64,000 bases of DNA. It comes from Xestospongia bergquistia. Lineage: Eukaryota > Porifera > Demospongiae > Haplosclerida > Petrosiidae. Where the stretch lies: NCBI GenBank assembly GCA_963965975.1, contig OZ014413.1, forward strand, positions 5,652,001 through 5,716,000. The letters run 5' to 3'. Made by a program: the position numbers and the translations under genes. The notes below the pieces were generated by a model. That model had not been told where the DNA came from. It was given only the letters and a program-made list of their open reading frames with translations, and ran no database searches. This document shows positions 1-64,000 of this stretch, piece after piece. How positions within the stretch are numbered: position 1 is the stretch's first letter; each line of letters begins with the position of its first letter.

Positions 1-479
1 GATGGTTGTGGTGAGTTCGAAGATGGTGGTTGCTGTGTCAGATGATGACTTGCTTGCTGTTGATAAGGAGCTAGTGGTTGCTGTGGATAAGGAGCCAAGT
101 ATGGATAAGGCACAACAGGTGGTGCTTCATGTGGTCCAGTTGTATTACAACTTTCATTGTAGGGTGGTGGTCTATGATTAGCTTTTGGATAATGTACTGA
201 TTCTGTTTCATAACCAGGATATTGGTACTGTCTTTGTGGTATAGTATTCAAAGTGGTATTGGGAAGTGGTCTAGATGGACCTGTTTGAGTTGTTCTTTGA
301 GTAGTTTCATTAGATCTAATTGTCTGTAACTCAATTTGTTGTGTGTTACAACTTCTAACATTTTGTATCCTGCCTTTTTTTTCCAATAGCAATAACAGTT
401 ATACAGAAAACAATAGCCACAACAATTAGTACCAAAATAGAACCAATTGTACCACCAACTGGTCCAGCTATGTTTGATG
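1..479 (-). CDS. Transmembrane and cytoplasmic tail exon of SRCR gene A
   Basis: The exon starts at 479 after a TTTTCTAG acceptor and reads SNIAGPVGGTIGSI followed by a run of hydrophobic residues, a typical single-pass helix, ending in a lysine-rich stop-transfer stretch near 380. From about 365 to base 1 another frame is open and reads as a Pro/Gln/Tyr-rich tail with a PPPY motif near 165-180, a possible WW-domain ligand. The membrane frame itself hits a stop at about 355. The helix and the long tail are therefore in different frames, separated at an eight-A run near 378-388. Either the run carries an indel or there is a splice I cannot resolve. Confidence 0.6.
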
Positions 480-929
480 CTAGAAAACAACAAGTAATCT
501 TAACTATGAATAATATAGAGTTATAGCATTGCTCTGATAAGGAACTAATCAATATAATTATAGTTATTCACTAATATCATATTTTAGCATTGACTTACAG
601 GAAGTATAGGAAGAGCAGAAGTAATATTGTGACATGTAGTTCTTAACTTTGATACTGGTGACAAACTCCTAGAATTAGCTACAAATGTAATGTGACCTCG
701 TTAGAACATGAAATATGTACAGTTATGTTGTCTTATTAAGGTGTGTCCTCATCCCATAAAAATACATGTGGATAGTATTTTACCTATAAATTTTTTAGAC
801 ATGTTCTTTAACTACAAAATGAAATAATGTAAGAAGCATTCATAATCAAAATTATATTTAGCTTGTATTTTGATTATTTTTATTGGAAAGAGTTGACTAG
901 TTTTAACAACATGTGTATTTCCAACTTAC

Positions 930-1829
930 TACATTGAATTGTGACATCTTCAGAATGACTACATCCTTGATAAGAATTAGTAGGACAACTCTGACATGAA
1001 CCCAAACAAGAAAAACTGCTACTACAAGCTAAGTTACTCATCCAAATATGTTGAAATGAAATACCAGACCTATAGCAAATATAGTAGACTTCCAATATAA
1101 TCTATTGTACTAAATATACAAAGAAAGATGATTATATCTTGTAGTATAGTTTGAATATCCCAATTGTTTACAGACAACAAGTACATCATTAGAATCAAAT
1201 CCATCATTGCATATTGTTTCCCATTGTCCATTACAGTCCTTCATTAGAATAATTTCCTCCCTGAAGATGTATCATACCAGGGTAAGGATTACTGTTCCAG
1301 ATCCTTGTAAAATCTAAATCACAATACATGTAGATGTTATACTATAATAATAATATTAAAACTCACAGCAGGACACAGTACCATCATAAGTGTTAGTGTT
1401 AGTACATCCACTACCAATGATAGTAGAGTAGAAACATTGTAGGATAGTGAGATATGTGTTGTTAGTACAGTTGACATCATCCAGTACCATTGGGCTGTAG
1501 TCAGTGCCATAACTGAAATATTTGCAAATAATTCATGATGTTTTAAAAGACAGTTTTTATGAACCTAACCTTGCCAATCCAGCTCTAGAGTAACTTGAAG
1601 CTCCAGTATATCCCAATTGATGACAGATGACCTCAGCTTCATATTGACTGTAGTAGGTATCATCACAGATATTACCCCATTGTCCATTAATATAGATCTG
1701 TACTATACCATAGTAATAAGAGGATAAGGTGTATCCATTACGATAAAGACGTGTAGTACCAAAACCAATATGGCTAGAAGAATCTATATCAACATAATTA
1801 GATGGCTTTGAATATGAACTGCTATATAC
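930..1829 (-). CDS. SRCR gene A, cassette 4 (membrane-proximal, two SRCR domains)
   Basis: Four exons: 1570-1829, 1367-1512, about 1125-1309 and 930-1069, with donors GTTAGG, GTGAGT and GTAAGT visible on the minus strand. The first exon fuses the short linker seen separately in other cassettes to the first half-domain. The third exon lacks 14 nt, relative to the matching exon at 7,865-8,069, just after the NGQW region, which shifts the frame. The fourth exon diverges from the other copies and has CLGSCQSC in place of the usual DTCYGTRNSC. Confidence 0.7.
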
Positions 1830-1910
1830 TAAAGAATAAAATAATCATAATTAGAAATAATAGATTATTTATTAAAAAATATTTTTTTTTAAATATAACA
1901 TCTTACTACA

Positions 1911-3344
1911 TGTGACAGTAATATCTTCATAGTGAGTACAACTAGATATTGAAGTTGATGGACAGGAATTTCTAGTACCATAGCATGTGTCAGAAGATGA
2001 ACTAGACATGTATGTACTCCAAATTGGTTGACTGGAAGTACCAGACCTAAATAATAGACAAATAACTTCAGATAAGTTGTTAGAGATGCTATTGTGACAG
2101 TCACATTGAAAATACTTAACCACTTGTTAAACATTTACTAAATAACTTTTAATGGTTTTGATGATAGTAAAACTGTAGAAGACTAAATAGTAAGCTAGCC
2201 TTGAAAGTCAATTAGTGATAACATTCAGGCTATGCTCACAGTAGTATCCAAGTGAAATTAATGATTGTTTTATGTGTTGGCAGTGAAGGATGTGGTTAAT
2301 GCTTCATAGTGTTGCATAAGACAATAGAATAAAATGATACAAGTGGACATACAAACATAACACATGATCCAAAACAATTTTACGACTGTCAAGCAAAATA
2401 AAAACAATTTCATTAAAGTAAATAAACTGTTTCATAGTTAAAAAATTGGTATAGATTAGTACTTTTATTAATAGTACTTACAGACTTAAGTGATCATATC
2501 TATGGTAGTAATTATATCCCAATTGTTTACAGATAGTTTGAGCATCAGTAGAACTAAATCCATTATCATATATCATTCCCCACTGTCCATTACAATAAAC
2601 CTCAACATGTCCTTCATTAGAATAATTTCCTCCCTGAAGATGTATCATACCAGAGAAAGGATTACTATTCCAGATCCTAGTGCTATCTGTAACAAATGTA
2701 GCAATTTATTAATGTAATATTTATAGACTAACAGCAGTACACAGTAGCATCATAAGAGTTAGTATTATTACATCCACTATCAATGTATGTGGAGAATGAA
2801 CACTGAAATGTAGTAAGGTAGTTGCTACTATCACAGTTGAGGTCATCCATCTTCATAGACAGAGTATCAGTCCCATAACTAAACAGACATAATGTAGACC
2901 ATGATTATTAGATAATTCTAACCTCACTAATCCAGCTCTAGAGTAACTTGATGCTCCAGTATATCCCAATTGATGACAGATGACATTAGCTTCAGTAGAA
3001 CTGTAGTTGACATCATCACAGATATTACCCCATCCATTATTGTAATAGACCCTCACAATACCATAGTAATAGGATGATGAGGTATACCCATTATGATATA
3101 AAGTTATAGAGCAACATCAACTAAAATTATAAAAGATTATCATACTCTAATTTCTAACTGAAAGGATTACAATATATAGTCAATACACATGCATGTGTAT
3201 TGACTATCTATGGTAATCCAATACTCAATAAACTTATTTAAAAAGCTTATAACAATCGTCTAACGTGATAATATATTACTTACAAATTAATCCGAAACAA
3301 GTAGTTTTTGAATTAGAAGGCTTTGAATGTGAACTGTGATGTAC
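1911..3344 (-). CDS. SRCR gene A, cassette 3
   Basis: Exons near 3283-3344 (Ser/Lys-rich linker ending in a Cys), 2924-3116, 2732-2878, 2482-2690 and 1911-2046. Together they form two SRCR domains with all expected cysteine motifs, including [25 protein letters not shown] and CYGTRNSC. I see no clear break in this cassette. The intron between 2,046 and 2,482 (about 435 nt) is the longest inside a cassette here; the others are mostly 40-120 nt. Confidence 0.65.
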
Positions 3345-3426
3345 TAAAGAATTAAATAATGAGAATAAATAAACCCTAATTTGTAGCATTATTTTCAATA
3401 AAATTATTTTAAAAAAATAATAACTT

Positions 3427-4745
3427 ACTACATGTGACAGTAATATCTTCATTGTGGTTACAAGTAGTTATTGAAGTTGATGGACAGGAATTTCTAGTAC
3501 CATAACATGTGTCAAAGGAAGTACTATACATATATGTACTCCAAATTGGTTGACTGGAATTACCATATCTGAAATGATGCTAACATTGAAACATCTATTT
3601 GCTCATCAATAACATTACTAACAAGTAATTAAAAAGATCATAGTTATAGTAATTGTTATATCCTAGTTGTTTACATATAGTTCAAACATCAGTAGAACTA
3701 AATCCATTATCTCATATTGTTCCCCACTGTCCATTACAGTAGACTTCAACATGCCCTTGATTAGGATAACTACCTCCCTGAAGACATATCATACCAGGGA
3801 ATGGACTACTGTTCCAAATCCTATTGGTATCTGTAACCATAATGACAAGCATTAAGGAAAAACTTATACACTTACAGCAGTACACAGTAGCATCATAAGA
3901 GTTAGAGTTAATACATCCACTATCAAGTATGAACATTTGCACAGTTATATACTTATTATTAATTTTGTTGTTTACTTATGTAGGTACTGTCATTGTCAAT
4001 CGCAAGCTGGATCAGCAAGCATTAAGGAAATACTTATACACTTACAGCAGTACACAGTAGCATCATAAGAGTTAGAGTTAATACATCCACTATCAATGGT
4101 AGTAGAGAAAGAACACTGAAATATAGTCAGGTAGCTACTACTGCCACAGTTAAGATCATCCATCTTCATAAATAGAGTATCAGTGCCATAGCTAGACATA
4201 AAAATGAAACTATGACCAAAACTAGTTAATTCTAACCTCACTAATCCAGCTCTAGAATAACTATAGGCTCCAGTATATCCCAATTGATGACAGATGACAT
4301 TAGCTTCAGTAGAACTGTAATAGGAATCATCACAGATATTACCCCATCCATTATTATAATAGACCTTTACAATAACATAGTAATAGGATGATGATGAGTT
4401 ATACCCATTACAATGTAGAATAATGGCACCATTTCTAGCAATATCATCTAGATGAAAGAGATTAACATTCTCTAGCTACAAACTAATTACAATGCTTTAG
4501 TTGATATACATACTATTACTATTGTCTTTGCAAACAAATGGATTAATTATTCAAGCAGATCTAAATACTAATTCATAATTTCCAGATACACATATATTAT
4601 ACATTAAACAATGTACAAGTAGGAAAAGTATGTAGCTTGCAATATAATTGAAATAATAATAATATATGTTGTGATAACTTACATGTTAGTCCAGAACAAG
4701 TAGTCTTTGTATTAGATGATTTGGAATAAACAGTGCTGTAAGCTA
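3427..4745 (-). pseudogene. SRCR gene A, cassette 2 (premature stop, partial exon duplication)
   Basis: Exons near 4681-4745 (linker), 4238-4450, 4041-4192, 3640-3830 and 3427-3571. In the 3640-3830 exon the usual TGT of WGTIC is TGA, so the frame stops at a cysteine that SRCR domains need. Bases 4014-4095 recur at 3843-3926, about 170 bp apart. The block holds the end of the second half-domain exon and its donor, so a partial second copy of that exon is present. Confidence 0.65.
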
Positions 4746-5102
4746 AAGGAAATATTATTTATATATTTACATATTTATAGAGTTTTATCTATTGAAACAC
4801 AAAACATTATTACATAATAGTCAGTCTAAGAATATTTTTTAGATGATGTTAAAGTAGTAAACATTGTGTTGTGTCTACAATTGATGATATCATACAGATT
4901 GAAAATAAATGCTTGTTATAAATGCATCACTGTAATTGTACTGGTGTTGAAAGCATTTAAGTAAACAACAATGTCATGATTGAACAGGCCTCCCCAAACA
5001 ATTAATAAATATAATATTAATTTTATGTCAATGAGGTAATAACACTACTCTCCATTTTTAAACATTGCAATAATACAAATTAACAGTCATATGATACTTG
5101 CT

Positions 5103-6036
5103 ACTTTCTACTGTAATATCTTCATAGTGGTTACAACTAGTCACTGAAGTTGATGAACAGGAATTTCTAGTACCATAACATGTGTCAGAGGAAGAACTAG
5201 ACATGTATGTACTCCAAATAAGTTGACTAGAATTGCCAAATCTATTATAGTAATACAATAGCCTATAATCCTGATATATCATTTATAATTATACTTACTA
5301 GTATTATACACTAATGTCTGATTAATTATTACTTTTTCAATGTCTTTATACTTACAGACTGAGGTGATCATAATTATATCAACTGTTATATCCCAGTTGT
5401 TTACAGATAGTCCAAGCATCAGTAGAACCAAATTCATTATCACATATTGTTCCCCAATGTCCATTACAGTAGACTTCCACACATCCTTGATTAGAATAAC
5501 TACCTCCCTGAAGATGTATCATACCAGAGAATCTTGAGGGATGATCTCTTCTCTCAATTATCTTTAGTCATTATGGCATTCCAGATCCTAGTGGTATCTG
5601 TAACAAAAATCATTACTATTAAGTAAATATTGATACTCACAGCAGTACACAGTAGCATCATAAGAGTTAGTATTAGTACATCCACTATCAATGTATGTAA
5701 AGAATGAACACTGAAATATAGTAAGGTAGTTGCTACTAGCACAGTTGAGGTCATCCATCTTCATAGATAAAGTGTCAGTGCCATAACTAGATAAAAATAA
5801 TGTAGAGCTTGATTATTTTATAATTCTAACCTCACTAATCCAGCTCTAGAGTAACTTGTTGCTCCAGTATATCCCAATTGATGACAAATGACATTAGCTT
5901 CAGTAGAACTGTAGTAGTAATCATCACAGATATTACCCCATCCATTATTGTAATAGACCCTCACAATACCATAGTAATAGGATGATGAGGTATACCCATT
6001 ACAAGACAGCCTTATAGCACCATTTGTTAAACCTAT
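5103..6036 (-). pseudogene. SRCR gene A, cassette 1 (most N-terminal seen)
   Basis: Exons near 5831-6036, 5639-5790, about 5355-5590 and 5103-5242. The first reads NGAIRLSCNGY and then WGNICDD, and follows a TATAG acceptor, so at least one upstream exon is missing from view. The third exon contains 47 nt of unrelated sequence (5531-5577) where the other copies have 10 nt; the net change of 37 nt shifts the frame and brings in a stop. No promoter or signal peptide could be recognised up to 6,900. Confidence 0.65.
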
Positions 6037-6054
6037 ATAGTATAATAAAAACAT

Positions 6055-6929
6055 TAAATTTGGTCTTCCATAGGGATTTTTATAATTTACTCAACCTTAA
6101 CCACATTGTTTACCTAGTGACTAACTGGAATAGTGCTAAGACATACATATGAGTATATCTCTACTCTTAGTGTAGGAAGTATTACATTAGTCTTTTTAGT
6201 TAACATAACATAGTCTTTGAACACTGTTTATGGATTTCATAGTTTCAGTGACCAGTATTCGCACAAAAACTTTCTTATTATGCATGTCTTTCTATTAAAT
6301 AATTTAATATTATTATAACTTCTTAAATTTCGATTCATAGAGCAGATAAAAGTTTGTTGTTTTATTATAATAGTAACAGTCTGTGGTAAAAGGTCTGGTT
6401 AATGTAATTATAAATATGAATATCATGAGTAGAACATGATATGGTTGAAAGTATTTATATTAAAATAATATTGTAGTAATATTTATGTATGCTGATAATA
6501 CATACTAATCTTTTATTAACATTTTGCAGATTCATTTCCCCAATTAACACTAACAACTCAATACTACCTCAATGCTAACCACCAATTAATTCACTTTTTG
6601 AATATCAAGACATGCATAAGCTGTAATATAATTATTCCTTATCTAAAAAGTAAGGAAGCCATACATGTCATAGTTTGTTATAAGGATCCATTAACATTTT
6701 AAGCATGTAATAGTGCTGGTATTACTGCAAATGCACATTAACTCAGTAATACATCACCAATGATATTACTTAAGGTTGGTAGGGATTCAATTAAGACAGT
6801 ATTGATGTCAATTTCATTATAAAAAGATAAAAGGAGATTAGAATTACAAATATTAAAGTTAATTATTGAATGCCCTAATATGCAGCTATGCTAAAAATAT
6901 TTTATAGAACTATATAGATTGTATAGTCG
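6055..6929. other. AT-rich intergenic stretch between the SRCR paralogues
   Basis: About 870 bp without a recognisable coding exon or repeat. It should hold the 5' end of gene A and the 3' end of gene B, but no signal peptide, TATA box or poly(A) signal stood out from the A+T background. Confidence 0.4.
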
Positions 6930-7221
6930 TTAACACAGACAGCAAAGAACAAGTAGATTTGGTTTGTTTTCATTTTTTAAAAAGGTCGGCATAACTTGGA
7001 GGAGCAGGAGTGGCATAGATGGGACTGTTAGATTTGTTGTTTGAGTTGTTTCAGGAGATCTAATTGTTTGCAACTCAACTTGTTGGGTGTTGTAACTTCT
7101 AACATTTTGTCTCTTGCATTTTTTCCAATAACAACAACAGCTATACAGCAAACAATAGACACAATAATTAGTACCAAAATAGAACCAATTGTACCACCAA
7201 CTGGTCCAGCTATGTTTGATG
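6930..7221 (-). CDS. Transmembrane and tail exon of SRCR gene B
   Basis: Closely matches 1-479. The exon opens at 7221 with SNIAGPVGGTIGSI and a hydrophobic helix. In the helix frame it ends after a short Lys/Gln-rich tail at about 7028. Another frame is open to 6930 and matches the tail start of gene A (NVRS, then NTQQ, then ELQTIRS). The Pro-rich extension and PPPY motif of gene A are absent. Confidence 0.6.
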
Positions 7222-7671
7222 CTAGAAAACAATAAGTAATCATAAAATGATGTAGAGTTATAGCATTGCTCTGCTAAAGGATCTAATCAATATACATATA
7301 GCACACATCATAGTTTATACTTTAGCATTGAGTTACAGGAAGTTGTAGGAGAAGCAGGAGTAACTCAATGACATGTAGTCCTTAGTGCTGATACTGATGA
7401 CAAATTCTTTGGATTACTTAAAAATTTAATTTGACATGATTACAATGTGAAATATGTACAGTTATGTTATGTTATCAGAGTCTATCCTTTATCCTATAAA
7501 AATACATTTGGATACTTTTATAAGTATTAATTTCTCTAGACATATTCTTTAACTAAACCATGGACTAATGTAAGAGCCATTCATAATATTTTTAATTAAA
7601 GTAATACCATAATTTTGATTGCTTTTACTAATAAGAGTTGATTAGTTTTAACAATATGTGTCATTCCAACT

Positions 7672-8715
7672 TTCTACATTGAATTGTGATATCTTCAGAA
7701 TGACTACATCCTCCATAAGAATTAGTAGGACAACTCTGACATGAACCCAAACAAGTAAAACTACTACTACAAGATAAGTTAATAATCCAAATATGTTGAG
7801 ATGAACTACCAGACCTATAACAAATATAGTAGACTTCCAGTATAATCTATTGTACTAAACATACAAAGGAAGATGATTATAATTTGTATAGTTTGAATAT
7901 CCCAGTTGTTTACAGAGAACAAGTGCATCATTAGAATCAAATCCATCATTGCATATTGTACCCCACTGTCCATTACAATAGACCTCAACATGTGCTTCAT
8001 TAGAATAATTTCTTCCCTGTAGACGTATCATACCAGGGAAAGGATTACTGTTCCAGATTGTTGTAGAATCTAAATCACAATAAATGTAGATGTTATACTA
8101 TATTAATACAATTATTACTCACAACAGGACACAGTAGCATCATAATAGTTAGTGTTAGTACATCCACTACCAATGATAGTAAAGTGGGAACATTGTAGGA
8201 TAGTGAGATAGTCATTGTTAGGACAGTTGACATCATCCAGTAACATTGGACTGTAGTCAGTGCCATAACTGATATTATTACAAATAATTACTCTTTCTTA
8301 AACGACAATTTTAAGAAACTAACCTCACAAATCCAGTGCTAGAGTAACATGATGCTCCAGTATATCCCAACTGATGACAGATGACATCAGCTTCATATTG
8401 ACTGTAGTAGGTATCATCACAGATATTGCCCCATTGTCCATTGATATAGATCTGTACTATACCATAGTAATAGGAGGATAAGGTGTATCCATTACGATAA
8501 AGACGTGTAGTACCAAAACCATTATAGCTAGAAGCTACATTGATAAAATAAGAAAACAACTATGTTACTAATAAGATAATTACACTCAAGTGCTTGAAAT
8601 TATAGATCTTGAGATACATTTGTAAATAATTCAAAATAATAATAGTATAGTTACTAACAAATTAATCCAGAACAAGCATTCTTTAAATTAGAGAGTTTTG
8701 AATAGTAAACTAAAG
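7672..8715 (-). CDS. SRCR gene B, cassette 4 (membrane-proximal)
   Basis: Exons near 8660-8715 (linker), 8323-8535, 8122-8268, 7865-8069 and 7672-7812. They align exon by exon with 930-1829 of gene A, about 6.7 kb away, and here the 14 nt missing from gene A are present. Both SRCR domains appear complete. Confidence 0.65.
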
Positions 8716-8763
8716 AATGCAATAATGATAATGAGTAAACCTAAGTAATTATAACAACTTATT

Positions 8764-10265
8764 ACATGTGACAGTTACATCCTCATGGTGGGTACAACTA
8801 GTTATTGAGGTTGATGGACAGGAATTCCTAGTACCATAACATGTATCAGAGGAAATGCTAGACATATATGTACTCCAAATTGGTTGACTGGAATTACCAG
8901 ATCTAAATAATAGACAAATAACTCCAGATAATTTGTTAGTGATGCTATTGTGATTTTCATATTGTAAGTAGTAGACCACTTGTTCAGTGTTTAAAAATGG
9001 TTTTGAAGATAGAATAACTACAGAATGCTAAAAGGTAAGCCAGTCTTGAGAATCAATTAATGATAACCATTATGGCAGGGCTTACAGTAATGGTAAAGTG
9101 AAATTAATGGTTGTTGTATGGTATGGTAGTGAAGTATGCGATTTGATGTTGTTGTAACAACAACAAAATAAATGACACTAGTGGAACTAAAAACATAACA
9201 CATGATCCAAAACAGTTATAAGGTTGATTGTCAGGAAAAACAATTTTATAGAAGTAAAATAAACAGCTTCACACTTAAAAAAATATTGCAGATAGTTTCT
9301 TTGATTTACAGTACTTACAAACTTAAGTGATCATATTTGTGGTAATAATTATATCCCAGTTGTTTACAGATAGTTAGAGCATCAGTAGAACTAAATCCAT
9401 TATCACATATCGTTCCCCACTGTCCATTACAATAGACCTCAACACGTCCTTCATTAGAAAAATTTCCTCTTTGAAGACGATTACTGTTCCAGATCCTAGT
9501 GGTATCTGTAAAAAATGTAACAAATGATAAGAATATTTATAATGACTTACAACAGTAAACAGTAGCATCATACGAGTTAGATTTAGTACATCCACTATCA
9601 ATGACAGTAGAGAATGAACACTAAAATATAGTGAGGTAGTTCCTGCTGGCACAGTTGAGATCATCCCTTTTCATAGATAAAGCATCAGTGCCATAACTAA
9701 ACATTGATAACGTAGAGCTTGATTATTTGATAATTCTAACCTCACTAATCCTGCTCTAGAATAAGTTGATGCTCCAATATAACACAATTGATGACAGATT
9801 ACATTAGCTTCAGTAGAACTGTAGGTGGGAATCATCACAGATATTACCCCATCCTTTACTGTAATAGACCCTCACAATATCATAATAATATGATGATGAG
9901 GTATACTCATTACGATATAAAGTTATAGCACCATTTTTAGCAACATCAGCTAAGTTATAAAGATTATCATACTCTAATTTCTAACTGAAAAGATTACCAC
10001 ATATAGTCAATAAACATGCATGTGTATTGACTATATATGGTAATCCTAGTCAATAAACATGTTTAACAAGCTTATAACAGTTATCCAACATGATAATATA
10101 TTACTTTCAAATTAAATGAAAGGATTATCATATATAGTCAATACACACGTTTAACAATCTTATAACATTGATATAATACATAATATAATTACTTAAAAAT
10201 TAATCGAGACCAAGTAGTTTTGTAAGTAGAAGACTTAGAATATGAACTAAAATGAACTAAAGAAT
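8764..10265 (-). pseudogene. SRCR gene B, cassette 3 (frameshift)
   Basis: Exons near 10200-10262 (linker), 9742-9950, 9551-9698, 9317-9510 and 8764-8902. The 9742-9950 exon has one extra base near 9,830 compared with the other copies, so the WGNICDD part and the ICHQLG part are in different frames. The 9317-9510 exon lacks about 15 nt near 9,480 relative to sister exons. Confidence 0.6.
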
Positions 10266-10324
10266 ATAACAATGATAATGAGTAAGCCTAAGTAAATAAA
10301 AATTATTTAATATAACATAACTTA

Positions 10325-12218
10325 CTACAAGTGATAGTAATATCTTCAGTGTGAGTACAGTTTGTTATTGAAGTTAATGGACAGGAATTTCTAGTACCAT
10401 AACATGTGTCATAGGAAGAGCTAGACATGTATATATTCCAAATTGGTTGACTGGAACTACCTGGCCTGAATTAATGACAAAAAATGTAAAATATTCTTAA
10501 TGCACAAAAACCAAAGTAAACAAAACAGAAATTTATCTTAAAATGACTATAAAAATAATGTATAGATGAAATTTGCTTCATACACACTAAGGTGATCATA
10601 ATTATAGTAATTGTTATATCTGAGTTGTTTGCAAATAGTTTGAGCATCAGTAGAACCAAATCTGTTATCACATACATAGGGGTATGAGGGTAAAAATTAT
10701 TGGGGGTGCTCATCAACACTGAAGTATGGTAATCGCAGGCTCCTAGGGGGGTCTGGGGAAAATTTTGAAATTTGAAGCTTTCAGAGTATGGTTATTATCT
10801 ATTTTTAGGACAATTTGAGGTTCCATAATGATAAGCTTTACTTACCTAATTAATTGCATCTTGCTTTATTTCTCATTGTAAGCAGTGTGACTGCTGTAAA
10901 GCAACTATAATTATAATGCTTATATTTTACTAATTAAACAATTATGTGCATGCAGAAAACATTTAAATGTAAAGAATAATAGTTAAATGTATAATACTTG
11001 TGTATGACAGGTGTAAATGCATGTAGTTTGTTAAAATGTTCCAAAATGAGCTCTACATTCTTCGCTAGTAGCTATAAACTCTTTAGCAATGCTCTTTATA
11101 TCAAGAGAGTCATTTATGTGCTTGTGCATGTGTAAAAGAAGACAGTGGTTGAGCCGTTGCTCGGTCATTGTTGAGCGAAGATAGGTTAGTACTCGTCTGA
11201 GTGCTGAAAAAGATCTCTCTGATGTTTAGTTAACTAAAACTGAGCACTGGCAGCTGAGTCACACTATTTACAATGTATTTGTAGTTGAATTTTACAAGCA
11301 TCTTGTAAACCACAGAACATTTACATGTATAGGTGTACATTGTTACATTGCAAAGCCGTTAACTTGGTGCTTTGGCAACGTGAATTCACCTGAAGAATAA
11401 TTATATTGGGGGTGCTCTGCACCCCTCACCAAATTATTGGGGGTGCCTGAGCACCTCCAGCCCCCACCCTCCTACGCCTATGACATATTGTTCCCCAATG
11501 TCCATTACAATAGACCTCAACACGTCCTTCATTAGAATAATTTCCTCCCTGAAGACGTATCATACCAGAGAAAGGATTACTGTTCCATATCCTAGTGGTA
11601 TCTGCAACAAATGTAAAAAATGGTAAGGGAATAGTTGTACTCACAGCAGTACACAGTAGCATCATAAGAGTTAGTATTAGCACATCCACTATCAATGTAT
11701 GTAGAGAATGAACACTGAAATATACTAAGGTAGTCGCTACTAAAACAGCTGAGGTCATCCATCTTCATAGATAAAGTATCAGTCCCATAACTAGAGTGTG
11801 ATAATGTAGAGGTTGATATTATATAATTCTAACCTCACTAATCCAGCTCTAGAGTAACTAGAAGCTCCAGTATATCCCAATTGATGACAGATGACATTAG
11901 CTTCAGTAGAACTGTAGTAGTAATCATCACAGATACTTCCCTATCCATTGTAATGGACTTTCAAAATACCATAGTAATAGGATGTTGAGGTATACCCATT
12001 ATGAGATAAAATTAGAGCACCATTTTGTGCAATGTCAGCTAAATGATTGAAGATAATCATATTTTAATTGATAACTGAAAAGAATATCATATTTAGTCAA
12101 TACACAAGTTTAATAATAATATAACATTGACTTAATATAATAATATAACTACTTACAAATTAATCCAGAACAAGTAGTCTTTGAATTAGAAGGCTTTGAA
12201 TATGAACTGCTGTAAACT
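10325..12218 (-). pseudogene. SRCR gene B, cassette 2 (hAT insertion in exon)
   Basis: Exons near 12156-12218 (linker), 11831-12040, 11643-11790, then one exon split into 11483-11600 and 10575-10674 by an 808-bp insert, then 10325-10466. Removing the insert and one ACATA copy rejoins the conserved WGTIC region, so this was a single exon. Confidence 0.7.
10675..11482 (-). mobile_element. Non-autonomous hAT relic inside an SRCR exon
   Basis: Imperfect terminal inverted repeats of about 17 bp: CATAGGGGTATGAGGGT at the left against CATAGGCGTAGGAGGGT read inward from the right. ACATA (10670-10674 and 11483-11487) flanks both sides, shorter than the usual hAT 8 bp. On the minus strand near 11,050-11,230 a piece reads SERSFSALRRVLTYLRST and then RLNHCLLLHMH, the C-terminal dimerisation region of TTF-type hAT transposases. 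The rest of the transposase is missing, so it would need a helper. Confidence 0.8.
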
Positions 12219-12286
12219 AAAGAATTCAATCATTACAATGAGTAAACCTAAATAATTATATCATATAACAAATTAATATAATAACT

Positions 12287-13098
12287 TGTGACAGTAATAT
12301 CTTCAAAGTGGTAACAACTACTTATTGAAGTTGATGATGGACAGGAATTTCTAGTACCATAACATGTGTCAGAGTAAGTACTATCCATATATGTACTCCA
12401 AGCTGGTTGACTGGAATTAATAGACCTGAAATAAGACAAACGTTATAACATCTATTTTGCTATTCATAGTTTTACTCACAAATAATTGTGATGATTATAA
12501 TTATAGTAACTATTATATCCTAGTCATTTACAAACAGTCTGAGCATCAATAGAACTAAATCCATTATTGTTCCCTATTGTCCATTACAATAGACCTCAAC
12601 ACGTCCTTCATTAGAATAACTACCTCCTTGAAGACGTATTATGCCAGGGAAGGGATTACTGTACCAGATCCTAGTGGTATCTGTAACAAAAATTATATAT
12701 ACATAAAACATTGCACTCACAGTAGTACACAGTAGCATTATAAAAGTTAGTATTAGTACATCCACTATCAATGTATGTATCAAAAGAACACTGAAATATA
12801 GTGAGATAGCTACTGCTGATACAGTTAAGGTCATCAATGTTTATAGATAGACTATCAGTGCCATAACTAGACATAAAAATAAAACTAAATCAGGTTAAAA
12901 CTAGTTATATCTAACCTCAGTAATCCAGCTCTAGAATAACTTGATGCTCCAGTATATCCCAATTGATGACAGATGACATTAGCTTCATATTGACTGTAGT
13001 AGTAATCATCACAGATATTACCCCATCCATTATTGTAATAGACCCTCACAATACCATAGTAATAAGATGATGAGGTATACCCATTACGATATAGAATA
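12287..13098 (-). pseudogene. SRCR gene B, cassette 1 (pogo-like insertion in exon)
   Basis: Exons 12914-13098 (continuing across the transposon to about 18,104-18,125), 12719-12866, 12478-12680 and 12287-12425. In the 12478-12680 exon the Trp of the WG motif is TAG and six nt are missing right after it, an in-frame loss of the next cysteine region. The first exon breaks exactly at the transposon end. Confidence 0.7.
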
Positions 13099-13440
13099 GG
13101 GTAAACGGCGATTAAACGGACTGGTCCTTTTTTCGGACGCTATATCTTCAGACCTGAAGATGCTATTGATATGGAACCAAATGAATCTGAAAGAGAAGGA
13201 TTTTAAACCTTGGAGTTGCAAAAATTAACTAGATCGCAAGTATAGCCTTGATGTTGGAGGCGGGAGAAAAGGAAGTCTTGGTAAATGTTTACTCGAACGG
13301 GTGGTACCGTTCCAAATCTAACAAATATAATTTGTTCACATATCGAAATACATCTGTAATAAATTTCAGCTAAAGCTGACTACGATGTGACTAGATAAGA
13401 AAATATTCAGCAAGCGGGTCCAGTAAACGGACATACGTAA
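13099..13440 (+). repeat. Left terminal inverted repeat of the pogo-like element
   Basis: Matches the reverse complement of 17,701-18,101 almost base for base over the outer 180 bp. It lacks about 44 bp present in the right arm (about 17,845-17,888). The short motif AAACGGAC occurs near both ends of this arm (about 13,113 and 13,431). Confidence 0.85.
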
Positions 13441-13620
13441 CAAAAGAGTGTGGCTTCATTATTTTAAAGTATTAATTTTTATTGTAGCAATAGTGTATGT
13501 AGGCCTAATTAATTATTACATGAATACAAAAATTATAGACATATATCTTGGAAGGACTGAATTTTTCATCTTAGTTTCAATAGCAAAAGTGTATGTTAAA
13601 TTATTACATGAATACAAAAA
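13441..13620. repeat. Short duplicated 3' flank of the transposase gene
   Basis: The segment around 13,470-13,545 (TATGT, then ATTATTACATGAATACAAAAATTAT) recurs at 13,585-13,625, next to the stop codon of the PHD exon. It is a local direct duplication about 100 bp apart in the presumed 3' untranslated region. Confidence 0.5.
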
Positions 13621-13787
13621 TTATTGACATTTGTCACAGAAGAAGTTGACTGTATTTTTCATCTTTAGTTTCAATCCAACACAAACTTGATGAAACCATC
13701 CTCCACAGTACTCACATTCTACCCACTTATAAGCTTTGGGATGCTCACACTTCTTATCTTCGCAATTTGTAATAACTTGTCCAGTGT
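13621..13787 (-). CDS. C-terminal PHD-finger exon of the pogo-like transposase gene
   Basis: 167-nt last exon, acceptor CAGCAG at 13788 and stop TAA at 13621-13623. It enters in phase 1, matching the phase of every upstream mini-exon. The 55-residue product has a C4HC3 pattern: Cys-x4-Cys in NCEDKKC, then ECEYCGGWFHQVCVGL, then FFCDKC at the end, the layout of a PHD zinc finger, which usually reads histone tails. PHD modules are not part of the standard pogo transposase core. The exon is intact although the catalytic part of the gene is not. Role in the element is unknown; targeting to chromatin is a guess. Confidence 0.8.
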
Positions 13788-13831
13788 CTGCTGGATACAA
13801 AATATTATTTGTAAAAATTAATTATAATTAC

Positions 13832-15124
13832 CTCTCTCATTAACATTACTGCATGTAGATCTAGTAACTTGTTCAGTAAATCCAGTAGGAACAATATCTG
13901 TATCAATAAATACAACATACTCTAGTTAACTATAAAAGTATTATTACCTCTCTCATTAGTAAGTTGAGTGCATCCAGATCTAGTACCTTGCCTAGTTACT
14001 CCAGTAGGAACAACATCTATATCATTAAATACATTATATTCTAGTTAACTATAAAAGAACTATTACCTCTCTCATTAGTAAGTTGAGTGCGTGTAGATCT
14101 AGTACCTTGTCCAGTAGGAACAATATCTATATCATTAAATACATTATATTCTAGTTAACTATAAAAGAACTATTACCTCTCTCATTAGTAAGTTGAGCAC
14201 ATGTAGATCTAGTACCTTGTCCAGTAGGAACAACATCTATATCATTAAATACATTATATTCTAGTTAACTATAAAAGAACTATTACCTCTCTCATTAGTA
14301 AGTTGAGTGCGTGTAGATCTAGTACCTTGTCCAGTAGGAACAATATCTATATCATTAAATACATTATATTCTAGTTAACTATAAAAGAACTATTACCTCT
14401 CTCATTAGTAAGTTGAGCACATGTAGATCTAGTACCTAGTCCAGTAGGAACAACATCTATATCATTAAATACATTATATTCTAGTTAACTATAAAAGAAC
14501 TATTACCTCTCTCATTAGTAAGTTGAGTGCGTGTAGATCTAGTACCTTGTCCAGTAGGAACAATATCTATATCATTAAATACATTATATTCTAGTTAACT
14601 ATAAAAGAACTATTACCTCTCTCATTAGTAAGTTGAGCACATGTAGATCTAGTACCTTGTCCAGTAGGAACAACATCTATATCATTAAATACATTATATT
14701 CTAGTTAACTATAAAAGAACTATTACCTCTCTCATTAGTAAGTTGAGTGCGTGTAGATCTAGTACCTTGTCCAGTAGGAACAATATCTATATCATTAAAT
14801 ACATTATATTCTAGTTAACTATAAAAGAACTATTACCTCTCTCATTAGTAAGTTGAGCACATGTAGATCTAGTACCTTGTCCAGTAGGAACAACATCTAT
14901 ATCATTAAATACATTATATTCTAGTTAACTATAAAAGAACTATTACCTCTCTCATTAGTAAGTTGAGCACATGTAGATCTAGTACCTAGTCCAGTAGGAA
15001 CAACATCTATATCATTAAATATATTATTCTAGCTAACTATAAAAGGACTATTACCTCTCTCATTAGTAAGTTGAGTGCATGTAGATCTAGTACCTTGTCC
15101 AGTTATTCCATTAGGAACAAAATC
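13832..15124 (-). CDS. Array of mini-exons: 60-nt exon plus 50-nt intron, repeated
   Basis: From 14,065 to 15,053 the sequence repeats every 110 bp, nine nearly identical times. On the minus strand each unit is a 60-nt exon with an AG before it and GTAATAG after it, and a 50-nt intron. All exons are phase 1 and read DIVPTGQGTRSTRTQLTNER (type A) or DVVPTGQGTRSTCAQLTNER (type B). Types alternate A-B for most of the array. Two diverged units lie downstream: exons 13948-14016 (69 nt) and 13832-13897 (66 nt), with three and two extra residues after PTG. An upstream unit at about 15,055-15,124 is 70 nt, one base out of frame. The array joins the coiled-coil exon (ends phase 1 at 15,587) to the PHD exon (starts phase 1). 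No domain family is recognised in the 20-residue repeat. Confidence 0.85.
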
Positions 15125-15159
15125 TGTATAATTATATTCATAATTACCTACAACTATCA

Positions 15160-15245
15160 CTTCTCTCTTTAACATTGTTAGTAAATTGAGTGCATGTATA
15201 TCACCTACTTTGTTCAGTTATTCCAGTGGGAATATTCTGTATCAT
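15160..15245 (-). pseudogene. Degenerate mini-exon unit upstream of the array
   Basis: On the minus strand this reads NIPTGITEQ, then a break, then TCTQF and VKER, clearly related to the array peptide but with a stop and changed splice sites. It may be an ancestral unit that lost function. Confidence 0.55.
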
Positions 15246-15435
15246 AAATACTAGCTGAGTTATGATACATTAATCTTTTATCTTTGCAAATCATGATGAG
15301 TGCAGTTATCGAAATAGTGTCTACTATATCTGTTACTCATACAACTTCTCTAAATAATTTGATGTCAATTTGTCATGCCAACACAATATGCCAAAACCCA
15401 AGGTTTAATAAGAGTTGCCGTGATTATATAGTTCA

Positions 15436-15514
15436 TTAGATGTCATTCCTACTGGATTAACTGGAGGAGGTAGTAGATCTACACATACTACACTTACTAG
15501 TGATGTTAATGAAA
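15436..15514 (+). repeat. Inverted copy of a mini-exon
   Basis: On the plus strand, opposite to the array, the sequence reads DVIPTGLTGGGSRSTHTTL and then SDVNER, an older relative of the array repeat. It cannot be spliced into the same transcript as an exon in this orientation. Confidence 0.7.
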
Positions 15515-15586
15515 GAAGTTACAGTGCATATATACTATATAGTTGATTATGAATATACACAGGTCACACACACCTTAATTACTAAC

Positions 15587-17540
15587 CTTGTAGTAGTAGT
15601 TTCGATTCATGCTCTATCTTTTCTTTCTGTTTGTTAATCTTTTCCTGCTGTTCTTGAATCCATTTCAGTTGTGCCTCAATCTTCCGTTGGTGTTGTTCTT
15701 TCTTTTCTTTGTTCTTCTCATCTCGTTTTCTTTCCCTTTCCATTTTGTTTTGTTCTTTTCTTTTGATTTCAGTGATTATTTTCTCTTCCTTTTCTTTTAA
15801 TCTCTTTCGATTTTCTGCACTTGTGATCACCTTAGCAGAGGAAGAATGACTTGATAAAACAGGTAACTTAACAGAAGATATTTCTTTGTCCAATACTTTA
15901 GCCAATGTTCCAGTTCATTTGAGCAGATTGATAGGTTGAGCTATGTTAGTGTCAAGCTGTTTTTGAGAAGTGAACGTATGCTGTGACCTCAGCCATCCAT
16001 TATAATGAGTATCAGTATCAATATCATAACCTTCCCCTTGTCTTCTTCAATACTTTGCTTCTTCTTCAGCAGTAAATACAAAGTCATCTTCTGTTATTGA
16101 GTTGTCACTATTGTTCCTCTCTGGTGATAGTGGTGACTCATAATAAGATGGATCATAACACGACATCCTACTTAATGATCTTAACTTTGATAGATTAGAA
16201 GGACTTAAATGACATGAAGGTGATGGTGTGATATTGATAGAGTGCAATTGAGAATGGTCAAGGGTAGAAGGTGGAGTAGACTGATAAACATGGATATAAA
16301 AATGAGACTGGGGTTGAGGTGTCTGAAGAGGCTGCAGAAATGGGTTGTGTTGACTTGATACAGGGGAGCTCTTATCTTCAGCAGGGAGCAATTTTGTCTT
16401 GTCAAGAGGGTAAATACCTGTGTTATGAAATCCTGAAATTATATTCAAAGGTGTCATAGCTTTCAACCATGCTTTGCTAAATATTGTGGAGAAAGAAAAC
16501 TTAGAAATGACTTTTCCGAGGTTCTTTAACAGGAATGCATGACATTTTTCTCTCTATGTTTGTTTAAGGGAAGAAAAAGCACCTTTATCCAATGGTTGGG
16601 TGCGGTGTGTACTGTTGGGAGGGAGACACATTACTATGATTTTCTCATTTGCTGCCCTATGTATGAAATCAGGTGTGAAATGAGATGAATGACCGTCCAT
16701 TAGTATCAATAATGGACAAGCTGGTGGGGCATATCTTAGGAAATGAAAAGTAAACCAATCAGAGAAAATTTCTTTGTTGATCCACCCACTTTCTGACAAA
16801 CCATACATAGTTCCTGGAACTTCCCCTACATCCATTCCATCTTGTAGTGTTTCTGATTTAAATATATATTACTAGAGGAGGCATGCAGTAACCTCCAGCA
16901 CTAACACAGGCTAGAACAGTAACTTGGCTCTTCTTGCCACTAGTAAGAGATGTTGGATGCTTTTGACCTTTTTTTGCAATTATATTTGGTGGAGGTGGAT
17001 CAAGTGGAATTCCTGTCTCATCTAAATTGAAGATCTGGCATGGGCACTCTTGTAAACCTTTCTTAGACAAGGTTTGACATAATAAATCGAAGTACTTTTC
17101 TAGTGGCACTTTATTTGTCCCGATAGCTCTAGCACGAGAAACACATTCACTTACTCTTAATGATAATTCTGGATGCCTACTAACAAAAGATTTCCAGCAG
17201 CTATTTGTTACATTAGTGTTTATTCCCTTTTCATTGACCACCTGCTGTGCAATAGTAATAGCTTCTTTTCTTGTACAAGCACAGCCTAACTTTGCACAGT
17301 TTATTAAAATGATGACAAGTTTGTTTCTTCAACAGAGTCTAAGTGCTTGTGGCGACCACGTCTAGCATTAAGTGCTACTTTACCAGACACGTGATCATAA
17401 AGAGTAGATTTGGGTATACCATACTCTTCTGCTGCTCTTCTTATCGACAAACCGTCATGAACTGACTGGACTGCTCTTTTTAGTCTAACCTTATCAAGTT
17501 GGGCAGACTGTAAGTGGAATAAAATCACTTTGCCGTGCCA
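15587..17540 (-). pseudogene. Transposase of the pogo-like element (HTH, DD35D core, coiled coil), inactivated
   Basis: Read from high to low coordinates. 17,528-17,330 holds a psq helix-turn-helix (LSIRRAAEEYGIPKSTLYDH). About 17,300-16,554 holds the CENP-B-type DNA-binding region and DDE core: first Asp in FNLDETG, second in LILMDGHSSH, third in QPLDKGAF, 35 residues after the second (DD35D). 16,466-16,047 is a Ser/Pro-rich spacer. 15,905-15,587 is a Lys/Glu-rich coiled coil (KRKEQNKMERERKRDE) ending in CAAG before GTTAGT. The product would cut and reinsert the element in the nucleus. Breaks: frameshift near 17,308, frameshift at an AT run near 16,862, TAG near 16,551, in-frame TGA near 16,047 and 15,915. 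The exact start codon is unclear. Confidence 0.85.
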
Positions 17541-17700
17541 TGATGCTATAAAATATGAACCATAAGTAAAAAATGCCTAAATTTACTTCTATACTACCTT
17601 TTCAACGATAGATATCCTATCTTCATACCCAGATTAGTCGACTGAGAGTTGACAAATTTCAAATTCAATTTTCACTTCACACACGTGCTTGCCACTCTGC

Positions 17701-18101
17701 TTACCGTAGTTGTCCGTTTAATGGGCTGTGTGCTGAATATTTTCTCATCTACCATAGTTAGTCACATTGTAGTCAGCTTTAGCTGAAATTTATTACAGAT
17801 GTATTTCAATATGTGAACAGTTATAATATTATTTGTTAGATTTGGAACAATCGGTTTGTTCTGTCTCGAGTGTTAAGTGCTGTCCGTTCAATGGTACCAC
17901 CCGCTCGAGTAAACATTTACAAAGACTCCCTTTTCTCCCGCCTCCAACATCAAGGCTATACTTGCGATCTAGTTAATTTTTGCAACTCCAAGGTTTAAAA
18001 TCCTTCTCTTTCAGATTCAGTTGGTTCCATATCAATAGCATCTTCAGGTCTGAAGATATAGCGTCCGAAAAAAGGATCCGTCCGTTTAATCACCGTTTAC
18101 C
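17701..18101 (-). repeat. Right terminal inverted repeat of the pogo-like element
   Basis: Reverse complement of 13,099-13,440 with an extra segment of about 44 bp. It carries three copies of GTCCGTTTAAT or a near match, at about 17,711, 17,883 and 18,080, the same motif as AAACGGAC in the left arm. Repeated subterminal motifs of this kind are usual transposase-binding sites in pogo-like elements; binding here is inferred. Confidence 0.85.
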
Positions 18102-18436
18102 TATCTCCATTTGACATCTACATCTATCATTAACAATTGGTTAAACTGTATATGCATATTCAGTAGTAAAGCTTATATTATGAAACATCAGTTCTTTAAG
18201 CTTTAATTTTTTGTTTGATATTTTTCAACAATGGAAGTCTTGTTTGGGACAATGTTCTTGTAAAGATTACTTGTATCTGTTTCTTAGTAGCCACCAAGTA
18301 AATGATTTTACATTTTTCAATGCAGCAATTGTACTTTAAACTTTAAAGCTACATATAATTATAACAAAATTGATGTCCATTGATCAGATTGTTAGTAATT
18401 TTTTTTCTGTTACAATAGAATGGGTAGATAGCTTTT

Positions 18437-19671
18437 CATTTTGTATTGTATGAAAGCCACCCAGCCATTGTTGAAGCATTAGTTGATAGTGGTGTTGATA
18501 TCAACACTATCAGTACTAAGTTAATTTAAATAATAATAAAAATGAGTGTTTATTTTGGTAATCAGAAGCTATGACTGCAGATCACTGTTTAAAAAACATT
18601 AGCATTATAATGATAAAAGATGTTTTCCTGACAATAACAAGTGTGTGTATTTTTTTTATGCTACATTCTCCATCAGGTAATGGTCCAAAGATGTTGATGG
18701 TAATATTAACGTGAAAACTAGCATGTTCTTTGACAGGAATTGTATTTTAAATCACAGCCTGTAATATTTGGTGAAAAGTTTATGTATTTTATAAAATATT
18801 AAGTTCTGATTTTATGGCTCATTGTTTTGGCCTATCCTTGCAAGTTTGAATGATAGGTTTTATTCTTTATGCTATTAAAAGAAAGGTTCAGCTATCTTTA
18901 AATTTCATGCTAAAAATTTTATATAGAAATCATATGTATTAAAACGAAGTCCATGTCATATTTTACGAAGTTATTATTATGAGATTTGTGTCAACCAATT
19001 ATTTTACCATGTAAAATTCAAAGTATATGATTGAAGTAAATAAACTATAATTTATTCTTACATACTAAACTAACAACAACCAAATTTACTATGTATTCAT
19101 GTATATATTAACTTTGGTTTGAGATTGAGTGGGTAATCTTGGCAAAAGAACATGTGGTAACTATGGACTACATGTTTCTGTATGAATATTAGTTCTCATT
19201 GCTTTATTGTATTGTTTCATGAGACTTACCTAAAATATTGATCTACATGCAATGACTACCAACATGCATTGTAACCAATGAGTTTTAATATGCCACAATA
19301 TGAGTGTGACTATGAGTATTTGTAGATTATACTACTATGTAGCTTTTTGGCAGCCACACGCATTTTTAAACCTTTTTATTACTTATACCATAGGTTATAA
19401 ACTACTACTTGATGTTATAATGAACCATTTGTAATAAAATGTTTCCTAAATCTATGTTGTATGTAAACTAAGTATTCTTGTTAAGATTGAGATCTTTTTG
19501 ATAATTAACAAATCAAAAAATTGCAAAAATATTGCATTTATCTTTTATTTTCAATACATATTATATTATAGAAACGGAAGACAGCACTCATGATTGCTGT
19601 TAGCGAGAATAATACAGATATTGCACTTTTTCTGATTGAGAGTGGCTGTGCTGTTGACATTGGAGATAATG
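18437..19671 (+). pseudogene. Ankyrin-repeat exons (fragment of a gene)
   Basis: Two plus-strand pieces: about 18,450-18,527 reads HPAIVEALVDSGVDINTIST and 19,572-19,671 reads KTALMIAVSENNTDIALFLI then ESG, followed by a GTAAGT donor. Both are ankyrin repeats (TALMIA and LIESG motifs). They are separated by about 1 kb of AT-rich sequence, far longer than local introns, and no further repeats follow. A fragment or partial duplicate of an ankyrin gene is likely. Ankyrin repeats mediate protein binding; nothing else can be said. Confidence 0.6.
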
Positions 19672-19740
19672 TAAGTTGTAACACTACTGCACAAAGTAGT
19701 TTGTGATATTTTATCTCCTATAATTAACTATTGAAAGAGC

Positions 19741-20080
19741 TTCATAAATTGAAAAGCTAAACTTCCAACAACTCTGTTATCCCACTATAAAAACATGGAG
19801 GAATACCAAGATTCAAATTCATAATGGAATGAGTGCCATGTTCATACCATACCTTGTAGTCCAAGAAAATGACTAGCATCAATAGACAGAACTGCATATA
19901 ACCCAGTATTAGTAGCTTCGATATAACTGAAATGAGTGTACCAGTTGTTAATGTTAATTTGAGAGAATATAACGGAAGAGACTAGCTACATCATAGAGGA
20001 CTAGTGTCCACAATTATCAGTCATTACTACATTGTCTACATACTGGAGAAACAGTTCCTAGCTATATGGTAACAATGGAG
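19741..20080 (-). pseudogene. Fragment of multi-pass membrane gene (copy 1 of a duplicated block)
   Basis: Nearly identical to 43,605-43,935 and related to the 21,370-21,620 part of the membrane gene downstream on the same strand (AAACTTCCAACA, then CCCACTATAAAAACATGGAGGAATACCAAG). It covers the link between the cysteine-rich ectodomain end and the first helices, with stops. It is a dead duplicate. Confidence 0.6.
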
Positions 20081-20678
20081 TAGTTGTTTTGACCTACAGC
20101 AATAAAATAGGACTAGCATAACTCCTTTGCATATTACAAAATATATAAACAAATCTACTAAAGCTTTCTAAAAAGCTAACCAACAATGACTGTACTTCAA
20201 TTTTGAATTTTTTTAATACATGAAATAGATATAAATAGATAGATGTGGGAATCACAATTTATAGATGTGGAATCACAGGTTTAGTATTACTCACAAATTG
20301 AATTGAAAAAAATCAGAAACAGTAATTAGATATTTGTTTGCACTCAAATTAAAGTAGTCTAATTATTATATTCACAATTTATACACAATGTTAACTGTTT
20401 TAAAGTAAATAAAGGGACTTTGCTAGCTAGGACTCAACATTGGTTTTCTATAGTTATGACATGAATCATAGAAAGAGTCATTATCATCTTGTAATGGTAA
20501 ACGATGAAGTCTTTGAAAGCTTAAATCTTGCTTAAATCCTGACAAACACTGACTAATTTTTGTACATTGACTTTTCTGTCTATTTTCTTTAATTGTCCTG
20601 TAATAAACAGGATATGATAGACCAGTACAGCAAAGGAAGTCATGAAGAACAGGAGGATAGGCACTATACTATAAATTG
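20081..20678. other. AT-rich stretch without recognised genes
   Basis: About 600 bp with no convincing exon. A short direct repeat (AGATGTGGGAATCACAATTTATAGATGTGGAATCACA, 20,240-20,277) is the only structure noted. It may include the end of the membrane gene that follows on the minus strand. Confidence 0.3.
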
Positions 20679-22083
20679 TTAGCTCCATATTTCGATGGTA
20701 CCATGTTGATTATATATAAAGGCAAGGTTTAAGAGAAACCAACAGTCTAACAGGTTAATAAAGTTACTCTTGTAAGATCTGAATATAGACTGACCAATTA
20801 TAAAGAAGAGCAATATTGAGGCAATGGCTATGAAAATGTTATGTTGATAAGGTTCAATACTGTACAATATGTACATCATAATGAGAAGTAACAGGCGAGC
20901 TAGAAACCAGTACTGCTTATTATTCTTATATGGAGCATGGATAGCTTCAAGTATTGGTCTTGTGTATTCATTGGCACATGTCCAATGTCTGAGAGGTTTT
21001 GCAAAGAATAGGAGTAGAATATAGAGTAAGAGGAGATGAGAGACAACTAATGATGTGACTATCATAAGAGCAATATGTCCTTTACTACCATATTCAACAG
21101 ACCTATTCCAATACCATACATGATGCACATAATTTTGGTTTGAACTGAAGACTTTAGCTGATGTAAAGGCATTGATAATTGCACCTAATAGTCTTGCAAA
21201 AGAGAGGTGTACAACAGTAACCAATACTTGAACTGAGGAGTGAGCTATTGTTTTAGAAATTCTTAGAGAAAAACGACTAAGGATAATGATCAAAACAACT
21301 ATTATAAGAAGATAGAGTGGGAATAGTAAACTGAGACCAGATTTCCATATCTCTGTCATTCCATTGTAAAAACATTGAGGGAATCCAAGTCCAAGATTTA
21401 GAACTGAAAGGAAAACAATTGATAATTTTTTTATTACTTCCATTTTTCCATTATAAACACTCAACGTATCTAGTATCCCCACATTAGCAGCCTGAGCTTA
21501 GAATATAATTCCATTAATTGTACCAGTTGTTAATGGAAGTCTAAGGGCATATAGCAGATAAATAAGGAGGGGACCAGCTACTGCATAAAGGACTAATGTC
21601 CACAACTACAGTTATTATATTGTCTACATTCTGTAGAACCAAACACCACACTGTATTTAATACCATTAACAGTAGAACAATTGCTACATAAAACACCTCT
21701 GTTCTTAATACAATCATAATGACAGAATCACAGAAAAGTCTTTAGTTGTTAGTACAAATGAATTATTGTTGTAACGTAAAACATTGAAATTATCTCTGTT
21801 ACAGTATCGATGTGGGCAGTGTAATGATAAGAGAAAGACTGATGGTTTATCACAATCAACTCCAACCCATGAATCTGTTAAATGTTCTAGTATTGATATT
21901 ACAGTTAGGAATGTAGCCACTTAATGAAGTTAAAAGATGTGAACAGATGCAAGAACCAGTTTGCAAACTCAATTCAAAACCAGATGGACAAGATTTTAAA
22001 GTGATGTAAATTACTATTATATTAGAAATACTGAGAACAGTGAATTGTAAGACAGTAAAGACACTATAATTGGGCATGTCCAA
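20679..22083 (-). pseudogene. Multi-pass membrane protein with Cys-rich stalk, frameshifted
   Basis: Minus strand. 22,083-21,860 reads CPSGFELSLQTGSCICSHLL, then frame changes to GVDCDKPSVFLL and CPHRYCN (to 21,714), then CSNCS, then 21,482-20,679 is a 267-codon open frame with about seven hydrophobic helices, starting LNLGLGFPQCFYNGM. This arrangement of a CPPGF-type stalk, WVG(V/I), CPF(D)YC and a seven-helix C-terminus belongs to a family I know from sponges, cnidarians and choanoflagellates without an assigned function. A TAG near 21,590 and at least two frameshifts separate stalk and helices, so the copy is probably dead, although the helix block is clean. I do not see the large repeat ectodomain expected upstream. 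Confidence 0.65.
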
Positions 22084-22227
22084 TGTATTGTTATTGTTAG
22101 TAAAGATAGTTAGTTACATTAATGAGAGCAATTTCTCTTATAACTTCTGTACTCTAACTCTCAGACAAGTGCCAGTTGATGTCTGATTTAAATCCAGCAT
22201 AAACATTCCTAACTATAGCTAATGGGA

Positions 22228-22340
22228 GTAACTATAATTAACCTCGCTGTGCGTGGGCGCATAGCGAGGGTTACTGTAGTCTGTCAGTGTGTGTCTGTGT
22301 GCGTGTCTGTTACCTGGGTAAATGGCTTTGAACTACTTTA
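22228..22340. repeat. GC-richer hairpin and GT-rich repeat element
   Basis: AACCTCGCTGTGCG and CGCATAGCGAGGGTT around 22,240-22,275 can fold into a stem of about a dozen pairs, followed by a TGTGTGTCTGTGTGCGTGTCTGTTACC tract. A diverged relative (AACCTTGCTT, then CTGTGTGTCTGTTAC) sits at 34,262-34,340. It stands out from the AT-rich background and looks like the end of a dispersed repeat family. Confidence 0.5.
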
Positions 22341-22544
22341 ACTCGGCAAACACGGCACTGGTAGCCACTAAACTATAGTGGACAGTAGCAAAACGTCTGT
22401 ATTTCTTAAAAATACTGCCAAAAGGAGCGTCAAACGAAACAAAAAGCTTTAAAAGTCTGAAAAATCCTTGAAAAAAGCAGAGCTTTCAGTGAGGACTCAA
22501 TAAAAACCTCCTGCATACAGCTTATGACATTTTCTAACTTGTGT

Positions 22545-22905
22545 TTTTCTGGTGTTTTTTGTTTCTCTTAAGTATTATATTGTTGAAAAAATATAATCCT
22601 TTGTTACTGAAAAAGTGTAACTAACACACTACGAGTATATTCCTAGTGTGTGCTGCACACAAAGTGATATACACACCAATGGTGTGTGGAAGAAATATGT
22701 GACAAATACACATAGCTTATTACAGTGTAAATGGAGAACAATTTGGTAGTTTATCTAACTTGCAATTATCTACTTATAAAAACTTTCAATGCTATTGTCA
22801 GTCTTGTGTTCGTTAAAATAAGCAAGTGTAATGTTTCTTAAACTTTTAAGTCTGTTCCAGTAGTACTATAGCTTTTGACTCAGCCTTAAACTACAAGATA
22901 AACAG
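22545..22905 (+). repeat. Transposon tail plus 5' flank shared by transporter copies 1 and 3
   Basis: Matches 63,380-63,738. The first 50 bases match the last codons of the transposon-derived gene that ends near 63,445 (SGV, then YY). The remaining 300 bp are the 5' flank of the transporter reading frame. The same junction lies in front of both transporter copies. Confidence 0.7.
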
Positions 22906-22907
22906 AG

Positions 22908-24526
22908 ATGAACTACCAAAACGTGTGCGTTCGTTCTAAAGGAGCTCTTGTGGTAGTGGCAACAAGCATGTTGCTAATATCTACTACAATAATAACAGGA
23001 GGTCTTTCCACAAATTTCATTGATAACTATTCGTATGTCATTTTTGCTGCTATTGGACTTCACTATCTCTCTTATCCTCTTCTTGGATTGTTAGGTGAGA
23101 AATGGATGAGATATAACGTCATACTGGTTGGAATAATGTTGATGTTTGGTGGATTCTTTATTTTCGTGGTTACATTAGTGACTTTATACTTTGTTCATCT
23201 AAGTGACATTGTTGTAGTTAGTATATGTTTAGTTATAACATTTCCATATTTTTTGGGATATGGTATATTTGAAGCTAATGTGATCCAATTTGGTACTGAT
23301 CAACTTCAGTCTGCAACATCTCAATTAAGAGTTAAGTAGTTTTGTTTATTGGTTTTTATACATGAATTATTCTCTACTAGCGTTTGTCTTACTACTGGCA
23401 TCAAGTATAACATCTATTGTTTATAATAATACCATTTATTCTACCTTCACTTGTGTTTTTGGTTATGGTGTACTTATTGTCATCATTGCAGTTTTGTCTT
23501 TTTGTTGTTTTAAACGTCATTTGGTTATTGAGCCAGCTCAACATAACAATCCTATCAAACTAATATGGAGAGTAATGAGGTATGCTTTAACTCACAAACA
23601 ACCAGTGAGACGTAGTGCCTTTACATATGGAGAGCTCCCACCTTCCAGACTTGATCATTGTAAAGAGAGATATGGAGGACCATTTACTACTGTACAAGTA
23701 GAGGATGTCAAAAGCTTTTTATACATACTTAGTATTGTTTTAGGGACACTTGGATATGGATTTCTTGACACTAAGAACAAAATTTCTGATCAATACTTAA
23801 TTTTTATTCAAATGCAAGGTCCAAACAGTTTCATAGAAAATCTTCTACTGATATATCCTCTGGCAGTTGGATATCTTTTCATTGTATTTGCAGTTCCTTT
23901 CTATCAATTTATAATAGTTCCCTTCTTTTCTCACTACATTCCTAGTATATATGTTAAAACGTATATGGATTGGACTAGTGGCAATGCTAGTAGACTCAAT
24001 CATGACAAGTGTCATTAGCTATTTCATGACTAAAGATATCAGAAATGCTTTAACTAATGATGATATATGTTTGACCTTCACTAACAACATAACATTTCAA
24101 AACGAACTACAATCAGATATACTCACACTGCCTTTCTATATCATGGCTCTTCCTCAGTTTTTGTCTGGTATTAGTATTTTCTTTGTTCAGTTTACAAGTA
24201 TTGAGTTTATTTTAGCTCAAGGTCCTCGTATTATGCAAGGATTGTTAATTGGAATATGGTTCACACACTTTAGCATTTACTGTTTAACATTAACCTTATC
24301 TACTTCTTGGTTAGGTTGCCACTGGGAGTATTATGCTGTCAAATCAAGTGTTGTTTTAATCTCAGTCATTGTTTATACTATTGCTGCATATAAATACAAG
24401 TATAGACAACGTAACGAACTTTCTGATGTCAATGAAAGAGTTATCATTACAGAATATACTGAAAGACAAATATTGCAGGAATACGGTACATGTCATTCAA
24501 TTCCATATAAGATGAATGATAAATAA
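22908..24526 (+). pseudogene. POT/SLC15-like oligopeptide transporter, copy 1 (two 4-nt insertions)
   Basis: Three consecutive open segments, 22,908-23,336, about 23,340-23,960 and 23,951-24,526, together give one major-facilitator protein of about 535 residues with about twelve hydrophobic helices. GYGIFEANVIQFGTDQL is the family signature of proton-coupled oligopeptide transporters (import of di- and tripeptides with protons at the plasma membrane). The start ATG at 22,908 is well placed before a cytosolic N-terminus and the first helix. The frame is broken at 23,323 by an extra TTAA and near 23,950 by an extra ATAT compared with copy 2. No introns are visible. Either a young pseudogene or an allele with two small insertions. 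Confidence 0.75.
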
Positions 24527-26350
24527 CATGTCCATAACTGATTTGCATAATTATGACAACTAAAATAATACAATATCTATTACAATGCTGTACACAATTA
24601 GTTCCAATTTTTCAATAACTTCATAGTTTTTAGATTTGTTGGTTTAGCTAATAGAAATTAATATTTCTAATTTCATGAGTTACTTTTTAATGTTATCTTT
24701 GTATGTCATTTTAGTACTGAGAATAAAAAAATAGCAGAAGTTAAACAAGAGTGTAGTTATTATTAAAAATAACCACTATTAAAAGCTATATATATAGTAA
24801 ATGAAAATAAAATACAATTTTAAATTAAAGCTCATTACTATGAAATTAAATATACAAATTAATCATGAGTGCAATGTTCTGATACTTCAACATGTAATCA
24901 ATAGCAGATTATCACCTGTTCCTGTATTTTGCCATAATAAAACTAATAACATAAAAATGACCCTTTGTTACTTTGACTTTACTAAGAACATTTCTATCAA
25001 ATCAGATTTAAATTTAGTTTGATATTACTATTTTATATCCAAGCTATTTTCAATGTTTTACTGGTATTGCCGTTTTAGGTTTCAGTTCATAATTTTTATG
25101 TTTATTCTATCTCTAAATTCTTGTATTATACAAGGATTGTTAAATGGAATATGACATATGCACTTTAGTATTTAGTTTGTAAAGTTACCCTATTTATCTT
25201 TTTGTCTTGTTGTTACTGAAAGCATAATATAATGAAGACAGGAGTTGTGATCATCTCAATATTTTACACTATTGCTGTGTATTGATACATGCATGTATAC
25301 ACAATATATCTGATGTCAAAGAGACAGTTATAACAATCACACAATATACTCAGAGATAATTAGACCAAGAGTACAGAATGAACTTGGTTATGATGGTTAC
25401 TCTTTTGCTTTAACTTATTCTTTTAAAGCAATAACAACTTTATTTTTCATGTTTTTATTATAGGCTTTGTCTGCCCATTGTTATACACAACTACCCATCA
25501 AATGATATATTGTTATCATAATGACTCTATTCAAAGATATCATTGAAGAAAAGTTTTCAGTTGTTTACACAAGTCTAGGTCTTAGTTGTCGACAAGAAGA
25601 GAGTATATATTGTAGGATTACTGACACAAGTGCATAATAATTATACCTTCATCAAATACATCTTTGACCGAACCAGTTTGTTATTATAGGTAACTGCTCT
25701 TTGAGTGAAATACTTTGTGTTCAATAACTTTCACCTTATCCATCAGAAGTTTTGCTTCCAACATAAATCAACACACACATTACTATCTAGTATAGTACTC
25801 ATGTTTTACCTTATCTATGTTATTTTCATGCCATAGTGTGGAAGAAATAGTCAACTTGGTTACTCTCATTTGTATTTGATGAATCACATGTCAATTTGAC
25901 GAAGGCAATGCTATGACAAGAGATTAAATAAGAAGTTCTACACTACCAATTATTTTTAAAAAATATGTGTATATAACTGTTTTTATCACTGTGACACTGA
26001 TAATGTTGACTGTGAACAAATTAGTAATAATACAGTACCAGTCTTCAATTGTTCTTGCAAGCCTGGCTTCAGATTAGTTAATGATACTTATGTTTAGATA
26101 ATATAGTACAAATGTACTTGATATCTATGTTAATGCCATCCATAAACATAGATGAGTGTAGTGAAGGCATTTCTGGCTGTTCTCTACTGTACAGTAATAC
26201 CATCAGAATATAATATAGGTACCAATTTGGCAATGATAACTACACTTGACACAGCCAAAATCATGTCAGTATCCAAAAGTACCCAAATTTGTATACTGTT
26301 AGTATCCCAAAGTGGTATCCACACTGTGTATACATGTTAGTATATGCTTA
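24527..26350 (+). repeat. Duplicated 3' flank with degraded transporter end and EGF-like remnants
   Basis: 24,536-25,960 is repeated with divergence at 54,790-56,100. Around 25,090-25,330 it holds a second, decayed copy of the transporter C-terminus (the QGLL and GIW region with stops). At 25,985-26,097 a piece reads CSCKPGFRLVND and at 26,148-26,190 IDECSEGISGC, both calcium-binding EGF-like signatures, so an EGF-containing gene once lay here. No open gene remains. Confidence 0.55.
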
Positions 26351-26953
26351 GCATATTTGGCTAGTCATGAATATACATATCTTTCTTTCTCTAACATGCT
26401 CTGCTCTTTTGTCTTTTTAGCTGGCCGTGTACTTGAATGTTGCTGTCACTACTTTCATCCATGCACTTTGCCCTACTCAAGCTAGTATTTTGGTAGCCTA
26501 TAAATGATATGTCTAGTATTGACAAAGGACTATGTTTAATGCTGTTGATATTCTCAAATTTTTCAAATCAATAATATTTATTCCAAACTACTTGGAAATG
26601 TTTGGGAGTTGCCAATGACTGATTATCACAGGTATCTTGTGTTGCTATAGGTTAACTTGCTAAGTGGTTACTTGTCACACAACCTAGCTGTCACTATATA
26701 GATGAATATATGTTGTGTATTGGTTGTTGTTATAAAAGAAGCTCTTAGTTGATTTTGGTCAAAGTCTATTTGAAAATATTTTAATTATTTTTAAATATTT
26801 CATTTGATATAGAGCTATTGGTTTTCCTTTAGAAAGAAATGCCTTTGTCAAAAGAACAAACAGTTAAATATTATTCAAGAAGCAGAATAAAATTAAGGAA
26901 GTGACTAGTGATCTGGCAGCCGGATTGTATTTTCCGGCACTACAGCTCCGGCA

Positions 26954-27602
26954 GTGCAATATCCTGACGTGAAACAAATGACACGGACCCTATACACGTG
27001 GTTTAACATGGCGCTCACGGTTGGTGATACTTTCCAATCATATGAAGAGTTTTTAAAGCGAATAAAAGAGTTTGAAGCTTTTAATCATGTCCAGTTGTTT
27101 CACAAGGACTCAAGAACGTTGGAAGCTGCTAGAAAACGTGTACCTAAAAGAATAGAGAAACCCAAACCTAGTTTGATGTACTTTAGTGTTGACTTAGCAT
27201 GCCTTTTTGGTGGAAAAGATTACGAAGGAAGAGGAACAGGTGCTAGACAACACAAAAGGTATTTATTACAGACTTATATAGAATTTATTGTCATAATCAT
27301 ACAGTACTTTCAGACAAGGTTGTCCTGCAGGGATTAAACTTCGCCTTACTGATGACTGCCAAAAGCTCGTTATAACAGATGTTCATATGGAACACAACCA
27401 CTCTATATCCAAGGTAACACATTAAACAATTGAACTTACTACGTACCATATACAATGTAGGAAATTTATGATCACCTTCCAAAGCAGAGGAAACTTGATG
27501 TGGCCCAAAAGAATGAAGCTAAGTCGTTGCTAACTCGTGGGGAGATATGGACAAGAGGAGGAAAAGCAATTGTCACTGAGCAATTATGTGAACATGAAAG
27601 TG
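26954..27602 (+). CDS. FAR1/ZSWIM3-like N-terminal exons of the MULE-like gene
   Basis: Three exons: 26,954-27,258 (donor GTATTT), 27,314-27,413 (donor GTAACA) and 27,461-27,602 (donor GTATGT), joined by introns of 55 and 47 nt. The product reads FQSYEEFLKRIKEFEAFNHV, then a basic stretch, CLFGGKDYEGRGTGAR, then a CPAGIKLRL segment and MEHNHSIS. Cys plus HNH spacing matches the FAR1/WRKY-GCM1-type zinc finger found at the start of MULE transposases and ZSWIM proteins. It would bind the element ends in the nucleus. The start is the first ATG-compatible codon inside the inverted repeat and is uncertain. Confidence 0.65.
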
Positions 27603-28075
27603 GTATGTGTAAAATGTCAAATTTGTGGTTGTCTCATGATCATGTATATTCTCTTTCCCTTAAGACCAAATGGATATTGAAATCAATGAAGGTGAGGTTG
27701 TGATTTACATTTCAATTTTCAAGTGATATGTACATGTACATACATGTATGTAGTAGAATGCCTGGATGTTTTGGTATACTTACTGAATAAAGATGATTGC
27801 TTGGATAAGGATACTAACAATGAACAGGCAGTTCAGCAGAGTAAAGATGATCAAAGCAAAGATTTTCAAGCTATAGGTGAGGTACCTGTATTCTGTTTAG
27901 CTATATTATACCTCCCTATGTTTATAGTCCCTACTTTTGTGTCAGATAAAGAAAACATTCATGTACCTACATGTACTACTACTACTACTGCTACTTCTAG
28001 AGATCAGATGGATGGTATGTGATTTCTACTAGCATTGCATGATAGGGTTTAGCTACATTGTGCTTACTGCATGTA

Positions 28076-28255
28076 TAGCAGGAAATTTTGGAGGGAGATA
28101 AATTTGGTGAATTTGGCAAATGACTATCCATTTGCCAAAATAAAACTAACCAATTAGTGAATTGTAGGCGTGAACATTGAAATGGGTGTGGCATGTCGCC
28201 AATATCCAATTTTGATGAATTCACCAAAATTTTGTCCTTCCAAAATTACCTGCTA
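28076..28255. mobile_element. 180-bp MITE nested in the MULE-like element
   Basis: Inverted ends TAGCAGGAAATTTTGGAGGG and TAGCAGGTAATTTTGGAAGG (right end read inward), flanked by TA on both sides (28,074-28,075 and 28,256-28,257). The interior is largely palindromic (GGTGAATT repeats). It has no coding capacity. It lies in an intron-like part of the element, so it came in later. Confidence 0.75.
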
Positions 28256-28268
28256 TATGGTATTATAG

Positions 28269-28828
28269 AGCTGGGTACTATTAAGTTGCCACCAAAGATT
28301 AAGAAACGAGGACGACCAAAAGGTGCTGAAATGACCGTAATTGGACTAACGAAGAGAAGAAAGAAACATGATAAGACATTGCCGTTTCTAAAGAAACTTC
28401 CACAAGAGTGAGAGAAAAGTATGCAAATGACAATTATGTGACAAGTGCCTACTAATACCTTTCTAGTTATATTGAAGTGGTTTGTGGATGTTGCTGTGGC
28501 TGAGTCAGCTATTTGTCATAAAACGATTATTGAAGAGGATGAAGTAGAAATAAAGCCAGAGAAAGTTACCCCTGCGTGTTTGGAACCTCAAGTGTGTCTT
28601 GATGTTTGCGAGAAATACTTTACTAAAGATGCATGTCTAGTAGTTCAAGATGTCATTGCTACTATACAAAGGGATCCAGTATGGTATTGTGGGAGATGTA
28701 CTATACAAATCAATGATGATACTGACTCCCCCATTCAATGTGACAGTTGCTTAATGTGGTTCCACTTCACATGTATTGGTATCCATACACAGCCCAAACG
28801 CAAAATGTGGTTCTGTTCATATTGTTAG
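28269..28828 (+). pseudogene. AT-hook and PHD-finger C-terminus of the MULE-like gene
   Basis: 28,269-28,411 reads KLPPKIKKRGRPKGAEMTVI, with the GRP core of an AT-hook, which binds the minor groove of AT-rich DNA. In the same frame, after TGA codons at about 28,409 and 28,439, it continues through ILKWFVDVAVAESAI and KYFTKDACL to a C4HC3 PHD finger: WYCGRC, then PIQCDSCLMWFHFTCIGI, then KMWFCSYC and a stop at 28,828. Both TGA codons are one transition from CGA. The AT-hook plus PHD tail resembles C-termini I recall for ZSWIM3-like MULE-derived proteins in invertebrates. Confidence 0.7.
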
Positions 28829-29059
28829 AAAATGAAACAATAAGTATTTCCAAAAAATCTCACTATAATTATTGTCGCTTCATCTCAGTGTTGCAATTCT
28901 TTTGTCCTCACAACTTGTCCATTTATTATAATTCGATATTCAATGTCGGCCACGCCTACTTTGCTGCAGTCCATTCACATCAGGATATTGCACTGCCGGA
29001 GCTGTAGTGCCGGAAAAATTGGTCCGGCTACCGGATCAGTAGTCACCTCCTAAAATTAA

Positions 29060-29756
29060 TGTTAGATTGTCCTTCATCAACCTCAATAGGGGAGGGGCTG
29101 GCAAACAAGACTATAGAAATATGCAATGATGCTCACTCAACCTTCACGGCACTAATTACTCAGGGTATGATACTAAATTAATTGAATCAAAATTACTTTT
29201 TTGTGCTTCATTGTCAGTGGTCATATGACTAATTGTCATATTTTTTGCTGGCGGCATTTTAGATAAAATCATTGACACAAAGAAGCTAAACTCCAGTAGA
29301 CATATTTACTCCATCATTGATGGGGCTTAGCTGAAAAATGTAGGTGTGTGCATTATCAAAAGCGACCTAAAGCCAAAAATGCAGTAATGGACTTTCAAGA
29401 TCTTCTTTAATAGCTATTTGTCACATTAATCAATCATTTGTGTTCATAAATACTAGTTGCTAGCTTGGTGTCAAAGTATAATTAAAACTATTTCGTTCCT
29501 TTCATTGTTTCAACAAAATTACTATTTTGATTAAATTGTTTTGTGCTCAATCGGTGTCACCACATAGACCACTTCATTTAACTTGTTTGGAAATGTGATT
29601 GACATCTTGATAGCAACAACACGAGACTTAATTGACTTGATTGGTATGTACAACAAAGAAGACGTTTTGTTCAGAGACCAAACTTGTACTGGTTTTCCAA
29701 AAAAGTAACAATAATATATATTATTCATGTCACATGAACACAGACACTTTTGCAAT
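29060..29756. other. AT-rich stretch, no gene recognised
   Basis: Lies between the MULE-like element and the CACTA remains. 29,531-29,756 may be the far 3' end of the CACTA gene on the minus strand, but the reading there is not recognisable. Confidence 0.3.
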
Positions 29757-31010
29757 CTAAAATGTTGTAATTTCATGAGACTCTTTTACAACTTTTAATC
29801 CAACTACTTCATATAATGACTCTGCAATGTTGAGCTCAATACTCTCAATAAGAAGTAATGATGATTTGAAATATTTTGACAATGATGATCCAATCACCAA
29901 ATCATTAACCTTTATTGCCAAAGATACTTTAAATAATAGAAGAACTTGACAAGAAGGAAACATTGACAAAGCAACATTTAAAGCTAGTTGATGCTCTTCT
30001 TTCAAGAAAGCATCTTCATATATGGGTGGAATTGGAGTTATTATAAAATCTGATGACAGCTCTGTTTCTAAAGTACTTTGTTTCAAAGATCCTACATTAT
30101 ATTTACACTTACTTATAACAGGATAAAATGTGTCTATCATGTCTTGAGGCCATTTATATGTAGAGTACAAGTCATGATCCCAAAATCGTGTCATCAACTG
30201 GACTGAAATGTTTTGGGAGTTGGTATGGTATGATCCCAATATACCATTAAGTCTTTCATAGGGAAAAAGCCAAAATGAATAAAGAGGTTCATAGTCTTGA
30301 ATCACCGATGCTAAGTGTCCATGAAGATGCATATTTGGAGTTAATAATGATTTACCATAAAGGTTAACAAAAGACCAACAAAACCCATTATCATATCATC
30401 AGCTTCCTTGAGGTCACATGCATTTATGTTTCTTCGACAAAGAAGCCAGCAAATCTGTACAAATTTAGCCCAACAAGTGTAATGATCGGTGGGTAATATA
30501 GATTTTAACGTTGGTAATGAATAGAAAAGAACCCAATTTTTCCATTGGTCAGCTGTGAAACCTGAAAATTTTGAAGCAATTTTAAATGGAATTCGGCCTA
30601 TATCTGATGGTATAATGAAAGTATCAACAATTTCTTGAATACTAGCAAAATTTTTTTCATCTAACAATTCCAGGTTTTCCAAACCAATCTACATTCAGCT
30701 ATAAAGCAAAGTTATAAGGAAGTGACAGAAATGGACAACCATCAAAACATTGAAATTCCTGCCATATTTGTCCATCGTAAACATCATTATAATATCCACT
30801 ATGGAAAACTTTTGATCTCCATGATTCACACTCATTATAAAAGTTAGGACACATAAGTAATGCTTGTAATGACTCAACAATACTTTTATAACAGTAAATG
30901 ATGATCCAACAAATGCAGAAAATATAGTTGTCCATAAACTTCCTTGGAGATCCAAAGGTAAACAATTGATAATATAATCATTTTTATATTTTTGTATAGA
31001 CTTACAACGA
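29757..31010 (-). pseudogene. CACTA (En/Spm) TNP2-like transposase, C-terminal part, broken
   Basis: Minus strand, three frames in succession. 30,965-30,700 reads CESWRSK, then YNDVYDGQIWQEF and PYNFAL followed, after a TAG, by LNVDWF. 30,682-30,345 reads FIIPSDIGRIPFKIASKFSG then FTADQWKNW and CWLLCRRNINACD. 30,332-29,757 reads MHLHGHLASVIQDYEPLYSF then FPYERLNGILGSYH. These are the ordered motifs of the C-terminal half of TNP2 transposases, which move CACTA elements. At least two frameshifts and one stop are present. I did not find CACTA-type ends or target duplications. Confidence 0.7.
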
Positions 31011-31690
31011 TTTCTAGAAATGCTTGATGAGAGATTCAGTAAAAGTAATCTTAATAAAAGTGATGTAATTTTACATAAGACAAGAAAGGACGTACTTCCT
31101 TCAACATCTCTTCCACTTGTAAATGGTATTGCCTCCCTATATCCCATAGAATCTAGTCGTGTGTTGGTTAATGTAATATGGTATAGTATGTTTGCCCACA
31201 GTAGTCATGACAACAGATGATTATTAGTGATAGCTAAACAAGGTGAACAAAAGGTTTTTGCTTGACCAGTAATTCAAATTATGTTTGTTTTGACATATCT
31301 TTAGATTGAAGTGGTGAAGAATTAAGTCACCAAAACAGTGCAAATTTTAATAACAATACACCTAACCGTATTTGTCTATGCATATTTTTTTCATAAAAAA
31401 TGGTTGTAATCTCAAAATACATTTAGGACATCTAAGTATCCTAAAGGGGTTACAAGTATACAAAGGTAGTATACACAGAGTATGCTGGTTTACATATACA
31501 ATTGTTTGGATATTTAAGTTCATATCCAAACTTGTGAACAAAATTGGATACTTGGAGTATCCAATTGTACATACTAATAGGATACTTGAGTGTACAAAGA
31601 AGTATCCTACTTGCATACTAGAGTGATTTTCACTGTGTGACTTGGTAACACCATCAATTCATTATAATGGTTGACATTGCTTGTCATGAA
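31011..31690. other. AT-rich stretch with direct repeats of GGATAC-type units
   Basis: 31,420-31,625 contains repeated short words (GGATACTTGGAGTATCC, AAGTATCCTAC, TTGGATATTTAAG) on both strands. No gene recognised. It may be upstream debris of the CACTA element. Confidence 0.3.
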
Positions 31691-32990
31691 CAGATATCAA
31701 TGAATGTGCAAAATAGATGATGTGAACATAATTGTTAAAATGGTATTTGTTGCTATTTTAGTTCTATATACTTAATGAAAATTAATGGTTGCAACAGTAC
31801 AAGTTTATAAAACTATAGCTAGTGATTATTAATCTAAAAAAGATCATGCTCATTAAAGATATCAATGAATGTGCTTCATATAATGGAGATGTAGTCAGAC
31901 TACATGTTTGAACATGACTGACAAATACTAAGCCACTGTTTTCATTTATGATATAGATATCAATGAATGTATTACATTTAGTTGAGGTTGTACTTAGACC
32001 TGTCATAACACTCCTGGCACTTACACATATTACAGATACATTCTGGAGATAGATGGTCAAGTCTCAATTTAACACTTCATTTCTAACAGTGTATAGTTGT
32101 TTTGTTTAGTAATCAGTTTCTTTGTACAAATTCTTTTATGATTTGTACACCTAAGATATTAATGAGTGTAATAGAAACAATGGTTGTTGTCCTCATCATT
32201 ATATAAACAAGCTAGGAAACTAACATATCTTTGTGATAACGGGATCTAGTCAGAAAACAATAGAAGTAATTGCTTAAGTAATTAATTTTTACCAAGACAC
32301 TAAATTATCAAACCTTTAAATATATCAGAGTGTACTCATAATAATGGAGGTTGTGAACATAATTGGTAACCTGATTCACAATCACAAACATAACTTCCTA
32401 ATTGGTTTAATAACAGTTGTGTTCACAAATATAAGTACTATTTGCATGTTCATTGATATCTAAAGAAATGTATAGGCATATTATTTCCATTTCTTTGTTA
32501 CTTTTCTATCACAACTTTGTCTATCAGTGATGTTCAATAAAAGAATCCAGTATTGCAGGAACATCCATAGATTCTCAGTGTGTTAGTACATACTTGGGTA
32601 AAACTTCATTAGTTATTAAATGCTCATTGGTTTCTATGATTTGTGTACTGCCATTTATAAATATTATATATTACTAACCAACACAAGTTTCTGATTACTC
32701 ATAAGATGGTATCAAACAAAGCAGGAATAATATAGGATCCTTCTGTATTGACACAATTCTGATTACATCCAAGAGTACACTCATCCACATCTTACACAAT
32801 ATAAAATCATATTTTATAGGAAGTGATAGTATTAATAATCTTATCTTCAAAGTGATGATTATCAGACTCAATGATATAGCCAGTATTACATGAGCAGTAA
32901 TAACAACCAATTATTATGACAAGAATACTCACATTCTCCATTATTGTTGATACACATATTAATTTCTGTTACAAAATGCAATAATAATAC
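31691..32990. pseudogene. EGF-like repeat remnants on both strands
   Basis: Plus-strand snippets begin DINECASYNGD (31,858), DINECITF (31,956) and DINECNRNNGC (32,157), and 32,340-32,375 reads THNNGGCEHN, all calcium-binding EGF starts followed by stops. On the minus strand 32,975-32,930 reads EINMCINNNGECE and 32,790-32,695 reads DVDECTLGCNQNCVNTEGSY. These are scattered exons of one or more EGF-repeat genes, now non-coding. The 32,921-33,060 piece recurs at 56,580-56,735. Confidence 0.6.
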
Positions 32991-33070
32991 TTCAATACAA
33001 AAATCCCAGGAAATACATGGTTAATATTTAGTTTAAATCCAATTAATGGATTATTAATCTAATGATATGG

Positions 33071-33117
33071 CTTACCTACAAAATGAACACAAGATGAGTG
33101 TTCATTGTGTAGGTAAG
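33071..33117. repeat. 20-bp inverted repeat with 7-nt loop
   Basis: CTTACCTACAAAATGAACAC at 33,071-33,090 pairs with 33,098-33,117 with one mismatch around the loop AAGATGA. It would form a stable hairpin as RNA or cruciform. No TE ends or gene borders are attached. Confidence 0.7.
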
Positions 33118-33757
33118 ACTACAACAATCAGTGCAAATGCAACAAACAATATAAAGACTATATAGTGCTTGTTCATCACAGAAAATTTATTGTTTATCTT
33201 CTTGTAATATTTAAAATGATTGAAAAGGACAAGGTGGTTGCCAAAAAAATAATTCCAGACTTATTCTCTTCTACATACTGGGAATGTACTTACTGAAACA
33301 GGGATTAATGAAGAACTGATACAGGAGTATTAAGAAACTGGATTTACTAGTTTACTGTGTTACATGAAATAAAGCAAGATCTAAAATATGAATTAAAAGT
33401 ATTAGCATCCTTCATTATACTTCAGTATAATTCATCAGCAGAGTTGAGTCCAACAATACAATCAGATAAATTATACATAATAGTGTCTTCACATTTTCTA
33501 TTTCCTCTTCTATAAAAGTTACTCCATATTTCCAAGGTATAGTTAAATAGGGTTGTCCTCCTCCCAGTAGGTCAAGGCACTACAATTCCTGGGGGAATTT
33601 GTTCTTCCTGGCATGCTTTTGGAATAGTTCCCTCCCTTATATATATATTAGTTGGAATTTCTTTTAGACATGCTCTCTCTTTCTCTATATGTATGCAAAA
33701 TTAGTCTCATACTACTAAAATACTGCAATAACAATATTAACAACATGTAAACTACAG

Positions 33758-36700
33758 CTAGCTGGTAATTACAAGTAAATTTTTAAGTGTATTGTTCTTG
33801 ATTCTTCTAATCCAGACATCTTCCATACCCACTTCTCTCCAGTCATTTTGATGGGTTCTAGCAGCTATAGCAATAGCTCCACCCTGTTCAATACATGCTT
33901 TTAGAAACTTGCCACAATGATCCTTTAGTTCAGAGTGTGTAGTTATCAAATCTATTCCTGCTTTAAATTCACCAATGATGTCATCAAATTTAGATGACCT
34001 ATGGACTTCTCTGTTAATGAGACCAGCTGTGTACATCTCATGAGCTAACGCATTTAGAAAACTTGCACATGAATTGTTTAATTGAACATGATGTTTAGTA
34101 AGAACTTGGATAATTAAGTGTCTTAGTTTGGTAGCATCATTAATATCTAAATAAAATATTATAAATATAATATATAATATAGTATCTAATATCTACCATT
34201 TCCTTTAATTTATCATCATGCAGCTACAGTATAAAATGTGTTAGCAAAACAAGCGCATAATTAACCTTGCTTTCACATAGCTAGTCCATGCAAGGGAGAG
34301 GATTACAGTAAAGTACTTGCTCTGTGTGTCTGTTACTAGGCAAGGAAGGTTGAAATGCTCTGACTCAACACAACAATGTACATACTATCGTATAAGTATA
34401 TCAAATTTCTACACTATGTAGAAAGAAGAACATTGTGCCAATCCACACATAGGCAGTGCTATTACTTGCCTGATGCAGCTAAAATACTTGGTAGAGATAT
34501 GGCAAAAGTGTGTTCAGCACTATAAATTCATGAATTTTTTAAAAGATGAAAAGACCTTTAAAAAAGCATAGCCAAAAGAAAGAGTTTATTACTTTAGAAA
34601 CCTGTGTCGAAATCTGCCCTTCTTAAATCTATGGCAATTTCCACTCACCTCAACCAATGCCATCATTTGTAGAGATACATGTAAGAGCTGTTACTATCAT
34701 AAAACTACTGGTATAGTCAGTGTTACAGACAGTGTTGTCAGTGAGTGTTGCTTTAACAAATATGTAGCTTAGCCAAAAAGTTCTAAAAGATTAACATCTG
34801 CAAATGCATGACAGTTTTAGACAGATGATGTCACATTATTTTGATTAAACTGATACCACACCTGAGTCTTAGCAATACTTTTGACTTTGAGACAAAGTCT
34901 GGTGTTCTACTATTTGAGAAAGTTCTCAGTGGCAGCATGATAAACTATAACTCAATATAAATATTAGCTACTACTACACCAAGGATGTTTCACATTATAG
35001 TGGTTTTCAACATATCAATAAAATCAAAAAAATAAATACATACCTGTGTCTACTAAAACAGTTCTCTTATTGACTGATGCACTAGTTGAGTCAAGAATCA
35101 TAAAGATAAGAAATCCATAATTATCAGTTAGTCACCATCATTATTGCTAAGAGAACGTATAATAAAAATCTTCCTGTTATGAGGTTTGATTCCTCTTAAT
35201 GGAATGCAATATTTTATTCCAATGACTGTATCAGATCTATGTTCAGCAGATACTGTGATCAGTATAGAACCACAAGATGGAGGATCTTCAGAACTGAACA
35301 TGTCCACATCACTCTTGTATAGCTGTACATAATCATCCAAATATGTGTACAAATTGGTAGTATAGTCCTACCACTGAATCTTGATGAGAGTCAATAATCC
35401 ATCCAGTAAAAGAATGCTCTTGTTCTTCGTTAAGTGCTAGCTTGATGTAACCATCATCTTCAAATGTAAAGGACAAGTGGACATACTTTTCAACATTAGG
35501 TTGAAGAGACTTCTTTATAAACTGTATGTGTATTGTTAAAAGATTAAAAAGACAATGTCAATGTTTTGCTACTCACTTCATGTAGAGCATTGAGACATTT
35601 ACCAACCAAAAATCGCATTAACCATTCCCTACCTTGACATTTTACTTCATATACTACCTGACCTGCATACTTGTTATCAGCAGAAGGTCGTGACTCATCT
35701 ACAGAAGAATATGCATTACAATGGCTACAACTCTAATCTACTTTTAATTTTGACTTGTTCATTAGGTAGAACTGATGAGATAGAAGGTTGTGGAGACTCA
35801 TCTAAACTATGTTTAACAGATGTTTTTTAAAAAAAAAGATTATTTGAGCTTTATGAACGTGATAAAATATATTCTGAAAAAATTACAGAACGTTTCGGCC
35901 AAAGGCCTTCATCAGCTGTATGAAACTAGGCAAATAAGTCACGCTATTTATAGCAATGCATGATTGTTTACAGTTAGTAATTGGGCTAAGAGGTGAAAGG
36001 TTGTCCCAGAAGGCTAAAAAGAGACGCTAATTTGTTCCGTGTAGAAGGTGAGAAAACAACATCTTGGACCATAGAGCTCAAAACAGACGCGAACTAGTTA
36101 ATTGTTGTGGGCGTGGCTAATGATTATTGATTTCGAACCGGTATGTTGTAGAGCAGAGACGTCCAGGTAGGATTGATGATAAAGCCTGGATCTAGGTTGA
36201 TGGTGTTGCTAGTGGTTTTGATGAATATTGCTTCTTTGGTCTTTCTCTTCCACCAGCTGATCTCTTGTTCAAGTATTCTGCACTCATCCCATAAAATCTT
36301 GTGTCCTGTATTGATGAAGTGGAGAGCCAAAGCATTGGTGGTATCACCATTTTTAACAGCCCTCTTGTGTTCAGCTTTTCTTATTTTCATTGTTCTGCCA
36401 GTTTCTCCAATGTATACAGCACCACATTCGCAAGGGATCTCATAGATGACTCCCACTTTATCCTCTGGTGGAGTAGGGATCTTGACATGTGATAGGGATC
36501 TCCTAAGTGTATTTCTAGAGATAAATGCAGTTTTGATGTTGAAGGAACAACAAGCTTGACTGATGCCTTCACTTAGGCCTTTGACATAAGACATGGTGTT
36601 CCTTGGTGTAGGAAAAGATCAACTTGTTTGAGCACTAGGAAATATCTAAGAAAATTTAAGTAGAAATACTATCAATAGACAAATGTGAGGGACATATCCA

Positions 36701-37280
36701 AAAAAATCTGACTCTGACACATACTATCAACTAACATGTCTGCAAAAGTTAGGGTCAGATATAAAATATCATAAACAAGATCAGAGAAGAAATATAGTAC
36801 AAAAATTTTATTTCAATAGTACCCACAAAATCAGGGAGATATCGCTTAATTAATCATAGCAATTATCACAGCAAGATAAGAACATGGATATTACAGTGAC
36901 ATATACATATGTAAGTATCATTTGCATAACTCAAGTATATAATTTATGTACCCTCAAAAGAACATATACGCTAATAACTTTAACTAGGAAATAACACATC
37001 TGTGTTTTCTAAGGATTCACTGATTACATTCAATTTGTTCAAAATGTTCTTTATTAAATATTGTCAACTGCAACAGACTACTTCATAAACTCACCTCATC
37101 TACATTTAGAATCAAGTATTCCACAATGATGTTTTGATAGCGAACATCAACAATATTTGCTACAGTTTCATGTTCAGGATACATTAGACCAAAACAAACT
37201 CCCAGATTACTGGCTTTCATTAAATTTTTACCTGCCATATCAGCTACACTACAAGGAAGCCAAAAGGTAAACCTGATTTC
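33758..37280 (-). CDS. Multi-exon gene with RhoGAP-like exon, otherwise unrecognised (partial)
   Basis: Minus-strand exons judged from open frame and splice sites: 37,100-37,280, about 35,745-35,825 (Ser/Pro-rich, SLDESPQPSISSVLPNE), about 35,580-35,700, about 35,395-35,525, 35,128-35,360, 35,042-35,105 and a last exon about 33,758-34,145. The first reads KASNLGVCFG then ETVANIVDVRYQNIIVEYLI, matching the end of a RhoGAP domain of the GRAF/oligophrenin kind, which switches off Rho GTPases. The others give no family: one reads QVVYEVKCQGREWLMRFLVG, the last REVHRSSKFDDIIGEFKAG and EQGGAIAIAARTHQNDW. Whether all exons belong to one gene is uncertain, since a Penelope-like element separates the first from the rest. 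Confidence 0.45.
35826..36620 (-). mobile_element. Penelope-like retroelement, 5'-truncated, GIY-YIG end
   Basis: 36,594-36,124 encodes a GIY-YIG endonuclease: GVIYEIPCECGAVYIGETGR, then RKAEHKRAVKNGD, with the Tyr pair and the downstream Arg in place. A reverse transcriptase plus GIY-YIG nuclease defines Penelope-like elements; here only the nuclease end remains, preceded by a short stretch (SEGISQACCSFNIKTAFIS). The 3' part has the AACGTTTCGGCCAAAGGCCT block typical of these elements. The coding segment is open over about 150 codons, so the insertion is not very old. Truncated copies are the usual result of target-primed insertion. Confidence 0.8.
35889..35920 (-). ncRNA. Hammerhead-ribozyme-like core in the Penelope-like 3' region
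   Basis: Read on the minus strand: CTGATGA (35,915-35,909), an A, GGCC, TTT, GGCC, then GAAA (35,896-35,893) and CGT. CUGAUGA, stem II, GAAA is the conserved hammerhead core, and Penelope-like elements are known to carry such motifs in their terminal repeats. Stems I and III are short or unclear here, so activity is not shown. Confidence 0.6.
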
Positions 37281-37844
37281 ATAACATACATGTAGCAACC
37301 AATTAAATTAAGCAGCAAAATCATATATTGTTGTAAATAATAAGAATTCCAGTTCAACTCCAATTCTTTTAAGCATACTTGGAATGAAATTGTGAAAACA
37401 AGGATATATGATTAATTGATAGAAGGGAATTAGAAGCAAAGTTACTAAAGTAAATAATGAATTTTAAAGTATAAAGTAAAGCCATATATTTATATAATTT
37501 ATAGTAACTAATCAATTTAACCTCATCACCACAAATAAAATTATCAATTTAATGACCAGTAACACAAATAAATAATCAATCACAGTCTACCTTGACATTC
37601 CCTATCTTCTCTTTTGAGAAGGATCTACCACATATTTGCTTATACCTAAGTTTAACCTGGAAGGTAGTCCTTTTGATTCTGGATATATTTGTTTTTTGTA
37701 CCATAGTTGATTACTTTAGCAATCAATTTGACATGATTGACAAATGTGACTGATAGTATCTGTAGCGTATTGGGAGTGGGTTCAAAATGTCTTGTAGGAC
37801 CTCCACTCTCAGTCACCTTCTCAGCTTTACTCAACCACAGAGAT

Positions 37845-38640
37845 AAACATTCATGAAGACAGCTCTCTCAATCCAAGTTTAATCATTCCATTGAGGTAAC
37901 AAAGAATTCATTTTACTGCTGTCAAGTGAGCTTCAGTAGGACAGGAGTTGAGCTTTGACACAACTCCCACTGCCTGTGCAATGTCAGGCCTAGTTGCAAT
38001 AACTGCATAAAGCAGACTACCTACCATCGATTGATAACATATTGTATCAACCAACTTACTGACTCCATCATTCTTAACTAGCTTGACGTTAGTATCAGCT
38101 GGAGTTGTGGATAGTTTTGTTTGAGATAGTCCTTATCTTTCTAGTAATGAGTGAATATACTTCCTTTGGTGCATCCATAAACACTTCCTCAAAGATGCAG
38201 GGGTCAGCTGTACACTGTTTGAAGTTAGTAGACTCCATGTGTTCCTAAGACTGTGTTCCAGCATCTAGGTGACTTTTATAGCCCATACATTGATTTCTTC
38301 AGTTTACAAACAAAATGTTCCTTTCCTTCCTTAACAAATCCTGGTGTCTGTTCCATGAAGATTTCTTCATCTAACATTCCATTTAGGAAATCTGTGACCA
38401 CGTCCATCTGGTGAATCATCATACCATTTTGAACTGCAAATGCTAATAGTGCTCAAACAGATGAATACAGAGCTACAGGTGAGAATGTCTCATTGTAGTC
38501 TTCTCCGTGTTTTTCAGTGTATCCTTTCACCACAAGTCGGGTTTTATAGTGCTCCACTTTTCCATCGCTTCCACGTTTAGTCTTAAATGTCCATTTGCAT
38601 CCAACTGGCTTCCATCATGTAGATTATGCTGAAATCTAGA
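37845..38640 (-). pseudogene. Copia-type pol fragment (reverse transcriptase/RNase H)
   Basis: Minus strand. About 38,620-38,350 reads GCKWTFKTKR, then LVVKGYTEK, then HQMDVVTDFLNG, the N-terminal part of Ty1/copia reverse transcriptase, followed by KKSMYGL at about 38,300. About 38,070-37,890 reads YQSMVGSLLYAVIATRPDIA, the connection to RNase H. The YVDD segment between them is missing and stops are present. A dead internal fragment; no LTRs seen. A further block to 37,590 cannot be assigned. Confidence 0.7.
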
Positions 38641-38759
38641 GTTTATGTGAATGACAGACTGCAAAACAAATTGATGTATTATATGATATAGTAAGCCTGA
38701 GTCATTCAATATTTTATTTGGAAACACTCTTAAATTTCCCACCTATACAGTTGCATTAA

Positions 38760-40289
38760 TTGCGAGAAAAAGCTTACAAACCCATAAATATTTTTGGTGG
38801 GTTTATTATTTATTGGGAACTTTGAGGTAGACTAATTTAGCTTTATTAACCCAGACTTCGGTTGAAATGACACTGGTCTTAAGTATAATAATTATGATAT
38901 TATCTGAAATCATATATTACACCAGCAGGTAGTATATACTATGTTTGGGTTTTCACAATTTAGTGGTTGATCAGTTAAACAGCAAACTCTCACAGTGAGT
39001 ATACTTATAGAAGTTTCAAATATATAGTTTCCACAGGTCAAAGATAGTAGTTATTATTATATTCACTCTTAATAGCTCTACCTACTTATATCACATGGGT
39101 TGTTCAGATTGGATGATATACTTAAAACAAGATCTTTGTTATTATAGTTTCATCAGTACAATGTAAGTCTAATTCATTTTTTATTTATTACTTATTACAA
39201 AATCCAATCTAGGTTAACCTCATTGTGTATAAGGCTGCAAACAAATAGCTTATTTTGCAGGGATAGGGTGTTAATATAACATCAGACACAGAAGGTTAAT
39301 AATACACATCAGTATTACAGAGATGACATTAGATGATTACAATAATATTAAAAGAAATGTGACAAAGAACAGACAACACATAATATATAGGAACATCTAT
39401 AGAAGGTGTTATCTTGAAGGTCGTGCAGAGATCATACATGGGGAATTTTTATGCATATTTTTCAAAAAATACAATGATGAATAACACACAAAGTAACTAT
39501 ATTACAGCAGGTGGAATAAAAGCAATGCTAAGACAACACATTCTGTTCAGAAGCACACAAAGCTGCCTACTAATTTTAGACTCAGATTCATAGCAGGAAG
39601 TCGTTGGCAAGCTTTTGATGTCAATACCCATAATAACCCTACATCAAACTCTGGATTCACAATAAACAGTTATATATATTTACCAACAAGTAGCTCACAT
39701 AAATGTCAAAATTCATAAGGTATAAAACAATGACATCAATATCTAGTAGTTATATATCAACATTGCATTATAAAGTATATTCTACAAACGTTGTTAACTT
39801 TAAAAAGTCTTACTTATAGCTATCTATCAAATAACATCACTAAATTTGTGCTGTGTTTATTAAACCAAAGCACTTACTATAGAAATAAAACATTATGTTA
39901 AAGTATTGTTAAATATTTTTTACAGTACATAAACTCTTGTGGATCATACATAACAAAGATAACAACATATCATATGAAGGTTCTACTCTAGGGCATGGGA
40001 AGAAATAAATGAAAGACAATAATACTACTGAATCACAGGAAACAGTAACAAAAGTTATAATATGAGAAGAACTAGAACAGAAAAAACACAGTCTCATAGA
40101 GGAAATAGTAACACACTATAGAATATGGAGACATTTTCATAAATGTTCAAAAGGTATGAAAACAGTACTGATGAAGTGTCATAACAGTCACATAACACAG
40201 TAACTATTACTTAACAAAACATTAATAGAGTATCAGTGTTTAGTAGTAACACACATAAGAGATATCATTATGAAAAGACTTGTAGATGA
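38760..40289. other. AT-rich stretch, no gene recognised
   Basis: 1.5 kb without a convincing exon on either strand and without notable repeats. Confidence 0.35.
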
Positions 40290-40299
40290 GTCCTATAAC

Positions 40300-40330
<31 letters not shown>

Positions 40331-40699
40331 TGTTATAGGACTGAAAATATGTACCTGGTATGGGATTCACAATATGTATGTATATGCTATAGAAGTACCA
40401 ATATGTACATGGTATAGAGTTTATGTTATGAATACATAATAGACTGACAATATGTACATGGATGAGGTTCATAATATGTATGTATATATATATATAATAG
40501 GATTGATAATAATTATATGGTACAGGGTTCACAATAGTTATATGTTATAGGACGGACTGCATAAGTACATGTAATAGGACTGACTATATTTTATGGAAAT
40601 AACAATATGTACGTGGAGATCCATTATACATAAGTAGTACATGTTATAAGACCCAATAGGTTCATGGTATAGGGTTCACTATATGTCATAGGATTGACA

Positions 40700-40731
<32 letters not shown>

Positions 40732-40935
40732 TATAGAACATAATGTATATAGTATTGGGTTTATTATATATATAAGTTTGACTGACAATATGTACATGGT
40801 ATTGGATGTAATCAAAGTGTTTGTATTGTACATATTGTGTGGTACAATGGTGTTCATATCTGTTATAGGTCACAGTGAAGGAGTTTGTATGTGTTATAGG
40901 ATGTACATGTTGATTATAAGATATGTCAGGAGTGC
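40290..40935. repeat. Simple and degenerate tandem repeats (TA, TG, TATGTACATGG-type)
   Basis: Contains a (TA)n tract at 40,300-40,330, a (TG)n tract at 40,707-40,731 and many loose copies of ACAATATGTACATGGTATAG-like words between them, spaced roughly 50-65 bp apart. Open frames here are low-complexity by-products. Confidence 0.75.
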
Positions 40936-43060
40936 TAAGAGGCTTAATGGAGAGGTGTTGTATATATACAGATTATCATAGGTAGGATTAAAATAAATGA
41001 AAGGACACATGAGGATATGAACCACAGCAATTATAGCAAGTGGATACACCACACTGTGATGATTGTATTGTGTACATGTAGAGTACAAAAGACCAAAGGA
41101 TAGACATGTACAAGGAGTCATGCATGTTTCTTTAAAGTCATCATTAACTATCAAGTGATGCTTAGAAATGAAAGATTTCAAAATATTTTTCATATGTTTG
41201 AGGCTTCATCTAACTAATTAAAGGTCACATTAATATTGGCTTCATAGCTCAAAGGTCACAAAAATAAATATTAATGTTATCCACTACATGAAATATTACA
41301 ACATGGAAGTTACAAATATATACCACTCTATAGCACTAAGATACTAGTCATTACAAGGGGATTGAGCATGTTCTAACCCTACCCAATTGGACCCACAAAG
41401 TTCATATACATGGCATTGCAATTAGGCTCTGCATTACAGTAATTCTTTCTTCATTAGCTAGACAGTTGATTTGAGCAATAAATTTACATATTAGCAAATG
41501 CTAGCCAGCCATCATACAAAATTAATGTAGACAGATGTTACAAATCACATTTTTATTCTCTGGCATGCACAGTGTAGCAGGGTAGTCCTATAATTGTTTT
41601 CGACCATACCTCAATCACTGACAGGCATGACAACCAATGAGTTTTGTAACCCCAACTCCAAGTGCTATGATCTTAGGTGTGATTGATCATAATTAAAAAA
41701 CTTGAACCTTTTTGCTAGCTTGTTCATTGTCTATAATGTTATACCTGTAGTCTCCACAGACTTTGCTACTAATTCTCAATTCACTGTGAAGTCAATATCT
41801 TACAAAACAATTATATAGGACCATTTAAAATTTAAACCTGGTGTTCATTAAGACATTGAAGTAATTTGTTTTGTAAATTGTCTCCATCTTATACATGTGT
41901 TTATGTTATATAGAATTATAGGTGCTTAAAGATACACTAAAAACAAGTGGAAAGACTTTGCTAGTATTGAATTTCAGCAAGATGGTTGTCAACATATAAG
42001 ACACTATTTATTGTATTATTATTATAAAATATGTGTACTTCTTACAAATGCGACAACTATACTAGGTCAAAGTCTTTTGTCCAAAGAAAGCTAAAGGTTA
42101 GATGAATAGATCAGCACTTCCATATCATATATAGATGTATACTGTACAATTAGTCTGACCTGAATATGCTTTCTCTTTCTTTACTGCCGTAAAAACACAT
42201 TAGCCATTGTACCTTTACCTTGTATGGTAAGTAAGTAGTTGGTATTTATGTTTCACAAACTCCCATTACCACTAATATTGTAGACAGTATCCAGGAGGAG
42301 AAGAGTAGTGTCACCAGTGTAATTATAGTGATGACACAAGTACTGGAGGCGATGATCTTGTGCATTAATATTGATTACCTTATTACATTTACTATGTATC
42401 AGTAGTATATATAATAAGGTAATCAATAAAGTGTGTGGTTACAATTGAGCTATTATTATTAAGATAATATTGATAATTATGTAGCTAGCATTAAATTACA
42501 AGTTACTATAACCCAGTAAGATTAGATAACAAATACTTGTTGTCCAGTAACTAACACTATATGATAGAACACAATTATGTAAAGACAAAAACATCAGTAT
42601 ATATGCAAATGTGATATCAAATATTCCTAACTGATGTCTATTCTGATTAATTTGCAATTAGGAGACTTTCAGTGTAAGTGCTATAGTTAATCAGATATAA
42701 CTATGAGATTTGACCTTTTTTAGTGCTATTTCTCATGTTAACAACATATGTACATAAGAGTATGTAAAAGATGTTAAACTGTAAACCAATGTTTGTTATT
42801 GTTCATAATGAACACAAGTATTATCCATTTACGTATCACTGTAACTACTAACATATATCACTTTGTGTTGTATCAGTGAACACAAAAAAAACTTGTAACT
42901 CAAACCTTCTATTTATTTGCTTTCACTTGTATAGGACGCCATTTCTGTCAAAATTGGAAAATTATCAATTAAATAAGTTATTGTTTGGTGAAAAATAATA
43001 TATGTACATCAGTAGAACTTGTCTAGCAGTAAACCAGTACTTTTTATACATAATGAACAC
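40936..43060. other. AT-rich stretch, no gene recognised; one hairpin
   Basis: No exon could be supported. A 17-bp inverted repeat (42,369-42,385 with 42,412-42,428, core GATTACCTTATTA, 26-nt loop) is the only clear structure. Confidence 0.4.
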
Positions 43061-43079
43061 AGACAGCTTCATAAATTGG

Positions 43080-43298
43080 TCAAAGATATTCTCTTATCTT
43101 GTTAGATTTCATTTGTAGACAACTAGTTAGAATTATTATCATGTAAAATATTAGAAAGATACCAACTATCACTAATGTTACTGTTGTTAACACAAAGTGG
43201 TCATCCAATCCATATATAACACTGCAGTCATTTAAACAAGCACTCAGTGGTTCATTCATAGTACTATTGTGATTAGACAAGTGTGAAGACATCAACAA
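43080..43298 (-). CDS. Possible terminal exon with one transmembrane helix
   Basis: 72-codon frame: a hydrophilic start with CLNDCSVIYG, then a strong hydrophobic stretch LTTVTLVIVGIFLIFYMIII and a short basic tail KSNKIREYL. This is the layout of the last exon of a type I membrane receptor. No homologous exon or upstream partner was recognised, so it may be chance. Confidence 0.3.
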   Translation of the reverse strand: MLMSSHLSNHNSTMNEPLSACLNDCSVIYGLDDHFVLTTVTLVIVGIFLIFYMIIILTSCLQMKSNKIREYL

Positions 43299-43604
43299 TT
43301 ACTAGTAGTAATTTTGACAAGGACAGGTGTACAACAGTAACCAATGCTTGATCTGAGGCATCTTCACAACCTAATCTAAGGTAGTTTGCTTTTATAATCA
43401 ATGAAGAATATTTACACAAAAATATAAATTATTATTATTATTGTAGGAACATTGTTAGTGTAATCGGACTAATGTAAAAGTATCTGTAATTGCTCTCAAT
43501 ATTTTGCAAGTGAAAGTTGTGCAGCAGGTTGATTGTTTAAGTAATGAATTGTTCTATTATAAAGTCTTAAAGAAAATGTTAAAGAATAACAGCTATTGTC
43601 AGTA

Positions 43605-43935
43605 CATAAATTGAAAAGCTAAACTTCCAACAACACTGTTATCCCACTATAAAAACATAGAGGAATACCAAGATTCAAATTCATAACAGAAAGAGTGCCA
43701 TGTTCATACCATACCTTGTAGTCCAAGAAAATGACTAGCATCAATAGACAGAACTGCATACAACCCAGTACTAGCAGCTTCGATATAACTGAAATGAGTG
43801 TACCAGTTGTTAATGTTAATCTGAGAGAATATAACAGACATAAAGGAAGAGACCAGCTACATCATAGAGGACTAGTGTCCACAATTATCAGCCATTACTA
43901 CATTGTCTGCATACTGGAGGAACAGTTCCTAGCTA
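43605..43935 (-). pseudogene. Fragment of multi-pass membrane gene (copy 2 of a duplicated block)
   Basis: Almost the same as 19,741-20,080 (GAAAAGCTAAACTTCCAACA onward). Its right end abuts the truncated integrase of the gypsy element; the last 20-30 bases of the junction appear in both copies. Confidence 0.6.
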
Positions 43936-44248
43936 CATTCTCAATGTCTTTATTTAGACCTGGCTACCATATGTAGGACCGGGCAAGGCCTTTCATTCTG
44001 CTGATACTGAGATGGGTATCATGGAGGACATATTTTCTACCTTGAGGAGGAATAATGACACGAGAACCTCTGAGAAGGCACCCATCAATAACGCTGAGTT
44101 CTGTATAACATTGCGTAAATGGTTGGAGTTTGGGGGAGTGTATAGATGATGACCAGCCAGTCAGAACAAGTCTACGGACACGCGAAAGTATGGGATCTCG
44201 GTCTGTCCATGTTTTGATTTGTGGTGCATGTATGAATGATTCTGCCAC
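43925..44248 (-). pseudogene. Gypsy integrase, N-terminal zinc-binding part only
   Basis: Reads SVIDGCLLRGSRVIIPP and LHDTHLSISRMKGLARSYIW, the HHCC region of gypsy integrase. The next codon is TAG where Trp is usual. The catalytic DDE core is missing because the element ends here. Confidence 0.7.
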
Positions 44249-44337
44249 ATGGTTTAGTAGTAACTTAATGTCAGCTGGTACAGGAACAAATTTGGGTGTG
44301 TCTGGTAATGGCAGCCTGCTTAAAGCATCAGCATTTG

Positions 44338-44976
44338 CTAACTGGGTTCCTGGTTTATGTTTGATTGTATAGGAATAAGTTGAAAGGGTGATAGCCCATC
44401 GCTGTATACGAGGCGAGGTAGGTGTTGGTATCTGGTTTGATTCACCAAGGATGTATTGGAGAGGCTTGTGATCAGAATATAATGTAAAGTTTCGTCCATA
44501 TAGTCATGAAATTTCCTTACAGCGAAAATAATTGTCAAGGCTTCCTTCTCCAATTGAGAATATTTCTTTTCTGTTGTGGTTAGAGTACGTGAAGTGAAAG
44601 CAAATGGTTTTTCAGTATTATTTTCCATCTGGTGACTTAGTACTGCACCTAACCCATAGGGAGAGGTATCACAGCATAGGATGAGGGGTTTCTTTTCATC
44701 GTAGTAGAGAAGTAAGGATGAAGACTGAAGTAGGGATTTTGCTTGTTGAAAGGCTTTATCCTGTGTATGGGACCAAATCCATTTAGCATCCTTTCGGAGA
44801 AGTTGATGCAGTGGGGCTAGAGTAGTAGAGAGATCTGGTGAAAACTTGTGGTAATAGTTGAGTAAACCAAGAAATGATTTAAGTTCTGTGATATTTGTAG
44901 GCATTGGTGCATCTCTGATGGCTTTGACTTTCGATTCTGATGGATGAAGTCCATTTGCATCAATAATATGGCCCAA
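44338..44976 (-). pseudogene. Gypsy reverse transcriptase thumb and RNase H segment
   Basis: 212 codons: GHIIDANGLHPS and LKSFLGLLNYYHKFSPDLST of the connection region, then RNase H (LCCDTSPYGLGAVLSHQ, with Asp, and LEKEALTIIFAVRKFHDY, with Glu). The end shifts frame near 44,480. Confidence 0.8.
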
Positions 44977-44981
44977 ATATT

Positions 44982-46097
44982 CTACTGATGAGACCCTGAA
45001 CTTGCATTAGACTTCTTTAAGGTGAGGTCTACATTTTTTAAACATTGTAGGACAAGGTGTAAATTTTGGAGGTGGTCTGCTTCACTTGTACCTGAAATAA
45101 GAATATCATCGAAATAAACACAGACATGAGGTAAGTCACTTAGAAGGGTTTCCATGATTTCTTGGAAAATTGATGGAGCAGAAGAGGTGCCAAAAGGTAG
45201 CCGTTCATACTGGAATAGTCCTTTTGGTGTATTTATGGTGGTGTATTTCTTGGAGGAGTCATCCAGGGGTACTTGAAGGTAGGCATGACTAAGATCTAGT
45301 TTAGTGAAAATCTTGTCTCCAGAGAGAGCAGTGAAAAGATCATTCACACGAGGGAGTGGGAATGTATCAGGAATGAGAGCTGGATTTATGGTGACCTTAT
45401 AATCTCCACATAAGCGAATTGATCCATCTGTTTTCACAATGGGCACTATGGGAGCTGCCCAGTCAGAGTGTTTGACTGGAGTAATGACTTGTAAGTCCTG
45501 TAGGTGCTGTAGTTCCTTGATAACCTTTTCTTTCAGAGAATAAGGAACCGTATGGGCCTTTAAAAAACGGGAACAAGCCTCTGGATTGACTAGGATCTTT
45601 GCTGTAATTTCTTTCAACCGGCCAATGCTTGAAATAAAAACCGCTGAATGTTGATCTAAAACCTGTTCTAAGGTAGAAAAAGTGTTAAGTAATTTAATGT
45701 CTGACCAATTTATCTTGATTTCCTCAAGCCAGTTACGGCCTAGCAAATTTGGACCATCTCCTGGAACAACTAATAATGGGAGTGCTGCACCTTGGGACTG
45801 GTAGTTGACTTGGATATAAATAGATCCTAGAGGAAAAATCTTTTCTCCTGTATATGTAGTGAGTGTAAAATTAGATGGAGTAAGTGGGCCTAAAGTACTT
45901 GACAAATTTGAGTTAGTTGTTTCACTAATAAGTGAGAGGGAAGCCCCTGTATCTAATTCCATGGGAAGGTCAACTCCCTGCACTTGAACTGTGACCACAA
46001 TGTGTCTGGTCTTCCCTGGTAGTGTAAACATAGGGTAGTCATTTGAAGTAGAAGGAGGGGATCTGTCTGATGAGGCCTGGCCTTCTTCATTAAGCAA
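44982..46097 (-). pseudogene. Gypsy protease and reverse transcriptase segment
   Basis: Open for 371 codons. Protease active site MELDTGASLSLIS lies near residue 50; reverse transcriptase motifs FTKLDLSHAYLQVPL and VYFDDIL (the YxDD catalytic pair) follow in the last third. Both catalytic centres look intact, but a one-base shift near 44,985 separates this from the RNase H part downstream. Confidence 0.8.
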
Positions 46098-46599
46098 GGC
46101 TCCAATTGATCTATAGTATGAGTAGTGTGCTTTTGGGGTGGATCCTTAGAAGGTGGTTTGTAATTTTTCCTTCTTCCATTCTGAGTTGAGGCTAGAGCTC
46201 TCTTGCTGCTTCAGCAAACTCTAGCCAAGTGACCTTTCTTTCCACAAGCATGGCATGTCCTTTCTTGAAAAGTACATTTATTAGCATAATGGTTGTCACC
46301 AACATTCGATCATAGCAGCTACTGTGGTGGGGCTCCGACCAGTTTTGTCCATCAAACGGTGAACAGCAATCGGTTGACGTTTTGTTGATGTTGTTGCTGA
46401 GTAATGTCTTGAAAATCCCTAGCTGCGATTTCCATGGTTTGGGCTGTTTCGAAAGCCTCTTTGTATGTTAAGTTAGGCTCTTGGAGTAATCTTCTTTGGA
46501 TATGTGTGTTGTTTATTCCACAAACAAGTCTATCACTAAGCATTAAATCGAACGTGTCACCAAAATCAGAATAATGATAACTATAACAACTGTAACAAA

Positions 46600-47680
46600 T
46601 AATACAACTAATGACAACTCATGACAACTGACAAAATACTAAAAGCATGTGGTATTTATATCGATACATGACGTAATAATACACAATAATGAATATATAA
46701 TTATATACATTTAGGTTCAACGTTTATCAAGTTATCACACTGACTTTTACAATTTATTAATGACATCAATTACATATATGTATGATATAATAATAATACA
46801 TGGTTAGCCATGTATTCAATTACACAGACATGATTTTATTATTTCAACAAGAATTAAGAGAAAAAGAGAGCCTGTTTGTATATGAATAGATAGAATTATG
46901 AATCACGTTGCTAATACAGTACTAACATTTTGTCTTTATCCATGTAACCACAAATTTAATTAAAACAATACTGTATTATAGAATACTATATTTAGTTGTT
47001 AAAGTGTAGTAAGGGTTTAAACCTGATTTGCATATCCTTTTAAATTAGCAAAGTGTGAAAGTAATTTTGCATTTTTGTTGACTGTTTTACATTTAACCTT
47101 TATTACAAGGTTGTGTATCTTTAGAATACTGAGAATGTATTATATTGGAACAAGTGATGTGCAGGTGTGTGAGTGAATATGATTGATTATTATGATTTTA
47201 ATATACTATCATGTAGAAGTGCTGTTTCAAAGTTTATATAATATTAAAATAGTCTGTGAAGGTGTAAATATGGGTGATTTTTTGTATTTAATATCAAGCT
47301 ATTCATAGAGCTTAAAATATCAATATGTTCATTCTGATAATATTGAATCAGTTATAGACATTTTGCTTCTCAAAAGTCTCTATTCTTGCTATTGGCTTAT
47401 CTCTTGGAGGGTATTCAAACAAAATCTTATACAGTGATATCAATGAGTTCTTTTTTATAGTATGTTACTTGTTAAACATCTGAACATGTGCGAGTAAATA
47501 TGATTGATTATTATGATTTCATTATACTGTCATATAGAAGTGCTGTTTCAAAGTTTATATAATATTAAAATAGTCTGAATAGTCAATAGTTTTCAAATAC
47601 TGAAGCTTTAGACAAAACACAAATTAAACTAACACTACCTATAAAATAAACTTTTAATTATCAATTACCGCATGCATACA
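46600..47680. repeat. Duplicated AT-rich blocks (copy 1)
   Basis: 46,855-47,160 (AAGAGAAAAAGAGAGCCTGTTT and AAGGGTTTAAACCTGATTTG) recurs at 50,130-50,300 and 50,600-50,900. 47,165-47,245 recurs at 47,487-47,575 and 51,545-51,625 (GATTATTATGATTT, then AGAAGTGCTGTTTCAAAGTTT). No gene is carried. The copies show this interval and the one before the GPI-type gene arose by segment duplication. Confidence 0.65.
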
Positions 47681-47691
47681 ATTTTCAGTCA

Positions 47692-48050
47692 GTACCACAT
47701 GAGTATAATCTGAATCATGATTACTATGATCAGCACCAAGAGGGAGTTATGACAACCAATTGCTGCAGAGGGAGTAACTGTTTTAGTGGGTGCAGCTCCT
47801 CCAACTCCTCTAGAGGGAGTAACTGTTTTAGTAGGATTGACTCCTCCAACTGTTCCGGTAGGAATGCTCCTCCAACTGTTCTGGTAGGAATGACTCCTCC
47901 AACTGTTCCGTTAGGAATGATTCATCCAACTGTTCCAGTAGCAATGATTCCTGATGTACATTAGAATACAGAATAGAATACGGTATCATGATAGATAAAA
48001 GATTTATTTATATAGTGTCTACTGTCTAGTAGCACCTCCTTCAGACATTG
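47692..48050 (-). pseudogene. Truncated paralogue of the secreted Cys-rich/GPI-type gene
   Basis: Minus strand 47,965-47,692 matches the C-terminal part of the gene at 51,750-52,550: four loose repeats of TGTVGG(V/A)IPT, then PTKTVTPS and a hydrophobic end, with frame breaks. Directly upstream (47,985-48,045) lies sequence matching the 5' flank of the intact gene (52,715-52,760). The whole cysteine-rich body between has been deleted. Confidence 0.7.
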
Positions 48051-48169
48051 CACCATCTACTCAACATTCATCTACCATATATCTACATTTACTTTGACAA
48101 TTTATTCCATGTATCTACTTGTATTAATGATCCCATCTATCATCTACTTTGTAATTTTTCCAATCTTTG

Positions 48170-48870
48170 ATGAAAAAGCAATTAATGAATCAACAAAACA
48201 AATTATTATTTGAAAATAGGAATTGTTGCAAGCGTATACTGTTAAGTCTTGTTCGCCGTTGACTGAGCAATATACCTGCCTTTGAAAAGTGACACTCAAC
48301 ATGAGCAGAACTTAATGGCACTGATAGTAACTGGAAAGCAATTGTGCTTATGCTGGTTACATTTCTGGTCTCTCTGACCAAAAAGATACTGGGTCAGTAT
48401 TTACAGTTGGACTATCCAGGTAAGTATTTAATTCAACATTTGCTTGATTACCTGGACTCCTAGAGTTTTCAGATTGAGATTGAGAATTAAAACTATAATC
48501 TAAAAGTCGTTGTCTTTTAGCACCATTGTTGTTAGCAACTGCAGCAGGTACTGGTTCTGATAAAGGAGAGGGAAGAAATGACTGTAGGATAACATCATGG
48601 CTCTTCAGATCCTTTCGCGCTCTCCTCTATAACTGGCCATCGCTATCAAGAGTATTCTGACCTTCAACAGACTGTCGCTTTTTCTCCTTGTGCATCTCTA
48701 GCACCTGGCCGTGAGAGTTTTGAAGGTGTTTCAAAAGGTTACCTTTACTAGACTTAGTGAACTTATAAAATTGAGAGCACTCTTTACATTTAGCTTGACA
48801 AGAATTGGGACCGCTACATGAAGCAGGCAAGTCAAAGAAGTTAACTGGCACAGCCATTTTTCTTTATACA
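48170..48870 (-). pseudogene. BED-type hAT transposase, internal deletion
   Basis: Minus strand. 48,857-48,640 encodes a BED zinc finger: CKECSQFYKFTKSSKGNLLK then HLQNSH. 48,381-48,190 encodes the C-terminal hAT dimerisation region: LLSVPLSSAHVECHFSKAG then LSQRRTRLNSIRLQQFL. The catalytic middle is absent. Such derivatives cannot move without help. No convincing terminal repeats or 8-bp duplication were found. Confidence 0.75.
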
Positions 48871-48879
48871 GGATGTTAG

Positions 48880-51004
48880 GTGTGGGTGTGGTTTGTAGAT
48901 GATAGACGATAATTTGTGTAATTGCCGAGCGCCTTAGCGCGAGGCAAATAATCGTGCGTCGCATCTCGCAGATAGTTTGTATCTATGTATATATGTATGT
49001 GTCACGCTTGAGAATGCAATTATTTCAGCGCAACGAGCAAACGTATGCTCACGTGCACCTGAAATGGCACTGTTGCTATTATTCTCCAGCTGTGCATGGA
49101 ATCATGTGTGCTATCTTCCCTGGCCCAGCTATTTTAACAGAAAGATAAAAATAATATCTGCATACAAAAATGTATGCAATTCACTGCGCGAGGCTCTACA
49201 CTGTGTATACATATGTCTAGTATTTTTGTATGTTCGTGTATCTACATGTATCTACTTTTTACATAAAATCTCGTGTATGTACTCGTATATCGTGTATACA
49301 CGTGCAATGTCTGACCTCCTTCAATAAAATATCTAGCTTAGGGTAAAATTAATGTTGCAGATATCTCTTACAACTTAATTAGCATTATTTGACAATTTAC
49401 AGTTAATTTTTACTACAAGGATGTGCATCATTAAATCATTGATATTGGTTTATCAAAGAAATGCAAATCAAGTTGAACACATACAACTGATAAAAACAAC
49501 TTACATATTGTTTTAATGTATAAAGTTGTTACATATATGCAGTTACATGTATATAGGGTAATGCATTCGTTTTATATGTCATGACATCAAATACAGATAT
49601 TTTTAAGTCAAATACAGATATTTTTAGTACAATAGACTAAATTATTACAATACCAGCTAACCTTTATAATTTATTAATGCGATCATTTAATTTGCATGTA
49701 TAAACAACCACTTCTCACTTCTCATTTCAAATATTCGTTCATCATTCTAACAAAACTGATGAAAGTCTTTTTCTGACTGATGACTGCATAGAAAGTTATC
49801 AATATCAATTTTAAGAGTAGGATAAAGTACTGAGGTAAGAGTAATTGATAGGATAGATGAATGAAGAATGGATAAAAGGAATGAATCAAAGGGATGAATC
49901 AAGAACATATAATTAAATCCTGGACACAAAAGAGAACTTAAATATAGCAATGACACTGTATTACACTGGAGCCAGTAACCACAGACATTGATCTATATAT
50001 TATGTATTACTGAACATATTCCACTACTCTCATCCTTATATTTCCTATAAGAGTATTCAAGACATAAAATGATTGGCATTTTCGAAGTATGTAACCACAA
50101 GTTTCATAGATAGTATAACATATAGTGTATAGTTAAAGTGTAGTAGGGGTTTAAACCTGATAGAATATCCTGTACAATTAGCAAAGTGTGAAATTAATAT
50201 TGCATATCTCTTTTAGAACTTAACTAGCATTTTGTTGACTGTTTTTACAGTTAACTATTATAACAAGGATGTGCATCATTAGTTAATAAATTGATCACCA
50301 TCAAGGAAATGTAAATGAAGTTTAGGAAATAAATACTAGATTATAACTTATCATGGTATTGTTTAAATTTTATTACATCTACAGTTGTACATCTATAGTG
50401 TAGTCAATTGATCTTATATATGTATGTAATGGCATCCAATACAGTTATTTTCAACTATGGAATAGTCATTACTATTGAATTAATTTATTTACCAGCTGAC
50501 TATTACAATTTATTAATGAGACAATTGCATATCTGTAATATATAATATATGGTCAACTATGTATGTATTCATTTACATCCATATGATTTTATTATTTCAA
50601 CAACAATTAAGAGAACAAGAGAGCCTGTTTTATACATGTATATATAACAATTATGAATTACACTGCTAATAGAGTACTAACGTTTTGTCTTTCTCTATGT
50701 GGTCCCAGATATAAGTAAGACAGTACTTGTATTATATGATAGTATGTTACTAAATTTAGTTAGTAAGGGTTTAAACCTGATTTGCATATCCTTTTCAATT
50801 AAAATGTGTGAAAGTAATGTTGCAGTCTTTTCTTAAACTTTATTAACATTTTTACAGTTAAGTTTTACTACTAAGGATGTGCATCATTAGTTGACAAATA
50901 GATCACTGATATTTGATTATTGAGGATATGCAAATACAACTACTACATTAATAAAAAACTTACTGTTTTAATATATAAAAATGTTACATTTATATAGTTA
51001 CATG
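48880..51004. repeat. AT-rich repeats (copies 2 and 3 of the duplicated block); no gene
   Basis: 48,920-48,965 is a short GC-richer palindromic spot (GCCGAGCGCCTTAGCGCGAGGC). 49,340-50,400 and 50,440-51,000 are diverged tandem copies of a block seen also at 46,600-47,160, each with AAGGGTTTAAACCTGAT and AAGGATGTGCATCATT. I see no exon in 49,000-51,000. Confidence 0.5.
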
Positions 51005-51458
51005 CAGAGGGGTAGGAATGAAGTTTAAGTTGTAGGGGCTGACCTTATATTTAGTTCAAAATGACCAAAAAAATTAATTCATCTGTCGTTAAAGGAAACA
51101 AACTCTTTAGCTATTTCTAATAAGTTTATGTTATCAGTACAGTCCTTATGTGTATATAACAGCATGACATGGTTTAGTCATTCTTGGGTCATAGCACTTT
51201 GTAGGTAATTTTTTAGTCAGCGTAAGGTTGAAAAAGTACATTGCATTCTATTAATACTTTTGTTATAGCAAATAATTTTACAGAAGGTAAGATGACCACA
51301 CAATAATGTGGTGGTTGATTGTTAATGTACACAAATTAACAAAATAACCGCTTCAGTCAAGAGATTATTATGTACATAGTCTTGAGTGCAAATCAGGGGG
51401 GCTTTGCCCCTCTGATTTGAAGTTGGGGCTCTTCAGCCCCCCCTTTCCTACCCTTATG
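51005..51458 (-). mobile_element. 454-bp non-autonomous hAT element with 8-bp duplication
   Basis: Flanked by GTTACATG on both sides (50,997-51,004 and 51,459-51,466), the 8-bp duplication of hAT transposons. Ends CAGAGGGGTAGGA and CATAAGGGTAGGA (right end inward) resemble those of the 10,675-11,482 element. Minus strand 51,250-51,100 reads CTFSTLR, then KNYLQSAMTQE, a decayed hAT C-terminus. Confidence 0.8.
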
Positions 51459-51749
51459 GTTACATGTATATAGTGTAATGCACTTATCGGTGAGTCTTTT
51501 AATCCCTTGTGGAGTTCACAGGGAGTAAAATTATCTTGTGCAAATACATGTGTGAATATTATTAGCATGATTTCACTATATTGTCTTATAAAAGTGCAGT
51601 TTCAAAGTTTAATATTAAAAAAATTGAATAGTCAATAGTTTTCAAACATTGGAAAAATCATGCTTTAGACAAAACACAAAAGAAAAACTAACACTAGCTA
51701 TGAAAGTAAATAAATTGATATGAAAGTAATGTATCCAAACAGCATTTAG

Positions 51750-52550
51750 TCAGTAGCACATGACTATAATCTGAATCATAAATACTGTGATTAGGACCAA
51801 GAGGGAGCTATCACCAACAATTGCTCCAGAGGGAGCAACCGTTTTAGTGGGAGTGGCTCCTCCATCTACTCTAGAGGGAGTAACTGTTTGAGCTACAGTA
51901 GGAACAACTCCTCCAACTGTTCCAGTGGCAATGATTTTTGATGTGGCACCTGCAACTGCTCTAGATGAAGTAAATGTTGTTATGGTAGGACTGACTGTTC
52001 CTGAGGAACAGGAATTGGTGATGTTACATGATGAGTCGTTTAAAAGTTTATAGTAACCAATAAAAAGAGGCAAAGTACAACAGCTCAAGTAATCAGAAAT
52101 CTTTTGCAACTTTTGATGGCAAGAGCTGCCTCCAATACAATGTAAAGTTTTGACATCATCAGTTTCTGTGGAAGGACAGATCCCTGAGTCCAGACTTCCT
52201 ATTGGAGATATTATTCCCGTAGTTGTTCCACGCACGTGATGGACTAAGCAGTATTCCTGATTGAGCTTTCCACACAAACCTTTATTGAGAAAACTAATTT
52301 CTTCACTGTCGTTTAAACATCGAAAATATTGATCTGCAGTATTCTTACACTGACTAGAGCAGTAGGTAGATATTTTCTGATTGAATTGGACGTAATTGAC
52401 ATTAGTAGGGACTGACGTCAAATAAACACTATCTGTAAAATTTACGAATTCTTGGCCGCATTTTGTGCCCACGACTATAGCTGTGCAATTTTGGCTATTG
52501 ACAACAGCAATTAAGCAAAATATTAGAAGCAAAGAAATGATTTTCTGCAT
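51750..52550 (-). CDS. Secreted Cys-rich protein with GPI-type C-terminus, intact
   Basis: Intronless 266-codon frame, start ATG at 52,548-52,550. Signal peptide MQKIISLLLIFCLIAVVNS, cleavage likely before QNC. The body (residues about 20-185) has about 18 cysteines, including SSQCKN and CIGGSSCHQK, and several N-glycosylation sites such as NCT and NDS. A Thr/Ser/Gly/Val-rich stalk follows, with repeats like TGTVGGVVPT and TPTKTVAPS, then GDSS and a hydrophobic end LLVLITVFMIQIIVMCY. Without a basic anchor after the helix, this fits a GPI-anchor signal. A cell-surface protein is likely; I recognise no family. A truncated paralogue lies at 47,692-48,050. No frame lesion is seen. Confidence 0.75.
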   Translation of the reverse strand: MQKIISLLLIFCLIAVVNSQNCTAIVVGTKCGQEFVNFTDSVYLTSVPTNVNYVQFNQKISTYCSSQCKNTADQYFRCLNDSEEISFLNKGLCGKLNQEYCLVHHVRGTTTGIISPIGSLDSGICPSTETDDVKTLHCIGGSSCHQKLQKISDYLSCCTLPLFIGYYKLLNDSSCNITNSCSSGTVSPTITTFTSSRAVAGATSKIIATGTVGGVVPTVAQTVTPSRVDGGATPTKTVAPSGAIVGDSSLLVLITVFMIQIIVMCY

Positions 52551-52562
52551 CGTTAAGAGCAA

Positions 52563-52877
52563 TTAACGAACTTTTTTAAGATATACACGTTATAATTTCT
52601 GTACTGTTCTTATGATGTTAAGAAATATTTTTGCCACACGGACTCAAGACTAGAAAAATATGATCTTCTCCTCAAAGAGACTAGTTTGCCAATCTCGACT
52701 ACAGTATTACACAGACAAACGGCTTATTTATATAGTGTCTTGTAGCCCCTCCTTCAGAGTAAAATTAACTTTTTCACAGAATGCTGTGCAATTTTGAGCA
52801 GGAGTGGCTTCCTTTTGTGTGGGCGGGTGGGCAATTTTGGGCAGCATATGTCAAATTATCATTAAAATCAATTTTTT
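52563..52877. promoter_or_regulatory. 5' flank of the GPI-type gene
   Basis: Intergenic 315 bp between two oppositely oriented reading frames. 52,715-52,760 is conserved with the flank of the truncated paralogue at 47,985-48,045. No core promoter motif can be named. Confidence 0.3.
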
Positions 52878-53153
52878 ATGAAAGAAAGAGAGATTATGGC
52901 TAGTAGAAAAGATATCTTACTCCCAGACCCTAATTTCCTGTTAAATTATCTTGAAGAAATGTCTAGTGATGGTGATTCTGACGACGACTTCGATGGTTAC
53001 ATTACGGATGAAGATGTGGAAGACGAAGAGGAATCCAGCTGCACTGTAATCTCCAGCTCCACCCTTACCTCTTGCAAAGAGAGCGAACTAGCTCTAGTTC
53101 AACTTGTACTAGTGAGCTATTTTCTAGCTCATATTAGTCTCCAGGATGAGTAA
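52878..53153 (+). CDS. Short acidic open frame, unrecognised
   Basis: 91 codons. Starts MKEREIMASRKDILLPDPNF and continues with a run of Asp/Glu/Ser (SDGDSDDDFDGYITDEDVED), then a Ser/Thr stretch and a hydrophobic end. Acidic starts like this occur in some DNA-transposon proteins such as piggyBac, but no catalytic part follows. Could be a first exon or chance. Confidence 0.35.
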   Translation: MKEREIMASRKDILLPDPNFLLNYLEEMSSDGDSDDDFDGYITDEDVEDEEESSCTVISSSTLTSCKESELALVQLVLVSYFLAHISLQDE

Positions 53154-53430
53154 CAGACTTATAAAAACTGTCACAAATCTAGGTGAAGTAACTGCGAATG
53201 AAATTGGTATGTCGAAGCTTTTTTTTCATCTAAAGTTGTTGACACAAGCTTCAAACTGTAAGAATATAACCAATAACCATTATACAACAACTAACCTGTC
53301 AAAGTAGAGCGTACAGCTCTCAACAAGACAGAAAACTAATCAAAGGTGACCTCGAGTAAAACGTGGATAATCAAGTCAATTTGGCCACCCACAGGAAGTT
53401 GATGTTGATTAATTTGATTACCCGTGAAAG

Positions 53431-54780
53431 GGTTAATGTTTGCTGGATTCTTTATTGCCATGGTTACATATTAGTGACTATACATTTTATACATTTAAAT
53501 GACATTACTGTAGCTACTATATGTTTAGTTGGAACATTTCCATATTTTTTGGGATATGGTATATTTGAAGCTAATGTGATCCAATTTGGTACTGATCAAC
53601 TTCAGTTTGCACCATCTCAAGAGTTAAGTAGTTTTGTTTATTGGGTTTTATACATAAGATATCCTTTACTAGCCTTCATCTTATTAATGGCATCAACTAT
53701 AACAGCTACAGTTTATAAAAAATACAATTTATTTTACCTTATCCTGCAATTTTGGTTATGGTGTACTTATTGTCATCATTGCAGTTTTGTTTTTTTGTTG
53801 TTTCAAACATCACTTGGTTATTGAGCCAGCTCAACATAACAATCCTATCAAACTAATATGGAGAGTAATGAGATATGCTTTAACTCACAAACAACCAGTG
53901 AGACATAGTGTAGAGCATCCACCATCCAGACTTAATTTATGTAAAGAGAGATATGGAGGACCATTTACTACTATACAAGTAGAGGATGTCAAAAGCTTTT
54001 TATACATACTTAGTGTTATTTTAGGGGGATTTGGATTTGGATTTCTTGATACTAAAAACAAAATTTCTGATCAGTACTTAAAATTTATGCAAAAAGATGT
54101 TCCTAACAGTTTCATAGAAAATCGTCTACTGATATATCCTCTGGCAGTTCCTTACATTTTCATTGTATTTGTTGTTCCATTCTATCAATTTATAATAGTT
54201 CCTTTTTTTCTCACTGCATTCCTAGTATGTTGAAACGTATGTGGGTTGGACTATATAGTGGCTCTGTTAATAGAGTCAATAATCACAAGTCTTGTTAGTT
54301 ATTTCATGACTAAAGATATCAGAAATGCTTTAATTAATGACAATATGTGTTTGACCTTCACTAACAACATAACCTTTAAAAATAGACTTCAATCACACAC
54401 TACCTTTCTATATAATGGCTCTTCCTTAGTTTTTGTATTAGTATTTTGGTATTAGTATTTCCTTTATTCATTTCACAAGTATTGAGTTTATTTTAGTTCA
54501 AGGTCTGCTTACTATGCAAGGATTGTTAATTGGAATATGGTTCATGCATTTTAGCATTTACTGTTTGATTTTAACCTTATCTAATTCTTGGTTAGGTTGT
54601 CACTGAGAGTATTATGCTGTTAAATCAAGTCTTGTTTTAATCTCAGTCATTGTTTATACTATTGCTGCATATAAATACAAACATAGACAACGAAATGAAC
54701 TATCTGACTTTAATGAGAGACTTATCATTGCAGAATATATTGAAAGACAACTAGTGCAAGAATATGGTACAAATGATTGA
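53431..54780 (+). pseudogene. POT/SLC15-like transporter, copy 2 (5'-truncated, frameshifted)
   Basis: Homologous to 23,125-24,500 but begins at the third or fourth helix (FAGFFIAM), so about 75 N-terminal residues are missing. The GYGIFEANVIQFGTDQL signature is present and the SQELSSFVYW region is in frame here, unlike copy 1. It has its own breaks: two extra bases near 53,470, changes near 53,745, an extra TATA near 54,260, and TGA near 54,605. Clearly a pseudogene. Confidence 0.8.
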
Positions 54781-56150
54781 TGTGATTCCTAATAGGATGA
54801 ATACTACAATGTCCATAACTGATTTGTGTTATTATGACTGCTAAAATAATACAATACCCAATATAATACTGTACACAATTGATTCCAATTTTTTAATAAC
54901 GTACACTTTTAGATTTGTTTTGTTTAGTTAACACAATTAAATGTTTACTGTAAGTTTTAATTTAATGAGTTAATTTTATATTTATCTTTGTATGCCATTT
55001 TATTACTGAGAATAAAACATGATAGAAGTTAAACAAGAGTGTAGCTATTATTGAAAATAGCCATTTTTAAAAGCTACATATCTAAGCAGCTAAAAATAAA
55101 TGCAATGGTAGATTAAAGCTCATTTCTATTATCTTAAACATACAAATAATCATGAGTGTGATGTCCTGCCATTCCAACATGTAATAGAGTTTTTCTATAT
55201 TTTGCTATATTAAAACTAATTAAATGTGCATAAGACTTTGTTACTTAAACTTTACTAAATACAGCTCCTGTTAAATCAGATTTGAATTTATATAGTTTGT
55301 AATTAATTGTCTTTCAATATCCAGGCTGTTCTCAGTGTTTTGCTGTTTTAGCATTTTTGGGTTTCAGTTTATAAATTTTGAGTTTATTCTAGCTCTAAGT
55401 CCTCACATTATGTAAAGATTGGTAAGTAGAATATGATACTTTCACTATTAATACTTACTATGTGTAGTTTAGTTTATTTACCTTTTGATTTTGTTGTTAC
55501 TGGAAGAACTATGTTATGAAGATAGAAGTTGTATTCATCTCAGTTATTGTTTGCTCTGTTGCTGATGTCAATGAGATAGTTACTACAATTACACAAATAT
55601 ACTAATTAGAGCAAGAGTTCAGAAGAATGATTATGATGACGACTCGTTGGTTTTAACTTTTTCTTTTAAAGCAGTAACAAGTTTATTTTTCACATTTTTT
55701 ATAGGCTTTTTTTATCTGTTATACATAATTACACATCAAGGGATATATTTTATCATGATGACTCTATTCAAAATATATAATTCGAGAAAATAATTCAGTT
55801 GTTTTCATTCCAGTCTAGGTTTTAGTTGTCAGCAAGAAGAGGGTACTGGTATTTTTATTGTAGGATTACTTACACAAGTATATATATCATACCTCCAAGA
55901 AACACATGTTTGACGTGACAAGTTTATTACTATAGACTAACTCCTGTTTGGGGGAAGTAACTTGTCTTCAAGAACTTAACTATGACATTTATAAACACCC
56001 ACATTACTGTCTAGTGTAATGCTTATGCTTTACATTATCTCCGCTATTTTCATCTCACAGTGTAGAAAAAATATTCATCTTGCTTACTTTCATTTTGATT
56101 AATATACAAACATTCTTTTACACTTACATTGATAGAAATTCCTTCACGAA
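54781..56150. repeat. Duplicated 3' flank of the transporter (copy 2)
   Basis: Diverged copy of 24,536-25,960, including the decayed second transporter C-terminus around 55,360-55,560. No gene. Confidence 0.6.
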
Positions 56151-56759
56151 CTTTCTAAATGCCTTCCATAACAGCTGTCTTTTTTTATTGAAAGTGTGTT
56201 GACCTGATAGAGCTCTGGTACATGACTAAAGTAACAATACATTAATTCTATGATTACTTACTTACAAAATAAACTTATACCATAATCTTTAAATGTGTCT
56301 TTGCCACAGGCACTGTGTCCTCTGATTTTAATTTGACATAAGACACTAGTAAAACTTTCAACTATTTAGAATCTTTACATACTGTGTTATATGATATTCT
56401 CAATTGACCATTGGTTAGCAAACCTCCTAATTTTTCTACTTCACAAGATGATGTTTAGAAATCACTCTGTGTACAACGTTTGTACTATCTTGAATGGAAG
56501 AAGAACACTTCTAAAGTATTTCACTGGTGACATCATAAACTATGTAAATCAAACTACCAATAAACTAAAAACTAAACTACCAATTGTATTATGACAAGAA
56601 TACTTATATCCTCCATTATTGTCGATACACTCATTAATTTCTGTTACAAAATGCAATAATAATATTTCCATACAAAACATGAAATCATTAACATTTAGTT
56701 TAAATCCATTAATGGATTATTAATCTGTTGATATGGTTTGGCTCCATAATGGACACAAA
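56151..56759 (-). pseudogene. AT-rich stretch with EGF-like remnant
   Basis: 56,580-56,735 repeats 32,921-33,085 and includes, on the minus strand, EINECIDNNGGYKYSCH, a decayed calcium-binding EGF start. The rest shows no exon. Confidence 0.5.
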
Positions 56760-58700
56760 CTATTTCATTGTTACTACAGCATAATAAGTCACACTATAAG
56801 ATCTTGAACATGAAAATAATGATTGTTCAGAACAAAAACAATAAAAAATTCCATAAAAATATGGAGAACTGTTTGAAACACCAAAGTAATTATTATAGTT
56901 GTAGATAATTAATTTGATATAGGATACAAAGATTATTTTACATTTCAATACATAAATATACACCATATGATTGTAATCCAAGCTGTTAAGAGACCAATTT
57001 TTCTCCACATGATAGCATGTTGTGGAACACCTTCTGCAGTACACCTTCTGCAGTACAGTTGAATGATATATTTGTCCCTTTTGTTTATATATATACTGTT
57101 CATTATTTTTTAACAAAACTGCAATAACTAAAAAGTAAATTACTTTTTAGTTATTGCAGTTTTTTTTACATTTTTGACTGTGCAAATTATCAAGAACTAA
57201 AAGTAATTTTAAAAAATTGTTGCATGAATTATCAAATAAAAAATCTCTAAAATATAGGCGTGCAATTATAAATTTGATTCAAATTACATGTTAGGCTTAT
57301 GTACATCACATGTGCCTCCTTTTAATGGTATTACCAGAGATTATGTAGATGAATTTGGTTTGAATTGAGGCTTTTGATTGGGTAATGAATTCTTACAGAT
57401 TTATATGTGCGCAATGCACTTATTTACTATTTAATTAACAATAAGATATATAGTACAATCTAATTTGCTTATTAAGTTATAATTTATTCCAGAAAAATGT
57501 ATAACTGCAAAAATAAGGACTAAACCAGTATTAAAAATGAATATAGATGTAGGATCCCAATACTAAGAAGTATAAAAATAAGTTAATGTTGTATAATTTA
57601 TATAACAACATTATACTAGCAGCCAGGTTTCTAAAAACTGGGGAAAGGCATGCATATCTAATAATTTATATTATAACTAGAAATAAAAAAGCTATTAAGA
57701 CTATTGTATGGATTATTAACTCCACATTGAATACCAGCTATTTCGTTATTTTTACAGTTGAACAAACAAATTGGACAATTCATCAGTGACAGTTCAGAGC
57801 CAGAGCAAGAAAGTGTTCCATGTAAGTATGAAGAATTGTTAGTAAATTCAAAGTGATTAGTGTGGTAGTATTGAGATCCTGAATTAATTGAAAGCTATAA
57901 ATAAGTACAAAATATCCTAGTACCATGTGGGTAGAATCTAAGTTGATAACACACCACATTAGAATCAGCTATTCCCCAGTTATCATCACATATTGAACCC
58001 CAGACATTGTTATAGCATATTCCTTCATTGTTTGTATTACCTCCCACAAGTCTAACATGTACCATCAGAGCAATTCTCATGCTTTGTATTGTTAGCTAAT
58101 AAAGGATATTTAATTAGTGAATGTTTTCATATTAATGAACTTACGCATGCAAAATACGGAGGATCATCATCTTGATAACAGTGTTGTCCTCTGTCAGTTA
58201 TGTTATATTTACAGCCCAAATGTTAGTTTCATTACTAGAACATCTTAGTTCAAACAAACCAATAGGCCACTCATAGTTTAGAAATAACTTCACAGTTGCT
58301 ATTGAACCTAAATACAAGAAAGGTTACTACACCATTAATACATTTACTTTGTCTCTTTATACCAAATGGTGAGTATCCCAGATGAGAACAGACTACACTA
58401 GCTTCTTTGCAATTGTTGTTTCCAATGAGCAACTTACTTTTTAAGAGCTGTAGACCAAGTTTGGTACCACTTCCTATAGTTAGATTACTGGCTTGTGATG
58501 TGACTTTGGTAGTTGTTAGTTGTATTGCATTCATATGGCAAAATAAAATGCCTATTAATTGAGACTTACACTTTGAGGGCTGTAGGCCACCATTGCTAGC
58601 ACTTTCTCTGATTGGATTACCTTTAATTGCACAGGCAAGAGCTGCATTTTGCTGCGGATTTAATTGATCTTCATTGTGTTCCTTGATATAATACATAATG
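56760..58700 (-). pseudogene. SRCR-domain gene fragments, third locus
   Basis: Three minus-strand pieces, high to low: 58,450-58,340 reads NNNCKEASVVCSHLGYSPFG; 58,050-57,900 reads VRLVGGNTNNEGICYNNVWG and SICDDNWGIADSNVVCYQL; 56,890-56,765 reads CFCSEQSLFSCSRS. They are halves of SRCR domains in the usual order but separated by AT-rich sequence and stops. They are more diverged from genes A and B than those are from each other. Confidence 0.6.
57115..57163. repeat. Perfect 24-bp palindrome with a single central base
   Basis: AAAACTGCAATAACTAAAAA then GTAA (57,115-57,138), one A, then the exact reverse complement (57,140-57,163). It sits at the edge of the SRCR fragment at 56,760-57,116. Confidence 0.85.
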
Positions 58701-60419
58701 CATGTGTCATGGCTAAGCTATTAGCGACTTACAAAAGGTGTTGATTAAGAATTTCATACATGACCTCATATCTAAATCTTGTTACATCATTCTGTACTGG
58801 TAAATGAACATAGCTTTCATGATTTATAAATCTTATACCTGGATAAAGTTTGCATCAGTTACGCTAGCAATACATAATGTCATCTATATTTTTAGTATTG
58901 AAAGGAAAACATCACAAATACCACTACATACTTTCATTGCAAATATTCCACAATCAATTGAGTTTTGTTGGAGTGGTGCATGCTATTGTAATAAAGTTTT
59001 CCTTCATATATTAATTGTGATATATTGTATTTCTACTTACATGATGAACATTTCTGTCCCATTTTGTCCAGTCAAACTTATTTCCTTTTTCCTGCATATA
59101 TCTTTAATCTAAAAATTTCCTATTCATTACTGTGATATCCTTTCATCTCTTTTAAACTCTTTAACACTTAGGTTTTGTTTGTAATTATGTTAGTTAGTAT
59201 CTTGGTCCTAATTGTGTTAATAGTTTTGTCATTTAGCTCTTTTCTTTATTGTTTTTGATTTTGTATAAATAGGATTTAGTTTTTACTTGTACTAGTGTTT
59301 CATTCAATCCATTAAAATTATTTCAACTTAACCAAATACCACAGTTACATAACAGGAAGGTGTAATGAACGTGGTCTTATTTTTGTCTCACGTTATTGCT
59401 TTTTCAGCCCATGTTATATTGGTAGGACAGACATAGGAGTCTGTGTAATGTATGATTCTTCTCTTGAAGTCAAATATGAACAAGTTAATGATGTCATCAC
59501 ATAACTTCAATTGATAGAAACACCTTTTAATCATGGATTTCTACTGACTCAGTAATATGTACATGCCGACTATATTTCTTGGCATGTGTACTCTCCCAGG
59601 TAAACCTTACATTTAATTTAGTGGTAACACTAGTCATCTAATTTCATAAATTTATCTACCTTCTGATATGAATTATTAGCGTTGATGGCAGGTGGGAGCT
59701 GTCACGCTTCAAAACAGCTTGAGTATCTTTCTCACATCTAGTAGAGAATATAGTCTAAAAATGCTATGAAATGTACTGTTTGTTTCTTAAATAACATGCA
59801 CCACTCCAACAAAACTCAAAACGTTTCTTCTCTGTCATTTTTACTAATACCTTTATGTACATTTCACTCTGAAAAACAATTACTTCAACACAGCTAGCTG
59901 TTGTGTTTTAACCAACCTGTGTATCAATTTGAACGTGAGTCTGATAAGTTTCTGTTATTTTTACTGCATTACATTCTACACATGGAACTGTATTTTTAAA
60001 GGATTTTAATGTCATCAACTTACAAATCATTTACTCACCTGCAGTCTCAATCCCTATGTTTATTTGAGAACTACATAGAACATTATGTTAATATTGTTTG
60101 CTACATTATTGTTTGAAAATAATAATTACCTAAAGTCTGCTTCTTCTAGGCTCTTAAGAATTCCACACGGGCATCCTCTTGATTATTAAACTGCCAATAT
60201 GGTATAATTTATTTGGAAAGATGATTCATAGTAATATTGTATATTATAACTTACTATTCATATATTTGCACAACTCCTTTGGAGCAATTGAAGTTGAACT
60301 ATTTTGCAATTCTTGTTTGTTTTTTTTAGTACACATACCATGTAAAATATACCTGTGCATTCTTGAAAAAAAGACAGAAAATTCAATGTACAATTGACAA
60401 AAATATTAAAGCTGCATAC
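58701..60419. other. AT-rich stretch; possible decayed downstream exon of the USP-like gene
   Basis: Mostly without recognisable coding. 60,120-60,180 on the minus strand reads NQEDARV then EFL, reminiscent of the QxDAxEFL motif of ubiquitin-specific proteases, followed by a stop; this could be a broken second exon. Nothing else is supported. Confidence 0.35.
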
Positions 60420-60615
60420 CACTTTCTTTTTGTGATATCAAATATCTATGAAAGTCTGGGCAATGAATCAGTGAATGCACTATTGCATTTGCAAAACATG
60501 TATTTCCTAGATTCTGTAGTCCAACTTCAGGAAAATTTTTGCTACTTTCACAAGCAGCAGGAACCTCAGAAAAATCATCGTAATCCATTCTCACGCGTCT
60601 TAATATTTTATTCAT
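60420..60615 (-). CDS. First exon of a ubiquitin-specific protease-like gene
   Basis: 196-nt exon, ATG at 60,613-60,615, donor GTATGC at 60,414-60,419. It reads EVGLQNLGNTCFANAIVHSL after an acidic 30-residue start; GLxNLGNTCFxNA is the Cys box of USP-type deubiquitinases with the catalytic Cys. These enzymes remove ubiquitin from proteins. The His box and the rest of the catalytic domain are not found downstream, so this is either a gene with long introns broken by the insertions around it, or a remnant. Confidence 0.65.
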
Positions 60616-60779
60616 ATATCTCGTAATAAAATTATATTATTCATAGTCTGTAATCGCCACGTCTATCTTCATGAATTTTTGATAGCGACATCCTGTACTC
60701 GTGAAAATTACACCTTTCAAAATTAACAGGTGGTCGAAGTGGGTGTGAATATGAGGGTGGGGCCTGTGCTTTAATTAGA

Positions 60780-63450
60780 GTCAAGACATAAGTTTGCTGC
60801 TACATCGCTGAAAGCAATCATTCGACATATTGGGTCGGTTCACTCAAATGATCCAAATTTCAACATTTTGCTATGGTATACAAGGATGCTCCAGAAGCTA
60901 AAAAAAGTCCATTCCTTCAGAAGACACTTTTATCGTAGGCATCACAACTCTACGGTAACAAGTAGCAAGACTGCCTATCCGGATCATTTGTCACGTGAGG
61001 ATGAAGATGCAACTGCTTCTAGTAGAATCATTGACGATGATGATGAGGCTATACTTTATCTTGATATGAATGAACAGACTGCTTTTTTTTTCTTCTAAAA
61101 AAAGGAAGTTCACCAAGTATCACAATTAGCACTTGATGGATTGCTGGGCAATGTGATATTACTGTTCCAACAGCATATGGATAGATTTTCAAGGGAAATA
61201 ACGAAGATACTAGATGAATCAGGATTAAATAGTTCTAATTATCCCAAAGTACTCAGCTTGCTTGAAAAGAAACAGATGATTAACCTTTTGAAGGTCTACA
61301 TTCAACTTTTTTGTACTGGAAAAATTTTTCCATGATCAGTTTGGCTTAGTGGTATGATTTCCTGAATACTATCAAATCTATTAATTATATCTCTACATTC
61401 AGGAACCAGTGGAAAGCAGGGTTGGGGTTGATTATGATTATAATCATAATCAATTGTAATCAATTACATGTTTTTGTGTAATCAAAGTCATATTCATATT
61501 CACAGTAGCTAGTCAAAGCTCTAATCATAATCATATTCATAATCACTTCAACCATCCTTTATCACATTTATCGTACTTCTTTTATCACATTTACAACTGG
61601 AAAGACATGTTGGCGAGACAATGAGATTAACTCGTCACTCTCGTTGACCTTACTTGAAGAAGTTTCTAGATTGTGTATATGATGTTCCTCGTCTTTCCTC
61701 TATAAGGCAATTACTCTCTTTTATTTTTATTACTAAGGAGGTAAGTCCCATAAACATGAAGACTTTTATTTTCTATTATATTTTGAGGGTCCACAGTCGA
61801 ACAGATGGATTACTAGGCAATTACTGTGATGGCTCAGTTTATTTAACACATTCTCTTTTCTCATTGTAACCGATGATATATTATGATGAACTAGAGCTGT
61901 GTAATTCTTTGGGTTCAAAATCAAAGATTCATATAGTTGGTTAGTACATGCATGTGTTTTACTAACCTGAGTACATCTATTTCAAGCATGTTTTATTACA
62001 CTCTTGGAAATATCCGTCCCCAGTTTAGATAACAACTATAAGCTATTTAATTATTTGCAATTGCTAAGTCACCTGTGATTACCAAAATTGGAGCTGATAC
62101 AGTTCTACAGGCAATTGTAGATGAATTGAAGATAATTGAGCAGGTCCACTAAATAAACTCTATACTTACCTTACAAAATTTTGTTTTAAAGGATGAAATA
62201 ATTGTTAATGGCCTCTCTTTTGCTATACATGGTACTGTTTCTATGGCATGTGGAAATAACTTAGGCTTGTGTTATATTGGAGGATTCAAGGCTTCATCTG
62301 GAGTGCTTCGAAAGTGTCATCACTGTATGGCAACATCAGAAGACATGAGCAATCAGGTAAATTTTTCATGGATTCTGATTATTAATAATGCTTGTTGTAT
62401 AGTTCCTTTCCGAATATTTTATTCCAAGGACTAGAGAAAGTCATTGTCATCATCCATCATCATTGAAAGGCTAGCTGTTCATCATGTTTCAACAACATAT
62501 GGTTTAAATTGAGATTCTATTCTTAACACCTCAGCTTATTTCCATGTCACTGAGGGACTTATCCCAGATATCATGCATGACGTGCTGGAAGGAGTCGGAC
62601 AGTATGAGTTGAAGGACCTGTTGTATCTCGAGAAGTGGCTAGTTACTTGAGAGTATTAATTGACGATCATCGCAATGACTTTTTGAGGCTCTGTCCTTCA
62701 TGTTCTGTCACACCAAAATTTCATCTATGTTTCACTATCATAAGTGGATAGATAAACAGGTACATGAATATAAAATCATCTAAGTTCTATTTATTATACA
62801 CAGATGTGGACCTCTTGTGCATTTTTTGGTGTATGCGTTATGAGGCGAAACATAATTATTTCAAAAGCATTCCACAAAAAGTGAAATGTTAAGAACATTC
62901 CTAAAACTCTAGCTTATTGCCGCCAAAGGCTAATGTGTCTATACATAAACAGTGATAGTGGCATCGATCTTACCAAACAAACGTTAACAGGACCACTATT
63001 ATACTATCAAAATGAAATAAAAGAATATCAAAATGATTTCACAGATGAATCTTTACTTACAAGGTTAACGCCTGTTAAAGTTAGAGGTATACATGTGTAC
63101 TTAAACAGTTTACGCTGGATTCAAATACATGGGACAACGTATAGGCAGGTGGAGTTATATTACTTGATATGAAGCTGACTCCTGTTTTTGGTGTCATTCA
63201 TGATATTCTTGTTGTTGATGTGAACTCATATCATTTTGTTTGTGGGAAACTGATCACTGAATGTTTCAACCATCACTATCATTCCTATGAAGTGAAACGT
63301 GCACAGCCAAAATCTTTCATTATTTGTCAATATAAAGATTTTGTTGGCCACAATGTTCTTGGTCTGCATAAAAGATCTGGTGTTTTTTTTGTTTCTCTTA
63401 AGTATTATATTGCTGAAAAAATAATATATTTCTTTTGTTACTGAAAAAGT
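60780..63450 (+). pseudogene. Decayed DNA-transposon gene (superfamily unsure)
   Basis: Plus-strand pieces in several frames: 60,868-61,075 (basic start, then SREDEDATASSRIIDDDDEA), 61,141-61,335, 61,654-61,935 (DGLLGNYCDGS and YYDELELCNSLGSKSKIH), 62,240-62,360 (FKASSGVLRKCHHCMATSED), 62,540-62,640 (FHVTEGLIPDIMHDVLEGVG), 62,933-63,170 (KQTLTGPLLYY) and 63,172-63,445 (PVFGVIHDILVV to SLKYY). The set of motifs matches uncharacterised multi-copy transposon proteins of invertebrates, probably CACTA-like, though I cannot prove the superfamily. Many stops. The 3' end sits directly before a transporter copy. Confidence 0.5.
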
Positions 63451-63738
63451 GTAACTAACACACTAGAGTATATTCCTAGTATGTGCTGCACACAAAGTGA
63501 TATACACACCAGTGGTTTGTGGATGAAATATGTGACAGACACATAGCTTTTTACCGTGTAAATGGAGAGCAATTTGGTAGTTTATGTAACTTGCAATTAT
63601 CCAGTTATAAACACTTTCAATGTTATTATTAGTCTTGTGTTCATTAAAAAAAGCAAGTGTAATGTTTCCCAAACATTTAAGTCAGTTCCAGTAGTACTAT
63701 AGCTGTTGACTCAGCCTTAAACTACAAGATAAACAGAA

Positions 63739-64000
63739 ATGAAGTACAGAAACGTGTGCGTTCATTCTAAAGGAGCTCTTTTGGTACTGGCAACAAGTAT
63801 GTTACTAATATCTACTACAATAATGTCAGGAGGTCTTTCCACAAATTTTATTAATAACTATTCATATGCCATCTTTGCTGTTATTGCACTTCAATATATC
63901 TCTTATCCTCTTCTTGGATTGTTAAGTGAGAAATGGGTGAGATATAAAGTCATACTGGTTGGAATAATATTAATGTTTGCTGGATTCTTTGTTGCCATAG
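63739..64000 (+). CDS. POT/SLC15-like transporter, copy 3 (cut by window end)
   Basis: Starts at ATG 63,739 and is open to the window edge, 87 codons. It reads VCVHSKGALLVLATSML, then GGLSTNFINNYSYAIF, then YPLLGLLSEKWVRYK, about 85% like copy 1 at 22,908. The first three helices of the major facilitator fold are covered. No lesion is seen in this part. The 360-bp 5' flank is shared with copy 1. Confidence 0.7.
   Translation, partial: MKYRNVCVHSKGALLVLATSMLLISTTIMSGGLSTNFINNYSYAIFAVIALQYISYPLLGLLSEKWVRYKVILVGIILMFAGFFVAI

Follow-up and report, generated by a model that had tools for sequence, protein, structure and literature searches.

The window analysed here, a 64,000-nucleotide stretch of contig OZ014413.1 from the sponge Xestospongia bergquistia, carries a pogo-like DNA transposon whose transposase gene, read on the minus strand, contains a tandem array of short candidate exons and introns (Table 1). 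The assignment to the pogo superfamily is based on a DDE_1 domain with DD-35-D type spacing (35 residues separate the second and third catalytic aspartates of the DDE_1 fragment), a Psq/CENP-B-type helix-turn-helix domain, and terminal inverted repeats bordered by TA. The left flank of the element is an SRCR gene (Pfam SRCR, 2.9e-9), and seven further related stretches were found in the window. When the flanks of the element were joined, two of these seven paralogs (5864-6026 and 9774-9936) aligned for about ten bases across the junction, and the other five ended at the junction or just short of it. The minus strand at 1236-13100 carries a row of at least eight related SRCR stretches, of which the transposon interrupts one; one account of sponge SRCR arrays gives three exons per domain (PMC10855680). 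Searches of viral and prokaryotic contig collections with the DDE_1, PHD and upstream DDE proteins and with DNA patterns of the cassette and the inverted repeat yielded no confirmed relative of the element, which, in collections of viruses and prokaryotes, says little about sponges or other animals. Within the window, a 57-nt stretch at 62719-62775 shows 77% identity to the 3' part of the transposon (E 1.5e-4), and an imperfect tandem duplication of about 95 bp (77.7%) is found at 13485-13675, between the PHD exon and the left terminal repeat.

Table 1. Features of the transposon and of its exon-intron array (window positions)
Feature	Position	Strand	Basis or remark
Pogo-like DNA transposon, whole element	13099..18101 (ends approximate)	-	inverted repeat arms, domains, located ends
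TA, left copy of presumed target-site duplication	13097..13098		sequence at element end
Left terminal inverted repeat, best-matching 212 nt	13100..13311		96% complementary to 17890-18101
PHD exon including stop codon	13621..13790, start 13790 or 13787	-	Pfam PHD E 3.4e-7; phase check
Last cassette exon of the array, 66 nt	13832..13897	-	
Cassette exon, downstream edge, 69 nt	13948..14016	-	
Nine 110-bp units, each a 60-nt candidate exon then a 50-nt intron	14017..15006	-	
Cassette exon, upstream edge, 69 nt	15055..15123	-	
Old sense unit, exon of 76 nt	15161..15236	-	TGA in cassette frame, frame lost
Inverted old unit, 78-nt exon	15440..15517	+	open in phase 1 between AG and GT
Lys/Glu/Arg/Gln-rich exon	15587..15914	-	ends in phase 1
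Two more ORF fragments in one frame	15918..16553	-	split by stops
ORF fragment with DDE_1	16557..16868	-	Pfam DDE_1 E 1.1e-15
ORF fragment, N-terminal part of DDE region	16861..17328	-	frame 1; DDE_3 below cut-off
ORF fragment with HTH_psq	17307..17576	-	frame 2; Pfam HTH_psq E 1.8e-12
Right terminal inverted repeat, best-matching 212 nt	17890..18101		
TA, right copy of presumed target-site duplication	18102..18103		

The transposase frame of this copy is dead. The frame that bears the domains shifts twice, where the fragments overlap at 17307-17328 and at 16861-16868, with a possible third shift close to the start. Three stops also break it, around 16554-16556, 16047-16049 and 15915-15917. 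No stops interrupt the Lys/Glu-rich exon, the 12 intact candidate exons of the array (here called cassettes) or the PHD exon. The Lys/Glu-rich exon comprises 109 codons and one base, followed by GTTAGT; Lys, Glu, Arg and Gln make up 60% of its last 89 residues, from which Pro and Gly are absent. Two tandem acceptors, both in phase 1, precede the PHD exon, giving a last intron of 41 or 44 nt.

Tandem Repeats Finder reported a period of 110 with 10.1 copies and 95% matches at 14000-15103, within an array that, as the first-pass annotation had placed it, lies between the Lys/Glu-rich exon and the PHD exon of the transposase gene. When cut at GAGAGAG/GTAA, the array contains 12 donors, and the donor context is identical in all 12 candidate exons. 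Followed along the gene (minus strand), these exons measure 69 nt, nine times 60 nt, 69 nt and 66 nt; they are separated by 11 introns, of which one has 48 nt and the others 50 nt, all with GT-AG borders, and nine of the ten 50-nt introns are identical, the remaining one being diverged. Read in phase 1, none of the 12 exons contains a stop. The tabulation bears out the earlier description of nine near-identical units of a 60-nt exon and a 50-nt GT-AG intron, and of phase 1 throughout, as far as the 12 intact units and the flanking exons are concerned. The older exons of 66 and 69 nt that had been noted at the downstream edge are both there, and another 69-nt exon stands at the upstream edge. 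A 17-base unit motif allowing up to three mismatches has 13 matches in the window, as against 0.29 expected by chance.

Twelve of the 13 sense units have GT-AG borders, a length that is a multiple of three, and the same phase; the thirteenth is the old 76-nt unit with its stop. The frame safety proposed for the array therefore holds for the 12 intact units, which keep phase 1, but does not extend to every unit. The nine central units are of two types, A and B, which differ at four perfectly linked exon columns; a fifth variable exon column (Gln/Leu) sets apart units 1 and 6, and none of the 50 intron columns varies. The array shows an age gradient from diverse and partly broken edges to a uniform centre, which matches the expectation for renewal by unequal exchange or slippage. 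Unequal exchange, the process suggested in the first-pass annotation, or slippage fits the alternation of A and B types, the Gln/Leu variant common to units 1 and 6, and the older units at the edges.

The PHD domain scores 30.6 bits against a Pfam cut-off of 24. Among the 11 solved sequences matched at E of 0.01 or below, the nearest are KDM5B (E 1.4e-6) and KDM5A (1.9e-6), followed by SHORT LIFE, PHF23 and TAF3, and two tryptophans are conserved in the alignment with KDM5B; such residues can form part of a methyl-lysine cage. Within its opening codons the PHD exon has ACTGGACAAG in common with the cassettes, in the same phase. This 10-nt match, which had been noticed before it was tested, was reached seven times when the PHD exon start was shuffled 3000 times, and in none of 32 other windows of the element, the largest match there being 8 nt. 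The agreement hints at an origin of the cassette in the 5' region of the PHD exon. As to an origin elsewhere in the window, the search gave no cassette-like stretch better than E 3.

The candidate-exon model of the unit was compared with 5000 dinucleotide shuffles of one unit, allowing an intron of 40-74 nt, a YAG acceptor and an exon of at least 30 nt, limits that were chosen after the unit had been seen. A phase-1 exon model with a donor at -6.7 kcal/mol or better was obtained in 54 of the 5000 shuffles, and a model in any phase in 135; at -6.2 kcal/mol, the bar set by the upstream donor, the counts were 74 and 223, and at -5.0 kcal/mol they were 262 and 696. The regular units, their common phase and their GT-AG borders, together with the roughly 1% of shuffles that do as well, thus lend moderate support to a reading of the units as exons. 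The U1 pairing of the cassette donors, -6.7 kcal/mol, is attained by 1.9% of the 3770 minus-strand GT sites, the 12 cassette donors included, and the 17 SRCR donor matches scored in the same way range from -1.0 to -6.3. At the +5 position, however, the cassette donors have T, whereas all presumed SRCR donors aligned have G. Reading through one array intron leads to an in-frame TAG. Introns as short as those of the array would be normal if the host resembles Amphimedon queenslandica, whose ribosomal protein genes are reported to have introns with a median of 68 bp and a shortest of 37 (PMC3412847). A structural-RNA role of the unit was dropped, its fold being no better than that of shuffles (z -0.28, 71 of 200 as good).

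These data bear on the possibility that the array is a non-coding minisatellite inside one large intron, with its donor at 15586 and the acceptor of the PHD exon at its other end, in which the open exon would be a coincidence or an unspliced relic. Skipping of the whole array, with 15587 joined to the PHD exon, would indeed retain phase 1; the +5 position of the cassette donors is weak, loose exon models are not uncommon among the shuffles (the counts at -5.0 kcal/mol), the joined cassettes have no Pfam match, and nonsynonymous divergence lies near the synonymous level (see below). We nevertheless consider a single large intron unlikely, as so few shuffles combine a phase-1 exon with a donor as strong as the actual one and the diverged units, even the inverted one, are still open and in phase.

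Among the six unit types, pN roughly equals or exceeds pS in the majority of the 15 pairs, each with few changes; between unit 0 and the inverted unit, for example, synonymous divergence is 0.17 and nonsynonymous divergence 0.21. Purifying selection on the cassette peptide was not detected in these 15 pairs, and because pN and pS are about equal, the cassette exons need not have been translated at any time. When edge units are compared with central ones, the differences, too few to build on, amount to 3 of 48 and 7 of 50 positions in the introns and to 2-3 of 60 and 6 of 60 in the exons.

No private substitutions are present in the nine units, which together span 990 bp. The terminal repeats differ by about 4% (10 of 250 best aligned columns, or 26 of 344 with the poorly aligned inner part), so the block was likely renewed after decay of the element had begun. 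With 2% divergence per arm, 19.8 private changes would be expected and the probability of seeing none is 2.5e-9; it is 5e-5 at 1% and 0.007 at 0.5%, where 4.95 changes would be expected. The last homogenisation of the nine-unit block is therefore probably later than the death of the element or the onset of its decay, an argument that would be weaker if the repeats were already different before insertion or if the array was smoothed in assembly.

The first-pass annotation had proposed that the array makes a splice-dependent linker of variable length, built of 20-residue cassettes and placed between the DDE/coiled-coil part and the PHD finger. On this view the linker could be functional, arising by splicing of all or some units and maintained by selection in active copies. 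Several features would suit such a linker: the 12 intact units are without exception open and in frame, the lengths of the open units (78, 69, 66 and 60) differ by multiples of three, the cassette donors pair well with U1, and the PHD exon is open and encodes a domain whose closeness to KDM5B and KDM5A makes a chromatin-reading end on a flexible arm imaginable. In this copy, however, a selected, splice-dependent linker is made less likely by the two frame changes and three stops, with which it could hardly be used in a working transposase, and by an amplification that seems to postdate decay. Nor does the divergence among units, with synonymous and nonsynonymous changes alike, show any constraint or preference for synonymous changes, and one of the four inferred length changes, that to 76 nt, is not a multiple of three. 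We therefore regard the linker as doubtful.

On balance, we slightly favour the explanation that a cassette exon with phase 1 at both ends was multiplied by unequal exchange or slippage, yielding a minisatellite of phase-symmetric exon-intron units within a broken element of the pogo-like kind; the frame safety of the array is then probably a by-product. The transposase gene of the element may originally have ended in the PHD exon. A short exon in phase 1 on both sides, which may itself stem from the opening part of the PHD exon, would have been tandemly duplicated in front of the latter together with its downstream intron, and ancestral copies presumably spliced such units. Since an exon that is symmetric and a multiple of three leaves the frame undisturbed when copies are added, slippage or unequal exchange could have enlarged the array, producing first the diverse units (78, 69 and 66 nt) and later the homogenised block of nine 60+50 units, mostly as A-B dimers. 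The latest round probably took place after the transposase had been broken, in which case the array behaves in this copy like a minisatellite with a unit that just happens to consist of one exon and one intron.

For active sister copies one can further imagine an arm tuned by splicing, in which the number of 20-23-residue cassettes would set the reach between the cutting part and a PHD finger reading histone marks, so that a change in copy number would alter the choice of target, and in which the inverted unit in the first intron could pair with cassettes in the pre-mRNA and bias their choice, somewhat like the docking sequences in insect Dscam; we consider this very unlikely. That the 3' half has been domesticated, as a host gene of the Lys/Glu-rich exon, cassettes and PHD exon beside a decaying DDE part, appears highly implausible: the absence of stops there, against three in the DDE part, says little because the intact stretch is short, and the 76-nt unit within it is broken.

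Returning to the exon-intron minisatellite, its nearest known counterpart appears, by analogy, to be the titin PEVK region, the exons of which share one phase. There too, short repeated exons, whose number is altered by slippage or recombination, encode a linker of variable length, and neutral processes have been discussed as a possible explanation of exon number, but titin, as that account presents it, belongs to the muscle genes of the host, has many exons of diverse kinds and is known to be alternatively spliced, in contrast to the nine near-identical units of a broken transposon (PMC6469411). Tandem exon duplications likewise involve neighbouring exons; they are described for mutually exclusive exon choice in host genes, and the abstract does not mention an exon-intron minisatellite in a transposon (PMC9013439). 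With the pogo superfamily of IS630-Tc1-mariner elements, the element has in common HTH_psq, DDE_1, the DD35D spacing and the presumed TA duplication, whereas the words "PHD" and "intron" have 0 hits in the main text of the review (PMC7386202). Ginger1-9_HM also has a PHD finger on the C-terminal side of its transposase, but this is a Gypsy-integrase-type transposase with Ulp1 and not a pogo transposase, and no exon array is mentioned in the passages available (PMC2836005). In the Tetris foldback transposon, internal tandem repeats of a DNA transposon expand into satellite-like arrays as they do here, although an exon-intron unit, unlike in the present array, is not mentioned in the entry listed for it (PMC4079207). 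A mini-exon array in a transposon was not found among the literature matches listed (the best 12-20 of 19 to 1,209), which lends weak support to the earlier remark that no description of one in a pogo-like transposon was known.

Should living copies splice the cassettes, a transposon would carry an exon-level minisatellite that changes protein length without frame cost, and nature would have provided a way to ask whether the spread of phase-symmetric exons reflects their usefulness or just their harmlessness. Should the cassettes not be spliced, the array still shows how a decaying element can copy exon-intron pairs as whole units, and how frame symmetry alone can resemble design.

Several other elements and repeats were observed in the window. 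An ORF at 36127-36594 on the minus strand, reminiscent of a GIY-YIG nuclease, has no Pfam match at E 0.01, and Pfam likewise gave nothing for the protein at 51753-52562. Similar Val/Gly/Pro/Thr-rich repeats, one of them a 27-bp tandem array, are found at 47785-47951 and 51846-51950 on the minus strand; considered as relatives of the cassettes, they were rejected, because they match a 9-residue repeat query and not the cassette. A hAT C-terminal dimerisation region is weakly indicated at 11034-11225 on the minus strand (E 0.004, below cut-off), and a reverse transcriptase domain (RVT_1, 5.3e-24) with an aspartyl-protease-like part at 44985-46097, also on the minus strand, apparently belongs to an LTR retrotransposon.
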